Assembly (NCBI GenBank): GCA_027491115.1
Contig: JAIXWV010000030.1
Span: forward strand, 1 to 64,000
Origin: Pseudomonadota bacterium
GTDB lineage: Bacteria > Bdellovibrionota > UBA1018 > CAIMNF01
Length of the DNA: 64,000 nt
Direction: 5' to 3'
Below are positions 1-64,000 of the stretch, one piece after another. Numbering within the stretch: position 1 is the first letter of the stretch; the number at the start of each line of letters is the position of its first letter. A program made the position numbers and the translations under genes. The notes under the pieces are model-generated. The model was not told the origin of the DNA. It saw nothing but the letters and a program-made list of their open reading frames with translations, and searched no databases.

Positions 1-10
1 CTCTCCGCCA
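1..10 (+). tRNA. Probable 3' end of a tRNA gene (truncated by window start)
   Basis: ctctccgcca is identical to the 3' acceptor strand plus CCA of the tRNA-Ser at 161-252 in inverted orientation. Confidence 0.4.
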
Positions 11-160
11 CTCCAAACCCGAATGAACATCGCCCCTGAATGGGGAATACGAGGGGACCGACTCTCGCGAGGCCAGGATGGCCGATAGCGAGAGACACGA
101 TGTCGTGGAGGTCCCATCGGATTCCCCATTCAGGGAAAGAAATTTCGCGGGGGTTTGAAG

Positions 161-252
161 TGGCGGAGAGAGAGGGATTTGAACCCCCGAGGCCCTTGCG
201 AGCCTGCCGGTTTTCAAAACCGGTGCAATCGACCACTCTGCCATCTCTCCGC
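161..252 (-). tRNA. tRNA-Ser (anticodon UGA), encoded CCA
   Basis: Acceptor stem GCGGAGAGA/TCTCTCCGC, anticodon loop UUUGAAA on stem CCGGU/ACCGG, long variable arm, TTCAAAT T-loop, encoded CCA. Confidence 0.93.
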
Positions 253-299
253 AAGTGATCCTGAAGGAATCCCCATGGTTCAATAAAAGGGGGGACTTG

Positions 300-1064
300 T
301 CAATTCGCGTGGGTTTCGCCCGGCTTCGGCTTGTAATAGACCTCTTGGTGGATCGAGGCCTTTTCCACCCCGTGGGCGGTCAGGATCTGCTTCACTTCGT
401 CGATCATGGCGCCGTTTCCGCAGAGGTAGAACTCGGTTTCAGTCCAGACGATCTTGGAGGCGTTTTCTCGGAGCCAGTCCGTGACGCGACCGCGAAATCC
501 CTGCCAGCCCGGTTCGGGGCGCGAAAGGGCCTGAACCAGTCCGTTTGCACCGAGGCGATCCCGGAGCTCTTCCGTGTACAGAAGGTCCGACTGGACCCGG
601 GCCCCAAACAACAGGGTTCCACTCACAGGGGGCTGATCGGTATAGACCTTGGAAAACACCATCGAACGGAAGGGTGCGATCCCCGTTCCGGTGGCGATGA
701 AAAGCGCATGACGTCCGGCCTTCGGCTTGTAGACAAAATCACCATAGGGAGCGAGACCCTTCATGCTCTCCCCGATCTGAAGACTGTCGAGGTACTGGGT
801 GCCGGGGCCGTTTTCGACGAGCTTCACACAGAGCTCAAAAACCGACTTCCCCGCTCGGGTGAGTTCGGGGGCGGAAGCGATGGAGTAGGCTCGACGGAGA
901 TCCCGGCCTCCCGGACCGCGACCCGGGACGATCACACTCACAAACTGGCCCGGTTGGAAGGGAAACACCGGCTCCGACTCATAGAGCAATTCAATCACGT
1001 CCGGAGTGAGAGTTTTCTTGGCAATGAGCCTGGCCTCGACCGTGACAGCCTTCGGTTTTTCCAT
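300..1064 (-). CDS. Ferredoxin--NADP+ reductase family protein
   Basis: FAD/NAD-binding motifs FPFQPGQFVSV, RRAYSIASAP, ATGTGIAPFRSM, YLCGNGAMIDEV; start MEKPKAV preceded by GGAGAAA. Confidence 0.85.
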   Translation of the reverse strand: MEKPKAVTVEARLIAKKTLTPDVIELLYESEPVFPFQPGQFVSVIVPGRGPGGRDLRRAYSIASAPELTRAGKSVFELCVKLVENGPGTQYLDSLQIGESMKGLAPYGDFVYKPKAGRHALFIATGTGIAPFRSMVFSKVYTDQPPVSGTLLFGARVQSDLLYTEELRDRLGANGLVQALSRPEPGWQGFRGRVTDWLRENASKIVWTETEFYLCGNGAMIDEVKQILTAHGVEKASIHQEVYYKPKPGETHAN

Positions 1065-1145
1065 GGGTTTCTCCTGATTTTTGAGTGGCCTTACCCTAGC
1101 CGAAAACCCATGCTTTATCCAGCCTTTTGTGTTAGCCCTAGACCC

Positions 1146-1325
1146 ATGTTTGGATTGAGCGGTGGACATCTTTTGATTTTGGCGATTGTCGTACTGTTGT
1201 TCGGAAGCCGAAGACTTCCCGAGCTCGGCTCCGCCCTAGGTAAGGGGATCGGAGCATTCAAGAAAGGCCTCGAAGGGGGCAAGGACGACGAGAACGACAA
1301 GAATAATAACAATCGGATCTCATGA
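1146..1325 (+). CDS. tatA: Sec-independent protein translocase TatA family
   Basis: MFGLSGGHLLILAIVVLLFGSRRLPELGSALGKGIGAFKKGL is a classic TatA N-terminus and amphipathic helix; ends in a D/N-rich tail. Confidence 0.9.
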   Translation: MFGLSGGHLLILAIVVLLFGSRRLPELGSALGKGIGAFKKGLEGGKDDENDKNNNNRIS

Positions 1326-3034
1326 AGGCTCCGCTCGAGAAGATTCCCGATCACCTTCAGGAATACATCACCGAGCAGGACCCTTCGCTGTACACCCCGA
1401 TTGATCAGGCGGTCTGGCGCTATGTGATGCGCGTCTCGAAGAACTTTTTCGGGAAGCACGGACATCCGCTTTACCTCCAAGGACTCGAAGCCACCGGAAT
1501 TGCCACTGACCGCATTCCGCTGGTGACCGAAATGGACACCGCTCTCCGTAAGCTCGGTTGGCGCGCGGTGGTGATCAACGGATTCATTCCTCCGGCCATT
1601 TTCCTGGAGTTCCAATCGCTCCGGATCCTCGCCATCGCTTGCGACATCCGCAAACTCGAGAATCTGGGCTACACCCCCTCGCCCGACATCATTCACGAAG
1701 CTGCGGGTCACGTGCCCATCGTGGCTGATCCAGATTACCGTGCTTATCTGGAGGATTACGGCGAGGTGGCCCGGAATGCGATCATCACCAAGTTCGACCT
1801 CGAGCTTTATGATTCGATTTTTAAACTTTCTGAAATCAAAGAAAACCCTCAAGCCAAGGCGGAGGACATTGCACGCGCCCAGGCCGAATTCGAAGCCGTG
1901 GCCAAGCGCGAGACCCTTCCCTCCGAGGCAGCCCTCCTGACCCGGATGGCCTGGTGGACGACCGAATACGGTCTGCTTGAAGTCGACGGTAAGCCCCTCA
2001 TTTACGGGGCAGGACTCCTGTCCTCGATCCAGGAGAGCTACCACTGTCTCGATGCCAACGTGAAAAAGATCCCGTTCAAGCTCGATACTGCGGTCCACAC
2101 TTCCTACGACATCACCCGTCCTCAGCCCCAATTGTTCGTGGCAAAGAGCTTTGCCGAGCTGAGAGCGGCACTGGATGACTTCGCGGATACGATGGCGTTC
2201 CGCCGCGGAGGCGCCTACGGACTCGAAATCGCGCGCAAAGCCGAGAACACGGTTTCGGCTGCCCTGGACAACGGAATCACCCTGAGTGGAATCGTGAAGG
2301 ATTACCTCCTCGGCGAAGATGCCCAGCCCTGCGCATTCACCTTGTCTGGACTGAAACAGGTTTCATTCGACGGCAAGGAGATCGACCAGGTCGACACCCA
2401 CTCCTTGAGCAGTGACCTGTTTGTGCCCCTGTTTTCCGAAGCCGCCCTCAAAGCGAGCCCAGACGAACTGAAGAGGAAGATCCACGGAAGCGGTCTCACC
2501 ACCCGCTCGGGTCTCCGGGTGCAGGGTCGGTTCAAGAAGGAAATCGCCTTGGGTCGGTCGGCACGGATCTGGCTGCTCGAGTCGGTGAAAATCCTCGACC
2601 AGACCGGGAAGACGGTTTTCTCGGAACTCCGTAGACATTATCCGTTGTTTCTCGCATCAGACATCACCTCAGTCTACGGCGGAGCCGCGGACCGGAACAG
2701 CTACTTGCTCCGCAATCGGAAGCCGATCAGCAAGGTGAAATCGCACAAGAGCAACCGGACTCCGGGCAACTCGGAACTCTGCGAACTGTATGCACGTGTC
2801 AGAAGCTTCCGGGATGCTCACCCCCGGGATCCGAGACCGCTCGACGCCATCCACGAGGCGCTCCGAATTCTTGCACCCAAAGATTGGCTTCTCAGGCTCG
2901 AACTCCTCGAGCTTTATCTGAAACTCGAACCGCAAGGTGTGGCGGTTGCCAAAATCCGGAATGAGCTCGGCGAGCTCAAAGCGGAGTCCACGGAAATGAA
3001 AGAAATGATCGAAAGAGGAATCGTCAGTTTATGA
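1322..3034 (+). CDS. Aromatic amino acid (phenylalanine-4-) hydroxylase, long form
   Basis: HEAAGHVPIVADPDYR iron-ligand motif, TTEYGLL, SSIQESYHCL; 570 aa with C-terminal extension; ATGA overlap with tatA. Confidence 0.85.
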   Translation: MKAPLEKIPDHLQEYITEQDPSLYTPIDQAVWRYVMRVSKNFFGKHGHPLYLQGLEATGIATDRIPLVTEMDTALRKLGWRAVVINGFIPPAIFLEFQSLRILAIACDIRKLENLGYTPSPDIIHEAAGHVPIVADPDYRAYLEDYGEVARNAIITKFDLELYDSIFKLSEIKENPQAKAEDIARAQAEFEAVAKRETLPSEAALLTRMAWWTTEYGLLEVDGKPLIYGAGLLSSIQESYHCLDANVKKIPFKLDTAVHTSYDITRPQPQLFVAKSFAELRAALDDFADTMAFRRGGAYGLEIARKAENTVSAALDNGITLSGIVKDYLLGEDAQPCAFTLSGLKQVSFDGKEIDQVDTHSLSSDLFVPLFSEAALKASPDELKRKIHGSGLTTRSGLRVQGRFKKEIALGRSARIWLLESVKILDQTGKTVFSELRRHYPLFLASDITSVYGGAADRNSYLLRNRKPISKVKSHKSNRTPGNSELCELYARVRSFRDAHPRDPRPLDAIHEALRILAPKDWLLRLELLELYLKLEPQGVAVAKIRNELGELKAESTEMKEMIERGIVSL

Positions 3035-3384
3035 AATGCATCAGCATCGGATCATTCATGGTGGCCCTGTCTGTCATGGCCGGCGCCTTCGGAGCCCATG
3101 CGCTCCAAGGCAAGATCGGTTACGATTTGCTCGAGATCTTCAAGACCGGGACTTACTACATGACTATTCACTCACTGGGGCTCATCCTCTTCGGCCTCTT
3201 CAAGCCCGAGAAAACCTGGCCCGCTACAGCCTTCGTGATCGGTACCGTGATCTTCACGGGAAGCCTCTATGGCATCACTTTCACGGGCATCCGGAGTCTC
3301 GGAATGATCACGCCGATCGGCGGATTGCTCTACATCGCGGGTTGGATCGGATTCGGTCTCGAAGCCCGGAAGAGGATCGGGTGA
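3031..3384 (+). CDS. DUF423 family small membrane protein
   Basis: AGAFGAHALQGKIGYDLLEIFKTGTYYMTIHSLGLILFGL pattern; four hydrophobic segments. Confidence 0.8.
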   Translation: MKCISIGSFMVALSVMAGAFGAHALQGKIGYDLLEIFKTGTYYMTIHSLGLILFGLFKPEKTWPATAFVIGTVIFTGSLYGITFTGIRSLGMITPIGGLLYIAGWIGFGLEARKRIG

Positions 3385-4016
3385 TGGAATCCACGCCGCT
3401 TCCCTGGATTGCAGAGATTTCCAGACTGGTGACCAAGGTGACCGACCGGATCACGGGTGACCGATCGGAATTCCCCCTGTTGGTGGCTGCGGTGACCGCC
3501 GAAAGTCTCCGTCACTGCGGGATCGTCGCAAATGTTTTTTACGGATCCGCAGCATGGATCGAAGTGATGGAGAACCAGTCGGTGATGTGGGCGGGTTGCT
3601 GGGGCTCGAACACTCATTTTTGGGCGGTGACCCCCTTTGGTGAGATTGTGGATTTGAACACGAGTGTCTCGTATCGCAAAAAAGCGCATGGGAACACCGA
3701 TCACCAACCCAAGTATTCTCCCCCCCTGCTCTGGTCACGCGAAGTCCCTGCCTTTTACCGGTACCTTCCTGAAGGCATCGCTGAGATCGAGCTCGACTCG
3801 GAGCGGGATCGTCGCTGGTACGAGACCTGTATGACCGAAATCAAATCCAAGTTGGGGGATCCCTCGCTCCTGCTCCAGCTCCCGGAAGACAGCCTCGACT
3901 TCCCGGACGAGGCCATTCTTTGCCCGAACCGACGACTCCTCGACGATGCAGCCCAGACTTTCCGTCACTTCGACCGCGCTTTGATGATCCAAGGCATTCC
4001 CCAAAAACCCTTCTGA
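3384..4016 (+). CDS. Hypothetical protein, possible transglutaminase-like fold
   Basis: ATGA-type overlap with preceding gene; HCG ... THFWAV ... EIVDLN arrangement resembles a Cys-His-Asp triad. Confidence 0.6.
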   Translation: MESTPLPWIAEISRLVTKVTDRITGDRSEFPLLVAAVTAESLRHCGIVANVFYGSAAWIEVMENQSVMWAGCWGSNTHFWAVTPFGEIVDLNTSVSYRKKAHGNTDHQPKYSPPLLWSREVPAFYRYLPEGIAEIELDSERDRRWYETCMTEIKSKLGDPSLLLQLPEDSLDFPDEAILCPNRRLLDDAAQTFRHFDRALMIQGIPQKPF

Positions 4017-4099
4017 GTGTGAACGGGTCCGAGTCAAGGTTTTGTCGGGTGCATTTTGGGCTTCGTGCCGCTTTTTCGAGAGTGCTACACTAGGACGAA

Positions 4100-5053
4100 A
4101 TGAACCGCCTGATCTTTTCCCTATCCGCACTCCTCCTTATTCTGCAATCCAGCACTCCGGCCCTGGCCGCGATCGAAAGCATCAACGTCCAAACCTACAA
4201 TCCGTCGACCTCGGACCGTTTTGTGATCCTCGAGGACGGCTTCCGTTCGGAATGGCCGCGTAAGAACCTGCTGTACTTCGGAATGAATTACAATTTTTTC
4301 AATGATCCCCTTCCGGTTCTGGACCCGACCCAAACGGCACTCGTGGGCCATCTGATTGATAGCATCCAAACCATCGATCTGTTCGCCGGGATCAAACTTT
4401 CCAACAACTTCGGTCTCTTCATCGGAGCACCCATACATTTTGCCAGATTCCCCGCCACCTTTAACGATGCCCCGGCCGCGATCACCGGTGACCAGACGAC
4501 CATGGGTGACTTCAAGATCATGGGTAAGCTACGGGTCACAGACGATACCAGCAACACCCACATCGCGTTCATTCCAGAAGTTCGTCTCTCGACGGGCGCC
4601 ACCCAGTACCTGCTGTCGGACGCATCTCCTTATCTGGGACTCCGGATGGCACTCGAGCGCCAGTTTGAAGGCTGGACATTCCTCGCGAATATCGGCTACG
4701 TTTCTGCGGCAAATTCGGTCTATTCTCCGACCGCGTTCTCGACCATCAACTTCCGGAACCGCCTGATCACCGGCGTCGGTGGGTTCCTTCCTTTCAACGA
4801 CGAATTCGGAATGAGCGTCGAGATCAACAGTATCAACATGATCCCCTTCGACAGCTCGAACAACCCGATGGACGCCTATGCGGGACTTCGCTATTCGCCT
4901 TTCGCAGGCATGGCATTCACCGCAGGGGGATCGATCGGTCGGATCGGTGGCCAACTCAGCTCGACCTACCGGATGATCGCAGGCCTTCGCTACACCTTGG
5001 GCGAGGACGCGCCTCAAGCACCGGTGCCACTCTCCACCCCGAAAAGGAAGTGA
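4100..5053 (+). CDS. Secreted/outer-membrane beta-barrel-like protein
   Basis: Signal peptide ending ALA, then alternating aromatic/glycine strands typical of barrels. Confidence 0.6.
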   Translation: MNRLIFSLSALLLILQSSTPALAAIESINVQTYNPSTSDRFVILEDGFRSEWPRKNLLYFGMNYNFFNDPLPVLDPTQTALVGHLIDSIQTIDLFAGIKLSNNFGLFIGAPIHFARFPATFNDAPAAITGDQTTMGDFKIMGKLRVTDDTSNTHIAFIPEVRLSTGATQYLLSDASPYLGLRMALERQFEGWTFLANIGYVSAANSVYSPTAFSTINFRNRLITGVGGFLPFNDEFGMSVEINSINMIPFDSSNNPMDAYAGLRYSPFAGMAFTAGGSIGRIGGQLSSTYRMIAGLRYTLGEDAPQAPVPLSTPKRK

Positions 5054-5056
5054 TCC

Positions 5057-5644
5057 TCAGTCCTGGATCCAGTCGTAGTTGAAGCTCACACTGATCCGCT
5101 CGCCCTCGGTGCGGTTCGGTGGCACTTCGTGCTTCATCCAGCTTTCAAAGAGGATGATCTCGCCCGGTTTCGGCGTCAGGTCGATTTGCATCCGGCGTGG
5201 GGGACTCGCCATGAACAGGGGAGCACGAGGATCTTCCACACGGAGCGGACTCGCACCTTTCGGAACCGCCACATAGAAGGTCCCGCTCACAATCGAATTC
5301 GGATGAAGATGGAACGCATGATAGCAATCGGGCGGCATCAAGTTCGCCCACAATGACGAGAGGCGGAGTTCCCCTTTCGGAAAGCGGATCCCGGCCTTTT
5401 TCGCAAAGGCAGCGGCCTCACGGTCCAAGTGTCGCTTCAACTCGTCGAAGATGCTGAATTGCCGGTGCAGATCGGACATGGAGCCGTAGGAGGTGTAACC
5501 CCCCGAGTAGTTCTTACGGCACCAGCGGACTCCGGCCTCGTCAACTTCTGGGAGAGCACGAATGGTCTGCTCGAGTATCAGCCGTGAACGGGCGGGAAAC
5601 GGAATCCGCTTCTGCTCGATCCAGGTCGGAAAACAGGCCTTCAC
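5057..5644 (-). CDS. 2OG-Fe(II) oxygenase family protein (TIGR02466-like)
   Basis: HLHPNSIVSGTFYVAVP ... PKPGEIILFESWMKHEVPPNRTEGERISVSFNYDW. Confidence 0.75.
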   Translation of the reverse strand: MKACFPTWIEQKRIPFPARSRLILEQTIRALPEVDEAGVRWCRKNYSGGYTSYGSMSDLHRQFSIFDELKRHLDREAAAFAKKAGIRFPKGELRLSSLWANLMPPDCYHAFHLHPNSIVSGTFYVAVPKGASPLRVEDPRAPLFMASPPRRMQIDLTPKPGEIILFESWMKHEVPPNRTEGERISVSFNYDWIQD

Positions 5645-6543
5645 TTCGTGCTCCGGGGAGGAATCTCATGCGAAATGGCGAGCTCGAGTCCCTTTTTGAA
5701 TTTCTGCCAGTACTCCTTCGCCTTGGTGTGATTCGCTGTCGGGAGTTCGAGCGTGATGGTCGGAATGCCGAGATCCTTCCCGGTATAGTTTCCGAGTGAT
5801 CCGGGATAGAAGCCAGTGGATTTCGCATTCAGCTTTTCGCGGAGCTCCTGGCATTTTTCGACATATTCTTCACTGAACCGGAACAATTTCACGTGGTCCG
5901 GACCGTCATAATCGAGCACGTTCAGAGGCGAATGGATGGAGATGATCTTGTGGGGCTTGAACTTTTCGATCAGGCCTTTTTGAAAAAGCGTCTCGGGCTC
6001 GGAGTCCGGCTTGTAACCGGGAAAGCGTCGTTTGTCAGAATGAAAGCGCTTTTTCCACTGAGACAAGGCCTCTTTATGCCAATCTCGCGTCGAAAAGTTG
6101 CGGTTGCAATCGACTCCATGGGCGTTGGTCCGCGATTTCGGATAGCCAAGAAACCCGTCCGGATTGATGAGCGGGGCGATCACAAGACGTGCATCCGGAT
6201 AACGCTTCATATTCTCCTCCGCCCACTGGGAGATCTGGAATCCGAGGTAGAGGGGAGTGATTTCGTCACCATGGACCATCGAGAGGATGAGGGTGGTGTT
6301 CTTCGAGTTTTCGGGACCGAAAACGAGGTAGATCAGAGGGCGACCTTGGACAGAGGTCGTTTCAAACTTCCAAGAGAGCGTGCCACACGGATTCTTTCCC
6401 CAAGCACGCTTCTGGAAAGCCTTGTCGAGGGATCCGCAAAGTGAGGGGAGGTCCGTTTCGATCTCGTCCGCGAAACTGAACGGCATCCCGGCAGCGGCCA
6501 CCATCAGGATTCCGGAAAGGATCTGTTTCAGACTGGATGACAT
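5641..6543 (-). CDS. M14 family zinc carboxypeptidase / murein peptide amidase-like
   Basis: SMVHGDEITPLYLG (HxxE), RLVIAPLINPDGFL, NRNF, IISIHSPLNVLDYDGP; signal peptide. Confidence 0.8.
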   Translation of the reverse strand: MSSSLKQILSGILMVAAAGMPFSFADEIETDLPSLCGSLDKAFQKRAWGKNPCGTLSWKFETTSVQGRPLIYLVFGPENSKNTTLILSMVHGDEITPLYLGFQISQWAEENMKRYPDARLVIAPLINPDGFLGYPKSRTNAHGVDCNRNFSTRDWHKEALSQWKKRFHSDKRRFPGYKPDSEPETLFQKGLIEKFKPHKIISIHSPLNVLDYDGPDHVKLFRFSEEYVEKCQELREKLNAKSTGFYPGSLGNYTGKDLGIPTITLELPTANHTKAKEYWQKFKKGLELAISHEIPPRSTK

Positions 6544-6544
6544 C

Positions 6545-7168
6545 TCAGATTTCTCCTTTTTGCTTTCGGCTTTTCAGCCAATGCTTGACCGCGAAGAAAA
6601 GGATCACTGCGATGATGACACCGACGATTCCACCCTCGACTTTTTTGATCCAAGCGATGACATGATGAAGCATGTCGCCGAAATAATAAACCGAATAAAT
6701 GATCGCCGGGACACTGATCAAAGCCGCCCCTCCGTCATAAATGAGCAGTTTACGGAAAGGAAAGTGAAGTGTTCCCGAAGCAAAAAAGATCGTCGAGCGC
6801 ACCCCCGGCATGAAGCGGGCTGAGAACAATAGTTTTCCACCGTGATGAATCAGACGCTCACGGATCGCCTCGATCTTGCCCTCGTCCAGCACCAGGCGGA
6901 AGGGCCACTTCTTCATCAACTTCCGCCCGAAGTGATGCCCGAGCCAATACATGAACGAATCACCGATCATGACCCCGGCCAGACCGATTCCGATCATGAT
7001 CCAGACATCGCAGATCCCGTAATAGGCGAGGATGCCACCAGCGATGAGCGTGATGTCCTCAGGAATGGGGATGCCAAGACCGCAGGCGAGCAAAATCACA
7101 AAAATCGCCGCGTACGGAATCGGACCATAGTAGTCGATCAGGAAGTCGACGATCAGATTGAAGTCCAT
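6545..7168 (-). CDS. DedA family membrane protein
   Basis: CGLGIPIPEDITLIAGG, GVMIGDSFMYWLGHHFGRKLM, ARFMPGVRSTIFFASG. Confidence 0.88.
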   Translation of the reverse strand: MDFNLIVDFLIDYYGPIPYAAIFVILLACGLGIPIPEDITLIAGGILAYYGICDVWIMIGIGLAGVMIGDSFMYWLGHHFGRKLMKKWPFRLVLDEGKIEAIRERLIHHGGKLLFSARFMPGVRSTIFFASGTLHFPFRKLLIYDGGAALISVPAIIYSVYYFGDMLHHVIAWIKKVEGGIVGVIIAVILFFAVKHWLKSRKQKGEI

Positions 7169-7195
7169 TTGGGTTCACCCATTAGACACGAAGAT

Positions 7196-8122
7196 TCATT
7201 TTTTTGAAAGAGGATGGGCCGAGCGGTAGGAGTCCTGAACTTCCCCCAAGTCGAGATGGGTGTAGCGCTGCGTTGTAGACAATCGGGAGTGACCCAAAAG
7301 CTCCTGAATGCTCCTCAGGTCGGCCCCGGCGGAGAGCAGATGAGTGGCAAAGCTGTGACGGAGTGCGTGAGGCGAGATCTTCCGGTTTTCATCGATCCAC
7401 TGCGGTGAAAGCATCGCGGCACGGAGCAGCTGCCGGGCCAGGATCCGGGCGATGCTCCGGGCGGTCAAACGGCCCCCGCGGAAATTGACGAACACCGCAT
7501 CGGGGTCCGAGTGGGATGGAAGTGCCGCAAGGTAAACCCGGATTGCTTCGTCCGCCGGGCTTGTCAGCGGAACAAAGCGCTCTTTGTCACCCTTTCCGCG
7601 AACCCGGACCCAACCCGGACGTTCGCTCAGGTTTTCACGCTTCAGGATCTCGACCTCACCGACACGGAGCCCGCAACCGTACATCAATTCGAGCAGGGCA
7701 CGGTCGCGCGAGCCTTGCCAGGTCCCGACATCGGGCGCACGCATCAACTCGAGCGCCTCCTCCACCTTAAGGACTTCGGGCAACTTCTTTCCGACCTTGG
7801 GGGCGGGAATCAGGGCGAGCCAGTTCTTCTGCACCATGCCTTTCCGTTTCAGATACCGGAAAAAAGTGCGGAGCGTGCTCATCTTCCGCGCAACCGAGAC
7901 GTTCTCGTTCTGCTCCATCAATGAACCGGCAAAAGACCGGAAGTGCAGGGAAGCCAATGTTCCGAGCTCGGTTCCATCGATCATGGAATACTTGGACTCC
8001 ATGTGCTCAGCAAACTGGACCAGGTCCGATCGGTAGGCCCGGAGCGTCTCCGGGGACCAGTTGCATTCATTGCGTCCATGCTCGAGGAAGGCCTCGATCC
8101 AGCCCTTTATGCTTGATGTCAT
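7196..8122 (-). CDS. Tyrosine recombinase XerC/XerD family
   Basis: ELMYGCGLRVGEV, HALRHSFATHLLSAGADLRSIQELLGHSRLSTTQRYTHL (R-H-R-Y). Confidence 0.92.
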   Translation of the reverse strand: MTSSIKGWIEAFLEHGRNECNWSPETLRAYRSDLVQFAEHMESKYSMIDGTELGTLASLHFRSFAGSLMEQNENVSVARKMSTLRTFFRYLKRKGMVQKNWLALIPAPKVGKKLPEVLKVEEALELMRAPDVGTWQGSRDRALLELMYGCGLRVGEVEILKRENLSERPGWVRVRGKGDKERFVPLTSPADEAIRVYLAALPSHSDPDAVFVNFRGGRLTARSIARILARQLLRAAMLSPQWIDENRKISPHALRHSFATHLLSAGADLRSIQELLGHSRLSTTQRYTHLDLGEVQDSYRSAHPLSKK

Positions 8123-8147
8123 CCCTCGATTAGTTTAATTCAAAAGT

Positions 8148-9485
8148 ATGCAAAAAGTGCACATAATCGGCGCAGGTTTGGCCGGCTCCGAAGCCGCCTG
8201 GTTTCTGGCGCAAAGAGGCGTCGAAGTGGTGTTGCACGAGATGCGCCCGGAACGGACCACGCCGGCCCACCACACAGGAATGTGCGCCGAGCTGGTCTGC
8301 TCCAACTCCCTGAAATCCAAATCCCCCGTCTCCGCACCCGGGATCATGAAAGCGGAAATGCGGCAGGCCGGATCGCTCATCCTCGAATCGGGCGAAGCAT
8401 CCGAAGTCCCAGCCGGGGAAGCGCTTGCCGTCGATCGCGACCGGTTTTCGAACCTCATCACCGGAAAGCTCCGCAGCCACCCGAACATCCGCTTCGAGGC
8501 CGGAGAGGTCACGACACCCTTCATCGGCGAGAACGAAATCACGCTCATCGCTTCAGGCCCCCTCACCTCGGATGCCCTCGCCACCTGGATTGCCAAGGCC
8601 ACCGGCACGGAAGACCTCTATTTTTACGATGCCATCGCACCGATCATCGAAGCGTCGACGATCGACATGGAAAGCGCCTTCACCGCCAACCGCTACGACA
8701 AGGGCGGCGAAGAAGCGTACATCAACTGCCCGATGACCGAGGAAGAGTACCACGCCTTCATCGACTCGATCCTGACCGGAGAAATGGTCCCGACCAAGAA
8801 TTTCGAAAAAGAGAAATACTTCCAGGGTTGCCAACCGATCGAAGCGATCGCCTCGACCGGTAGGGACTCCCTCCGCTTCGGACCGATGAAGCCGGTCGGC
8901 CTGACCGACCCGAAGACCGGCAGACGCCCGTACGCTGCAGTTCAATTGCGCCCCGAGAACCGATCCCGCACGGCTTACAACATCGTCGGCTTCCAGACGC
9001 GGTTGAAGTACGGCTCCCAACAGAAGGCACTCCGCCTCATTCCCGCGCTCAAAAACGCCGAATTCCTCCGTATGGGATCCATGCACCGGAACACCTATGT
9101 TTGCGGACCGCGCGTCCTGCGATCTGATCTTTCACTCAAGGGTCACCCAAGAGTCTACTTTGCCGGACAGATCACCGGGGTGGAAGGCTATCTCGAGTCA
9201 GCCGCCTGTGGACTGCTCGCCGCCATGTTCATCTTGGCACGCGTTCGCGGACTCCCCCACTCGGCCCCACCGACCAACACGGCGCTTGGAGCCCTGTTGG
9301 CACACGTGACGGCATCCGATCCGAAGAACTACCAGCCCAACAACATACAATTCGCACTGTTCGATCCAAAGTTCTTCGACGGGACGGAGGGACTGAAGAA
9401 AGACGCTCTCCGCGAAACCCTGTCGAAGCAAGCTCCTGTCAATTTCCGGAACTGGATGAAGTCATGCGCCACGCTCTTTTCGTAA
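8148..9485 (+). CDS. trmFO: Methylenetetrahydrofolate--tRNA-(uracil-5-)-methyltransferase TrmFO
   Basis: VHIIGAGLAGSEAAWFLAQRGVEVVLHEMRP, CAELVCSNSLKS, GQITGVEGYLESAACGLLA. Confidence 0.95.
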   Translation: MQKVHIIGAGLAGSEAAWFLAQRGVEVVLHEMRPERTTPAHHTGMCAELVCSNSLKSKSPVSAPGIMKAEMRQAGSLILESGEASEVPAGEALAVDRDRFSNLITGKLRSHPNIRFEAGEVTTPFIGENEITLIASGPLTSDALATWIAKATGTEDLYFYDAIAPIIEASTIDMESAFTANRYDKGGEEAYINCPMTEEEYHAFIDSILTGEMVPTKNFEKEKYFQGCQPIEAIASTGRDSLRFGPMKPVGLTDPKTGRRPYAAVQLRPENRSRTAYNIVGFQTRLKYGSQQKALRLIPALKNAEFLRMGSMHRNTYVCGPRVLRSDLSLKGHPRVYFAGQITGVEGYLESAACGLLAAMFILARVRGLPHSAPPTNTALGALLAHVTASDPKNYQPNNIQFALFDPKFFDGTEGLKKDALRETLSKQAPVNFRNWMKSCATLFS

Positions 9486-10369
9486 TTCTCGGAGCAGGAC
9501 TCTGGGCGACTGACACGCTTTTCCGGCACCCGCTCTCGAAAGAGCTTTCAGCCGTGACGATCGTCTACTACGAACACCTCTTCGCCGTGCTGATTTCGTT
9601 GGCGTGGGTGCTCATCAGTGACCGAAAGGCGATCTTTCCGGGATGGAAGGAATTCGCAGGAGCGGCTTTCATCGGCGTTTGCGGATCCGCTTGGGCCACG
9701 GTGCTATTCACTTTGTCATTCCGCTACCTGAATCCGACAGTGGCCATCCTGGTTCAAAAGATCCAACCCGTGATCGTCATTGCCATTTCGGCCACTTTTC
9801 TGGGTGAAAAACCGGGAAGAGGGTTTCTGTTGTGGGGAGCACTGGCGATGACCTCGGCGTTTTTTGTCAGCTTCCCTGAAGGGGTCGAGTGGCGCCTCCT
9901 CCGGAGCGCTTCAACACTGGGCACCCTCTTGGCTGTGCTCGCAGCGGGGCTCTGGGCGCTTTCCACCGTGGCTGGAAAGATCGTGCTCAAGAGGACACCT
10001 GTGAGTGTGCTCTCTTTCTGGAGATTTGCATTCGGCTTGCTTGCTCTGCACCTGATTTCATTTAAGTTCGACCAAGCCCGAATCGAGATGCCCTTTGTCC
10101 TTCATGAACCGAGAGTGCTGTACTCCCTGTTCTTCATGGCCGTGATTCCAGGCTTCCTCGGTGTCACGCTGTATTACAAGGGACTCAGCAGGGTCCATGC
10201 CGCTCGGGCGACACTTCTCGAGCTTTCATTCCCACTGGCTGCCCTCTGGGTCAACTCGGCCCTGCTGGGCCTGCACTTGAAGCAGACTCAGCTGTTCGCG
10301 GCAGGAGCCCTCCTAGTATCGATGGTGGGTGTCAGCCTGGATCAGATCAAGGCTCGATCGAAAAGCTGA
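9464..10369 (+). CDS. EamA/DMT superfamily transporter
   Basis: About 10 TM segments, duplicated EamA architecture. Confidence 0.8.
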   Translation: MRHALFVILGAGLWATDTLFRHPLSKELSAVTIVYYEHLFAVLISLAWVLISDRKAIFPGWKEFAGAAFIGVCGSAWATVLFTLSFRYLNPTVAILVQKIQPVIVIAISATFLGEKPGRGFLLWGALAMTSAFFVSFPEGVEWRLLRSASTLGTLLAVLAAGLWALSTVAGKIVLKRTPVSVLSFWRFAFGLLALHLISFKFDQARIEMPFVLHEPRVLYSLFFMAVIPGFLGVTLYYKGLSRVHAARATLLELSFPLAALWVNSALLGLHLKQTQLFAAGALLVSMVGVSLDQIKARSKS

Positions 10370-11069
10370 CGTCAACTTCGAGTCGGAGATTCTGACGGGC
10401 ACCTTCGATGGTGGGCGAGGCACTCCGGGCCATCCCCTTGTCAGCGAAGGCCATGGATTCTGCCACCATCGGCATCGGACCGGGCATCGCAGAGCCCCGC
10501 TCCTGGATCTGGATCACCGAACCGAGCTTGGCTCCGAGGGTCTTCACCAGATGCTCCGCCTTTTCACGGGCATTTTTGGCAGCACCCTCGAGACACTTCT
10601 TCTTCTCTTCGAGCATTTTTTGATCTGACAGATAAGTTTGTAAGCCTTGCGTGTTCCGGATACCCACATCTCCCGCAATCGAAAGCACCTCTCCGAGCAC
10701 AGGGATTTCGGGAGTGATCACCTTAAGGCCGATCCTGCAAGTGAAGCCCTTACTCACCTGGCGGTTGTTCTCCCACTGGAACTGCTCTTGAACATTGTAT
10801 TCGCTGGTCGAAAACTCGAGACCCTTCAGCTTGGAGCGCTTCAGCTCTGACCGGAGCTTCTCGTGCTGTTCGGTTGCTTTCTTGATTGCAGACTTCGCCT
10901 CAGGAGCAGTGCTCTCCGCAACGAGAGTCACTGTGCCACGATCAGGCTCGACTTCGAGGGTGCACTCACCTGCCACAGACACCCTGCGGTCGACTGTGGA
11001 CTGAGCGGCCTGGGCCGCAAATGAGAATACGAACATCAAAGAGATCGCGATCAAAAAGCGACTGCTCAT
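10347..11069 (-). CDS. SIMPL domain (DUF541) secreted protein
   Basis: Signal peptide AAQAAQS; VSVAGECTLEVEPDRGTVTLVAESTAPEAKSAIKKATEQ; C-terminal EVDVSFSIEP. Confidence 0.8.
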   Translation of the reverse strand: MSSRFLIAISLMFVFSFAAQAAQSTVDRRVSVAGECTLEVEPDRGTVTLVAESTAPEAKSAIKKATEQHEKLRSELKRSKLKGLEFSTSEYNVQEQFQWENNRQVSKGFTCRIGLKVITPEIPVLGEVLSIAGDVGIRNTQGLQTYLSDQKMLEEKKKCLEGAAKNAREKAEHLVKTLGAKLGSVIQIQERGSAMPGPMPMVAESMAFADKGMARSASPTIEGARQNLRLEVDVSFSIEP

Positions 11070-11079
11070 TCCAGACCTC

Positions 11080-12180
11080 TCAGACATTGAAGCGGAAATG
11101 CATGATGTCGCCGTCGCGAACAACATACTCTTTGCCTTCGACGCGGAGGAGTCCGGCGTCGCGGATCTTGGCTTCAGACTGGTGCTTCATCAGGTCCTCA
11201 TAGTGATACACTTCGGCACGGATGAAGCCGCGCTCGAAATCACTGTGAATCACTCCGGCGGCCTGCGGCGCCTTCCATCCCTTGTGGAAGGTCCAAGCGC
11301 GCACTTCGGTTTCTCCTGCGGTGAAATAGGTCTCGAGTCCGAGCAATGAATAACCGGCGCGGATGACACGATTCAGGCCCGGTTCGTCCATTCCCATGTC
11401 GGCCAGAAAGCCTTTTTTATCTTCTTCCGCGAGTTCGGCGATCTCGGATTCGATTTTTCCGCAAATCGGCACCACAGGCGCGTTCTCTTTCTGGGCGTGC
11501 TCGACGACCTTCTTCACATACTCGTTCGAAAAAGGATCCGCGAGCGAAGCCTCGTCGACGTTGGCGATGTACATGACCGGCTTGATGGTCAGGAAGTGCA
11601 TCTCATACACGATCGCTTTCTCTTCTTCCGTGAGTCCGCAAGCCCGAACGGTCTTGCCCTGATCGAGCATGGGCTTCAGCTTCTCCAGCACATTCGCCAA
11701 TGCGGCGGATTTCTTGTCTCCCGTCTTCGCCTGCTTCTGGGTACCGGGAAGCTTCTTCAACACGGCTTCGAGATCACAGAGCACGAGTTCCGTGTCGATG
11801 GTGTCGATGTCACGGAGGGGATCCACCGACCCCTCAACGTGAACGATGTTCGAGTCATTGAAGCAACGGACCACATGAGCGATGGCATCGGTTTCACGGA
11901 TGTGACCGAGGAACTGGTTTCCGAGACCTTCACCCTTGGACGCTCCGCGAACCAGGCCGGCGATGTCGACAAAGGTCATGATCGCGGGGACCAGCTTTTG
12001 CGGCGGTATGTATTTTGAGATGTCATCCAACCTGGGATCGGGGACCTTCACGATCCCGGTGTTCGGCTCGATGGTGCAGAACGGATAGTTTGCCGCCTCG
12101 GCCTTGGCGCTCGTGAGCGCGTTGAAAATGGTGCTCTTCCCGACGTTCGGGAGACCGACGATACCGCATTGTAATCCCAT
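11080..12180 (-). CDS. ychF: Redox-regulated ATPase/GTPase YchF (Obg family)
   Basis: CGIVGLPNVGKSTIFNALTSA, FVDIAGLVRGASKGEGLGNQFL, C-terminal TGS-like. Confidence 0.95.
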   Translation of the reverse strand: MGLQCGIVGLPNVGKSTIFNALTSAKAEAANYPFCTIEPNTGIVKVPDPRLDDISKYIPPQKLVPAIMTFVDIAGLVRGASKGEGLGNQFLGHIRETDAIAHVVRCFNDSNIVHVEGSVDPLRDIDTIDTELVLCDLEAVLKKLPGTQKQAKTGDKKSAALANVLEKLKPMLDQGKTVRACGLTEEEKAIVYEMHFLTIKPVMYIANVDEASLADPFSNEYVKKVVEHAQKENAPVVPICGKIESEIAELAEEDKKGFLADMGMDEPGLNRVIRAGYSLLGLETYFTAGETEVRAWTFHKGWKAPQAAGVIHSDFERGFIRAEVYHYEDLMKHQSEAKIRDAGLLRVEGKEYVVRDGDIMHFRFNV

Positions 12181-12188
12181 AGTTCGGT

Positions 12189-12788
12189 TTATTTATCCTG
12201 AGGGTCCTTGCGCCGTCCATGGAATTTATTCATTGCCTCCTGGATCCGGCCTTTCAATACAAGGCGGATGCCCTGTTCGGCCTTTTCGAACAGGTCCGGG
12301 AGCCCTTCCCATTCGGAATCCGGTATCCTTCCCAGCACATAGTCTGCGACATCCATGCGCATCTGAAATTTGCGCGGGTGGCCAATCCCCAAGCGGACCC
12401 GGTGATAGGTCGTATTCAGCGCCCCGAGGCACTCGTCGATCGACTTGAGGCCGTTGTGCCCTCCAGCGGAGCCCCCGGTTTTGAAGCGGAGCTCGAGGGG
12501 GTCGATGTCGAGCTCGTCATGCAGAACAATCACATCCCCAGGGGTGCATTTGTAGAACTGGAAGAACGGGGACACGGACCGCCCAGAAAGATTCATGAAG
12601 GTTTGGGGTTTGATGAGCAGGAACTGCTCGCCGTCGATCGAACCCTGGTACACCTCGGCTTGGTGCTTGATCACCGGACCCTGCGCCCGCCAGGTCTCGA
12701 CCAGATGATCGAGACAAAGAAACCCGATATTGTGCCGGGTGGTTTCGTAGCGAGATCCTGGATTTCCCAATCCGACAATCAGCTTCAT
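12189..12788 (-). CDS. pth: Peptidyl-tRNA hydrolase
   Basis: LIVGLGNPGSRYETTRHNIGF, KPQTFMNLSGRSV, HDELDIDPLELRFKTGGSAGGHNGLKSI. Confidence 0.96.
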   Translation of the reverse strand: MKLIVGLGNPGSRYETTRHNIGFLCLDHLVETWRAQGPVIKHQAEVYQGSIDGEQFLLIKPQTFMNLSGRSVSPFFQFYKCTPGDVIVLHDELDIDPLELRFKTGGSAGGHNGLKSIDECLGALNTTYHRVRLGIGHPRKFQMRMDVADYVLGRIPDSEWEGLPDLFEKAEQGIRLVLKGRIQEAMNKFHGRRKDPQDK

Positions 12789-12797
12789 CGAAACCCC

Positions 12798-13766
12798 TCA
12801 GCGGAAAAGCGAACTGACCGAGTCATAATGATGGATCCGCTGGATCGCCTCGGCGAGCAATTGATCGACAGAAAGCTGAACCACCTTCGGACAAGCGGCA
12901 CCTGCCGAACTGAGCGGGATGGTGTCGGTGACGATCACTTTTTCGATTCGCGAAGCCTGGATCCGCTCGATTGCGGGACCCGAAAGGACCCCGTGTGTGG
13001 CGGTCGCAAAAACCTGGACCGCGCCATGATCGAGGACTGCGTTGGCCGCCTCAGTGAGTGTTCCGGCGGTGTCGATCATGTCGTCGAGGATGATAGCTGA
13101 CTTTCCCGACACATCCCCGACGATATTCATGGCTTTCGCCACATTCGGAGCCGTCCGTCGTTTGTCGATCATGGCCACCGTGGCATCGAGACGTTTGGCC
13201 AATGCCCGTGCACGTTCCACACCCCCCGCGTCCGGGCTCACCACCACGAGCTCGCGACCTGCCGCCCGGATTCCGGGCAGTACGGACTCCTCGAGGTAAC
13301 GCTGGACCACGGGCATGGCAAAAAGATTGTCGAAAGGAATGTTGAAGAACCCCTGGATCTGGCCAGCATGAAGGTCAACGGACACCACACGTGTGGCCCC
13401 GGCGACGGTGAGCAAATCCGCGGTGAGCTTCGCACTGATCGGGGTACGGGGCGCGACCTTGCGATCCTGTCTCGCATAACCGTAATAAGGCATCACGAGA
13501 TTGATCTCTTTCGCGCTGGCGCGCTTCAGCGCGTCCATCATGATCAGGAGTTCCATCATCGTCTCGTTTGCGGGAGCGCAGGTGCTCTGAATGAGGTATA
13601 CCGCCCGACCGCGCACGTTCTCGCCGATCTCGACGAAGATCTCACCATCGCTGAAGCGGCGGATGTCCACCCGTCCCAGGGGACGTCCGAGATGCCCCGA
13701 GATTTTCGCTGCAAGAGCGGGGTTCGAGCTACCAGCCAACAAGACCCAATCGCGCAATCGGCTCAT
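12798..13766 (-). CDS. prs: Ribose-phosphate pyrophosphokinase
   Basis: FSDGEIFVEIGENVRG, YYGYARQDRK, VVSPDAGGVERAR, AIILDDMIDTAGTL. Confidence 0.97.
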   Translation of the reverse strand: MSRLRDWVLLAGSSNPALAAKISGHLGRPLGRVDIRRFSDGEIFVEIGENVRGRAVYLIQSTCAPANETMMELLIMMDALKRASAKEINLVMPYYGYARQDRKVAPRTPISAKLTADLLTVAGATRVVSVDLHAGQIQGFFNIPFDNLFAMPVVQRYLEESVLPGIRAAGRELVVVSPDAGGVERARALAKRLDATVAMIDKRRTAPNVAKAMNIVGDVSGKSAIILDDMIDTAGTLTEAANAVLDHGAVQVFATATHGVLSGPAIERIQASRIEKVIVTDTIPLSSAGAACPKVVQLSVDQLLAEAIQRIHHYDSVSSLFR

Positions 13767-13823
13767 GATTCCACCTCGTTATCTGAACAAAAAGCTACCA
13801 TGCACCCGCTCCGGGAGCAACGA

Positions 13824-15506
13824 TCAGATCCTGAGGTCGGTGACTTTGGCGGGCAACACTCCCTTTCTCGCCTGGTACCAATAACGGTTTCTCAGGATCG
13901 AGCTCACGTATTCCCGGGTCTCGCGATAAGGAATGGATTCGATGAACTGGATCATGCTCCAATCCGGTTTCATTTCTTTTTTCCACTTGGCCACGCGGTG
14001 CGGACCCGCATTGTAGGCAGCAAGGGCATAGGGGAGATTTCCTGAATACTTCTCGAGTAAGGATTGAAGGTACTTTGTCCCGATGCCGATATTCGTGACC
14101 GGATCCCTCAACTTGCCGAGCATCAGGTCTTTCTTCACATCCAATGCCGTGAAGGGCATCAATTGCATCAGGCCGAGCGCACCGGAGATCGATATTGCCC
14201 CGGCTTTGAATCCTGATTCTTGCTTGATCAGACTGGTGATGGTCAACGGGTCGATTCCCGCTCTCTCTGACTCGGCCACAATCTCCTTTTGAAACCGATC
14301 AGGAAAGATGAGCTCAAGCACCGGTGTGGTCAGCATGCCGTCGTACTTCCTCTGCATCAGCTCGTTGGCAACCTTGAATACGGTTAGATTCTGATCGGCC
14401 AGACTTCCTAGGCGCATCAGAACCAAAAGAAAGTGTGTTGAATAATTCCGGAGCCGGGTCAGCGAGTCGAGCTCGATCCCGACTTCTTCCATCTGCTTCC
14501 TGCCCAACAATGCTTTGGCCCGGTCGAGAGTCCGGGATTCATAGGGCCCGAGGCCCAGGTGCTCCAGATCGACATCGGGAGAGTGGTTGACCACTGCGTC
14601 CTTCAGGGACACACCGATCCGCTCGGAGGCCACCACTGCATAATAACTGAGTGGAATCTGCTCGATGATCGTCCGGTAAATCGGCGCTGCTTCTTTTTCG
14701 CGTCGGTTTCGGTGATGAGCTTCGGCCATCATGAATTGAGCCCGGAACCGGTGATAGGAGCGTGGGTAATCCGCGATGAACTGTTTGGCGGACTTCATGA
14801 GGTCGGAATCACGACCCGCAAGGAAATCATCCAAAACCACCAGGAAGGCATCTTCGTCCTTCTCGTATTTTTCAGAGTAAGTCTGGGAGACCCGCTCCCC
14901 GGTGACCTCGGCGCTTGAAGCACTCTCCGGGCCGGGAAGGTCCTTGAGTGGCTTCATCTCGTTTGAGGCTTTCGGAAATACCTCCATCAGACGTTTGGCC
15001 AAAAGAAGACACTCTTCATCCCGGATCTTTTTCTTGCCGGTCACGCAAATCGAAGCCAAAGCGTGGGATGCATCCAGGTTCCAATAAAGCACCCACTTGA
15101 AGGTACCCAGACCGTTCAAGCCACGGTGAAACGCGGAAAGAGCCTTTTTCCGACTCCCTTGCTTGGCGAGCAAGGTCCCCCGACGCAACTCCAGGATGTG
15201 AAAGTGGTCCTCGAGCTCCTTCAGAAGGTTTCGACTTTCGGCATCACGGGGTGCGAGTAACAGATCCTGACCCACCCGATCGAGCGTCCCCAGGGAAGAT
15301 CGACCCTCGACCAAGGACTTCGCTTTCAAAAAGGGGCCGTACTCGGGTGGCAGCGGGAGACGGTCCCACCGTTCTAGTACCTTCTTGTCCCCCTTTCCCT
15401 TGACCAGAAACAAATCGGGCAAGGGGGTCGCGGAGGCCTCCTGCAGAAGGCAAATGCAAGCAGCCAAAATCATGAAAATGCGCGTTTTCTCCGCAATTTG
15501 GGGCAT
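13824..15506 (-). CDS. Soluble lytic murein transglycosylase (SLT-like) with TPR-like N-terminus
   Basis: ITSLIKQESGFKAGAISISGALGLMQLMPFTA ... YLQSLLEKYSGNLPYALAAYNAGPHRV. Confidence 0.9.
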   Translation of the reverse strand: MPQIAEKTRIFMILAACICLLQEASATPLPDLFLVKGKGDKKVLERWDRLPLPPEYGPFLKAKSLVEGRSSLGTLDRVGQDLLLAPRDAESRNLLKELEDHFHILELRRGTLLAKQGSRKKALSAFHRGLNGLGTFKWVLYWNLDASHALASICVTGKKKIRDEECLLLAKRLMEVFPKASNEMKPLKDLPGPESASSAEVTGERVSQTYSEKYEKDEDAFLVVLDDFLAGRDSDLMKSAKQFIADYPRSYHRFRAQFMMAEAHHRNRREKEAAPIYRTIIEQIPLSYYAVVASERIGVSLKDAVVNHSPDVDLEHLGLGPYESRTLDRAKALLGRKQMEEVGIELDSLTRLRNYSTHFLLVLMRLGSLADQNLTVFKVANELMQRKYDGMLTTPVLELIFPDRFQKEIVAESERAGIDPLTITSLIKQESGFKAGAISISGALGLMQLMPFTALDVKKDLMLGKLRDPVTNIGIGTKYLQSLLEKYSGNLPYALAAYNAGPHRVAKWKKEMKPDWSMIQFIESIPYRETREYVSSILRNRYWYQARKGVLPAKVTDLRI

Positions 15507-15558
15507 GAAATTTAGTATAGACAACGAAAACCTTTTCCGTTAACTAAATTAGTACGTT

Positions 15559-15633
15559 TCAGGAGTAGCTCAGTGGTAGAGCAATCGGCTGTTAACCGAT
15601 TGGTCGGGGGTTCGAATCCCTCCTCCTGAGCCA
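15559..15633 (+). tRNA. tRNA-Asn (anticodon GUU), encoded CCA
   Basis: TCAGGAG/CTCCTGA acceptor, anticodon loop CTGTTAA, GGTTCGAATCC T-arm, CCA. Confidence 0.95.
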
Positions 15634-15692
15634 TTTTTCAAGCACGTTTAGTGTTGGCCGACATTACAACTCTAGCGTCATCATCCAACCTA

Positions 15693-15751
15693 GAACCCCG
15701 ATTCAAGAGAGATTGCCTTAACCGCATTACAATTGAGTCGGGGTTTTTTTA
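15693..15751 (+). terminator. Rho-independent-like terminator downstream of tRNA-Asn
   Basis: aaccccgattcaa ... ttgagtcggggttttttt inverted repeat followed by a T tract. Confidence 0.6.
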
Positions 15752-15912
15752 TACGGACTCAGGGTCGACTTGAAATCGACGCGCTTCGATGCGCGCAGCT
15801 GTTCCTGGTAAACCTTTTTTCCATCCACAATGAGGCCGACTCCGAAGGCCAAGAAAAAGATGGAAGTGAAAAGACTCATTTTCTCAATCGATCCGAGGAC
15901 TTTCATCCGCAA
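15727..15912 (-). CDS. Small (up to 61 aa) single-TM membrane protein downstream of motB
   Basis: MSLFTSIFFLAFGVGLIVDGKKVYQEQL; one hydrophobic helix, basic C-terminus; same strand, 61 bp after motB. Confidence 0.5.
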   Translation of the reverse strand: MRMKVLGSIEKMSLFTSIFFLAFGVGLIVDGKKVYQEQLRASKRVDFKSTLSPYKKTPTQL

Positions 15913-15973
15913 ACTCCTTGTACAAATTCTCCCACACCCGCGTGTCGTACTGGTCGGAAATGATTGCCGGCCC

Positions 15974-16750
15974 TCAAGGTGCCCCCTGGGTACCGGCGGT
16001 TTTCAGGTTCCACGGAATGCTGTCCACCTCAGGCAAGAGGACCCGGAGTACCACCCGCCTGTTTTTTGCTAGAGCCTCTTCATTCCATGATCCGTCCGGA
16101 TTCCTGCTTTCCGCCACTGGCTGAGTGTCGGCGTAACCAATCGCCAAAAGATTGGCGGGACGAAACCCCTCCTCGATGAACATCCGGATCACACGCGTGG
16201 CCCGAGCACTCGAGAGTTCCCAATTGGAAGGAAAGGGTCCACCCAAGACGGGCTGATGGTCGGTATGCCCCTCCACGACAAATTTGTATTCCTTCCCGAG
16301 TTGCTTCTGCTTCTCGAGGATCGCGAGGAGGATCCGATCGAGAATCAACTTACCCTCGGATGAGACTTCGGCACTCATGCTTCCAAACAACAAGGTGGAA
16401 TGAAAGGCCAGGCTCACACTCACCCCGTCACTGGTGATGGTGACATCCTTCGCGATGCCGTTCTCCTGGATAATCTGGGACACGAACTTGCCTAGATCCT
16501 CCGTCGGAGACTCGTACCGGGTACCGAAGTGCTCCGCGACTTCCTTTTTGACCTTCTCGAACTCCGGGGTGTTCACCTTGGACATGCTGAAGAGCATGAT
16601 GTAAAAAACGCAAAGCAGGGTCATCATGTCCGCATAGCTGATCAACCAGTTGGACTCGTCGTGCTCTTTCGAAAAACCTCGCTTACGCGGTTTTTGATGA
16701 GCCACCTCCGTTTGCTGATGCGCCCTTTCGAGCTTTCTGATGACCGCCAT
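15974..16750 (-). CDS. motB: Flagellar-type stator protein MotB/PomB family
   Basis: SNWLISYADMMTLLCVFYIMLFSMS (ion-binding Asp), OmpA-like VEGHTDHQPV ... SNWELSSARATRV. Confidence 0.92.
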   Translation of the reverse strand: MAVIRKLERAHQQTEVAHQKPRKRGFSKEHDESNWLISYADMMTLLCVFYIMLFSMSKVNTPEFEKVKKEVAEHFGTRYESPTEDLGKFVSQIIQENGIAKDVTITSDGVSVSLAFHSTLLFGSMSAEVSSEGKLILDRILLAILEKQKQLGKEYKFVVEGHTDHQPVLGGPFPSNWELSSARATRVIRMFIEEGFRPANLLAIGYADTQPVAESRNPDGSWNEEALAKNRRVVLRVLLPEVDSIPWNLKTAGTQGAP

Positions 16751-16757
16751 ACCGCCC

Positions 16758-17540
16758 TCAGGCCACTTTCCTTCTCACCCGATCGCGGGGAAGAAGGTAG
16801 GAATTGAGGCTCTCCCGCATGTACACAGGGTTCACACGCTGCTTGAGCAACACCGCCCCTTCAATGATCATCTTCCGGAGAGCGATCTCCTCTTCCGTCT
16901 TTTCAGCTAATGCTTCTGCAATGGGTAAGAATACCAGATTCGCGAGAGCGATCCCATAGAGGGTCCCCACGAGTCCGATGGACATTGCCGGGCCGATGAG
17001 TTTTTCAGCACCCGGTTTACCGATCTGCTGCAGGAGCGCGATCATACCGAGCGTGGTCGCCAATAGGCCGAACGCCGGAGGATACTTCCCGATCGCCTTG
17101 AACATGTTGGCCTCGTGCATGTAGTGGTGTTCGATCGTCGTCAGACGCTGTTCAAGTACGTTGCGGACCTCGCGCTCGGAGAGCACGCCGTCCGTTACCA
17201 GGGTCACAGCTTCCTTCAGGAACTCATTCTTCAAATTAGATACTGCGTCCTGGGTTCCGATCAATCCAAGAGACAGCTTCTTGTTCAGGTCGAGCATCTG
17301 CTCGATGGTGCCCTGGTAATCGATCCTGTTCCTTCCCAAGAGCCGGAGGAAGAACACCTGGAACAGCATGAACAACTTCCCGAGAGGGAAGCTGATTGCT
17401 GCGGCAGCAAGGGTGCCACCCCCCACGATCACGATCCCGTGGAAGTTGAGAAAGAATGACATGTCCATTTTGGTTTCATGGAGTGCCGCCACCATGACCG
17501 CGAACCCGACAATGACGCCGAACAAAGATGAGATGTTCAT
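16758..17540 (-). CDS. motA: Flagellar-type stator protein MotA/PomA family
   Basis: FHGIVIVGGGTLAAAAISFP, YPPAFGLLATTLGMIALLQQIG..AEKLIGPAMSIGLVGTLYGIALANLVFLPIAEAL. Confidence 0.92.
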   Translation of the reverse strand: MNISSLFGVIVGFAVMVAALHETKMDMSFFLNFHGIVIVGGGTLAAAAISFPLGKLFMLFQVFFLRLLGRNRIDYQGTIEQMLDLNKKLSLGLIGTQDAVSNLKNEFLKEAVTLVTDGVLSEREVRNVLEQRLTTIEHHYMHEANMFKAIGKYPPAFGLLATTLGMIALLQQIGKPGAEKLIGPAMSIGLVGTLYGIALANLVFLPIAEALAEKTEEEIALRKMIIEGAVLLKQRVNPVYMRESLNSYLLPRDRVRRKVA

Positions 17541-17542
17541 GA

Positions 17543-19807
17543 TCAGCCGTACCTCCTGAGGTCGGTAGAAGTGACTTCACGCTGGTCGTACCCGAACTGC
17601 TCCGCGAAGATCCGGTCGTTCACGTCGGACAGGTTGATCTGTCCGCTGTTCGACATGGTTTTGATCCGGTTCAACACCTTCCGCTCAACCACGGCGAACA
17701 CCTCACGACTGACCGGTTCGGCGATGATCAGCTCTTCACTGAGGTCGTCCGAGAGATCGCGTGGAACCTTGTTCAACACGGAGTTCCGGATCTCGTCGTT
17801 GCACCCCTTGAGGAACTGGACCAACTCGTCGTGCTTGACCGAGGTGATCACCTCGGTGAGGACGACGTCCTTCAGGTAACGCAAGGTTTCCACCGAGACC
17901 AGCTTGGACTTCAAGCTGTGCAAGGCCTCGCCACCCGAAGTAGCCATGAGCTGCTGGATGATGTTCCGTTGCGCGTCCATAGAAGACCGTTCAAGGAACG
18001 ACACCAGGACATCGGTTCCCGGCAAGGCCTCGGTATTGAGCTTCGGGTTCTCGAGTTTTTTACGACGCAAAGCCGAAGCCACGTTGTGGATGTAGTTCTT
18101 CGGGAGATGGTCGATCCGGGAGAGCTCAGCCATCAACTTGAGCTGGGTCGGCTCATCGTAGCTCTGGAACAGGACCTGTCTCCGCTTGGAGTCGCACTGG
18201 GTGAGAACGATCGCTTTCACGGTGTTCGATTCGTTCTTGATCATCTCGAACATCTGCGGAGCGTCCATTTCAGCAAGGAAGTCGAACAATACAGCGGAAC
18301 GGCTTCCATGAACCTGCATCTTGGCAGTCACCGTACGATGGTGGAGCTTTTTCAGGAGCCCCAGTCGCTCGTCGTCGTTGATGTCGAAGGTGTTGCGAGC
18401 ATAAAAATCCATCAGCTCGGTGAGGTCCGACTGCAGACCCGGATCCCGAAGGAGATCCATCACAACGCTCTCGCCGAAAATTTCCAAATACTGGGCTGTG
18501 GTTTCCACTCCCTCCTCGGTCAGGACATGTGTGAAGACATGCTTGGCAACCTTGGGCTGCTCCGAATAAATTGCCGTCAACTCGTCATGCAAGCGGGAGG
18601 CCTCGATGCGCTTCCCGATCAGGGTGGCCTTTTCATCGTTGGTCAGGCTCAGATTGTCCGGAGCAGCCGCGGCGGTCTTACCGTCACGGTTCGATTCCTT
18701 GCCACCCTCTTGCCCTTTACCGCCATCGAAGACCTGCCTGCGGAAGCTGATCGCCACCAGAGTGAAGAGAAGGGCGAGGATGATAGAAGACAGGATGATC
18801 CCGTAGAGCTTGAATTTGTCGAGGACCGCTTGAACCGCGTCCCCGTTTTCTACCCGCTCGATTTTTTCGTAGTGCTCAACGCGCTCCTTGCGGACGTCGC
18901 TCGACTCGCTCTGCTGGCTGGTCGTTTCTTTGTGACTCCTGCTCTCGGTGGAGTCTTTGAGTTCCTTCGACTCGCGCGTCTCGCGGGAGTCGCGTGCCTC
19001 TTTCAGCTCTTTTTCTTCCTTGCTCGCGGGACTCCGGCCCTGAGTCCAGGGCACCTGGCCGGCGACCATCGTCTGGAGGTTCTTAGGAAAACGCATGCTT
19101 TGGGCGAGCACTTCCGAGTTCCTGTAGGGCGAAACTTTCAATTTCACCATCTCGACCATGCCGGCCGCCTCTTCGGAGGGAAGGGCCTGGTCCGTCATCA
19201 CTACGGCCTTGACCCCTTTGACCCGGATCGCAGCGGGACCATCCTGGAAATACTCCTGGCTGGCAGCATAGTCCACATCCTCGGGATTGACCGCCTCGGT
19301 CTGGACATCGAATTCTCCGAGAACACAGTGCTCGGCACAGAACTGGGTCAACATCCCCTGGATGGACGCCCGGATGTCACGAACCACGCGCGCGCGCAAC
19401 TCGGCCACACGGTAGGTGGAGCTTGCGGGCTGAGGAAACCGGGTGATCCTTGGCTCGACCTGGACCGGGAAGTCCAGTTGATCGAGATGCTCCTTGAAGA
19501 GCGAAAGAATCTTGTTACGGGTTTGTGAACCGAGATTTTCGTCGACGAGCATTTTGACCCGGGCTGCAGCCGGAGCAAGAGTGGCGCGTCCACCGTCCTC
19601 GAAGCCGGGCGCAGTGAGGTCGTCCACCGCGAGATCCACCTCGGTGTCGACATGGATGATCTGGCACTGTTCGCGACAGTACTGATTGACGAGGGGCTCG
19701 AGCACCTGACGGACCTGTTGCTCGCCCCGCTTTTTCACATCAAGTGTGCTCGGACCCGCAGCCAATGCGGTTCCGACCAACAAAGGAATGAATGTGAAGA
19801 TCATCAT
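17543..19807 (-). CDS. Membrane-anchored protein with duplicated periplasmic modules, TM helix and FliG C-terminal-like domain
   Basis: Signal peptide MMIFTFIPLLVGTALAA; duplicated CxxxC modules; TM GIILSSIILALLFTLVAI; FliG-C-like DELVQFLKGCNDEIRNSVLNKVPRDLSDDLSEELI. Confidence 0.75.
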   Translation of the reverse strand: MMIFTFIPLLVGTALAAGPSTLDVKKRGEQQVRQVLEPLVNQYCREQCQIIHVDTEVDLAVDDLTAPGFEDGGRATLAPAAARVKMLVDENLGSQTRNKILSLFKEHLDQLDFPVQVEPRITRFPQPASSTYRVAELRARVVRDIRASIQGMLTQFCAEHCVLGEFDVQTEAVNPEDVDYAASQEYFQDGPAAIRVKGVKAVVMTDQALPSEEAAGMVEMVKLKVSPYRNSEVLAQSMRFPKNLQTMVAGQVPWTQGRSPASKEEKELKEARDSRETRESKELKDSTESRSHKETTSQQSESSDVRKERVEHYEKIERVENGDAVQAVLDKFKLYGIILSSIILALLFTLVAISFRRQVFDGGKGQEGGKESNRDGKTAAAAPDNLSLTNDEKATLIGKRIEASRLHDELTAIYSEQPKVAKHVFTHVLTEEGVETTAQYLEIFGESVVMDLLRDPGLQSDLTELMDFYARNTFDINDDERLGLLKKLHHRTVTAKMQVHGSRSAVLFDFLAEMDAPQMFEMIKNESNTVKAIVLTQCDSKRRQVLFQSYDEPTQLKLMAELSRIDHLPKNYIHNVASALRRKKLENPKLNTEALPGTDVLVSFLERSSMDAQRNIIQQLMATSGGEALHSLKSKLVSVETLRYLKDVVLTEVITSVKHDELVQFLKGCNDEIRNSVLNKVPRDLSDDLSEELIIAEPVSREVFAVVERKVLNRIKTMSNSGQINLSDVNDRIFAEQFGYDQREVTSTDLRRYG

Positions 19808-19811
19808 GACA

Positions 19812-20525
19812 TCACCTCTTCTGAGACGCGACATTACGCTGCGTCTCCCTGCGTTCCACAACTTTCCGGAGCGCGACCTTGCCCGGTTCGAATTCAAGGG
19901 CCTGCTTCCAGGACCGCAACGCCAGATCCGGGTAACCGATCCGGTCGAGAACGGTACCCCTCATTTCATAAAGTCGGGCATTGGTCGGATACTGCTTGAT
20001 CAGAGAATCGATCTCCATGAGTGCGGCTTCGTGTCGCCCACCATTGAACAGCTGTTTGATGAAATCGACTTTGCCGAGGTAGCTCTCATCCATCACCGGC
20101 AAATCGTCTGAAGGCTGGAGTCCGAGGCCGCTCTCGATTTCCCTTCGGCGGGCTCCGGCAACCGGGTCTTCGTGATCCGTGAAGGTGGAGGCGATCTCGC
20201 GATCGGCCATCCCGGGCTTCTGCCTCAAATAGCGATCATCCGGTCCGAGTCCGGTGTTCGATTCGCGTGGGGCTTCGGCCAGTTTCGGATTCATGGGGAC
20301 CTGGAATTCGGCTGTCGGATCTTGCGGGATCTCGATCTCCATCTGTTTGTCGCCCTTCTTCGAGCGGAACGTGATGGACTTCCCGGAGTCGGGGGCGACC
20401 GCTCCGTATTGGGAGAATGGATTCTCGATATAGAGCGGTTCACCGCTCGCGGTGACCTGGGCGGCTTTCCCGCCAGAGGTGGCGCATCCCGACAAGACGG
20501 TCATGACTCCGACCAGCGCGAACAT
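19812..20525 (-). CDS. Lipoprotein with TPR-like C-terminus
   Basis: MFALVGVMTVLSGC lipobox; FIKQLFNGGRHEAALMEIDSLIKQYPTNARLYEMRGTVLDRIGYPDLALRSWKQALEFEPG. Confidence 0.75.
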   Translation of the reverse strand: MFALVGVMTVLSGCATSGGKAAQVTASGEPLYIENPFSQYGAVAPDSGKSITFRSKKGDKQMEIEIPQDPTAEFQVPMNPKLAEAPRESNTGLGPDDRYLRQKPGMADREIASTFTDHEDPVAGARRREIESGLGLQPSDDLPVMDESYLGKVDFIKQLFNGGRHEAALMEIDSLIKQYPTNARLYEMRGTVLDRIGYPDLALRSWKQALEFEPGKVALRKVVERRETQRNVASQKR

Positions 20526-20544
20526 CACAGACTGAGAAGATGAT

Positions 20545-21672
20545 TTAGAAGATGTAGCCGACACCGATTCCCCCTTCCACACCCGAGACCGAGGCGGTCT
20601 GAGTGGTGGTGATCACGAGCGTCCCCTTGGGGCGATAACCCAAGAATCCCGAGATCGTCCAATGTTTCGCCATCCGCCATTCGTAAGTGCCCCTCAAGAG
20701 CCCTCCGAGAAATCCAGCGGCATAAGTACCTCCGATTCCACCGATGATGATGGAGCGGGCCTTGTTGAAATTTTCCTCAGGGCCGAACAGTGCCCAACCG
20801 TGCTGGAACAACAACGTAAAGTTGAAACTGTTGTAAAGGTTGGTCGAATCGGTGCTGGCTGTGCTGAGTCCGGTCAAGAGATTCACATCGGCATAGTAAT
20901 TGGCTTCGAACCCTACCTCTTTTTGGCGATTGTCATAGCGCTCCATCATCCGGATACCGAACCCGAGTGCGGTCGAGTAACCACTTGTCGCCTTGGGCGC
21001 CATCACCGTGTACAGAACCGGGCGGATCTGCATGGTCGACTGGTACTCCATCCGGGTCTTGGCTTCTTCGAGCTCCTGGAAATCGACACCCCGTCTTTGG
21101 GCGGAGGCACGCGTGTTTTCAGAATTGTAGTTCCGGGTCCACAGGGTGGTTCCAGCCTCCACATCCGAAATCTGGAAGGACAGGATCATCCCCGTCGGCT
21201 GATAAGCAAAGGCCACATCCATGAAATTCTGGACACCGTTCATCCGCGCGATACGCTGGAGCTCGGCCGAGTTGGTTTCAGCTGAGGAGATCACCATGGT
21301 CTCGCCGTTCAACTTGGCGGTCTTGGAGCGACAAGCCAGGCAATGCACGACTCTGGATTTTGTGACTTTCAGAATGCGCTCTGTGATCAGCAGTTCGAGG
21401 TGTGACTTGAACGACGGTGGAATGTTTTCGCTGGTGACGAGGTTTCGGATCGACAGATCCTTCATTCCGATGACTTGCCCGCTCTTGAGATCGTACTCAA
21501 AGTCACCCAACACCTCGTCGAGTACCTGGTAAAAGTTTCTCGATCCGGACGGAGCTTCCGGTGCGGACTGTGCGACAGCCGGAGATGAACGGAGCAACAG
21601 CACCGCAAAACAGGCGATCATGGCCTGTTTCAGGAAGCGGGATTCGATCGTGCGTGCGAAGAGTGTCCTCAT
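20545..21672 (-). CDS. Predicted outer-membrane protein: CsgG/FlgO-like periplasmic N-terminus plus C-terminal beta-barrel
   Basis: Signal peptide AVAQ; VVHCLACRSKTAKLNGETMVISS and DVEAGTTLWTRNYNSE; glycine/aromatic-rich C-terminus ending YIF. Confidence 0.55.
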   Translation of the reverse strand: MRTLFARTIESRFLKQAMIACFAVLLLRSSPAVAQSAPEAPSGSRNFYQVLDEVLGDFEYDLKSGQVIGMKDLSIRNLVTSENIPPSFKSHLELLITERILKVTKSRVVHCLACRSKTAKLNGETMVISSAETNSAELQRIARMNGVQNFMDVAFAYQPTGMILSFQISDVEAGTTLWTRNYNSENTRASAQRRGVDFQELEEAKTRMEYQSTMQIRPVLYTVMAPKATSGYSTALGFGIRMMERYDNRQKEVGFEANYYADVNLLTGLSTASTDSTNLYNSFNFTLLFQHGWALFGPEENFNKARSIIIGGIGGTYAAGFLGGLLRGTYEWRMAKHWTISGFLGYRPKGTLVITTTQTASVSGVEGGIGVGYIF

Positions 21673-21712
21673 CTCAGTGTCTCTTCGGACAGCCCCCCCC
21701 AATCCTTGAAAC

Positions 21713-21739
21713 TAAAGTTTTACAGATTTTTGACGATAG
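21713..21739 (+). promoter_or_regulatory. Putative FliA (sigma-28)-like promoter
   Basis: TAAA-N15-GACGATAG versus consensus TAAA-N15-GCCGATAA, followed by a short leader and GGAGGAG RBS. Confidence 0.45.
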
Positions 21740-21760
21740 GGAATTGACGGAGGAGTGTCC

Positions 21761-22504
21761 ATGAAACGGGTCCTGCACCCATTGATTGCCGGGGTATTGA
21801 CGGTTTTCACCGCATCTTGTGCCACCACACAGGTGCTGAAGACTCCCGCCCCCTTACCCGAACTTCCGGCCTACTCCCGAGTGCCTCACCCCAACGGGTT
21901 TGATCTGGCGGATCTGAAAGCCATTTTTTTCCATCCCACCGCTCCGACAGCCGTGCGCGAGTCCTTCGCCGATCAGTGCGATTCCGATTTCCGAAAGCTC
22001 GCAGGTGCCACTCCGCTCAAGTTTGAACGCTCCACCGGCGCCCTGGAACTGGTCAGTGCCAAACCTGAAGACATGCACTGGTGTTTCTATTCCAAGATCC
22101 TGAAGCTGCAGGAGTTGCTCCAGAGTGATTCGACCTGGACCGAGCGCCAGAATCGGGTAATCGAAACATTTGAGTTCCTCGCTCCTGTTGCGAATGCCTT
22201 TCTCGACCACTACCACGATTCAAGGTACCTGCGTTGGGCAAGCCAGTACTATTCCAAGATCTCGGAATGGGTGTTCTTCAGGAAGGTCAATCCGACACCC
22301 GAGAACACCTTGCTCTTGACCGCAGGAACCCGGACTTCGATCGAGCCCTGGGTCGCCCCGGCCTCAGGATCAAAAGAACCGTCTGTATTCGCGAAGTACG
22401 GACTTTCGCTCATGCCCTCCGTTGCCGGAGCTCCCAACCCTCTCGAATCCGCACCTCGGGCTCCTGCCTCTGTGGAAGAAGCCGAAGACCACAAAGAAGA
22501 TTGA
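21761..22504 (+). CDS. Hypothetical lipoprotein, divergent from motor-like operon
   Basis: MKRVLHPLIAGVLTVFTASC lipobox; RBS ggaggag. Confidence 0.65.
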   Translation: MKRVLHPLIAGVLTVFTASCATTQVLKTPAPLPELPAYSRVPHPNGFDLADLKAIFFHPTAPTAVRESFADQCDSDFRKLAGATPLKFERSTGALELVSAKPEDMHWCFYSKILKLQELLQSDSTWTERQNRVIETFEFLAPVANAFLDHYHDSRYLRWASQYYSKISEWVFFRKVNPTPENTLLLTAGTRTSIEPWVAPASGSKEPSVFAKYGLSLMPSVAGAPNPLESAPRAPASVEEAEDHKED

Positions 22505-24943
22505 TCAGCGGATCACAAAATTCAGGATTTTGTTCTGCACGTAGATCACTTTGACAATCTGCTTACCGTCGAGAAACTTCGCGATCCCCTCTTGGGCTTT
22601 TGCCAGGGCTTCGAGCGTCTCTTGCGAAACACCGGGCTCCACCTCGAGCGTGCCCCGGAGTTTGCCGAGAACCTGTACCGCGATGGTGACCGAATCGGCT
22701 TTCACCCACTCTGGATCGAATGCCGGCCAGAGTGTGTGACTGAGCGCTGTCGTTTCTCCAATCGCTTCCCAGAACTCTTCCGCCAAATGGGGGGCGAAGG
22801 GATGGAGCAGTTGGGTGAAGGCACGGATCGCCTCTCGCGGAGTCTTCTCTTGCGCCGTGAAATGATTCACAAAGACCATCATCTGGGAGATGGCGGTATT
22901 GAAGCGCATCCCTTCGATATCCTCGGTCACCTTTTTGATCGTGACGTGCAGGATCTTGCGATCTTCCGGCGTCAACTCACGATCCACCACCTTGAGGGTG
23001 TCTTTGCCACCCCCTTCGCGGTCTTCGTTGTAAACAATCCGGAACGCGCGACTCAAGAACCGGTAGGTTCCTTCGATGGCCTGCGTGGACCAGGGCTTGT
23101 CCTTCTCGAGCGGGCCCATGAACATTTCGTAAACCCGGAGAGTGTCGGCGCCATACTTCTTGACCACGTCATCCGGGTTGATGACGTTTCCGCGGGACTT
23201 GGACATCTTTTCGCCATCCATCCCGAGAATCATCCCTTGGTGGACGAGTTTCTTGAACGGCTCGTCGTGGGTCACGAGTCCACAGTCGAACAGGACCTTC
23301 ATCCAGAATCTCGAGTAAAGCAAGTGCCCCACCGCATGCTCGTCTCCACCCAGATAGAGGTCGACCGGCATGAAGTAGCGCTCGGCTTCGGGACTGAAGG
23401 CCTGTCGGTCATTGTTCGGATCGCAGTACCGGAGGAAGTACCAGGAAGATCCCGCCGAGCCCGGCATGGTGTCCGTCTCGCGAAGGTACAACTGCCCGGT
23501 TTTCTCGTCCCGGAATTCACGCCAAGCGGTGATCCCGGCGAGAGGGCTCTCACCCGTTCCGGTCGGCTCGTAGCTCTTCACATCCGGCAACACGACCGGA
23601 AGCTCGTTGTCCCGGAGAGCGCGGATCTTTCCATCTGCGTCCTTCAGGATGGGGAACGGCTCGCCCCAATAACGCTGGCGCGAGAACAGCCAGTCCCGAA
23701 GCTTGTACTTGATGGTTTTCTTTCCGAGGCCTTCTTTCTCGGCCCAGGCGATCACTTTGGCTGAAGCTTCTGCAGTCGGAAGCCCGTTGATGAATCCGGA
23801 ATTCACAGCAATTCCTTCACCCGGGAAGCACTCACCCTCTTGACCACCTGTGACGACGGTCCTGACCGGCAACTGGAATTGGGTGGCGAACTCGAAATCA
23901 CGCTCGTCGTGGGCCGGAACGGCCATCACTGCACCCGTTCCATAGGTCATCAGGACGTAGTCGGAGATCCACACAGGGACGCGCTCGCCGCTGGCCGGAT
24001 TGATCGCATACGCTCCGGTGAAGCATCCGGATTTCTCCTTGGACGCATCCTGCCTTGCGACTTCGGACTTTTGAGATGCCTCCGCCTGATACTGTTTCAC
24101 AGCCGCAGCCCGGTCTGGCGTGGTGATCCGGTTCACGAGCGGATGCTCGGGAGCGAGTGCCATGTAGGAGACGCCCCAAAGCGTGTCGGGACGCGTGGTG
24201 AAGATTTCGAAGCCTTCTTCTTTGCCGTCGACAGCCCCGTCGATCTTGAAACGGATCTGCAACCCGACGCTCTTGCCGATCCAGTTTCTCTGAAGCTGCT
24301 TGGTTCCTTCGGGCCAATCGACCCGATCGAGACCCTCGAGGAGCTTCTCGGCATAGTCGGTGATCTTGAGCATCCACTGCTTCATGGGGATCCGGTACAC
24401 CGGATGGCCGCCGCGCTCGGACTTGCCGTCGACCACTTCTTCATTTGCCAGAACGGTCTTCAGCTCCGGGCACCAGTTCACCGGCACCTCGGTTTGATAA
24501 GCGAGGCCCTTTTCATAGAGCTTCAAAAAGATCCACTGGGTCCAGTGGTAGTACTTCGGATCACAGGTGGTGATCTCCCGGGACCAGTCGTAACTGAATC
24601 CGAGCATCTTGAGCTGTCTGCGGAAATTGTCGATTGCCTCGTTGGTCGTGATCGCCGGATGGACTCCGGTCTTGATCGCATACTGCTCGGCCGGGAGACC
24701 GAAAGCATCCCACCCCATCGGATGGAGCACATTGTAACCTTTTGTGCGCATGTAGCGAGCCATGATGTCAGTGGCAGTGTATCCCTCAGGATGACCGACA
24801 TGCAGACCGGAACTCGACGGATAAGGAAACATGTCGAGCACGTAGTACTTGGGTTTGTTGGAGCTCTGCTCAGTCTTGAAAGACTGGGTCTTCTCCCAGT
24901 GGGCCTGCCACTTGGGCTCGATCACATTCGGTTGGTATGCCAT
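22505..24943 (-). CDS. leuS: Leucyl-tRNA synthetase
   Basis: MFPYPSSSGLHVGHPEGYTATDI, KMSKSRGNVINPDD, GSSWYFLRYCDP. Confidence 0.98.
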   Translation of the reverse strand: MAYQPNVIEPKWQAHWEKTQSFKTEQSSNKPKYYVLDMFPYPSSSGLHVGHPEGYTATDIMARYMRTKGYNVLHPMGWDAFGLPAEQYAIKTGVHPAITTNEAIDNFRRQLKMLGFSYDWSREITTCDPKYYHWTQWIFLKLYEKGLAYQTEVPVNWCPELKTVLANEEVVDGKSERGGHPVYRIPMKQWMLKITDYAEKLLEGLDRVDWPEGTKQLQRNWIGKSVGLQIRFKIDGAVDGKEEGFEIFTTRPDTLWGVSYMALAPEHPLVNRITTPDRAAAVKQYQAEASQKSEVARQDASKEKSGCFTGAYAINPASGERVPVWISDYVLMTYGTGAVMAVPAHDERDFEFATQFQLPVRTVVTGGQEGECFPGEGIAVNSGFINGLPTAEASAKVIAWAEKEGLGKKTIKYKLRDWLFSRQRYWGEPFPILKDADGKIRALRDNELPVVLPDVKSYEPTGTGESPLAGITAWREFRDEKTGQLYLRETDTMPGSAGSSWYFLRYCDPNNDRQAFSPEAERYFMPVDLYLGGDEHAVGHLLYSRFWMKVLFDCGLVTHDEPFKKLVHQGMILGMDGEKMSKSRGNVINPDDVVKKYGADTLRVYEMFMGPLEKDKPWSTQAIEGTYRFLSRAFRIVYNEDREGGGKDTLKVVDRELTPEDRKILHVTIKKVTEDIEGMRFNTAISQMMVFVNHFTAQEKTPREAIRAFTQLLHPFAPHLAEEFWEAIGETTALSHTLWPAFDPEWVKADSVTIAVQVLGKLRGTLEVEPGVSQETLEALAKAQEGIAKFLDGKQIVKVIYVQNKILNFVIR

Positions 24944-24961
24944 GGGCCGAGAATACCGCAC

Positions 24962-26632
24962 TCAAACGTCGAGTACCAGAGGAACGACCGTAGGCTTCCT
25001 GCCGATTTTTCGGTCAAAGAAGCGACGAAGCTCGATCCGCAAGTTCTCGGCGAAATCGGGGTCGATGACGCCATGCCTCAGCTCCTTGTTGTAACGTTGG
25101 ATGACTTGGGCCACCACCTGTTGGGCATCCTGAAGGAGCGCCGCCTCGAGACGGTCGTTCACAAGCCCCTTGGCGAGGACCTCGGGACGGGTGAGCACCT
25201 TGCCAGAGCCTTTTTCGCGGGCGAGGAGACAGAACACGACGCCCGATTCAGCCAAACGACGGCGATCCCGCAAGAGATCTCGGGTGATTTCATCGCCCTC
25301 CCGGCTCTCCACCAGGACCCGTAGCTCGGTGATTTCGTCGACGATCCTGAGCCCGTCGCGGTCAATCTCGATGATCTCGCCGTTTTGAATCACGCAAACA
25401 TTCGACTCTTCGACTCCTGTTTCGGCAGCGAGCTTGGCATGATGAACCAGGTGGCGGTACTCCCCGTGAATCGGAATGAAAAATTTCGGGCGCACCATCT
25501 CGATCATCTTCTTGAGCTCGGGCCTTGTGGCGTGACCACTGGTGTGCACGTCTTCAATCGCATCGTAAAGCACTTCGGCTCCCTGGCGGAACAGCTGATT
25601 GGTCAGCTTGGAAATGGCGACTTCGTTTCCTGGAATCTGGCTCGAGCTCAGGATCACCAAGTCCTCTTCATTCAGTGAAACGTGGGCATGCTCGCCATGG
25701 GCGATCCGGTTCAGGGCCGAGCGGGGCTCACCCTGGCATCCGGTCGAGAGGATCACGACGTTCTTCCGGTCGTACTGCCAGACGTCCTCGATCCCGATCA
25801 CATTGCGGGTGTCGAGATGGATGGCCCCCCGCTCCTGCGCAAGGCGCACATTCTGCTCCATGCTCCGTCCGGTGAGGGCGATCTTCTTTCCCATTTTGTT
25901 GGCGAGCTTGAAGATGTTCGCCATCCGTCCGACGTTCGAAGAGAAAAGTGAAATCAGGATCAGGCCGCGAGAGGCGTCGAATAATTCCTCCATTCGCTCC
26001 TGGATGCGGGTGTCTTGGAGACCATGACTTTCGCGCTCGACATTGGTCGAGTCCGAGAGCAGGAGCAACACCCCTTCGTCGCCGGCTTTTTTGAAGGCGT
26101 CCCACTCGAGAATGTCACCAAAGAACGGAGAAGGATCCAACTTGAAGTCGCCGGTGTGGACGATCTTTCCAAGGGGGGTATCGATTAGCAGTGCGAAAGC
26201 GTCGATGATCGAATGATTCACCGACAGGGTGGTCACTTTCAGATCTCCGAGCTCGATCATCGCGCCCGAGTGCATGATCCGGATCGGAACCGCCTGGTCG
26301 AGACCTGCATCCTTCAGCTTTTCGCGGATCATCAGACTGGTGAAGTGAGAAGCATAGATCGGTACCCGAATGCCGGCTTTGAGCGCAAAAGGAATCGCAC
26401 CGATGTGGTCTTCGTGTCCGTGGGTGGCGAAGATGGCCTTGATCTTGTCTTTTTTGGTGAGCAGATGGGCGAAGTTCGGGATCACGAACTCTACCCCGAA
26501 ATGATCGAGCTCCGAGAACATGAGGCCGCAGTCGATCAGAATCGCCGAGGACTCGGTCTCGATCAACATGCAATTCATCCCGATCTCGCCCAACCCACCG
26601 TATGGCGTGACCGTGACCTTGCCTGATTTCAT
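24962..26632 (-). CDS. rnj: Ribonuclease J family
   Basis: TPYGGLGEIGMNCMLIE, FATHGHEDHIGAIPF, HTGDFKLDPSP, IPIHGEYRHLVHHAKLA. Confidence 0.95.
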   Translation of the reverse strand: MKSGKVTVTPYGGLGEIGMNCMLIETESSAILIDCGLMFSELDHFGVEFVIPNFAHLLTKKDKIKAIFATHGHEDHIGAIPFALKAGIRVPIYASHFTSLMIREKLKDAGLDQAVPIRIMHSGAMIELGDLKVTTLSVNHSIIDAFALLIDTPLGKIVHTGDFKLDPSPFFGDILEWDAFKKAGDEGVLLLLSDSTNVERESHGLQDTRIQERMEELFDASRGLILISLFSSNVGRMANIFKLANKMGKKIALTGRSMEQNVRLAQERGAIHLDTRNVIGIEDVWQYDRKNVVILSTGCQGEPRSALNRIAHGEHAHVSLNEEDLVILSSSQIPGNEVAISKLTNQLFRQGAEVLYDAIEDVHTSGHATRPELKKMIEMVRPKFFIPIHGEYRHLVHHAKLAAETGVEESNVCVIQNGEIIEIDRDGLRIVDEITELRVLVESREGDEITRDLLRDRRRLAESGVVFCLLAREKGSGKVLTRPEVLAKGLVNDRLEAALLQDAQQVVAQVIQRYNKELRHGVIDPDFAENLRIELRRFFDRKIGRKPTVVPLVLDV

Positions 26633-27240
26633 TTCATCTCCAGGAGCTTCTGTTTGATCATGGCGGCTAGCATGGTTGCAGCCGTGTCGGTTTCTTCTCC
26701 AACAATGATGTCGGCGTACTGCCGCGTGGGTTCCAGGTAAAGCTGGTGCATGGGACGGACGGTATCGTAGTACTGCCGGATGATGTCTTCGAGGCTGCGG
26801 CTCCGGTCTTTCAAGTCCCGGAACAGGCGACGGATGAAGCGGATGTCTGACTCGACATGCAGGTAAAACTTGAGGTCGAAATGATTGCGAATCGATTCGT
26901 CCCAGAGAGCGAAGATCCCCTCGACGATGAGGATTTTACACGGTCCGACCGGTGTGGTCTTGGTCGTCCTACGGGAGCTGGAATAGTCATAAACGGGACT
27001 CTCGACCCGCTTTCCCTCACGCAACACCTCGAGATGGGACCGCATCAACTCCCAGTCGAACGCATCGGGATGGTCGAAGTTGGGTTCGTCGTTGATTTTG
27101 AGGTGGGAAGGGGGACGTGGGAGGTAATAGGAATCCTGGTGGAGCACGCCCACTTTCGGATCGCTGATCTGACTCAAAACTTTCTGCGTGAACGTGGTCT
27201 TTCCGGAGCCTGAGCCGCCGGCGATTCCGATGATGTACAT
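26629..27240 (-). CDS. udk: Uridine kinase
   Basis: IIGIAGGSGSGKTTFTQKV, LHQDSYYLPRP, NFDHPDAFDWELM. Confidence 0.93.
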   Translation of the reverse strand: MYIIGIAGGSGSGKTTFTQKVLSQISDPKVGVLHQDSYYLPRPPSHLKINDEPNFDHPDAFDWELMRSHLEVLREGKRVESPVYDYSSSRRTTKTTPVGPCKILIVEGIFALWDESIRNHFDLKFYLHVESDIRFIRRLFRDLKDRSRSLEDIIRQYYDTVRPMHQLYLEPTRQYADIIVGEETDTAATMLAAMIKQKLLEMK

Positions 27241-27257
27241 GCCCATAGTTGACTGGC

Positions 27258-28394
27258 TCAAGGATACTGAAGCTTTCGGAACTCCTCAAGGGTAATCCCC
27301 GCGATCCGGACAGGATAGTGTGCAGGGATTTCAGCCTCGTTTTTCCAGATCGGATCCCGGAAGTGCGGGTTGAGTCGCTTGAGGGTCTCCTGATCCAGGC
27401 GATAGTGTGCAACGATCCTGCCGATTTTCAGATTTTTCGGAAAAGCCAGACTGAGATACGGAGGAAGGCCATCCTCATCCTGCCTCTGCCGCTCCTCATG
27501 CACATCACACATGGCCAAAAACTCAAAAAGGTAATTGCGGGATGCGAACTTGAAAGAGGGCTCCTTGAAGATCCGGATGATCTTCACCGGATCATCCGTT
27601 CCGAGTGTTTTCACCGCCTTTTTCACCAGGGACGGCCCGTGGTGGTACGCCATGACAGCCAAGGCCCAACTTCCCAACAACTGATGATTGCGACGCAAGA
27701 ACCGGGCAGCCGCACGGGTGGACTTCAAGGGATCGAAACGCTCATCGATCGAGTGTCCGACCCTGAGATCTCGGGCGGCTGTCTGCGGCATGAACTGCCA
27801 GATGCCGACAGCACCCGCCTTGGACTTGGCCTCTTGATTGAAAGCACTCTCCACAAAGGGGAGCAGTACCAACTCTTCGGGAACCCCCTCCTCGCGAAAC
27901 ATCTCTCGCATGCGCTTCAAGTAAGGGCGGGACTCACCGAACGCGGCTTCGACCCGATCCTTCCGACCCGACTGGATGCGAAGTCGGCGATCTTCGGCTG
28001 CGAAGGCATAGGCGCGAGGATCTTCTATGGCATCCATCGCCTCAAACACCGGCCTGAGTTTTGGATCGAGACGGCTCACGGACACTTTTCCAGACGGAGC
28101 CCTGGAGAGCGCGCTCAAAGCGATCCGTACCTCACCCCGACCGCGCCTGGCGTCGGACTCAGTCCGATGCCTGGAGTAGATTCGTGCGGGATTCATCGAG
28201 TCATGCACCAACCAGTCGGAGGACTCAAACTCAGTATAAACCCGCTTCCAGAAGCGAATCTGTGCTTCGGACCAGGAATCAAGTGTGACTCCCAACTTTT
28301 GAAATCGCCGTTCATGGGTTAGGATCTCGTTTGCCCGGACAGAGGCGGGATCAAGGATGAGAACACACGTGGCGACCAGAATCATCTTTGTCAT
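27258..28394 (-). CDS. Membrane-bound lytic transglycosylase (MltD-like) with C-terminal LysM-like segment
   Basis: VLLPFVESAFNQEAKSKAGAVGIWQFMPQTARDL-type SLT motif, AVMAYHHGP; signal peptide. Confidence 0.85.
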   Translation of the reverse strand: MTKMILVATCVLILDPASVRANEILTHERRFQKLGVTLDSWSEAQIRFWKRVYTEFESSDWLVHDSMNPARIYSRHRTESDARRGRGEVRIALSALSRAPSGKVSVSRLDPKLRPVFEAMDAIEDPRAYAFAAEDRRLRIQSGRKDRVEAAFGESRPYLKRMREMFREEGVPEELVLLPFVESAFNQEAKSKAGAVGIWQFMPQTAARDLRVGHSIDERFDPLKSTRAAARFLRRNHQLLGSWALAVMAYHHGPSLVKKAVKTLGTDDPVKIIRIFKEPSFKFASRNYLFEFLAMCDVHEERQRQDEDGLPPYLSLAFPKNLKIGRIVAHYRLDQETLKRLNPHFRDPIWKNEAEIPAHYPVRIAGITLEEFRKLQYP

Positions 28395-29418
28395 CACTTT
28401 TGCTGCAATCACCCTTGCTCTAGTCACCACATTCCTCCTGAATCAGAGTACGGCAAATCCCGGGATACGGATACTGATCGACCGTCCTCCGAACACCCTC
28501 GAAGCCGGTCAAAATCCTGACGTGATGGCGAGAAAGATCCTTCCTCTCATGGAAGCGGGTTACCGGGTCGCAACACCGTTCGATCCCGAGGACTTCAAAC
28601 TCCTCCCTCCTTTAGCCGACCGCCCCGTTCTTCACTTCCGCACCGTCAGGGACGAGCTCGCACGTGGGATCCTGTTCGAGAAGGGCGAGGTCGACGTTCT
28701 GTTCAACAGCCTTTCCCTTTCAAAGACCCGATGGTTTCAGAAACAAGGGGCCTCCCTGGTTGAGGCTCCAGGGCACCACCTTTCGTTCATTGGATTCAAT
28801 TTGCGCGACCCGGCACTTTCCGACCCGAATCTCCGCAGGGCCATCTTGCACGCACTGCCCCTCGATCAATGGGTCCACAACAAATTTTTCGACATGGTGA
28901 CACCACTCCCGGTTCTTGCGGATTCATTCCGGCCTGAAGCCGCGCGATCCCTCATTGGGTCGCGTGGACCAATTAAGTTACGCTTTTTGACCACTCCGGT
29001 CCGCGAGGGCAACGAGCTGGCCTTGCTCGTCCGCGAAGCCCTGGGCAAGGTGGGAATCGAAGTGGAAGTGGTTCCACTCGAGTCCTCCTTGTTTTTTCAG
29101 CGCCTGAAGCGTGGGGACTTCCAGATCTTCGGATCTCGCTTGCTTCGCGAGACCGAGAACGATTCCATCTCAGACTACCTTCTGCCCGGGAAGAACAAGA
29201 ATTACTTTTCCTGGAGTCCGGATCGAACTTTGGCCGACAAAAATGGGAATCTCAGCTGGGCCGCGGCCGAGAAGCGGGTGCTGGAGGAACTACCCCTCAT
29301 TCCGCTCTTCACTTGGAAGCACGGACTCCTGCTGTCCAACCGCATTCGTAAGTCCACCCCTCCGCCCCGGATCGAAGAGGATTCCTTTCGCTTTTTGTCC
29401 ACCCTTCAGCTAGATTGA
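28357..29418 (+). CDS. ABC transporter substrate-binding protein (SBP_bac_5-like), short
   Basis: N-terminal TM/signal; FNLRDPALSDPNLRRAILHALPLDQWVHNKFF ... FDMVTPLP; VREALGKVGIEVEVVPLESSLFFQRLKRGDFQIF. Confidence 0.75.
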   Translation: MRTHVATRIIFVITFAAITLALVTTFLLNQSTANPGIRILIDRPPNTLEAGQNPDVMARKILPLMEAGYRVATPFDPEDFKLLPPLADRPVLHFRTVRDELARGILFEKGEVDVLFNSLSLSKTRWFQKQGASLVEAPGHHLSFIGFNLRDPALSDPNLRRAILHALPLDQWVHNKFFDMVTPLPVLADSFRPEAARSLIGSRGPIKLRFLTTPVREGNELALLVREALGKVGIEVEVVPLESSLFFQRLKRGDFQIFGSRLLRETENDSISDYLLPGKNKNYFSWSPDRTLADKNGNLSWAAAEKRVLEELPLIPLFTWKHGLLLSNRIRKSTPPPRIEEDSFRFLSTLQLD

Positions 29419-29422
29419 AACT

Positions 29423-30190
29423 ATGCGACGCGCCCTCTGCGATTTTCTTCCGCAGAAGCCCGGAATGTGGGTTGAACTCTCGGAAAACGAATCCCGCCAC
29501 CTTCTCTCCGTCCTAAGACTGGGACCCGGAGACGAAATCGAACTTCTCGACGGACGCGGGGGTTCCGCGCCCGCACGGATCGAGTTCAAAGGAAAATCTC
29601 CTGGAGCCGTTTTGACCGAATCTCCGCGGATCGACCCCGCACGGACTTCCGCTCCAGTGGAGCTGTTCATTTCGGTGCTGAAGGGCGAGGCCATGGAGTG
29701 GGTGATTGAGAAATCTGTGGAGCTCGGGGTCCGCGCCCTCACTCCGGTGGAAACTGAATTCAGCGTGGTGAAGCTCAAGAAAAAAGGTCTCGAAAATTTC
29801 CAGGAGCGTTGGCAAAAAATGGCCGACCAGGCCCTGAAGCAGTGCGGACGTCTCGACCGAATGGTGATCCACACCCCGGCGCCGTTTGAGATTGCACTGG
29901 AGAAGCCCGGACCATGGGTCTGGCTCGATGAGGATCTGGCCCAGAATGGCGGGATCGAGTCCCACCTGAGCCGTGGATGCCCTTCGGCAACTTCGGATCA
30001 ACCGGTCCGCCTCTTGATCGGTCCGGAAGGTGGCTTCAGCCCCAAGGAAAAGAGCCGCCTTTTGCAATTGACGGGGAGCGAAAAGAGGGAGATAAAAAGG
30101 GCACATCTGGGATCCCTGATCTTGAGGGCTGAAACCGCCGCACTCGCTGCGGTCGCCATCGCGGTCGGACAACACTATGGAAAAAGATAG
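29423..30190 (+). CDS. rsmE: 16S rRNA m3U1498 methyltransferase RsmE
   Basis: VIEKSVELGVRALTPVETEFSV, EKWQKMADQALKQCGR-like, LIGPEGGFSPKEKSRL, HLGSLILRAETAALAAVAI. Confidence 0.92.
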   Translation: MRRALCDFLPQKPGMWVELSENESRHLLSVLRLGPGDEIELLDGRGGSAPARIEFKGKSPGAVLTESPRIDPARTSAPVELFISVLKGEAMEWVIEKSVELGVRALTPVETEFSVVKLKKKGLENFQERWQKMADQALKQCGRLDRMVIHTPAPFEIALEKPGPWVWLDEDLAQNGGIESHLSRGCPSATSDQPVRLLIGPEGGFSPKEKSRLLQLTGSEKREIKRAHLGSLILRAETAALAAVAIAVGQHYGKR

Positions 30191-30812
30191 AATCAGCTTT
30201 AGGCCCCTGCACGACGGAATGGGCTTTCACCCGTTCTCCGACGGTCTTCCCTATGCTCCTGAGGCAAAAAGGAAACAGGCTCCGTCCACCGGAACCGGCG
30301 CCATTTCGGCAGGAACTCCTCGATTCGCTGAACCGATCCGGACCGCACGCCAACTTCAACAGGCATCCCAGGCTCGCATTCAGCCGACTCCACCGCCGGT
30401 TTCCCGTCCGGTCGCAACCCAGACACCCGCACAACCCGACCTGATTCGCAGGCGTGCATTTGCGTACCTGCTCGATGCCATTCTTCACGCCGGTTTTTGG
30501 ATCACCACCAATCTTGCCGCACTCTTTGCATTCAAGTTCCATCTCGATCCTGAGTTGATGCTTCAGAATCCGGCCGGATTCCTGGCTTTCTTCCTGCTCT
30601 CCCAGTGGTTGTTCGTCACGCTTCAGGAAGTGCTCTTTGAGACTTCTGCGGGCAAAGTTTTTTTCCAGCTCGAGTTCGATCGCGGACACCGCTCCCTTCT
30701 GCTGAGGTCGATTGTGTTCGCCCTGGGTTCGCTGCTGGTGTTCGGTTGGTTCTTCCGGCCGCAGGACAGCCTCGGAAAATTGCACCTCCGACAAGGGATC
30801 CAACGTTCATGA
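30177..30812 (+). CDS. RDD family membrane protein
   Basis: [21 protein letters not shown] and [11 protein letters not shown] ... [16 protein letters not shown]. Confidence 0.7.
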
Positions 30813-31279
30813 TCCGAGCAAAGATCCTGAGTCCGGCGAGCCTCAGGAACCGCCTCAAGAGAAGAGGTAAGAAACGCGTCGTTTTCACGAACGGCTGCTT
30901 TGACATCCTTCATGCGGGTCACGTGGATTATCTTGAACGGGCGGCAAAGCTCGGTGAGGTTCTGGTCGTCGCCCTGAACACCGACGAGTCGACCCGCCGA
31001 TTGAAGGGCCCCACCCGTCCGATCAATCCACTGAAGGACAGAATGAAGGTGATCGCGGCACTGGAGTCCGTGAGCTATGTCACCTGGTTTGACCAGGACA
31101 CCCCGCTCGAGCTCATTGAAAAGATCCTTCCGGATGTTCTGGTCAAAGGCGGAGACTACCGGGTCCGGGACATTGTCGGATACGACACCGTTCGAGAACA
31201 CGGGGGTAAAGTACGCACCCTTCCCTTCGTCGAGGGCCGGAGCACGACCTCCATCATCTCCAAAGCCCAGATGAAGTGA
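30809..31279 (+). CDS. D-glycero-beta-D-manno-heptose 1-phosphate adenylyltransferase (HldE C-terminal/RfaE2-like)
   Basis: [62 protein letters not shown]. Confidence 0.92.
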
Positions 31280-31810
31280 TTACTTCTGGGGCGCGTTCTT
31301 GTCGAACCAGGCGACCGACATCAACGACAGACCGAAAACGATCCATGCGAAAAACATCGGGCCGCGTGGAATGTCCGCTTCATGATAGGCGCGGAACGCG
31401 GGGCAAAACAGACAAGTGATGAAAATCCAACCGTAGGCTCCCCAGGTCAGACCGATTCCAAAGCGATTGCCACGGTGATTGGTGCCCGTGAAATGAGCGT
31501 AAGTGGTTCCGAGCACGATGGCGAGAGTGAAGAACACGATCAGACCGACCACGATGCCCGAAGCCGATCCATATGCCATGGCGGTGTTCCCGAGAATCGG
31601 AAGAGCAGAGATCCTAAAGGGTGTGGTGATATCCATCCCTTTGATTGCCGAATAGATCATCCCGAAAACGAGCATCATTGCTCCGGCAAAAAGTCCTGCG
31701 AACACTCCAGCGCGGATCCGCTCGGAGCGAAAACGGGTCCAAAGCGCGACGACGTTGTACTCGCCAGGAATGGAATCCGGATTAAAATTACGGTCTTTCA
31801 TATGGTTCAT
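31280..31810 (-). CDS. Hypothetical four-TM membrane protein
   Basis: Multiple hydrophobic helices, no family recognised. Confidence 0.6.
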   Translation of the reverse strand: MNHMKDRNFNPDSIPGEYNVVALWTRFRSERIRAGVFAGLFAGAMMLVFGMIYSAIKGMDITTPFRISALPILGNTAMAYGSASGIVVGLIVFFTLAIVLGTTYAHFTGTNHRGNRFGIGLTWGAYGWIFITCLFCPAFRAYHEADIPRGPMFFAWIVFGLSLMSVAWFDKNAPQK

Positions 31811-31864
31811 AGGTGGTTCCCAATTTAACAAGGATCCACCCATGATTCCACGGCGAAAGCAGAT

Positions 31865-32875
31865 TTATTTTACAGCTGGGGGAGCCGAGGCCGGGGCGCG
31901 CGCTGCGTCGCCTGACGCTGCAGCATCCACCGGGGCCGCCGCTTGAGCCGGGGCTGCAGCAGGTGCTTGAGCCATGCTCTTTTCGGCAGGAGTATTCTTG
32001 AACGGAAGGTTCTGGGCTGATCCACCCGGGGCGGATTCAGGCTCACCTTGACGGTCCCGCGTCAGACGGGCTTCAGGCACGTAGTACAGACTGAAGCCTG
32101 CATAGATCTTGTTCGGGTCTTTGATCAACTGGCGGTTGTTCTCCCAAAGCTTCTTCCACTTGGCGCGGGTTCCATAGACGTCTCCCGAAATGGTGCCGAG
32201 AGTGTCTCCACGCTTGATCAGGTAACGCTCACCATTTCTTTCAATGGTGACCATACCGGCATCACTCAAAACGATCTTGGTGCCGGGAGGAACATGATTC
32301 GGGTCTTTGATCGCCTTGCGATTGGTTTCGTAAATTTCTTTCCAGCGATAAAGATCGCCATAATGCTCGAACGCGATCTTCATGAGCGTGTCTCCGCGCC
32401 TCACGCGGTAGGGCTTACCGTCAACCACAGCTGCAGCTTCTTTCTCAGGAGCGGCTTGGGCCACCACCGAAGGCTCTGCAGGAGCGGCTTCCTCGACCGG
32501 GGCAGCAGCCACAGGTTCTGCCGCGGGCACCTCAGCCGGAGGAGCTTCCGCTACGGGAGTTTCCGCTACGGGAGCTTCAGCAACCGGAGTTTCAGCCACG
32601 GGTGCGTCTGCCGCAGGGGCCGCAGCCAGAGCAGGATCTTCCGCCACAGGTGAGGCAGCTTCCGCCGCCTTCACTTCTCCGTCTGGAGCAGGGGGAACGT
32701 CCGCGACTTCAGGAACAGCGTCTGTCGGGAGTGAGGAATCCGCTTCACCGACCGCCGCGGTCTCAGGGGTATCTCCAGTCGGCTCGTCCACCTGTGACGA
32801 AGAACACGCCGTCATGGAAATCAATGCCAACAACAGCGCAGTTACCTTCAGGTGACGAAACTTGAAATAGTCCAT
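31865..32875 (-). CDS. Lipoprotein with two LysM domains and Pro/Ala-rich linkers
   Basis: LISMTAC lipobox; YRVRRGDTLMKIAFEHYGDLYRWKEIYETN and YLIKRGDTLGTISGDVYGTRAKWKKLWENN. Confidence 0.85.
   Translation of the reverse strand: MDYFKFRHLKVTALLLALISMTACSSSQVDEPTGDTPETAAVGEADSSLPTDAVPEVADVPPAPDGEVKAAEAASPVAEDPALAAAPAADAPVAETPVAEAPVAETPVAEAPPAEVPAAEPVAAAPVEEAAPAEPSVVAQAAPEKEAAAVVDGKPYRVRRGDTLMKIAFEHYGDLYRWKEIYETNRKAIKDPNHVPPGTKIVLSDAGMVTIERNGERYLIKRGDTLGTISGDVYGTRAKWKKLWENNRQLIKDPNKIYAGFSLYYVPEARLTRDRQGEPESAPGGSAQNLPFKNTPAEKSMAQAPAAAPAQAAAPVDAAASGDAARAPASAPPAVK
32541..32615 (-). repeat. 15-bp degenerate minisatellite inside LysM lipoprotein (APVAE/TPVAE repeats)
   Basis: ggagcttccgctacg / ggagtttccgctacg / ggagcttcagcaacc / ggagtttcagccacg / ggtgcgtctgccgca. 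Confidence 0.8.
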
Positions 32876-32949
32876 ACATGGCCTCCATTCCTCGGATCGG
32901 TGGGCCTCGAGAAAATCTTGAAAAAAAATATGAGGGGATTGACTCCAGA

Positions 32950-33627
32950 CTACTTCTTGTAACAGTAACCGACGAACATCTCGGTCCGCTTGTGCTCTGC
33001 GTCCACGCGAAACACCTTGAAGAACAGATACCCTCTGGAGTCCTTGCGGATCCAGACCTCGGCGGGAGCCCCGACATCCTGGTAAATGCCGAACTTGTTC
33101 TCTGTGATTCGGATAATCAGGGAATTCCCAGATTGATTCAGCTCAAAAACTTGACGCTTTTCATTGGTGAGGTTCTGACTGTTGACCCACCCGTTGTTCT
33201 TCCCGATCACCAATCGCTGCTCCACACGATCGGCAGCCCCTGGAAACAATGGGCCGTAATCCGGCGTCCCCTCGAAGGAGACATTCATCTGCCGGATGAC
33301 AATCTCACTCATGAGATTGGGGTCGGTTGCCTTGGTGCTGAAACAGATGGTCCGCGGATGGGGCTCGTCCAGAAGATCGAAGTCTGCCAGGGTAGGTCTT
33401 GATCGAGCCTCGTCGAACGCTTCGGAAACCGAGGCGTGACGGCTTTTTCCGGGGGAGTATGGTCGCGAATCCTCATCCTCAAACACACTGGTTGGAGTCT
33501 GCTTGGTGGCCGTCCCACGAACCGGCGGGGCCTCCGCATCCAAATCATCCCGGACAGGCGGATCGATCGAGCAAGCCGAGAGCGACCCCATGAGGACGGA
33601 CAGCGCGAGAAACCGACGCAAGTTCAT
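32950..33627 (-). CDS. Hypothetical lipoprotein
   Basis: MNLRRFLALSVLMGSLSAC lipobox. Confidence 0.65.
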   Translation of the reverse strand: MNLRRFLALSVLMGSLSACSIDPPVRDDLDAEAPPVRGTATKQTPTSVFEDEDSRPYSPGKSRHASVSEAFDEARSRPTLADFDLLDEPHPRTICFSTKATDPNLMSEIVIRQMNVSFEGTPDYGPLFPGAADRVEQRLVIGKNNGWVNSQNLTNEKRQVFELNQSGNSLIIRITENKFGIYQDVGAPAEVWIRKDSRGYLFFKVFRVDAEHKRTEMFVGYCYKK

Positions 33628-33647
33628 GGTTCCATTGAAACAAAGTT

Positions 33648-34292
33648 TCAACGGGAAAGAAAGAGGTCTTGCTGATCGAGAGAATCCAACACCCGATCGC
33701 AGATCACATTGAAGTGATCCGGGTTTGCGACAAAATCCAGATCGTCACTTTCAATGACCAACTTCTTGCCGATGTCGTAATGGGCGATCCACTCATCGTA
33801 GTAACGATTCAAATTCGCCAGATAGTCTTCTGGCATGTCTTGCTCATAATCCCGTCCGCGCTTCCGAATCTGTTCCCGAAGGCGTGGCAAAGATTTCCGC
33901 AAATAAATCATCAAGCCGGGGGGCTGCAGGGACCCAGTGATCACCCGGTACACTTGGAGATAGTTCTGATAGTCCCGCTCTTCCATGAGGCCTTGCTCAT
34001 AGAGGTTGCGGGCGAAAATATTGGCATCCTCGTAAATCGTGCGGTCCTGAATCGCAGACGAAGTACCATCTGTGATGTCTTGATGGGCCTTAACGCGGTG
34101 TGTCATGAAGTAAATCTGGAGCGGAAAGCTCCACCTCTTCATGTCGGTGTAGAAATCTGCGAGATAGGGATTGTCGGTGACCGACTCAAAGTGGGCATCC
34201 CACGCGAAATGCTTGGCCAGCATGGTAGTGAGGGTGGTTTTACCCGTACCGATATTCCCTGCGACTGCTATAAAAATCTTTTGATTGGTCAC
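33648..34292 (-). CDS. Deoxynucleoside kinase family
   Basis: IAVAGNIGTGKTTLTTMLAKHF, FYTDMKRWSFPLQIYFMTHRVKAHQ, RTIYEDANIFARNLYEQG. Confidence 0.9.
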   Translation of the reverse strand: MTNQKIFIAVAGNIGTGKTTLTTMLAKHFAWDAHFESVTDNPYLADFYTDMKRWSFPLQIYFMTHRVKAHQDITDGTSSAIQDRTIYEDANIFARNLYEQGLMEERDYQNYLQVYRVITGSLQPPGLMIYLRKSLPRLREQIRKRGRDYEQDMPEDYLANLNRYYDEWIAHYDIGKKLVIESDDLDFVANPDHFNVICDRVLDSLDQQDLFLSR

Positions 34293-34404
34293 GGACCCCG
34301 TCCTCCCCTGGGCTGCCTTTGGAAATTAGGCCGGGCGGGGCATTCTGTCCAGTGGGTCCGTGGGAGCGGGGCGTTTTTTCTCGCGCTGACGCGGCGCACT
34401 CATG

Positions 34405-34433
34405 TTGACTTCCGGTCCCGCTCCCCATAAATA
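34405..34433 (+). promoter_or_regulatory. Putative sigma-70-like promoter upstream of DksA-like gene
   Basis: TTGACT-N17-TAAATA (strong -35, weak -10). Confidence 0.35.
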
Positions 34434-34464
34434 GTGCTTCGCTTTAAATCCCACGGAGGTTTCA

Positions 34465-34851
34465 ATGAGTCCCAAAACTGTCATGCAACTGAAGTCCGAA
34501 CTCCTGATCAAAAAGAACCAGCTCATGAATTTGCAGGTCCTGAACAAGCAGGCCGCCGTAGAAGACGAGTCTTCCATGAAGGACGTGATCGACCGCTCTG
34601 ACTCTGAAGAAGCCTGGCACGCCAAAGAGCGCATGAGCATGCATCTCAAGACGGAGCTGAGACAGATCGACATCTCTTTGCAGCGCATCGAAGCCGGTAC
34701 TTTTGGAGATTGCGAAGACTGCGGAGTCGAGATCCCCGTCAAACGCTTGCGCGTGCGCCCGGACGCCACCCTCTGCCTGAAGTGCCAGGAGGCATTTGAG
34801 AAGGAATCAGCGGGAACTCGTGGGGGCCACTCCGGTCAGTTCCTTCACTAA
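34465..34851 (+). CDS. DksA/TraR family protein with intact C4 zinc finger
   Basis: GDCEDCGVEIPVKRLRVRPDATLCLKCQEAFE. Confidence 0.88.
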   Translation: MSPKTVMQLKSELLIKKNQLMNLQVLNKQAAVEDESSMKDVIDRSDSEEAWHAKERMSMHLKTELRQIDISLQRIEAGTFGDCEDCGVEIPVKRLRVRPDATLCLKCQEAFEKESAGTRGGHSGQFLH

Positions 34852-35700
34852 ATCTTCGTAGCGGAGGAACCCACTCCAGGGGGTTTGCCGCTCCCGATCT
34901 AACTTGGTTTCAATCAAGGTCCGGTCTTTGAGATGCTTCTCGAGTCGGGCCTTGATTTTTTTACGGAGCTCCTCCGGGATCCCCGGCGCACTCAACCCGC
35001 GCACCAATGGAAGGACCCATTCGGGCTTTTGGTCCAACCACTGACGCAACAGCCCCCGAAGCTCTGGGGCTCGGCTGGTTTTGACCAGATACTCCGCAAA
35101 AAATGCCGCGGGGACCTCCTCTGCAAGACACTCACTCTTCGTAGCGACCGAGGAACGGTAGTCTTCGGAAGGCCCAAAGGCATCTCCCACCAGAAGCTTG
35201 AGTCCGTAAACTCTCATTTCCCGGTTCATCACCCCGAGCGCCCTGGCTTCTTGCCAGCGGATCTTGGCCTGATCTTTTCGCCCCAGCACTAGCTCGGTGT
35301 GAATCAAGCGAGTGAGCACGAGGACATGACCCACCTCGCGTGCATAGGCTTGGGCGAATCGCTCTTGGGCATCTTGGAATCGTCCCAGTCCGAGCCATCG
35401 CATCCCTTCGTAATACAAATCAGCTGTTTCTTGCGAAAAAAACGACGTTTGTGCGATCTGATGAAGTGCCCTTGCCCGCTCATCCCGCGACCAAGATGCC
35501 GTGAGCTTCAGAGCCTCTGCTCGACGCTCCAATGCCAGATACGCGCGCGCCAGCTCGAGATCTTGTTCAATATTTTGACCGCGCTTGAGCTCGAGAGTGC
35601 GTACCACGCCCGCCCAATCTCGGGCACGAAGAGCGTTCGCCCGGGACTCGGAGAACCCCGCGAGAATACAGAGCAAAAGAATGGAAGCTTTCATGGGCAT
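34807..35700 (-). CDS. Secreted TPR-like hypothetical protein
   Basis: Signal peptide; helical repeats ELARAYLALERRAEAL, LGLGRFQDAQERFAQAYAREV. Confidence 0.65.
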   Translation of the reverse strand: MPMKASILLLCILAGFSESRANALRARDWAGVVRTLELKRGQNIEQDLELARAYLALERRAEALKLTASWSRDERARALHQIAQTSFFSQETADLYYEGMRWLGLGRFQDAQERFAQAYAREVGHVLVLTRLIHTELVLGRKDQAKIRWQEARALGVMNREMRVYGLKLLVGDAFGPSEDYRSSVATKSECLAEEVPAAFFAEYLVKTSRAPELRGLLRQWLDQKPEWVLPLVRGLSAPGIPEELRKKIKARLEKHLKDRTLIETKLDRERQTPWSGFLRYEDLVKELTGVAPTSSR

Positions 35701-35720
35701 GGATTACACTCAAGGACAGT

Positions 35721-36911
35721 GTGAGGACAATGCACCTGATCCGTCAAAGCTTGTTTTTGCTGTTCTTTTCATGGACGCAAGCCCACGCGGAGCTATTGCC
35801 GGACATCGAAGCCACGGTCTCCCACATCATCCCGACCGAGATGAGCAAAAGCGGAAGGGTTTACCGCTTCAAGATCAAGGATGGGGAAGCCCCTCGCACA
35901 GGAAGCATCATCCTGGTTCAATACCGGGGTAAACCGATCATGGCCTTCCGGGTTCTCAAGACCGAGGATGATGACACTGGATTTGTCGGCAAACGGGTGC
36001 GTCGTTACGACACCGAAGGTGAGTTGAAGCTCCAGGAAGAATACGTTTCTGCCGAGAAAGTCGCCAATCTGTTTGCGCCGCCTCCAATCGAAAATCGCTT
36101 CAATCCCGACGCCAAACCCGAACTCGATCCGATTGGCGGTAAGGACCTGAATCCACCGAGCAAAGAGACCGAGTTCAAACTCGATCCGAACGCACCGCCC
36201 CTGCTCGGAGATGGCGGTCCGACCCAAGGCGCGGAGGCGAAGAGTACCGGCCCAGGAGACGCTCGGGACCTCAATCAGTTCGACTCGGATCTCGACTATG
36301 GCACCTCTCCTCGCAACCTCAAGCGCAGAAGTGATGAAGACGAGGATGCACCCGATCCCGGCGACCAAGAAGAAGGAGATTCAGAGTCCGTGATCGAAGA
36401 GACGAAAGTCTTCAATCCCTACCGACACATGATCGGGGCATCAATCGGCAACTTCCGGAACATGTCCTCATTCTCGATTCCGGGAGACACCCATTACGGG
36501 TTCTCGCTCTGGTACAATCAGGTGATCCAGAAAGGCGTCTGGATCTACAATCGAAGATTCCAAGACAGCCTCTCGGTCGAGGGGGGGATCACCCATTATT
36601 CACGCGTAAACTATACCGGAAACAACGACGGCTACGACCTGCTCCCCTTCAAAGCCGAGTTGGTCTACGCACTCCATTTGAATGATAAATTCGCATTCCT
36701 CGCCCACTCGGGACTTCAATACAACTGGATCTATTCCACCGACAACGTGAATCCAACGACCTTCCCCGCCCAACGGAGAGCACTCGACAGTTTGGCAGGA
36801 ATCCAACCCAACCTAGGGGCCGGGATCCTTTATCACATCGGACCGCAGTGGTTCCTTCGGGCCGATGTCGGCCTGGATCGTCTTGCGATCGGTTTGGCGG
36901 TGAAATGGTGA
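35721..36911 (+). CDS. Secreted protein with acidic linker and C-terminal outer-membrane barrel-like domain
   Basis: Signal peptide; D/E/P-rich middle; C-terminal GAGILYHIGPQWFLRADVGLDRLAIGLAVKW. Confidence 0.6.
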   Translation: MRTMHLIRQSLFLLFFSWTQAHAELLPDIEATVSHIIPTEMSKSGRVYRFKIKDGEAPRTGSIILVQYRGKPIMAFRVLKTEDDDTGFVGKRVRRYDTEGELKLQEEYVSAEKVANLFAPPPIENRFNPDAKPELDPIGGKDLNPPSKETEFKLDPNAPPLLGDGGPTQGAEAKSTGPGDARDLNQFDSDLDYGTSPRNLKRRSDEDEDAPDPGDQEEGDSESVIEETKVFNPYRHMIGASIGNFRNMSSFSIPGDTHYGFSLWYNQVIQKGVWIYNRRFQDSLSVEGGITHYSRVNYTGNNDGYDLLPFKAELVYALHLNDKFAFLAHSGLQYNWIYSTDNVNPTTFPAQRRALDSLAGIQPNLGAGILYHIGPQWFLRADVGLDRLAIGLAVKW

Positions 36912-37039
36912 TTTTTCTGTTGGCTCTACTGATCCTGACTCCAGCCTGTGGTGTGAAGAAATCGCCCATGCCACTCTTCGCACACCCCTCGGCGGAGCCT
37001 GCAACCAGCCCCACCCCGAATGGAAGGGATTCCCGATGA
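36905..37039 (+). CDS. Micro-lipoprotein, LptM-like (44 aa)
   Basis: MVIFLLALLILTPACGVKKSPMPLFAHPSAEP; translationally coupled on both sides. Confidence 0.45.
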   Translation: MVIFLLALLILTPACGVKKSPMPLFAHPSAEPATSPTPNGRDSR

Positions 37040-38217
37040 AGCGCACACCCACGCCAACACCTTACAAGCTTTTCGCCATTTGCCCCGGAGGCCTCGACGA
37101 GGTCCTGAAAAAGGAAATTGAAAAGCTTCCCGCCACAGTGACTCACGCCTATCCGGGAGGCATCGAATTCGAAGGCACCCTTGAGACCGCCTACCTGGCC
37201 ACTCTCAAGCTGAGGACCGCCTCAAGGGTCCTGCTCTTGCTCGGCTCGCACAAGAAAATCTTCAAACCCGAAGAACTCTATTCGACGATCCGCTCTTATG
37301 ACTGGGAAAAGCATTTCTCCCTCGAAAGCACCTTTGCGATCTTCCTGACCGAGAGCCACACCAAAGAACGACGGATCCCGGTGAATCCGCAGTTCTGGGC
37401 TCTCAAGGCAAAGGACGCCGTGGCCGATTATTTTTTGCAAAAACACGGAAAGCGCCCGAATGTGGAACGGAAGGATCCCGACATCGCCATCCGGATGCAC
37501 CTTCACGACCAGATTCTGAAGGTTTACCTCGACCTCTCCGGTCCGAGCCTCCATGAACGAGGGTACCGCCGGTCGAGCGTGGAGGCCCCCATCAAGGAGA
37601 ACCTGGCCGCCGGCCTGCTCCTCCTGTCGGATTGGCAATACACCTGCAACGAGGGCTTCGGCTTCCTGGACCCCTTCTGTGGCTCGGGAACTCTTCTGGT
37701 CGAAGCGGCATTGATCGCGACCCGAACCGCTCCGGGACTTCTCCGGACCCGCTTCGGATTCTTCGGTTGGAAAGACCATGATCCGGACCTGTTCGAGCAT
37801 GTCCATGCTCGACTGAAGAGCGAGCGGATCCTAGATCCGGCCAAGCTCCCCCTCATTGTCGGCTGTGACCGCGAGAAAGAGGCGGTACAAGCCACCCGTA
37901 CCAACCTGGAGGCCGCGGGAATGGCTGACTTTGTCCGACTGAAAGTCAACAGCTTCCAGGACACGGCGGCGTTCCAAGAAAAGGGACTGATTGTCACGAA
38001 TCCACCTTACGGGATCCGTCTCGAGGAGGTCGAAAGCCTCCAGGAGACCTACCGAGGCATTGGATCGACACTCAAGCACAAGTATGCCGGTTGGTGGGCG
38101 GGCGTCATCACCTCTGAGAAGTCATTGATGCACTCCATCGGGCTCAAGCCCGAGAAAAAATGGCCCCTGCACAACGGGGGACTCGAGTCCCAGTTTTCGC
38201 TCTTCAAAATGTATTGA
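37036..38217 (+). CDS. THUMP domain class I SAM-dependent RNA methyltransferase (RlmL N-terminal/YpsC-like)
   Basis: FGFLDPFCGSGTLLVEAALIATRTAPGLLR, IVTNPPYGIRLEEVE, SGPSLHERGYRR. Confidence 0.88.
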   Translation: MKRTPTPTPYKLFAICPGGLDEVLKKEIEKLPATVTHAYPGGIEFEGTLETAYLATLKLRTASRVLLLLGSHKKIFKPEELYSTIRSYDWEKHFSLESTFAIFLTESHTKERRIPVNPQFWALKAKDAVADYFLQKHGKRPNVERKDPDIAIRMHLHDQILKVYLDLSGPSLHERGYRRSSVEAPIKENLAAGLLLLSDWQYTCNEGFGFLDPFCGSGTLLVEAALIATRTAPGLLRTRFGFFGWKDHDPDLFEHVHARLKSERILDPAKLPLIVGCDREKEAVQATRTNLEAAGMADFVRLKVNSFQDTAAFQEKGLIVTNPPYGIRLEEVESLQETYRGIGSTLKHKYAGWWAGVITSEKSLMHSIGLKPEKKWPLHNGGLESQFSLFKMY

Positions 38218-38280
38218 TTGGTCGTTGAATTCACAACCGGTAGGTGGAAAAATGCGGTAAACCCCTACCCGGAGGAACTC

Positions 38281-40506
38281 ATGGCCGACACTGGATCTTC
38301 ACCCCGCTTTCAAGCTCTTCAAACCGTGACCGCACGCAGCCCCGGGAAGGTGACTCTCCCCACCGACGACAACGGAAACCTCCTCAAGGTGTCGGACTAC
38401 TTCGGCATGAACACCTTCAGCCTGAAGCAAATGAAAGAAAAGCTCCCGAGCGACATCTACAAGCGCTTCGTGGCGTCCACGCAAGCCGGCAAGAAACTGG
38501 ACATCGAAGTGGCCAACGCTCTCGCCCACGCCATGAAAGAGTGGGCGATGGAAAGCGGGATCACCCATTACTGCCACTGGTTCCAACCCCAGACCGGCAC
38601 CACCGCCGAGAAACACGACTCATTCCTCACCCTGGACAGCGCCGGCAATGCGATCGAGCGCTTTTCGGGTGCTCAATTGATCCAGTCCGAACCGGACGCC
38701 TCAAGCTTCCCATCCGGTGGCATGCGCACCACCTTCGAAGCGCGCGGTTATGCCGCATGGGATCCGACCTCCCCGATCTTTTTCGCCGAAATCGGCGGAA
38801 CACGCACCCTTTGCATTCCGTCGGTTTTCATCAGCTACCACGGTGACGCCCTGGACGAGAAAACCGGCCTGCTCCGGAGCAACGAAGCCCTTTCTGCCAG
38901 CACCGTGAAACTGCTTCACCTGATCGGTGACACCGACGCACGTCACGTCACCGCGACCCTCGGGCCCGAACAAGAATACTTCTTGATCGACCGCTCCTTC
39001 TTCACCCTCCGCCCCGACCTGGTGATGAGCGGAAGAACCCTGCTGGGCGCCCATCCTCCGAAGGGTCAGCAGCTCGAAGACCACTATTTCGGAAGCATTC
39101 CTGCGCGCGTTCTCGCTTTCATGAGTGAAGTGGAAACCGAGCTGTTCAAGCTCGGTGTTCCGGCAAAAACCCGCCACAACGAAGTGGCACCGATGCAGTT
39201 TGAAATCGCGCCAATCTTCGAAGAAGCGAACGTGGCAATCGATCACAACCATCTGACCATGGAAGTGCTCAAGCGCGTGGCCAAGAGGCACAACTTCGAG
39301 GCGCTCTTGCACGAGAAACCCTTCGCCGGAGTGAACGGCAGCGGCAAGCACAACAACTGGTCCATGATGGTCAGTGCGGGCGGGCCCGAAATCGAAGGCA
39401 TCAACCTTCTGGATCCGGGCAAGACCCCTCACCAGAATCTGCGCTTCCTGCTCATTCTCATGGCGACACTCAAGGGCGTTCACAAGCACGCAGGACTCCT
39501 CCGTGCTGCCATCGCCTCGAGCGGCAATGACCACCGCCTGGGAGCGAACGAGGCTCCTCCGGCCATCATTTCGGTGTTCCTCGGCAACATGCTCGACAAC
39601 ATGCTGAACGAAATCGAGAAAGACGCGCACAAGGGGCTGAGCTACACCGAGGCGGTGATCAAGCTCGGCGTCAGTCGCCTCCCGACCGTCATGAAAGACA
39701 ACACGGACCGGAACCGGACCTCCCCTTTCGCTTTCACCGGAAACAAGTTCGAGTTCCGTGCAGTCGGATCCTCGGCATCCTGCTCCTTCCCGATGACCTT
39801 GCTCAACTGTGCCGTCGCTGACGGCATCAACGAGATCACCGCCACACTGGAAGGGAAGATCAAAGGTTCGAAGTCCGTCGAAGAGGCGATCTTCACGGTC
39901 GTGAAAGAAGTGATCCGCGAGACGAAGTCGATCCGCTTCGAAGGAAACGGGTACTCCGGGGACTGGGTGATCGAAGCCGAAAAGCGCGGACTTCCTCACC
40001 TGAAGACCACGCCTCAAGCCCTTCATGAGATTGTCAGCCAGAAGTCCATTGCATTGCTCACCGGACTCGACGTGTTCACAACCGAGGAAGTGAAGTCACG
40101 CTTCCATGTCCGGATCGAGATCTACAATAAAAAGGTGATGATTGAAGCTGAGACACTCGAAACGATCGTGGAAACCCAGATTCTCCCAGCTGCTTACCAG
40201 TACTCCACCGTATTGGCAGAAGGGGTCGCAGCGGCAAAAGCGATCGGACTCAAGGCTCCACAGGAAGAGGTCTTGGCCCGCCTCTACCAGACACTCTCTT
40301 CTGCGCAGGCCGAATTGAAGAAGCTGGACCGGACCTTGGGACAGATCCGCAACAACGAAAGTGAGGAGGCTAAAGCCGACCTCATCGCCGCCGATCTGAA
40401 GCCTGTAATGGACTCGCTCCGGAAGGAATGCGATCAACTGGAGAACATGGTGGCCGACGGTTACTGGCCACTGCCGAAGTACCGCGAAATGCTATTCTTA
40501 TCCTGA
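38281..40506 (+). CDS. glnN: Glutamine synthetase type III
   Basis: THYCHWFQPQTGTTAEKHDSF, ATLGPEQEYFLID, NGSGKHNNWSM, RNRTSPFAFTGNKFEFRAVGSS. Confidence 0.95.
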   Translation: MADTGSSPRFQALQTVTARSPGKVTLPTDDNGNLLKVSDYFGMNTFSLKQMKEKLPSDIYKRFVASTQAGKKLDIEVANALAHAMKEWAMESGITHYCHWFQPQTGTTAEKHDSFLTLDSAGNAIERFSGAQLIQSEPDASSFPSGGMRTTFEARGYAAWDPTSPIFFAEIGGTRTLCIPSVFISYHGDALDEKTGLLRSNEALSASTVKLLHLIGDTDARHVTATLGPEQEYFLIDRSFFTLRPDLVMSGRTLLGAHPPKGQQLEDHYFGSIPARVLAFMSEVETELFKLGVPAKTRHNEVAPMQFEIAPIFEEANVAIDHNHLTMEVLKRVAKRHNFEALLHEKPFAGVNGSGKHNNWSMMVSAGGPEIEGINLLDPGKTPHQNLRFLLILMATLKGVHKHAGLLRAAIASSGNDHRLGANEAPPAIISVFLGNMLDNMLNEIEKDAHKGLSYTEAVIKLGVSRLPTVMKDNTDRNRTSPFAFTGNKFEFRAVGSSASCSFPMTLLNCAVADGINEITATLEGKIKGSKSVEEAIFTVVKEVIRETKSIRFEGNGYSGDWVIEAEKRGLPHLKTTPQALHEIVSQKSIALLTGLDVFTTEEVKSRFHVRIEIYNKKVMIEAETLETIVETQILPAAYQYSTVLAEGVAAAKAIGLKAPQEEVLARLYQTLSSAQAELKKLDRTLGQIRNNESEEAKADLIAADLKPVMDSLRKECDQLENMVADGYWPLPKYREMLFLS

Positions 40507-41346
40507 TCTTCGGATGCCGTTCCGGCATTCGACATAATCGGTTCTTTGCAGAAGCGCCCGGACCTTTTCAATGTGTTCGGGCGTTTCTTCGAGACGCTTG
40601 TGGTAGAGGTGCCATTGAACGGCATAGCCAATCACGCCATAGTGGGGAATGCCGCGATTTCTGACCCTGACAAACAAGTCTCCATCTTCTCCCCAATAGC
40701 CCTCGAAGTCCTCGTTGTAACCGTTGACTTCGATCAGTGTCCTGGTCGAGATCGAGAAGTTCGATCCAAGCAGGTCCAGGACGCGATCCCGCTTGAGGAT
40801 CCTCGTGATCCACGCGGGTGCGTCCATCCTCACGGATCGCAGGATGTTCTTCGTTTCACCGCTCCATCCGGATCGGATAAGTGGCCACGACAACCCATCG
40901 GTGAATCGATCAATGTTTCCGGGATGGATCTCGGCGGTGATTTCGGGACCAAGATCGACCCGCCTTCCCATGAACAAGAGCGGCTCGAAGCCCACGCGCT
41001 CATGGGCACGATGGTGATCCTCGATAAAGCGGGGGTGAACGATGACATCATGATCGAGACCGACCAAGATCGGATGCCGGTCGGGATCGAGATCCCTGAA
41101 TACGGTGTTGTTGATCCTGGCCTTGCGATACCCTTGGTCCGGATGCCAGTAGTGGTGGATGAAGAAGGGCAGCTCGCGCTTGAGTCTCTGGATCAAGTCC
41201 CGCGTGGCATCGCCAGATCCATCATCGGCAATGAACACGTCGAAGGCACGATAGGTCTGCCGAGCCAAAGAAAGAAGGCACAGCTCGAGACTCTTCGGGT
41301 TGTTGTAGGTGGTGATCACCACCGCGACCTGCCGTTTTCGGGTCAT
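40498..41346 (-). CDS. Family 2 glycosyltransferase
   Basis: VAVVITTYNNPKSLELCLLSLARQTYRAFDVFIADDGSGDATRDLI; GYWGEDGDLFVRV. Confidence 0.88.
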   Translation of the reverse strand: MTRKRQVAVVITTYNNPKSLELCLLSLARQTYRAFDVFIADDGSGDATRDLIQRLKRELPFFIHHYWHPDQGYRKARINNTVFRDLDPDRHPILVGLDHDVIVHPRFIEDHHRAHERVGFEPLLFMGRRVDLGPEITAEIHPGNIDRFTDGLSWPLIRSGWSGETKNILRSVRMDAPAWITRILKRDRVLDLLGSNFSISTRTLIEVNGYNEDFEGYWGEDGDLFVRVRNRGIPHYGVIGYAVQWHLYHKRLEETPEHIEKVRALLQRTDYVECRNGIRRSG

Positions 41347-41552
41347 GAAGACTTCGATCCACCGTCACCGGTGCTCTTCTTGTAGTCGGTAGTGTACCAA
41401 CCGTTTCCTTTCAGGGCGAAGCCACCGAGGCTCATCAATTTTTTCACGGCTTCACCACAATCGGGACAACTCTCGAGAGGCGGATCCTGGAACTTCTGGG
41501 TCACCTCGAAAGCGCGCTCACACTTTTCACACCAATACTCGTACAGAGGCAT
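41343..41552 (-). CDS. FmdB family zinc-ribbon protein
   Basis: MPLYEYWCEKCERAFEVTQKFQDPPLESCPDCGEAVKKLMS. Confidence 0.85.
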   Translation of the reverse strand: MPLYEYWCEKCERAFEVTQKFQDPPLESCPDCGEAVKKLMSLGGFALKGNGWYTTDYKKSTGDGGSKSS

Positions 41553-41591
41553 GGTGTGAGATTGAATCAGGGAGTGCTTGCCCGTCAAGAG

Positions 41592-43127
41592 TCAGGACCG
41601 ACAGAGCTTGAGGATCCGATGGAGCGAGGGGTCGGAAACGGGGAGGCCCCGCATGAGGAACTCTCGGATCGGGAACTTGACCCGCTTTCTGAGTCTCACC
41701 CAGTCCAAGCACCGTAGGTTGGTTCCGGGCTGGGGCGCATCTTCATCCAGGATCAATGTGCCCCCTGAGCGCAAATGTCGCTCCGCATCGGCGCCGGTTC
41801 GGAGTACCAATAATCGCTTTCCGGTAGCCGCCGAGATCATCCCCACTTCGTGCCAGATGTCCTCTTTAGGCATCACGTAGGCGAAAGTGCTCTCGGGCCA
41901 AAGCCCGATCGCATTCTTTAAGCCCGCGAGGTCGCCCTCTCCGATACCCACTGCAGCCACGCGGATCAGGCTGACCATCGCAACCGAAGTCAATGCCACC
42001 CCTCTCAATGATCCTCGGAAGTGGGCCAGTGCCCAACAAGGCACCAATGCCAGGAATCCAGCCGCGAGTGTCCATTCGATCCACCCACCGGTGACCATTC
42101 TCAATACGAAAAACAAGAGACCGCCCCCAACACCCGTCGCAAGCCATCCCGATATCCGGGCTCGTCGGACCAATCCCGCCTCCGCAGAGACCATCATCCA
42201 TACCACCGCCGGGGTGAGGAGGTAGAGATACGTGTTTACCCGATATGGAAATAACGTGAAGAATACCGCCGGAATCACGGCATAGGAGAGCCACCGCACG
42301 CGATGAGCCTTCCATGCCTGTGTGAACTCAGGGGTGGTAAATATTGCGGTCATTGCGATCAGGATAGGAAATAGGGTTCCGATGAATTCTCCCCACAATC
42401 CCCAGGGCGTTCCATGTGCGGTAGAAACCTTGCCCAGGTTCTCACGCAAAAAGAACATGTCCATCATCTCGCGGTAGTGCGTTCTGGCCGCAAGCAGGTA
42501 CCAAGCCAGCCCGATGCACATTCCGCCGACCAGCCCGATCCAGAATCGCCCCCTGCGAACGAGCTGACCCAGTTCTTTTTTCAGCACTGCCTCGAAACCA
42601 ATCGATAGGACCCAAAGGACCGGATACAGGGGGCCCTTGATCCAACTCATCATTCCAGTCACGGCGAATGCGGACCAAGTACGCCCTTCCCACCAAAGGT
42701 GCCAAGCCCAGCAATAAAACAGCACCACCCAGATCTCCATTTGGGCGGTGGTTCCATAGGTCATGCTAGCCAGCGTGCCGGCAAAAAGCAGTCCTGCGAT
42801 GGCACTTTCTTTTTTTGTGATCCGGTCGACCACGTCTGCCGCGCCGATGAGGGCCAGAACCGAGGGGAGCAGGGCTCCCCACAAACCAAACCCGAACACA
42901 GCCCATCCAATCCTCGTGGCCCAGTACTGGAGTGGCGGCTTCAGGAAGTTCGGTTCACCGAAAAGAGTCGGAATCATCCATTCTCCGCGCTCTTTCATTT
43001 CGAGTGCGATGGTGAGGTAGGTTTTTTGATCTCCGGTCAAGGGCACACTCAGGCCCCAGAGTCCGAGCGCATAGCAGACAAAGAGAATCACCCAAGCCCG
43101 ACGCCTGAGCGAAATCCGGCCGATCAT
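41592..43127 (-). CDS. ArnT/PMT_2-type membrane glycosyltransferase
   Basis: LSVPLTGDQKTYLTIALEMKERGEWMIPTLFGEPNFLKPPLQYW; many TM helices. Confidence 0.8.
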   Translation of the reverse strand: MIGRISLRRRAWVILFVCYALGLWGLSVPLTGDQKTYLTIALEMKERGEWMIPTLFGEPNFLKPPLQYWATRIGWAVFGFGLWGALLPSVLALIGAADVVDRITKKESAIAGLLFAGTLASMTYGTTAQMEIWVVLFYCWAWHLWWEGRTWSAFAVTGMMSWIKGPLYPVLWVLSIGFEAVLKKELGQLVRRGRFWIGLVGGMCIGLAWYLLAARTHYREMMDMFFLRENLGKVSTAHGTPWGLWGEFIGTLFPILIAMTAIFTTPEFTQAWKAHRVRWLSYAVIPAVFFTLFPYRVNTYLYLLTPAVVWMMVSAEAGLVRRARISGWLATGVGGGLLFFVLRMVTGGWIEWTLAAGFLALVPCWALAHFRGSLRGVALTSVAMVSLIRVAAVGIGEGDLAGLKNAIGLWPESTFAYVMPKEDIWHEVGMISAATGKRLLVLRTGADAERHLRSGGTLILDEDAPQPGTNLRCLDWVRLRKRVKFPIREFLMRGLPVSDPSLHRILKLCRS

Positions 43128-45421
43128 AGCGGATAATCCACAGGATCCGGTGAGTTTGGACCACCACTCAGTGACTGTCCGAAGCAGTAGAGACTAGGAT
43201 CGTCCACGGAAGTCACGCAGGTATGGTGGTCACCCGTGGTAACCCTTGAGACCTTCCGAAGTCGATCGCCCTTGAGCGTGATCAGCACCGGATCGGGACT
43301 CTCAGCAGGCTGCTTTTGGCCGAATTGAAAAGATTCGTTCTTTCCCCAGCAGTACAGTTGGCCCACGTCCGTCACCGCACAGAGATGTCCGGAAGACGAC
43401 GAGAGCATCAAAACACCACGCAACCCACCATTCGCCATCGGCTTCAAGTCGAGGGGCAGATCCGCTCGAGCCTCTACCTGAGAGCACACCACCTCACGCT
43501 CGGTTCCACGAATTCCACAAACCCGGTCGTCCGTGAGCGCAATCTGAATCAACTCCCTGGACGGTCCGCCATTTAAGGTCACGGGTTTGGCATTCTGAGC
43601 GAACTCAAAACGCTCCTGCCCCCAGCACCAGGCGGAGCCCTCCGCTTGCGACAAGGCACAAGCACGCCGTCCTTGTGCACGGACCTGCCAGATATCCTTG
43701 ATCACTTTCCCGCCCGCTTCAGAGACCTTCACCGGAGCCGTCAATTCCGAAAAATCACCGTTCGGGATACAGGTGACCTCCTGACTCGCTCCAATGATGC
43801 ACACTTGTTTGTATCCAACCGTGACTCCGGATACACCTCGAAGAGGCATGTTATTCCGCTTAAGCTCTCCGAGCATGAAGCTGTTCTGAGTGGGGCGCTT
43901 TCCTGTCAGGTCAATTTCTACGCCGCCAAAACATCCGACCCTCTGATCATCCCCGTAGATCAGGCAAGCGCGGGAACCCTGAATGTCTAGTGCGCTGACC
44001 TTGCCGAGGACTGATGCCTCGTTTTGAAGAACCACTCCCGACATCCTCTGCATCCCGAGCTGGCCATAGGTATTCAACCCGAAACAGTAAAGTTTTTCTG
44101 ATTGGTCCTTGATGCATGCATGGTTCCACCCGATTTGCACGTGTGTGACGTTCGCAAGCGCCTCAAGTCCAGAATCAAGCACTCTTGACGGGTAGATCGA
44201 GTACGGCTTTGGGTTTCCGAGAATGCCATGCGCACCATTTCCCCAACAGAACAGCTCATCCCTGACAGAAATGATGCAAGTCCGGTCAGGTCCTGCACGG
44301 ACCTCCTTGACTCCCTTGAGTGTCAGATTGTTTGATCCCAGGGCCACCTGTTCGGTTTCCCCACGGGTCGATGAGCTTCCCAATTGGTTGAATTTGTTAT
44401 CCCCCCAGCAAAACACGGTCCGCTCGTCCCGATGGATCGCACACGCATGTGATTCCCCCACAGCGATCTGATCGATCCTGGAGAGCGCCATCTCTTGCGG
44501 ATAACGGACTTGTACCAGTGACGCCTTGGGCATTCCCTTGACCTGCATGAGAATTCCGAGTTGGCGAAGATCATTCTGTCCCCAACAGAAAACCTGTGCA
44601 CCCTTGGTCAAGGCACATCCGAAGTTTTTGCCCAGGCCGACCTGCCTGATCGACGAAAGATAGCCCACATTATTCGCGTATTCCACGCGCTCTGGAACCC
44701 AGTTCAACTTTCGACTCGCGTTGTAGCGCTCCCCGAAGCAAAAAAGAGTGGAGTCCTCACGCGCCACGAGACAGGTCGACGCCGCCCCCGCTGCAATGTC
44801 CTTGACCCCCGCCATGGGCTTCGGGCTTCGCTCACTCTCCATCACCGAACGGGCGCCGACTCCCCTCTCGGAATTGTTTCCCAGCTGTCCGGAAGTGTTC
44901 TCCCCCCAACACACGGCGCGACCGCTTTTCAGCACTGCACACGCATGCGTGTCTCCTGCACTCAAAGCCTTCACCTCGGTCAGGGGGGCGTTGGAGTTGT
45001 CCATGTCCAGAACAGGAACAGGCTTGATCGTGTTCCCGGAACTTGGATTTCCAAGCTGTCCCTTATCGTTCCGGCCAAAACAAAAGGCCTGTTGATTCTC
45101 CCCGGAGGTGAAGCAAGTGAACTCTTTTCCGGTTGCCAAGAGCTTCACCGGAGTGGTGACCACGGTCGGTCCACCATTAAAGGTCCCGAGAGCGCCCTTT
45201 TCTCCCGATCCGACACAGCGAACGGTTTTGTCGCCGAGAATGGCACAGCTCACGCGGTCTCCCGATTTCATTTCATCAAACTCGAAAGCAGATGTGCTGA
45301 GCGAAGTCGCCTCGGTAAAGAGCAGAGAGACGAAAACCTTCGCCTCACTGCAACCACTTAGGAGCAGGAATGCAATCCAGGACATCTTCCTGAGGGTGTG
45401 AAGTGCCTTTATCTGAACCAT
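43124..45421 (-). CDS. RCC1-repeat lipoprotein, predicted beta-propeller
   Basis: About 14 copies of C-x(8-12)-C[WF]G..(N)..GQLG; lipobox LLLSGC. Confidence 0.85.
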   Translation of the reverse strand: MVQIKALHTLRKMSWIAFLLLSGCSEAKVFVSLLFTEATSLSTSAFEFDEMKSGDRVSCAILGDKTVRCVGSGEKGALGTFNGGPTVVTTPVKLLATGKEFTCFTSGENQQAFCFGRNDKGQLGNPSSGNTIKPVPVLDMDNSNAPLTEVKALSAGDTHACAVLKSGRAVCWGENTSGQLGNNSERGVGARSVMESERSPKPMAGVKDIAAGAASTCLVAREDSTLFCFGERYNASRKLNWVPERVEYANNVGYLSSIRQVGLGKNFGCALTKGAQVFCWGQNDLRQLGILMQVKGMPKASLVQVRYPQEMALSRIDQIAVGESHACAIHRDERTVFCWGDNKFNQLGSSSTRGETEQVALGSNNLTLKGVKEVRAGPDRTCIISVRDELFCWGNGAHGILGNPKPYSIYPSRVLDSGLEALANVTHVQIGWNHACIKDQSEKLYCFGLNTYGQLGMQRMSGVVLQNEASVLGKVSALDIQGSRACLIYGDDQRVGCFGGVEIDLTGKRPTQNSFMLGELKRNNMPLRGVSGVTVGYKQVCIIGASQEVTCIPNGDFSELTAPVKVSEAGGKVIKDIWQVRAQGRRACALSQAEGSAWCWGQERFEFAQNAKPVTLNGGPSRELIQIALTDDRVCGIRGTEREVVCSQVEARADLPLDLKPMANGGLRGVLMLSSSSGHLCAVTDVGQLYCWGKNESFQFGQKQPAESPDPVLITLKGDRLRKVSRVTTGDHHTCVTSVDDPSLYCFGQSLSGGPNSPDPVDYPL

Positions 45422-46005
45422 TTCTTCTTCAAGGCGCCAAAAGCTCCGTTGATGGCCGGTGGAAGATCCTGGAAATAATCTCCGTCTCTGAAGCGGAGTG
45501 CCTCGGGAAACTCGCTGGACTTGGCAACCTCCCCGAAGAACCCCTTCAAACGCATGAGCGGACCCGCCATTTTATGGGTCAAAATCAGGGTGAAGACACC
45601 GGTCGTTCCGACGGCAACCCCGAGGGAGACAACCATGTAAACCAATAGAGTTCGAAGCTGCTCAGTGAGCAACTGAATGAAGAGATTCTGCGCTGGAAGT
45701 CGGGTCTGTTTCACCAACTGCTCTAAGTAGAGGTGACTTCGAATGACCAAGTACCCCACCAGACCGAACAACACTCCGGTGATCAGGACATTAAAGATGA
45801 TGAGTGGAACCTGGAATTTCGGGTAAACCAGGTACTTTCGTTTGTACCAAGGGGGTCGAACCGTACTTTCAGGCGAGGAGCCTTTTGGAGACGAACTCCC
45901 TTTCGCGCCAGGCTTACTGGCGCCCCCTGGACGCATCCCGGGTTTCGCAGGGGCTTTGGGCTTCAACTGCGTCTTCGGACCGGCACCAGGTGGGTTTTGC
46001 ATCAC
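45409..46005 (-). CDS. Two-TM protein ending in a HAMP-like domain
   Basis: Pro/Lys-rich N-terminus, two TM helices, THKMAGPLMRLKGFFGEVAKS...RFRDGDYFQDLPPAINGAFGAL. Confidence 0.65.
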   Translation of the reverse strand: MMQNPPGAGPKTQLKPKAPAKPGMRPGGASKPGAKGSSSPKGSSPESTVRPPWYKRKYLVYPKFQVPLIIFNVLITGVLFGLVGYLVIRSHLYLEQLVKQTRLPAQNLFIQLLTEQLRTLLVYMVVSLGVAVGTTGVFTLILTHKMAGPLMRLKGFFGEVAKSSEFPEALRFRDGDYFQDLPPAINGAFGALKKKWFR

Positions 46006-47138
46006 AGGGATGGATCGATCTTTCTCGAATCACGTGAGGCTTCGGATCTTTCCGCCGGGGCACGCGCTCCAAAGGCATGTTCCTTCAGGTAACTCTTGGC
46101 ATCTTCAGCAACCCTTTGCAACTCACTCTTCTGGGCGCGGAGCAGCGCCAAGATCATCGCCGCATCCTCTTTGCTCTGACTCGCACTCTGTTCTTCGATG
46201 CTTCGCTCGAGAACTTCGAGCTCGCGGTGCTTCTGTTCGATCAAGTCATTGATGATCCGGGTTTCGTCGATTGCAGGAGCGGCAGGTTCGGCAGCCACCT
46301 GATTTTCTTCTTGCTCCACCGGTGAAAGCTCAATGTTGTCACCAGATGGGATTGTATAGGTTTCCTCTCCCACTCGATCCACCAGACGGTTCATCACTTC
46401 AATCGCTTGCTTGAGCTCCGACCGGATGATCTTGAACTCTGCACGGTGATTCTGAACTTGCTGGAGCGTGTCCCGAATGAGCTCCTCGGAGGTCTGGGTC
46501 TGGAGCTGGACATCGATGAGCTTCTCGTTCGACTCGGCAGCGTTCCGCTCGATACGCGAAATCTCGCCACGGTTCGAGTCCGAGTTCTTCTGCATACTCG
46601 AGATGGACGCCTTGATGTTCTCGATATCAGCGAGAACCTCGTTCTGCTTGGTGTTCATCAACTCAACAGTGGAAAGCGCCTTCATGCGGATTTCGATCTG
46701 TCGCTCAACGCGATCACAGAATGCACCGATCATCGAGAACATCTTATCCTGATAGAAGTTCTGATCAGCCTTCCGCTGTTCGTTCATGCGCACCTCGAGA
46801 TCTCGTGAATGCGCAGCCATGTCCTCAACCGCCTGCTGGGCCCTCTGGCTCTGCTGGTAGATTCCACGCATCGTGCTCTGAAGAATCTCAAAAGATGAGG
46901 TGATGGTGTTTTGCAACTGGGAGATCACCGGTTCAAGATGCCGATGAACCTCATCTGCAACAAACTGGGTGTTGATCTGATTCGGCTTCGAGTTTTTTTC
47001 GAGCTCCTCGATCCGGTTCAGCAAGTGCCTGTTCTGCACCTTAAGCGAGTTGATTTCCTGCTCGCGCACAGAAAGGCGCTGCTGGAGCAACTGGGGGTTG
47101 GCCGGGTTCGCGGGATTGGTTCCGTAATTCACAGACAT
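46002..47138 (-). CDS. Coiled-coil protein
   Basis: Heptad-rich, Q/E/N/K-rich, no TM helix. Confidence 0.65.
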   Translation of the reverse strand: MSVNYGTNPANPANPQLLQQRLSVREQEINSLKVQNRHLLNRIEELEKNSKPNQINTQFVADEVHRHLEPVISQLQNTITSSFEILQSTMRGIYQQSQRAQQAVEDMAAHSRDLEVRMNEQRKADQNFYQDKMFSMIGAFCDRVERQIEIRMKALSTVELMNTKQNEVLADIENIKASISSMQKNSDSNRGEISRIERNAAESNEKLIDVQLQTQTSEELIRDTLQQVQNHRAEFKIIRSELKQAIEVMNRLVDRVGEETYTIPSGDNIELSPVEQEENQVAAEPAAPAIDETRIINDLIEQKHRELEVLERSIEEQSASQSKEDAAMILALLRAQKSELQRVAEDAKSYLKEHAFGARAPAERSEASRDSRKIDPSL

Positions 47139-47205
47139 GGACTGGTCCCTCCGTAGACAGTCAGATCACCTAAATATCTTTTCACAGCGTGGATTCCGAG
47201 TCAAA

Positions 47206-48399
47206 ATGAACCTTATGCAGAGGTTCATAAAAAAGGTGACACGAACCGGGTTTTGCGCCATTTTTTTGTCACTTTCTGCCGTTGCCGCAACTCCCATCCC
47301 TCCTTGTCCGGAGGGTTCGGAACGTGAGTTCATTCCAAACCGGGAGCGCCCTCTCTGGGCCAGCTGCCGCGACGACGGGGGGCTCTACCAGGGGCTATTG
47401 TTCCAGTTCAGCTCCCAATCTGAGATCATCCGAATTGCTTCAGTGAAAAACTCCCTGCGCCACGGGAGGGAGATCCGCTTTGGGGCCCCCGGGACGATCG
47501 AAGAGCGTGATTACCGCGACGGGCACTTACATGGCACCTCCTTCATCCACAGATCTTCGGCACCGATCGGGCGCTCCATGCCGAAGACACTCTCCCGTGA
47601 AGACTGGGCTAGATTTGCACATCCCACACCTGAGTCTTTTTTGAAGGCCTGGCTTCAACAAGACCCGGACTCCACTCTTGAATTCAACGATGGGCGACTC
47701 GTGCGCGTGTTGGCTGGCAAGGTCGATTACCGGTTCCGCGTCAGCAAGGAAGGGCGGATTTACTCGATCAATCATCCGGACATGAAGAATCTCTTCTTTG
47801 TCGATCCGGAGCCGCTCTGGGACATGAATGCTGCCGACACCAAGTCATTGCTCAAACTGGGCTTTGGAAGTTGCAAGAAGTACGATGGCCCCCTTGGCCG
47901 CTACGGGAGGCATTACGATGTGCTTCTATTCAAGCGCGAATTGTCGGAAAGAAAACACCTCTCCCGACTGACAGAAATCCGCGAAAGAATGATGAGCTTT
48001 TGCGTTCCCGAAGACATCCGGAAGAACCTGGGTGTGCTCGAATGCCCAGCACTGCTCCCCGGGAGCATTCCACCAAACCCCTGCCTTCTGCCCATCAGCG
48101 ACCGCTTGCATGTCCCTTATGAACCGAAGTATTTCGCTTTTGAGTTCGCCCTGGGAAGGAAGCCCGAAGAATTCCACGAACTGATGAAAAAGAAGGGCGT
48201 GCTCCAGTTTGCCAGTCGTCCGGACCAAATGGAGAGCACCCTGCAGCTTTCAGACACGGCCGCGGTCATGTTGAAGAAAACCCCGTCTGGCATTTACTAC
48301 AAGTTTTACGAGAAGCAAAAGGACGGAAAGTTCATATTCAAGAATGCAGGAGACGATCCCAAGTCCTGGTGGGACTGGAAGCACATTCCCGGATTTTGA
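47206..48399 (+). CDS. Secreted hypothetical protein with MORN-like N-terminal segment
   Basis: Signal peptide AVAA; DGGLYQGLLFQF..., LRHGREIRFGAPGTIEERDYRDGHLHGTSF. Confidence 0.6.
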   Translation: MNLMQRFIKKVTRTGFCAIFLSLSAVAATPIPPCPEGSEREFIPNRERPLWASCRDDGGLYQGLLFQFSSQSEIIRIASVKNSLRHGREIRFGAPGTIEERDYRDGHLHGTSFIHRSSAPIGRSMPKTLSREDWARFAHPTPESFLKAWLQQDPDSTLEFNDGRLVRVLAGKVDYRFRVSKEGRIYSINHPDMKNLFFVDPEPLWDMNAADTKSLLKLGFGSCKKYDGPLGRYGRHYDVLLFKRELSERKHLSRLTEIRERMMSFCVPEDIRKNLGVLECPALLPGSIPPNPCLLPISDRLHVPYEPKYFAFEFALGRKPEEFHELMKKKGVLQFASRPDQMESTLQLSDTAAVMLKKTPSGIYYKFYEKQKDGKFIFKNAGDDPKSWWDWKHIPGF

Positions 48400-48405
48400 A
48401 TCCAA

Positions 48406-49149
48406 TCAAACCCAAGATCGAACTTGAGCACTCACCCAATCCGGATCATCCGTCGGAAGATCGTGGTTCGCTGTTTCGTGGACCCTGAGGTCCGCCTTGA
48501 AGTGCCGAGCTATGGACTCTGAGCAGCTGTAGTGAACCAAAGTGTCTCCCTTTGAGGTGAGCACCAATACCGGGATGGTGATTTGAGCCGGCGCCCGGAA
48601 ACGGACCGCTGCGAAAATCTGCGATGCCGCATCTCTCGGCCGGACGACCTTCGCAAATCCACCTTGCCAATCCGCACGCTTCTTTAAGTCGTCGCCCTTC
48701 AAGTTGGTCGTGATAGAAAGAATTCGCTCCTCCCGATTCCGGATGTTCCTCTCAAAAAAGAGAGAAAGGATCGTAGGAATGTTGGCGGGCTGCATCCGAC
48801 GAAAAAGGGGACTCAAGCCACCCACACTCGAATTGATCAACACGAGCTTTTTGTAGTCCGAGGGATAGCGCGAGGTCCAATTCATCGCCACCATTCCTCC
48901 AAGAGAAATGGCAAGCAAACACCAATCCCCCGAGGCAGAAAGCACCGACCATCTGGCGCGCAAGTCATCAACAATTCCATCGATTGAAGCGGGAGACAAT
49001 CGATCGGACTCAGTCCCGAAGCCCGCGAAATCGAGGGTGAACACCTTGGCTTGTGGGTCTTTTTCCCTGAGTCCAGCCTCGAATTGCGAGGCGAATTCGC
49101 CCCAATGACGCTGCTCCCGAACGAGACCTCTCAAAATCAACCAATTCAT
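48406..49149 (-). CDS. Alpha/beta hydrolase
   Basis: LAISLGGMVAMNWTSRYP nucleophile elbow; VLTSKGDTLVHYSCSESIARHF; NHDLPTDDP. Confidence 0.8.
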   Translation of the reverse strand: MNWLILRGLVREQRHWGEFASQFEAGLREKDPQAKVFTLDFAGFGTESDRLSPASIDGIVDDLRARWSVLSASGDWCLLAISLGGMVAMNWTSRYPSDYKKLVLINSSVGGLSPLFRRMQPANIPTILSLFFERNIRNREERILSITTNLKGDDLKKRADWQGGFAKVVRPRDAASQIFAAVRFRAPAQITIPVLVLTSKGDTLVHYSCSESIARHFKADLRVHETANHDLPTDDPDWVSAQVRSWV

Positions 49150-49170
49150 GCCGTTTGTTTAAATGATCAA

Positions 49171-49345
49171 GGCCCGGAACTCACGAAAATTCGTGCGCCC
49201 CGGGCCTCTTTCTGAGGAGGTGGTGGGTACAGCCTTTTTGCCCCGCCCTCGGCCTTTCGGCCCGTTCATCGGGGCAACTTGTTGGATCCGACCCCCCGGA
49301 CCCAAACTTGGCTCCTGTCCGCACACCTCCCAGACGGCGGACAGG
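49171..49345 (-). ncRNA. Putative structured RNA (4 hairpins plus long-range pairing/pseudoknot)
   Basis: Perfect or near-perfect stems at 49314-49322/49337-49345, 49282-49290/49297-49305, 49238-49244/49271-49277, 49171-49177/49200-49206; GGCC-GAAA-GGCC tetraloop on minus strand. Confidence 0.5.
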
Positions 49346-49360
49346 GTGAATTCAAATCTC

Positions 49361-49585
49361 TTACGCTGCGACCGTCGTCTTTTGACGGGCCATGTACGCC
49401 ACGTAATGATCGTACTTCTTCTCGAAATCCGGAACCTTTTGTCCGGCCTTACTGATCAAACCGAACTTGAACCATTCATAATGTTCATTACAAAAGGTGA
49501 ATCTGGCCTGGGGCTTTTTGCATCCCCCGCACTTGCAACCTTCTGCTCCCACTACTTCCATCACTGGCTTTTTACCTTTACCCAT
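49361..49585 (-). CDS. Small (74 aa) Cys/His-rich putative zinc-binding protein
   Basis: CKCGGCKKPQARFTFCNEHYEWFKFGLI; RBS-like AGGAGG upstream. Confidence 0.7.
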   Translation of the reverse strand: MGKGKKPVMEVVGAEGCKCGGCKKPQARFTFCNEHYEWFKFGLISKAGQKVPDFEKKYDHYVAYMARQKTTVAA

Positions 49586-49611
49586 ATGCTAGAACCTCCT
49601 CTACAAGGTAC

Positions 49612-49638
49612 CTATCGGTGCCCGGAGATAAAACTTGA
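49612..49638 (-). promoter_or_regulatory. Putative FliA-like promoter of the 74-aa gene
   Basis: Minus strand TCAA-N15-ACCGATAG versus TAAA-N15-GCCGATAA, about 25 nt upstream of ATG. Confidence 0.35.
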
Positions 49639-49693
49639 GTAAAATATTCAGGAATTAGCCCAGGATATCGTAATCATTAATTAAATTAACAAC

Positions 49694-51550
49694 TCAGGCG
49701 CGGGCGCCAGGAGAGGTCTGGGCGGGTCCCTCGAAGCGACTTTGCAGGGTGTGGTGGATCTCCACAAATCGCTTGGGCAAGCGATCCCTCAGGCGCTCAA
49801 TCAACTCGCTCTGAAGCCGCAGCTCCTGGGACCACTCCTCACGGTCAATCTTCGAAACCGCACGAAATCGTTCTTCGCCAAGGTTGAGCCCGGACCAATT
49901 CAAGTCACCGAATTCGGGAACCAAGCCAATTTCCGTGTCCACACCCTTGGCGGTACCATTGACTCGGCCGATGATCCACTCGAGGACTCGCATGTTCTCG
50001 CCGTAGCCGGGCCACATGAATTTCCCGTCAGCGCCCTTACGGAACCAATTGACGCCGAAAATCTTTGGCGGATGGGTCACGCCCTTGCCGATCTTGAGCC
50101 AATGATCGAAGTAATCACCCATGTGGTAACCACAAAATGGGAGCATCGCAAACGGGTCGCGCCGAACCTGCCCCACCGCGCCGACGGCGGCTGCAGTGGT
50201 CTCGGAGCCTATGGTCGCCGCCCAATAAACGCCGTGCTCCCAACCCTTTGGCTCAACCACCAAGGGAACGGTTGTTCCCCGGCGTCCGCCGAAAATGAAT
50301 GCACTGATCGGAACCCCTTCCGGATTTTCCCATTGGGCGTCCACCGATGGACACTGACTTGCCGGAGCGGTAAAGCGCGCGTTGGGATGCGCTGCCTTGC
50401 GCCCGGTGTCCTTGGCAATCGCCGGAGTCCACTCGTGTCCCTGCCAATCGATGAGGCGCTCAGGTGGAGTGTCAGAGAGCCCCTCCCACCAGACATCTCC
50501 GTCTTCGGTCAGAGCCACATTGGTGAAGATGGTATTCTTTGAAATGGTCCGAATTGCGTTCTCATTCGTACGGAGCGATGTTCCCGGTGCGACACCGAAG
50601 TATCCGGCCTCCGGATTGATAGCGTGCAACCTGCCGTCTTTTCCTGGCTTGATCCAGGCAATGTCATCACCAATTGTCGTGATCTTCCATCCATTCAGCG
50701 CCTTGGGCGGAATCAACATGGCGAAATTGGTTTTTCCACAAGCACTCGGGAAAGCTGCAGCAACGTAGGTTTTCTTTCCCTCGGGACTCTCGGCACCGAG
50801 GATCAACATGTGCTCAGCAAGCCACCCTTCTTGCTTGCCCATCCAAGAAGCAATCCGCAGCGCGAAGCACTTTTTCCCGAGCAAGGCGTTTCCGCCGTAG
50901 CCGCTGCCGTAAGAAATAATGGTTTTTTCTTCAGGAAAGTGGGTGATGTACTTGGTTTCCTTGTTGCAAGGCCAAGCCACATCCTTCTGTCCCGGCTCGA
51001 GTGGGGCACCCACGGTGTGAAGACAGCGAACGAAGTCGCGGTCACCCAAAGCATCGAGCACGCGACGACCCATGCGGGTCATGATTCGCATATTCACCAC
51101 GACGTAAGCCGAGTCTGAAATCTCTACGCCAATTTGCGAGATCGGAGATCCGATCGGCCCCATCGAGAAAGGGATCACATACATCGTGCGGCCACGCATG
51201 CACCCCTTGAGGAGAGGATTCAGGGTCTTCTTCATCTCGGCCGGATCCATCCAATTGTTGTTGGGGCCGGCGTCTCCCTTTTCGGGCGTGCAAACATACG
51301 TGCGGTCTTCAACCCGGGCCACATCGGATGCGTCCGAACGGGCAAGAAAACTTCCCGGGCGCTTCTCAGCATTCAAGCGATGCAGGGTTCCCGCTTCGAC
51401 CATCTCTTCACAAAGACGGTGGTACTCCTCCTCGGAACCATCACAAAAGTAAACGCGAGCCGGCTCGGTCAATGCGACGGTCTCTTTAACCCAACGCTTG
51501 AGCCCCTCATTTTTTACGAATTCCGGGAAGGAAATGTCGAAATTTTGCAT
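49694..51550 (-). CDS. pckG: Phosphoenolpyruvate carboxykinase (GTP)
   Basis: [72 protein letters not shown]. Confidence 0.97.
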
Positions 51551-51614
51551 AGGTAAGGGTTACAACCATTCGGCGCGAGCGTCAACCGATTGAACCCCGG
51601 GCTGAAGCCCCGCA

Positions 51615-53144
51615 TCACGGCGTGTTTTGGGCCGCAAAATTGACGACGATGCCGTCCAAGGCCGCGCGGGCAGAGGTGGAGCTCATGCTCCCCTCGGTGA
51701 AGACCACAAAGGGTTCCAGCGCGCCCCCGGGAGTGGACTCAAAGTAACCGGCGAGATTATGAATTCCTGTCAGAGTTCCGGTTTTAGCGTGGATCTTTCC
51801 GGACGTGTAAGAGGAGGCCGAAAGCACGGGCCGGGTTCTGAGAGTTCCACTCACACCCGCCACCGCCAAAGTGGCGTAAAAGTCGGCAAAATACGGCATA
51901 CCCCGCATGCCCGAAAGAAACCCGTAGAGCACGTCGGGGCGGAGACGGTTGCGTAGATCGAGGCCCGATCCGTCGGCAAACACCACCCCTTCGAGCTGGG
52001 CCGGTTCAACCAGAAGTTCACGAACCCCCTCGGTCAGGACCTCGGCCCCGGGACGTCCGGTCGCCCACTCGAGCTCATGAAACACCCGGTCCATGATGCC
52101 GTTGATGCTGCGCTGAACGGCAACTGTGAGGATGCTCAGGAGCGGTTCCGACGACAAATCCTCATTAATTTCTTCCACTTCCCCCGAGGCTTGCTGCCCA
52201 ACCGAATTGGCAACGATCGCAACCCCGCGACTCTCAAGCGCCCGGACGAACAACTCTTCGAGCCAAGCAGCCCCCGCGTGGACCGGAAGATCAAAATACA
52301 AAGTTCCACGCCCGATGAATCCCGAAATCACATAGGCTCGAATACGTCCGATCGCGTCGGTTTCCGGAGTGATCGAAACCGAATTCCTTCCACTCCGGGA
52401 TTTGTACACGCGCACCTTGAGCGGCACCCGCACTCCATGTGTGATCCAGCGGGCTTTTCCAGCAGAAACTGCCACAGTTCCGCAGTTTCCATTCGACTGG
52501 AAGGAAGTTTGCATCATGGCCATACACTCAAGCTTCCAAGAATCCCTCCACCCGGCGGGCCGAGGAATCCGATCCAACTCAGGACGAAGGGAGTCAATCC
52601 GAACCGGTCCCGACAGAGTCCGCACCCCTCGGGCCAAGAGGCCCTCAATCAGCTTTTGAAACCTGGGCTCATCCACCTGTTCCACAAACCTGGGTCGGAG
52701 GTCCCCCTCTGAAATGGTGGCAAAGGTCCCATTTGACCAGGTGGGATCACCAGACACCGAGAACCTCACCGACGAAAGGACTCCCGCCCGGGAGTCAAAC
52801 TTAGCCTGGAATCGGTTTTCAAACCTGTAGTCCGCGCCGAGATGCCGAAGGGCCAGGGCTGCGGTGATCATCTTTTCGGTGGAGGCGGGCAACATGGGGG
52901 TGGCAGCATTTTTTGCGAGCGCCTCCCGACCTTTCATCTGGATGCCAAGCTTCAAACCCTTCAGTTCCGGGTGGCGCGCAAAATACGCCTCCCATTTCAT
53001 GGGGCCGGTTACGGACTCGAACTCAACAGACTGCGTGACCGGTGACTCAGGCAGATCGAGGGTCCGGTTGGTCAGCCGGGTTTCGGCCGAAGCCCCCACC
53101 GCCCATAAAACTCCAACCCACCCTAAAATCTTGAACCACTGCAT
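51615..53144 (-). CDS. dacB: D-alanyl-D-alanine carboxypeptidase/endopeptidase (PBP4 family)
   Basis: MLPASTEKMITAALALRHLG (SxxK), FADGSGLDLRNR, GKIHAKTGTLTGIHNLAGY. Confidence 0.93.
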   Translation of the reverse strand: MQWFKILGWVGVLWAVGASAETRLTNRTLDLPESPVTQSVEFESVTGPMKWEAYFARHPELKGLKLGIQMKGREALAKNAATPMLPASTEKMITAALALRHLGADYRFENRFQAKFDSRAGVLSSVRFSVSGDPTWSNGTFATISEGDLRPRFVEQVDEPRFQKLIEGLLARGVRTLSGPVRIDSLRPELDRIPRPAGWRDSWKLECMAMMQTSFQSNGNCGTVAVSAGKARWITHGVRVPLKVRVYKSRSGRNSVSITPETDAIGRIRAYVISGFIGRGTLYFDLPVHAGAAWLEELFVRALESRGVAIVANSVGQQASGEVEEINEDLSSEPLLSILTVAVQRSINGIMDRVFHELEWATGRPGAEVLTEGVRELLVEPAQLEGVVFADGSGLDLRNRLRPDVLYGFLSGMRGMPYFADFYATLAVAGVSGTLRTRPVLSASSYTSGKIHAKTGTLTGIHNLAGYFESTPGGALEPFVVFTEGSMSSTSARAALDGIVVNFAAQNTP

Positions 53145-53259
53145 CTTGAACCCCCCGAGGAACCTAGCAAAGAGGTTCCTGGATTTCTATCGAAAATTGC
53201 CGGCCGCGTCGGACTCATTTTTTTTGTCGGACGGACCGCTTTGGGTTAATCTATGACCC

Positions 53260-53499
53260 ATGACTCCCGAAATGAAAATTCAAGTGAGAGGTTTGACCAT
53301 TGTGGGCTTGATGCTCGGTGCTGCCGCCATCATCCTCACGGTCTTCATCTACGACATGTCCGAGAACGCCCTCATGGGAGCTTCAGCCAAGTACAAGCCT
53401 GTGATTCCGGCCACTGCCCCGACAGACATCACTCGCGCACCCCAGTGCGCTCCGGGCTATGGCACCCCTTGGGTGGGCTGTCAGAACCTGGCCCGCTGA
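53260..53499 (+). CDS. Small membrane protein
   Basis: One TM helix LTIVGLMLGAAAIILTVFIYDM; two Cys in C-terminal tail. Confidence 0.5.
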   Translation: MTPEMKIQVRGLTIVGLMLGAAAIILTVFIYDMSENALMGASAKYKPVIPATAPTDITRAPQCAPGYGTPWVGCQNLAR

Positions 53500-53508
53500 T
53501 CCGACTTC

Positions 53509-54546
53509 ATGAACCCCGGAGCCAGGAACCGCGAAACGCTTCAAGTCGTTTTTTTGCTAGGTCTGGTTTTGGGATTGGTCTCGATCTTTTTTTTCACACC
53601 CTCTCTACGCCCCGCATCCTTTTTAACTCTGATCACTGTGTTGTTCCTGGGGCCGCCGGTACGCATCCTTCAGTCTCGGGGTGTGCCCAAATGGGCCTCA
53701 ATTCTGGGCCTTTACTTGCTGGTCTCCCTCGCGTTCTTATTGGGCGTAAACCAACTCATCCAGACCTTGAAACTCCAGTGGACGAACCTGATCGATGTGC
53801 TGCCCACGCTGGGTGCAGCGGCTCTGGATCGTCTAGCGGGTCTCGAAACCCGCCTGCAAGACGCACTCAATCTGGACCTGAACTTCGGACTGAGGGGCCG
53901 GATCACCGATTCGGGTACCCGCCTCAGGGATTGGGCAATCACCCACCTTCCCAGCATGCTCGGCGACCTCGCTTCAGCGATGATGCTGGCCCCGATTTTT
54001 TCGTTCTTCATTTTGAAAGACGGAAGCGAAATGCGCCTCCAGCTTGAGAAGCTGATTCCCTCGAGTTATTCAAAGAATACCCTTGTCGTGATCGACAAGA
54101 TCTCCGCCTCAATCGGGAAATTCCTGCGCGCAAAAATGATCGAAGCGCTCCTCGTCGGAACACTGGTTTATGTCGGACTCAGGCTAATTGACGCCCCCTT
54201 TGGTGGCGTGTTTGCCGTGATCGCCGGAGTCACCAACATCATCCCTTATCTGGGGCCAATCCTCGGAGTGATTCCTCCCGCGTTAGTTCTGGGGTTCCAG
54301 GATCCACCCACCAACCTCTTTCCCATGCTCTTGGTCTTTTTGGTCGCCAACGCAATCGACATGATCCTGATTTTTCCGGTGTTTGTTGCTCGACTCGTGA
54401 ACCTGAGCCCACTCAGCCTGTTGGCCTCGGTGGCGGTGGGACAAGAGCTTTACGGCGTGATCGGAATGCTCATCGCAGTCCCCCTCGCGTCAGCCTTGAA
54501 GATCATCGTAAAAGAACTGATCGAGATCTTGTATCAGGCCCAGTGA
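53509..54546 (+). CDS. AI-2E family transporter
   Basis: NIIPYLGPILGVIPPALVLGF, LSPLSLLASVAVGQELYGVIGMLIAVPLASALKII. Confidence 0.88.
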   Translation: MNPGARNRETLQVVFLLGLVLGLVSIFFFTPSLRPASFLTLITVLFLGPPVRILQSRGVPKWASILGLYLLVSLAFLLGVNQLIQTLKLQWTNLIDVLPTLGAAALDRLAGLETRLQDALNLDLNFGLRGRITDSGTRLRDWAITHLPSMLGDLASAMMLAPIFSFFILKDGSEMRLQLEKLIPSSYSKNTLVVIDKISASIGKFLRAKMIEALLVGTLVYVGLRLIDAPFGGVFAVIAGVTNIIPYLGPILGVIPPALVLGFQDPPTNLFPMLLVFLVANAIDMILIFPVFVARLVNLSPLSLLASVAVGQELYGVIGMLIAVPLASALKIIVKELIEILYQAQ

Positions 54547-55142
54547 AAACTCTTTTTCACAAAGACCAACACGGCCATGCCCACAATGAGACCCAAAAAG
54601 GTGACATACGCTTCCATCGCGCGGTTTTCGTTGGCGAGAGGCAATGAGAATCGATAAACCTCGGGATCCGGATTCACACGCTCGAGCTCGGCTCTTGGCG
54701 CAGGAGTCAGTGCGGGAATGAACCGGGGCACGAGCTTTTTATACTCAAAATAGACGGGCCCGAAGTATTCCTCGGTTCCGAGCTTGAGCTCTTCATGTTC
54801 GATGACATAGTGATAGTTTAGGAAGAAAACGACCGACATGACCGCGGCGAGGGCCCATGCGCCCACACTCATCGTGGCTCCGAGAACCATGATGAACCTC
54901 CCCAGGTAGAGCGGATTCCTGGTAAATGAGTAAGGGCCTCCGACAGCCAGCTTCTTTTCTTTGCGAAGAAAACCGCTCGCCCAATAGCGAAGCGTCGCAC
55001 CGGCAAAACAGACCACCGTCCCGAAGACCTGAGGGTACTGGCGGGCGCTGAGGATCAACAAAAAGAAAAAAAACCAGTCGATCTGGAAACGCCTGCGGCC
55101 GGAGAAAAATCTCCGGAGTGCCGGATTCGAAAGAAGATTCAT
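54534..55142 (-). CDS. Isoprenylcysteine carboxyl methyltransferase-like membrane protein
   Basis: GGPYSFTRNPLYLGRFIMVLGATMSVG, NYHYVIEHEELKLGTEEYFGPVYFEYKKLVPRFIP. Confidence 0.8.
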   Translation of the reverse strand: MNLLSNPALRRFFSGRRRFQIDWFFFFLLILSARQYPQVFGTVVCFAGATLRYWASGFLRKEKKLAVGGPYSFTRNPLYLGRFIMVLGATMSVGAWALAAVMSVVFFLNYHYVIEHEELKLGTEEYFGPVYFEYKKLVPRFIPALTPAPRAELERVNPDPEVYRFSLPLANENRAMEAYVTFLGLIVGMAVLVFVKKSFHWA

Positions 55143-55201
55143 GGGAGGGATCCTAAAAGACACCCCGCCCGCTGGCAAGTCGTTTCAGACTCAAGCTGAC
55201 C

Positions 55202-55576
55202 TTAGGCGAGCTTCTGGTCGTAACGCTTTTGCTCGCGCTCCCGGACTTCGGCACCTTCCAAACTCAGGCGGGTCCAGGGAATCGCAATCAAGCGCTTTTC
55301 TTCGATGGGCTCCTCGGTCTCTTCGCAGATTCCGTAGGTGCCGGCTTCCATACGAGCCAAAGCATCGTCAATTTCTTTGATCTTTGCGAGAAGCTTGTCA
55401 CGCTGATTCAGCGCTTGGGTCTGGCTGATGTGAGCAGAAGCCAGGTCCGCCTCGTCTCCGACCATCTCTGTGGCCAAAGAGGGATTCAGGGCTTCCAGTC
55501 CGTTCAGGGTTTCTTGTCTCGTCTTGAGAAGTTTTACCCTGCATTCTTCGTACAATTTCTGCCTTTGTTGTCCCAT
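55202..55576 (-). CDS. DksA/TraR family protein with degenerate (cysteine-poor) zinc finger
   Basis: RMEAGTYGICEETEEPIEEKRLIAIPWTRLSLEGAEVRERE. Confidence 0.82.
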   Translation of the reverse strand: MGQQRQKLYEECRVKLLKTRQETLNGLEALNPSLATEMVGDEADLASAHISQTQALNQRDKLLAKIKEIDDALARMEAGTYGICEETEEPIEEKRLIAIPWTRLSLEGAEVREREQKRYDQKLA

Positions 55577-55599
55577 ACCACCCAATCCTCCCGCCCCCC

Positions 55600-55628
55600 A
55601 TCATAGTGGGCGATTCAAGCTTTTACAA
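55600..55628 (-). promoter_or_regulatory. Putative sigma-70 promoter of degenerate-DksA gene
   Basis: Minus strand TTGTAA-N17-TATGAT. Confidence 0.5.
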
Positions 55629-55682
55629 TTCTACACAAGGGGATTTTAAAATGTCAGGAGTGTTTTTTTTGACACGTGGGCT

Positions 55683-56918
55683 TCAATTTAATCGAGAAAC
55701 GAGGCCCCGAACGTCAAATTTTTGATTCAGACGACCCAGTTCAAGAAGGTCTTTGATGAGAGATAAAAGATCGTCTTCTGTGACCGAGCATACCAAAGCG
55801 TATCCGGAGTCGCCCCGCAGCACCTTGCCGCTCGAAACCAGAAACTCAAGGATCGTCTCGAGATATGGAGAGGAAATCGCCAACTCGACTGACAACTCTT
55901 CCAGAGAAGCCGGGGCGCGCCCCTCTTCGAATCGAATGCGCATAGACCGCACCAGACGCTCGAGAACCAACGCCTTCGAAAGCGACGCTTCGGGAAGCAT
56001 ACCCGCCCATGCGCGACTTCCCCTTTCCACCAACAATGAAACCTCTACAGACAGAATGAAAACGACCCAAGAGACATAGATGAAGAATGCAAAGAGAGGA
56101 AGCACCGCAGCCTTACCGTAGGCCGTCTCAGTTCCCATCCTGAAATACACACTGAGGACCACTTGGGCCAAAGTGAAACCCGCCGTGCCGACCAAGGCGC
56201 CCGCTCCCGCCCCCCGCCACGAGACCCGAGTGTTCGGAAAGGACTTCAGCACGATCGCAAACGAGGTCAAAACGACCAGCTCGAGGAACGCTTGCTCGAG
56301 CAAGGCGTTCACTTTTCCCGGCTGGATCCATTCGATGATCCTTGGGATGGAAAGCGTGGCGGCATAAACGATAGGCAACAGCACCATGCAGAAGAAGAAG
56401 TTCCGGACGCGATCCCACCAGGCGCGCTCCTCGCGCACCTCCCAAATCCGGTTCATCAATGACTCAATGTTAAAGAACACGCGGGCCCCGATCCAGAGCA
56501 GGATCCCGACCGCGAAGATTCCGATAGACCCGCTTTTGCGACTCAGGTTGGCGAGATACTGGTCCTTGAACTGGAGGATGAACTGCAGCAGGGTCTTGCG
56601 CTGGTCTTCGGGGATCGCACCCAAGGCGCGCCCGAGAAGACCTTCGAACTCTTGCTGGACCGGGCCCCACTGGGAGAAGAACCCGAGCAGGAGGAACACA
56701 CCGGCCATGAGGGGCATGAATGAGAATAGCGTATAATAGGAGAGCGACTCGGCCCGGATGGCCACGTCGTTCTTGAGCCACTCGAACTGCAGCATCGCCA
56801 TCCAAGTCCTCAAGCGGTGCGCATAGCGAACCCACCGCGAGCCCGATTCTAGTGACAAGCGGTGATGCCGGAGCAGGGCGGCTTGGACGAGGGCCAGGCG
56901 CTGTTCTTTAATTGACAT
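55683..56918 (-). CDS. YihY/BrkB family membrane protein
   Basis: RAESLSYYTLFSFMPLMAGVFLLLGFF, GALVGTAGFTLAQVVLSVYFR, YGKAAVLPLFAFFIYVSWVVFILSVEVSLLVERG. Confidence 0.88.
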   Translation of the reverse strand: MSIKEQRLALVQAALLRHHRLSLESGSRWVRYAHRLRTWMAMLQFEWLKNDVAIRAESLSYYTLFSFMPLMAGVFLLLGFFSQWGPVQQEFEGLLGRALGAIPEDQRKTLLQFILQFKDQYLANLSRKSGSIGIFAVGILLWIGARVFFNIESLMNRIWEVREERAWWDRVRNFFFCMVLLPIVYAATLSIPRIIEWIQPGKVNALLEQAFLELVVLTSFAIVLKSFPNTRVSWRGAGAGALVGTAGFTLAQVVLSVYFRMGTETAYGKAAVLPLFAFFIYVSWVVFILSVEVSLLVERGSRAWAGMLPEASLSKALVLERLVRSMRIRFEEGRAPASLEELSVELAISSPYLETILEFLVSSGKVLRGDSGYALVCSVTEDDLLSLIKDLLELGRLNQKFDVRGLVSRLN

Positions 56919-57005
56919 GATCTCTCCAATATTCCGCCATTTCGCGTGAGATTGCGAGGGCCTTTTCGTTTGCATTTGACTCGGCGCAATGTTAGGACGG
57001 ACCGC

Positions 57006-57851
57006 ATGGAAGTCTTAAAGGTTAATTATGGCACTCCGGATGCGGCCCAACGCTTTTGCGAATCCCTGACCAAGACCGGATTTGCGGTCGTTACCGACCA
57101 CCCCCTCTCTTTCGATCTTGTTCATCGCGTCTACGACCAGTGGGCTCGCTTTTTCAGCTCCCAAGAGAAGCATGAGTACACCTTCAAGCCCGAGCAGCAA
57201 TCTGGCTACTTTCCCTTCCGGTCGGAGAATGCCAAAGACAGCCCAATCAAAGACCTGAAGGAGTTCTTTCACGTCTATCCCCGCTCCCGCCTGCCTGAAT
57301 ACCTGATGGCCGACACCTGGAAGCTTTACAATGAGCTGTGCAAACTGGGCGAAGAGATGCTGAATTGGGTCCAAGTGGCATCGCCCGAGTCCGTCCGGAG
57401 CAAATTCTCGATGCCGCTTTCTGAAATGATCCAGGAGTCCGAGGAAAACCTCCTCCGCGTGATCCACTACCCTCCCCTCCAAGGTACCGAAGAACAGGGG
57501 GCGATCCGGGCCGCCGCCCATGAAGACATCAACTTGATCACCCTGCTTTGTTCGGCCACGGCCGCCGGACTCGAGGTCCAGGATACTGCGGGCAAATGGC
57601 ATGCGGTTCCGTGTGACCCTGGCTCGATCGCCATCAATGCGGGCGACATGCTCCAGCTCGCTTCGGGCGGATATTACAAGTCGACCACGCACAGAGTGGT
57701 GAACCCCATGGGACCCGCCGCCAAGCTTCCGCGCTATTCGATGCCGCTGTTTCTGCACCCGAGATCCGATGTGTTGCTCGGCGAGAACATGACCGCAGGC
57801 CAGTACCTGAAACAGCGCCTGCTCGAAATCGGCCTCCTCAAGAAGGCCTGA
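57006..57851 (+). CDS. Isopenicillin N synthase-like 2OG-Fe(II) dioxygenase
   Basis: AAHEDINLITLLCSATAAGLEVQDTAGKWHAVPCDPGSIAINAGDMLQLASGGYYKSTTHRV. Confidence 0.9.
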   Translation: MEVLKVNYGTPDAAQRFCESLTKTGFAVVTDHPLSFDLVHRVYDQWARFFSSQEKHEYTFKPEQQSGYFPFRSENAKDSPIKDLKEFFHVYPRSRLPEYLMADTWKLYNELCKLGEEMLNWVQVASPESVRSKFSMPLSEMIQESEENLLRVIHYPPLQGTEEQGAIRAAAHEDINLITLLCSATAAGLEVQDTAGKWHAVPCDPGSIAINAGDMLQLASGGYYKSTTHRVVNPMGPAAKLPRYSMPLFLHPRSDVLLGENMTAGQYLKQRLLEIGLLKKA

Positions 57852-58488
57852 ACCGTTCCCCGAACAATAAACTTCCGACCCGGACCACGGTCGCTCCCTC
57901 GCGAATTGCTGTATCGAAGTCGCCGGACATCCCCATGGACAGACCCATGCCCAGAGTGGTGCCATGTTCGCGCGAAAGCTTTACCATGCGCCTGAAGGCG
58001 GAGACAGGATCGCGCTCGGGATCAGGAATGCACATCAACCCGAGCCCCCGGACAGATGGGCAGGCACGCAGAACCTCGTGCAATTCCCCCAGCCCTCCGG
58101 GTGAGAACCCTCCCTTGCTCTGCTCTTCATCGATATTCACCTGGAAATAGACCCCGATGACTTTTCCGGCCTCCATGGCCCTTCGATCGATCTCCCGGAG
58201 AAGTCGCACCGAATCGACCGAGTGGATCACGGCTACAGCCGGAATCAATGCCTTCACTTTGTTGGTCTGCAAGCGACCGATGAAATGGAACTCGATTCCG
58301 GGCAGTCGCTCGTGCAACGCTTGCCACTTGCCCAGGAGTTCCTGGACATAGTTCTCTCCGAAGATCCGTTGGCCCTCACGATAGAGCGCTTCGATCTTTT
58401 CGGCACTCTGCTGCTTGCTGACCGCGACGAGCGTCACCCCGGGGCCGATCCGCTGCAACAGTGCCTCGAGTCCGATCACCCCCGCCAC
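57838..58488 (-). CDS. YggS family PLP homeostasis protein
   Basis: LVAVSKQQSAEKIEALYREGQRIFGENYVQEL, FHFIGRLQTNKVKALIP, LSMGMSGDFDTAIREGATVVRVGSLLFGER. Confidence 0.95.
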   Translation of the reverse strand: MAGVIGLEALLQRIGPGVTLVAVSKQQSAEKIEALYREGQRIFGENYVQELLGKWQALHERLPGIEFHFIGRLQTNKVKALIPAVAVIHSVDSVRLLREIDRRAMEAGKVIGVYFQVNIDEEQSKGGFSPGGLGELHEVLRACPSVRGLGLMCIPDPERDPVSAFRRMVKLSREHGTTLGMGLSMGMSGDFDTAIREGATVVRVGSLLFGERFRPS

Positions 58489-59075
58489 CCGAAAAGCCTC
58501 AAGTCACGCGTCACTTCGGTGATCGGAAGCCCCACCACGTTGGTGTAGCTTCCACTAATCTGCTCGATGAGGGCCATTCCGAAACCTTGGGCTGCATAAG
58601 CCCCAGCTTTGTCGAGACTCTCGCCCCGGCCGACATAATCGCGGATTTCCCGTGCTGTCATTTCGCGGATTCGCACCCGAGTCCTCACCCTTCTGGAAAG
58701 AATTCGCTGTACGACTCCTTTGCGCATTTCGACAAGGGAGTATCCCGTAAAGACAAAGTGATCCTTCCCAGCCAGAGCGGTGACCATCTTCCGGGCCTCG
58801 GCCACATTTCGTGGCTTACCGAGATTCCGTCCCGACGGATCCACAACCGTGGTGTCGGCAGAAAGGATGATGGAGGAGACGGTGTCGCCGGACAATCCCC
58901 GGGCGGCGGCCAATGCCTTCATGAGCGCCAGGCGCTTCACCATGCTCTGTGGAGTCTCGCGAGGGAGAGGCGTTTCGTCCACTTCTGGAATCAGGATATC
59001 GAACGGAATTCCTGCCATTTCGAGAAGTTCTTTACGCCTGGGTGAGCCCGATGCGAGCACGATCTTTTTATTCAT
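58476..59075 (-). CDS. maf: Maf-like nucleotide pyrophosphatase
   Basis: IVLASGSPRRKELLEMAGI, SADTTVV, DKAGAYAAQGFGMALIEQISGSYTNVVGLPI. Confidence 0.95.
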   Translation of the reverse strand: MNKKIVLASGSPRRKELLEMAGIPFDILIPEVDETPLPRETPQSMVKRLALMKALAAARGLSGDTVSSIILSADTTVVDPSGRNLGKPRNVAEARKMVTALAGKDHFVFTGYSLVEMRKGVVQRILSRRVRTRVRIREMTAREIRDYVGRGESLDKAGAYAAQGFGMALIEQISGSYTNVVGLPITEVTRDLRLFGWRG

Positions 59076-60045
59076 GGAATTTCGCCTGGAAGAAATGAAA
59101 CTGGTTCTTGAACGATCGGTAATTGTCGAAGGCGCGGTAAATCAGGGTCACTTTGGTCTGCTTTCGTGCTGCGCACTCGTAGATCAAAGTTGCCCCACCC
59201 TGAAAAATGGTGGCGAGCCCAAGCCCTGCGCCAGCCTGGCCTTGCTTCACGGTGTAGTCGCTATCTTTGTAATTGATCGAAACATGATGAAGCAACCGAG
59301 CCCGATCGAGCGAACCCCACTGATCCACCACACTGACCCCCACATAGTGTCCGTCGAAACCGATCTTCATCAATGAGACTTCCCGATCCGACAAAGCTCT
59401 CGACTGGTTCCGCTCTGTGGCCGTGTAAACCGGACGGCCGAAATTGTCGGTGGGCGCATCGAAGATCGCATTCATCAGGACTTCGTCGACCGAGTTGGCG
59501 ATGATGTTCGCGATCCTGGGAGGAATCTTCCCCTGCATGAGGTACTGCCGGACCGCCTCTGCCACCTCTTGCTTCTGTTCAGAATGCTCGATCTTCAGAT
59601 ACTGGACCCCTCCGCGTTCACCCAGAAAGTCCTCAAGATCCTTCGAATTATTGACAGCGCCAGCCTTCAGGTACCTGGCGTAGAAGCGCGCGGCCTCTTC
59701 GTGTTCTTGGGTGGGGCGCTGGACGAAATTTGCGAATAACGGGCTTGTCGTGAGCTCTCGATTCTCCGCAAGAGTTCGGTCGCTCAGGAAGTGAAACAAC
59801 CCCGCCGGCAACTGATCTCCACCAAGAAGACCGAACTTGGCCTGAAGTGCGGACTCAAATTCGCGCAGACGCCCCGGGGCATCGACGTCGATGAACACTC
59901 CGTCACACGCCTGCGCTGAAATGACACCGACTGCCGCGTTAACCTCCGGCACCGTTTGAACGGTAGCGCCATTGTAGGCAGCAATCTCAGCGAGGAATGA
60001 GGGATCCTCCGGGTGATCAGAAATCAGGAGGAAGGTTGCGGCCAT
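59068..60045 (-). CDS. Receiver-like N-terminus plus GHKL (HATPase_c) domain protein
   Basis: IIANSVDEVLMNAIFDAP (N-box), VGVSVVDQWGSL (G1), GQAGAGLGLATIFQGGATLIYE (G2). Confidence 0.65.
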   Translation of the reverse strand: MAATFLLISDHPEDPSFLAEIAAYNGATVQTVPEVNAAVGVISAQACDGVFIDVDAPGRLREFESALQAKFGLLGGDQLPAGLFHFLSDRTLAENRELTTSPLFANFVQRPTQEHEEAARFYARYLKAGAVNNSKDLEDFLGERGGVQYLKIEHSEQKQEVAEAVRQYLMQGKIPPRIANIIANSVDEVLMNAIFDAPTDNFGRPVYTATERNQSRALSDREVSLMKIGFDGHYVGVSVVDQWGSLDRARLLHHVSINYKDSDYTVKQGQAGAGLGLATIFQGGATLIYECAARKQTKVTLIYRAFDNYRSFKNQFHFFQAKFHE

Positions 60046-60048
60046 TCC

Positions 60049-60513
60049 TCAATCCTCCAAGAAATAGAAATACTCTTCGGGATCGTCATCGAATTGGGCG
60101 CCGCAATTGGGGCGTTCGCACTTTGCCTTCGGAACTTGCAGATTGGAGGCTTTCAGCTCGGCAGTGTTGCAGCAAGCGACGAACTCGTTCTGACAGGCCA
60201 CGCAAGAAAACGGAAGCAGGATGGAGACCACCTCTCCACCACATGCAAAATTGGAAATCATGTTGAGCTGCTCGATCACGGAATAGGAGCACTCAATGAA
60301 TCGAAAACGCACACCCTGGCTCTTCAGCGACTGGAAGTACTTCATCCAGGTCTTCACTCCAACGGAGTTGATCCGTGTGATGCCGCGACACTTGACGGTG
60401 AGCACCCCGTCGACAGCGCCGATCAACTGCTCGAAGTTGACGCTCTCCTCAATGGTGCCGCTCAACTCGACCAGCGGGCCCTCTTTCGTTTGCTGTTTGC
60501 GGATCGTTAGCAT
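60049..60513 (-). CDS. STAS-like domain protein with Cys-rich C-terminus
   Basis: MLTIRKQQTKEGPLVELSGTIEESVNFEQLI..LTVKCRGITRINSVGVKTWMKYFQSL; CVACQNEF...CERPNC. Confidence 0.65.
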   Translation of the reverse strand: MLTIRKQQTKEGPLVELSGTIEESVNFEQLIGAVDGVLTVKCRGITRINSVGVKTWMKYFQSLKSQGVRFRFIECSYSVIEQLNMISNFACGGEVVSILLPFSCVACQNEFVACCNTAELKASNLQVPKAKCERPNCGAQFDDDPEEYFYFLED

Positions 60514-60532
60514 AGTCTTGATTCTATCCGGA

Positions 60533-61417
60533 ATGAAAGCGATCACCATAATCCTTTTTGGATGCCTGATTATTCTATCTTCTTGTGCAACAGGCCGGAT
60601 CAATCCGTTCTTGAGTCAATCGGCTGACACAGACCCGTCATCCAAGCTCGACAAGAAAATCGACAAAAAGACCGAGAAGCTGCTCGCGAAGCTCTGGGCT
60701 GAGCGACACGAAAGCGCCTCGCTCTCCCGATTCATCGAAACAGCCAAACCCATCACCCGGAGTCCGGCTGACTCTCGCGACCGGTGGTTGAAGCTTGCCC
60801 GCGCCGAGTACTTGATGGCGGAGTTTCAAGCCGATTCAAGTGTCGAACGTTTGCGGCTGTACTTGTCTGCCGCGCACCGTGCGGAAGCCGCTCTTCATCT
60901 CAACACCTCCTACCGGGACGCCGTGAGCCGGCCACGTGCGGCACCTGAAGACGGTCTCGCCTCCATCGAGCGCCCGGACCTGGAAGCAGCTCATTGGTTT
61001 GCGGAAAGCCTCTATCGCTGGTCGGTGGAATCCGGTCCGGAGCGCGAGCTCAAGCATCGGCGAACGGTGAATTCGTTTTTCAATCATATAGACAAGCTCG
61101 ATCCCGGATTCAATCACGGTGCGGCCGATCGACATTTTGCGATTGAGCACGCTCGATCCCGGGACGGAGACCCTGAAGCCTGGAAGCGCAGTCGCGCCCG
61201 CTTCGAGTCCGCCCTCCGACAACACGGCGGATACTTCGCCAATTCCGTGGCCTACGCCCGTTACTTTGCCCGCCCCACGGGTGACGAGACGCTTTTCAAA
61301 AAACTCCTCGAACAGGTTCTCAAGGATTCTCCGACAAAAATTCCGGGCTCGATCCCTGAACAGATTTTAGAACAAAAACGGGCCAAGGCCCTGTCAACCC
61401 CCAAGAAGGCACCATGA
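60533..61417 (+). CDS. Lipoprotein, TRAP transporter TatT-like
   Basis: MKAITIILFGCLIILSSC lipobox; AALRQHGGYFANSVAYARYFARPTGDETLFKKLLEQVL. Confidence 0.7.
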   Translation: MKAITIILFGCLIILSSCATGRINPFLSQSADTDPSSKLDKKIDKKTEKLLAKLWAERHESASLSRFIETAKPITRSPADSRDRWLKLARAEYLMAEFQADSSVERLRLYLSAAHRAEAALHLNTSYRDAVSRPRAAPEDGLASIERPDLEAAHWFAESLYRWSVESGPERELKHRRTVNSFFNHIDKLDPGFNHGAADRHFAIEHARSRDGDPEAWKRSRARFESALRQHGGYFANSVAYARYFARPTGDETLFKKLLEQVLKDSPTKIPGSIPEQILEQKRAKALSTPKKAP

Positions 61418-64000
61418 CCCTCACGCACAAACCCGAAGAACACAAACTATCCAATGGCATTCCCGTCATTTTCCAACACCTCGACGGCCATGTCGGCACC
61501 TTCCACTGGTGGAACCTGACCGGAAGTACCGACGAGGTGGGCCCCGAAGCGGGGTTCGCGCATTTTCTTGAACACATGCTGTTCAAGGATGCGGGGGCCA
61601 AAGAAGCGGGGACGGCATCCAGCGGGCAAACCGCGCGCTTGATCGAATCCCTCGGCGGAGAGATCAACGCCTACACCACGTTCGACCAAACGGTCTATCA
61701 CGTGACGTGCTCGGAACAGTACTGGGAGAAGGTGATCGACCATTTCGGAGTCATGGCGGCGCCCCAGCGCTTCCTTGCGGAGGACTTCAAGCGGGAGCGG
61801 GAGGTGATCCTCGAGGAGCTTCGCAGGGGACAGGACTCTCCCGACCGACAACTCTACGAGGATCTGTTCGGACTGACCTACAAGAAACACCCCTACGGTC
61901 GCCCGGTGATCGGCTACGAGAAAACACTGAAACAGGCGAAGGTCGGGGATCTCGAACGCTACTATCGCAAGCACTATGTCTCCTCGAGAATGGGCCTCGT
62001 TCTCGTCGGTCCGATCGAGGATGCAAAAGGCGAAAGGAAGAAGCGCTTGCTCCGCGTTCTCGAGAAGCGTTTCGGCAAGCGTGTGATCCCCGAGCGCAAA
62101 GCGGCCCCCCGGTCGCTTCCCGCTGAAAAGCCCGTGCAAGGCTTGAAAACCAAAGCCCGGCACTTCGACATCCAGACTCCCGAACTCGCCATTTCGTTCC
62201 GGATTCCGGAACTCACCCACCCGGACGCTCCCCTGCTTGAAGTCCTTTCCGGAATTCTCGGAACCGGAGAGTCCTCGCGTCTTTACCGCCGCTTGTTTTA
62301 TGATCGCTCCCTGGTGACCGACATCAGCGCGAGCGTTTACATTCCGAAAGATCCGGGGATGTTCCTGATTTCGGCGGAGCTGAAAGAGACCCGCGACCTC
62401 GACACGGTCCTCGGTGAAGTGGTTTCCGAGATCCGCAAGATCATCGAAGACGGAGTGGACCAGGAAGAGATCAATCGTGTGATCGCCCTCATCGAGAGCG
62501 AAAAACTCTACGCCACCCAGACCGTCGACGGCCTTGCCGGCAGGCTAGGACTCCTGAGATTCTCGCTCGGTGACCTGCGCTTCGACTCCGAGTATCTCGA
62601 TCAGATCAAGAGTGTGAATGCTTCGACCCTCAAGCGTCTTGCAAGAGAGTACCTCACCCCTGAGAGAATGAGTCTCGTTCTGTTTCAACCGGAAGCGGAA
62701 CCCTTGCTGGACCTGGCAAGTGTCGCAAAGACAGTTGCTCCCCTTCAATCCGCGCCAACTCCGGTGCGGGCCAAGGTTTCGAAGAAAAAGCCGGGCGAAC
62801 CCGAAATCTTCACGACATCTTCGGGCTTGAAGGTGGCCTATCTGGAACGCCCTGGAACTCCGGTGTTTTCAATCTATGCAGCCGCTTTCGGCGGATCCCG
62901 ATCTGAAATTGGCCTCGGTGAACAGTACTGGGGTGCGAGCCACCTGATCTCTCAGACTTGGGCGAAAGGAACTCCGGAACTCGACTCCCGCAAGTTGAGT
63001 GCCCTGATTGAAGGGTGTGCTGCCTCTCTCGACGGGTTCTCGGGCCGAAACACGATCGGACTCCAGTCGACCGGCCTGATCCGGGACTGGGATCGACTCT
63101 CTTCCCTTTTCTCAGATGTGTTTTTCAATCCGGCTTTTTCGGATGATGAACTCGCTCATGCCAAACGAGTCACCCAAGACATGATTCGCTCAATCCCCAA
63201 TCACTCCTCACAAGTGTGCTCGAAGCTTTTCATGGAGAATCTGTTTGGAGATCACCCCTATGCGCGCACTCCCCTCGGAACCGAGGAGCAAGTGGAGAGG
63301 ATCAGCTCGGCCGACCTGCACCACCTTCATCAGACCTTCATCCATCCGGGCAATCTCTCTCTTGCCGTAGTGGGCGGTGTCTCGCGGCACGCCGTTGAGG
63401 AGTGGCTCGGTCGCTTTGAGGAAAGGCTGTCCAAGCAGAAAAGTCGCTTTGTACAAGAACGTCTCCCCGCCATACCGACACTGCCCGCCCCACGCTGGGC
63501 CGCATCCCGCTTTGACCGCGAGCAGACGCACATCTTGATCGGCGGGACGGGTCTCTCCATGTTCGACCCCGAGCGCCACGCTCTTCGCATTCTTCAAAAC
63601 ATCCTTGGAGGACAGAGTGGACGCCTGTTCATCGAGCTCCGTGAAAAGCGCTCGATGGCTTACTCGGTCGCCCCCACCAGCATGGAGGGGATCGAAACCG
63701 GATATGTGGGGACTTACATCGCTTGCGCCCCGACCAAAAAAGACGAGGCCATCGCGGAAATCAGGAAGGTGATCGAGACCCTCGTGAAGAAAGGCCCCAC
63801 TCCAGCAGAACTCGATCGCGCCAAGAATTATTTCTTGGGCCAACAAGCCATGAGTCTGCAGAGCACCTGGTCCTTGGCCGCAGGGTACGGACTCGAACTC
63901 CTGTACCGGGGCAGCCTCACATCGGATGCCGAGGTGAAAAAGCGGATTCTTTCCGTCACCTCAGCCCAAGTTCGGGCGATCGCCAAGCGTCTCTTGCTGG
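61414..64000 (+). CDS. M16 family (insulinase-like) zinc metallopeptidase, two-domain, truncated by window end
   Basis: HxxEH motif FAHFLEHMLF; REVILEELRRGQDSPDRQLYEDLFGLTYKKHPYGRPVIG; second domain ILQNILGGQSGRLFIELREKRSMAYSV; ATGA overlap with upstream gene. Confidence 0.92.
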   Translation, partial: MTLTHKPEEHKLSNGIPVIFQHLDGHVGTFHWWNLTGSTDEVGPEAGFAHFLEHMLFKDAGAKEAGTASSGQTARLIESLGGEINAYTTFDQTVYHVTCSEQYWEKVIDHFGVMAAPQRFLAEDFKREREVILEELRRGQDSPDRQLYEDLFGLTYKKHPYGRPVIGYEKTLKQAKVGDLERYYRKHYVSSRMGLVLVGPIEDAKGERKKRLLRVLEKRFGKRVIPERKAAPRSLPAEKPVQGLKTKARHFDIQTPELAISFRIPELTHPDAPLLEVLSGILGTGESSRLYRRLFYDRSLVTDISASVYIPKDPGMFLISAELKETRDLDTVLGEVVSEIRKIIEDGVDQEEINRVIALIESEKLYATQTVDGLAGRLGLLRFSLGDLRFDSEYLDQIKSVNASTLKRLAREYLTPERMSLVLFQPEAEPLLDLASVAKTVAPLQSAPTPVRAKVSKKKPGEPEIFTTSSGLKVAYLERPGTPVFSIYAAAFGGSRSEIGLGEQYWGASHLISQTWAKGTPELDSRKLSALIEGCAASLDGFSGRNTIGLQSTGLIRDWDRLSSLFSDVFFNPAFSDDELAHAKRVTQDMIRSIPNHSSQVCSKLFMENLFGDHPYARTPLGTEEQVERISSADLHHLHQTFIHPGNLSLAVVGGVSRHAVEEWLGRFEERLSKQKSRFVQERLPAIPTLPAPRWAASRFDREQTHILIGGTGLSMFDPERHALRILQNILGGQSGRLFIELREKRSMAYSVAPTSMEGIETGYVGTYIACAPTKKDEAIAEIRKVIETLVKKGPTPAELDRAKNYFLGQQAMSLQSTWSLAAGYGLELLYRGSLTSDAEVKKRILSVTSAQVRAIAKRLLL

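Follow-up and report, generated by a model that had tools for sequence, protein, structure and literature searches.

A six-gene locus in an uncultivated order of the Bdellovibrionota probably encodes a dedicated, non-flagellar ion-driven motor that has its own fused rotor and reaches the outer membrane (OM). The genes lie in a window of 64,000 nucleotides, the whole stretch of DNA that was analysed, and specify in almost gapless succession an OM barrel, a TPR lipoprotein, a hybrid of FliF-like and FliG parts that is the candidate rotor, MotA, MotB and a 59-aa membrane protein. The initial annotation had proposed a dedicated motor or force-transducing complex rather than a flagellar stator locus, and our analysis supports this. 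None of the conditions that it had named as refuting applies: the genome has separate fliF and fliG genes, the hybrid matches FliG in sequence and both FliG and FliF in predicted structure, and the gene order is conserved. In addition, the parts co-vary, and one distant relative keeps the module without detected flagellar genes. Rotation, and what is moved, are inferred. To our knowledge FliG-driven rotation has so far been tied to the flagellum, and literature searches on bd3014-bd3019 and on non-flagellar motors with FliG-like parts turned up no published description. If a stator-plus-rotor set with its own ring and OM partners is real, it would show that the engine of the flagellum can serve by itself, or did so in the past.

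Organisation of the locus

The minus-strand set had been placed at 15727-22504; its six genes hold, but the gene at the upper end of this interval lies on the plus strand, encodes a lipoprotein and falls outside the run (Table 1). It diverges upstream of the run and in relatives usually adjoins the OM protein gene. Intergenic distances are -38 (OM protein/TPR lipoprotein), -86 (TPR lipoprotein/hybrid), +2 (hybrid/MotA), +7 (MotA/MotB) and +67 (MotB/59-aa protein); these figures derive from the longest open reading frames (ORFs), and the first three genes probably begin a little further downstream.

Table 1 Genes at the locus and their positions in the window
Gene	Position	Strand	Remarks
OM protein	20545..21702	-	likely start ATG near 21672
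TPR lipoprotein	19812..20582	-	likely start Met20
Hybrid (rotor candidate)	17543..19897	-	likely start ATG 19834 or 19807
motA	16758..17540	-	Pfam MotA_ExbB
motB	15974..16750	-	Pfam MotB_plug and OmpA
59-aa TM protein	15727..15906	-	tblastn in three congeneric loci
Divergent lipoprotein	21755..22504	+	homologue in 18 of 20 loci

The gene order is kept in all 20 loci examined from the order. No flagellar family was found in 30 further ORFs of the window, as the initial annotation had maintained. The 59-aa protein, which has a single hydrophobic helix, was traced within the genus only (54-97% identity); a cyclic-nucleotide-binding gene, absent from the present locus, is a more general partner of the module. 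Both this genus and its sister genus g2 have a lytic transglycosylase gene downstream of the module; among the 20 loci, none was found beside the module in the rest of the order.

The stator subunits

The assignment of a MotA/MotB stator pair is borne out by Pfam matches above the curated cut-offs (MotA_ExbB, 3.5e-20; MotB_plug, 1.7e-15; OmpA, 2.2e-12) and by full-length similarity to solved proteins. MotA is PomA/MotP-like and aligns with solved MotA/PomA structures over its entire length (1.5e-33 to 2e-27); the best full-length matches of the module A subunit are MotA, MotP and PomA, not the TolQ/ExbB type that lacks the expanded cytoplasmic torque domain. Alignment to solved MotB proteins identifies a plug helix, the conserved channel aspartate (SYADMMTLL) and an OmpA-type peptidoglycan-binding domain in MotB. 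MotA scores below the NCBIfam equivalog cut-offs of the named MotA, MotP and PomA families, and the canonical MotA R90/E98 pattern is not conserved. In a MotA tree the type I proteins, the version found here, form their own clade and the flagellar MotA of the same genome sits on a separate long branch; the placement of long branches in this tree is unsure.

The hybrid rotor candidate

From its N- to its C-terminus the hybrid comprises a signal peptide, two periplasmic domains resembling ring-building motifs (RBM; residues 51-152 and 159-268), a disordered linker (273-351), a conserved segment with a transmembrane (TM) helix (about 352-389) and cytosolic FliG M and C domains (about 535-768). 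This picture combines an AF2 model, Foldseek comparisons and an alignment of 21 orthologues; the packing of the domains in the model is uncertain (pTM 0.28). The FliG half of the earlier label 'FliF/FliG-like hybrid' is secure in sequence (FliG_C 1.6e-13 and FliG_M 1.1e-7, both above the curated Pfam cut-offs) and in structure (Foldseek 1.4e-7). The FliF half had been a guess; it is upheld by the predicted structure, in which the periplasmic half matches FliF (1.0e-4), but not by Pfam, since a search with YscJ_FliF (PF01514) returned exactly one gene per genome and never the hybrid. Profile comparison of the type I periplasmic domains with FliF gave no sequence signal, and a type II hybrid gave a weak colinear match (prob 42, E 2.7e-4), so that the likeness to FliF is predicted from structure alone for type I and rests on a faint profile match for type II.

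The hybrid is not simply another FliG. It scores 52.1 bits against the FliG equivalog TIGR00207, under the 226.7-bit cut-off, and, whereas FliG is a separate soluble protein, it is predicted to sit in the membrane by means of a signal peptide and a TM helix. The FliM-binding EHPQR motif is lost: every type I and type II sequence in the comparison keeps the glutamate but has other residues in place of HPQ. In E. coli numbering, the type I FliG C domain keeps the acidic pair equivalent to D288/D289 and the K264 position; R281 is not kept, and a basic residue lies one position after R297.

The host genome, searched family by family, also carries canonical fliF, fliG and flhA and a separate flagellar motAB. 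No hybrid was recognised adjacent to its two further MotAB pairs (C26, C11). A 141-aa FliG_C protein (C18) was set aside as a stand-alone domain, with no MotAB recognised in the stretch around its gene.

Outer-membrane and lipoprotein partners

The OM protein, which is present in 42 genomes of the phylum, has a signal peptide, an LpoB-C/TolB-N-like periplasmic domain and a C-terminal eight-stranded beta-barrel. Its AlphaFold model (mean pLDDT 75.5) matches LpoB (4q6l, 1.4e-4) and the eight-stranded barrel of NspA (1p4t, 2.1e-4), with OmpA and OmpW also matched, in support of the OM barrel first read from the sequence. The LpoB/TolB-N-like fold class also occurs in FlgT and FlgO. The TPR lipoprotein is of the OM type, with a lipobox cysteine (Cys33) invariant in 23 sequences, C-terminal TPR-like repeats supported by weak TPR matches, and a conserved position in the locus.

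Distribution, and relation to the flagellum

The hybrid and the OM protein are gained and lost together: they co-occur in 39 genomes and are found apart in four, and in three of these four a broken contig or an incomplete genome can account for the separation. The module has diverged versions across the phylum, in which parallel modules come with a MotAB pair, a TPR lipoprotein and an OM-like protein of their own. A scan of the genomes of 84,980 species with two conserved peptides, which reaches fairly close relatives only and not distant versions in other phyla, found 40 loci, mostly in metagenome-assembled genomes (MAGs) labelled Bdellovibrionales, Oligoflexia or Bacteriovoracaceae.

The distribution of the module bears on a reading that we consider unlikely, namely that the module is an accessory to the flagellum, with MotAB as an alternative stator and the hybrid and OM proteins as an extra ring or scaffold round the motor (compare the T-ring, H-ring and Pfl proteins). 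All tested genomes of the order with a type I module also have FliF and canonical FliG, the OM protein shares its fold class with FlgT and FlgO, and all three motAB pairs of Bdellovibrio bacteriovorus are reported to contribute to its single flagellum (title of Morehouse 2011, as cited in PMC11323537), a report that also weighs against a dedicated motor. However, the module is missing from many flagellated members of the order, among them complete genomes that have neither the hybrid nor the OM protein; a stator does not require an additional FliG equipped with a membrane ring domain; and the FliM-binding motif is gone. Moreover, the distantly related genome G352 keeps all five genes while FliF, canonical FliG and FlhA were undetected, so that in at least one genome the module is independent of flagellar genes, an indication that there is another, so far unrecognised type of ion-driven motor. 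The G352 assembly is an 89% complete MAG, and the absences could partly reflect missing data.

Proposed mechanism

In a dedicated motor, peptidoglycan-anchored MotA5MotB2 stator units would admit ions and turn, their cytoplasmic face pushing on the FliG C domains of the hybrid. Many copies of the hybrid may assemble into an inner-membrane ring through their periplasmic ring-building domains, the single chain acting as MS-ring and rotor at once, so that FliF, FliG, FliM and FliN would not be needed. From the periplasmic part, torque or a conformational change would travel by way of the TPR lipoprotein and the LpoB/TolB-like OM barrel to the cell surface. No experiment exists: that the complex rotates, that the hybrid forms a ring, that torque is passed on and that the OM proteins are contacted is inferred, as is the purpose. 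We favour the moving of surface proteins, whether for attachment or for motility on surfaces, as the purpose rather than upkeep of the envelope. Large surface-type proteins adjoin several type II and III hybrids, in favour of a dedicated motor. Against it, it can be held that the type I RBM-like domains resemble FliF only in predicted structure, that the packing of the domains in the model is uncertain, and that FliG R281 and the MotA R90/E98 pattern are not conserved.

A still more doubtful reading dispenses with a rotating ring: MotAB would drive a periplasmic change on the OM and peptidoglycan via the LpoB-like OM protein, as a proton-motive-force machine of the Tol-Pal/ExbBD type, the FliG part being a mere adaptor. 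It accommodates the LpoB/TolB-like domain, the peptidoglycan anchor of MotB and the transglycosylase gene of the two genera, but it sits poorly with a full-length MotA/PomA-like rather than TolQ-like MotA, with the retention of FliG M and C together with the torque-helix acidic pair, and with the failure to find the transglycosylase beside the module elsewhere in the order. A Zorya-like anti-phage defence with a MotAB-like motor is largely refuted: MotB matches PADLOC ZorB models (1e-17), as any MotB/OmpA protein would be expected to, but among the six proteins tested nothing else matches any defence model, with no ZorA, C, D or E, and where Zorya would have cytosolic effectors the locus encodes a FliG rotor and OM partners.

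Possible, though we would not yet assert it, is an extension of the dedicated-motor reading to the phylum: the Bdellovibrionota may possess envelope-spanning, flagellum-independent rotary machines that fall into four or more divergent types, every type having a MotAB pair and a ring-FliG fusion rotor to itself. A related hybrid, of type II, lies near the pair known in the literature as motAB2 in a complete genome that is very probably that of B. bacteriovorus, a predator kept in laboratory culture, and MotAB2, filed as a flagellar stator, would belong to one such machine and may drive gliding, for which we know of no identified motor in this species.

Comparison with known systems

Like the bacterial flagellar motor, the module has a MotA/MotB pair with a plug and a peptidoglycan-binding domain, both the M and the C domain of FliG, and a TM helix ahead of FliG; a ring-building fold like that of FliF is predicted from structure. 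In contrast to that motor, the module fuses the FliF-like and FliG parts in one chain without the FliM-binding motif, lacks adjacent rod, hook, export or FliM/N genes, the canonical flagellum being encoded separately, and has a dedicated OM barrel and TPR lipoprotein. In the Chlamydiaceae, which are not thought to be flagellated, a naturally fused protein is reported that joins periplasmic ring-building domains to a TM helix and a FliG-like domain (Bergeron 2016, PMC4768692); unlike the hybrid, however, it is about 330 aa long with reported homology to the FliG M region, has a proposed injectisome role, and is described with neither a MotAB partner nor an OM module (PMC4768692). The Agl-Glt machinery of Myxococcus likewise places a MotAB/TolQR-class ion-driven motor (AglRQS) in an envelope-spanning complex, but AglRS is a member of the generic ion transporter (GIT) group (PMC12505986) and the published accounts of Agl-Glt examined mention no FliG rotor, whereas the module pairs a MotA/PomA-like MotA with its own FliG-bearing ring protein. 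The GldLM/T9SS gliding motor of the Bacteroidota, although stated to lack homology to MotAB (PMC13104615), is comparable as a non-flagellar 5:2 ion motor behind surface motion.

A stator operon with its own rotor-like protein

Six closely packed genes on the minus strand encode an outer-membrane barrel protein (OMP), a TPR lipoprotein, a hybrid protein bearing FliG-like sequence, MotA, MotB and a 59-aa transmembrane (TM) protein, and a divergent plus-strand lipoprotein gene adjoins them. The stator assignments are firmly supported by Pfam, with MotA (3.5e-20) and both the plug (1.7e-15) and OmpA (2.2e-12) domains of MotB scoring above the curated cut-offs. Solved MotA and PomA chains align with the module MotA over its full length (E 1.5e-33 to 2e-27), and in MotB both the region of the channel aspartate and the domain that binds peptidoglycan are retained. 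No flagellar families were detected among 30 further ORFs of the window.

The 784-aa hybrid contains FliG M (1.1e-7) and FliG C (1.6e-13) domains, likewise above curated Pfam cut-offs. In an alignment of 21 orthologues, a signal peptide is followed by two periplasmic stretches and a linker of low complexity; next come a strongly conserved segment (EKIERVENGDAVQ), a TM helix and the FliG-like sequence. Sequence profiles recover FliG alone, FliF similarity being undetectable in sequence for the type I periplasmic domains (type I denoting the kind of module found here). The AlphaFold model predicts two tandem helix–strand–strand–helix–strand domains (residues 51-152 and 159-268) resembling ring-building motifs (RBM), followed by a long helix (352-389) and, on the cytosolic side, a helical region; the packing of these domains is unreliable because the pTM is only 0.28 (mean pLDDT 71). 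Foldseek searches of the PDB with this model returned full-length FliG (3hjl, 1.4e-7) and the FliF rings 7bk0 (1.0e-4) and 6scn (8.5e-4), all with probability 1.00. Each periplasmic stretch carries a C-x3-C pair that is invariant across the 21 orthologues (residues 74/78 and 187/191 here), lying in or beside the first helix of each RBM-like domain; whether it denotes a disulfide or a metal site is unexplained.

In the FliG-M part of hybrids the FliM-binding EHPQ motif is altered, with E kept and HPQ lost. In the torque helix (E. coli FliG numbering), type I hybrids retain the acidic pair and the K264 position and lack R281. Since R281 is not kept and the positions around E. coli R90/E98 in the module MotA are non-canonical, details of the rotor–stator interface must differ.

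Conservation and separation from the flagellar genes

The order OMP, TPR lipoprotein, hybrid, MotA, MotB is kept in all 20 loci examined, one of whose contigs stops after motA. Of 369 genomes of the phylum, 40 contain the N-terminal half of the hybrid, every one within a single order of 55 sampled, and 42 contain the OMP; 39 have both (Fisher p 1e-9 inside the order, uncorrected for relatedness). The exceptions are two genomes with matches at a contig end (G049, G034), one that is 56% complete (G052) and a distant case (G352). Both proteins are absent from highly complete flagellated genomes of the order (e.g. G002, G011, G030). Named records for module loci are MAGs, titled mostly Bdellovibrionales, Oligoflexia or Bacteriovoracaceae.

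The module is distinct from the flagellar locus. On contig C7 the window's genome encodes a canonical FliG (338 aa) and FliF beside further flagellar genes; it also has a FlhA, a separate motAB of E. coli-like type on contig C43 and five MotB genes in total. All 30 genomes tested with Pfam possess one FliF gene, and the hybrid is never among them. In the MotA tree, type I module proteins form one clade and type II proteins another, both apart from flagellar MotA; bootstrap support is not fully settled and several branches are long. In G352 (1.8 Mb, 89% complete) FliF, canonical FliG and FlhA are all unmatched, yet OMP, TPR lipoprotein, MotA, MotB and a FliG hybrid of 545 aa are encoded consecutively on a single contig. 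Flagellar genes cluster, so missing data could still account for this single case. A stand-alone FliG_C protein of about 141-160 aa is encoded on another contig of the window's genome; similar frames recur in the phylum, with no function assigned.

Outer-membrane and putative regulatory partners

The OMP has no Pfam match; in its model, eight strands matching NspA, OmpA and OmpW come after an LpoB-C/TolB-N-like domain. The lipobox cysteine of the TPR lipoprotein is invariant. Most relatives of the order (e.g. loci L042 and L039) encode a cyclic-nucleotide-binding protein (~165 aa, cNMP domain 3.6e-18) between hybrid and motA, which suggests cNMP control of the motor; the gene is absent from the window and the other loci examined in its genus.

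Diverged modules

Diverged kinds of module (types II to IV) occur elsewhere in Bdellovibrionota, and a type II module is present in the window's own genome.

Features of the window and of related loci
Feature	Location	Coordinates (strand)	Remarks
Type I module	window	15727-22504	six genes (-) and divergent lipoprotein gene (+)
Hybrid	window	17543-19897 (-)	784 aa
tRNA-Asn	window	15559-15633 (+)	ARAGORN
Lytic transglycosylase (SLT)	window	13824-15524 (-)
Lytic transglycosylase (SLT)	window	27258-28430 (-)
RCC1-type repeat protein	window	43124-45421 (-)	765 aa
Stand-alone FliG_C protein	L056 (G000:C18)	13347-13772
Type II module	L057 (G000:C31)	147-13981	2,678-aa protein, BatA-like TM protein, 342-aa and 628-aa proteins, MotA, MotB
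Type II hybrid, G190	L165 (C1)	about 2.913-2.915 Mb
MotAB near hybrid, G190	L165 (C1)	2.918-2.920 Mb
Diverged module, family f22	L182		type I gene order; MotB at contig edge
Diverged module, family f29	L178
Diverged modules, types III and IV	L168, L270, L263

The 2,678-aa protein on C31 has no Pfam match. The 342-aa and 628-aa proteins each comprise a signal peptide, periplasmic RBM-like sequence and a TM segment, the larger also bearing FliG M and C. The type II hybrid can be aligned colinearly with FliF, starting in its last ring-building domain and continuing across the TM helix into the tail on the cytosolic side (prob 42, E 2.7e-4); the FliG parts of types I and II match each other (prob 98.6).

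Type II hybrids also turn up outside this family, for instance in the genus of the complete genome G190 (3,782,950 bases); between the hybrid and MotAB of G190 lie a small OM-like protein and a lipoprotein of PEGA/TPR-like type. By position, an identification made in this analysis, this MotAB is very probably the motB2-bd3020/motA2-bd3021 of the literature; of the pairs in G190, it is the third (3.17 Mb) that is E. coli-like. According to PMC11323537, strains mutated in fliL or motA are defective in flagellar motility, and FliL-Bd1076 binds MotB3, not MotB2.

Proposed mechanism and precedents

Computation establishes the parts of the module, their topology, linkage and co-occurrence; its working is inferred. 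It is established that stators of the MotAB type exert force on FliG and that ring-building motifs form rings. The hybrid would be a self-contained ring rotor driven round by its own MotAB, its motion may be passed to the OM protein and lipoprotein, and the motor's putative output would lie at the cell surface. Very large proteins lie close by at some loci of types II and III, which favours surface-protein movement. Type I loci have no comparable proteins, and the purpose of type I modules is therefore left open.

A natural FliF–FliG fusion has been reported in Chlamydiaceae, but without a stator partner (PMC4768692), and AglRQS and GldLM represent other kinds of non-flagellar motor (PMC12505986, PMC13104615, PMC9389320). 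The open literature searched describes no stator operon that includes a FliG-bearing ring protein of its own; most subscription papers lay outside that search.

Neighbouring genes

Two lytic transglycosylase genes flank the module region. The one coming after the module does so both in the window's genus and in its sister genus g2, and here a tRNA-Asn gene lies between it and the module. Farther along, the window encodes a protein consisting mostly of RCC1-type repeats (3.6e-86).
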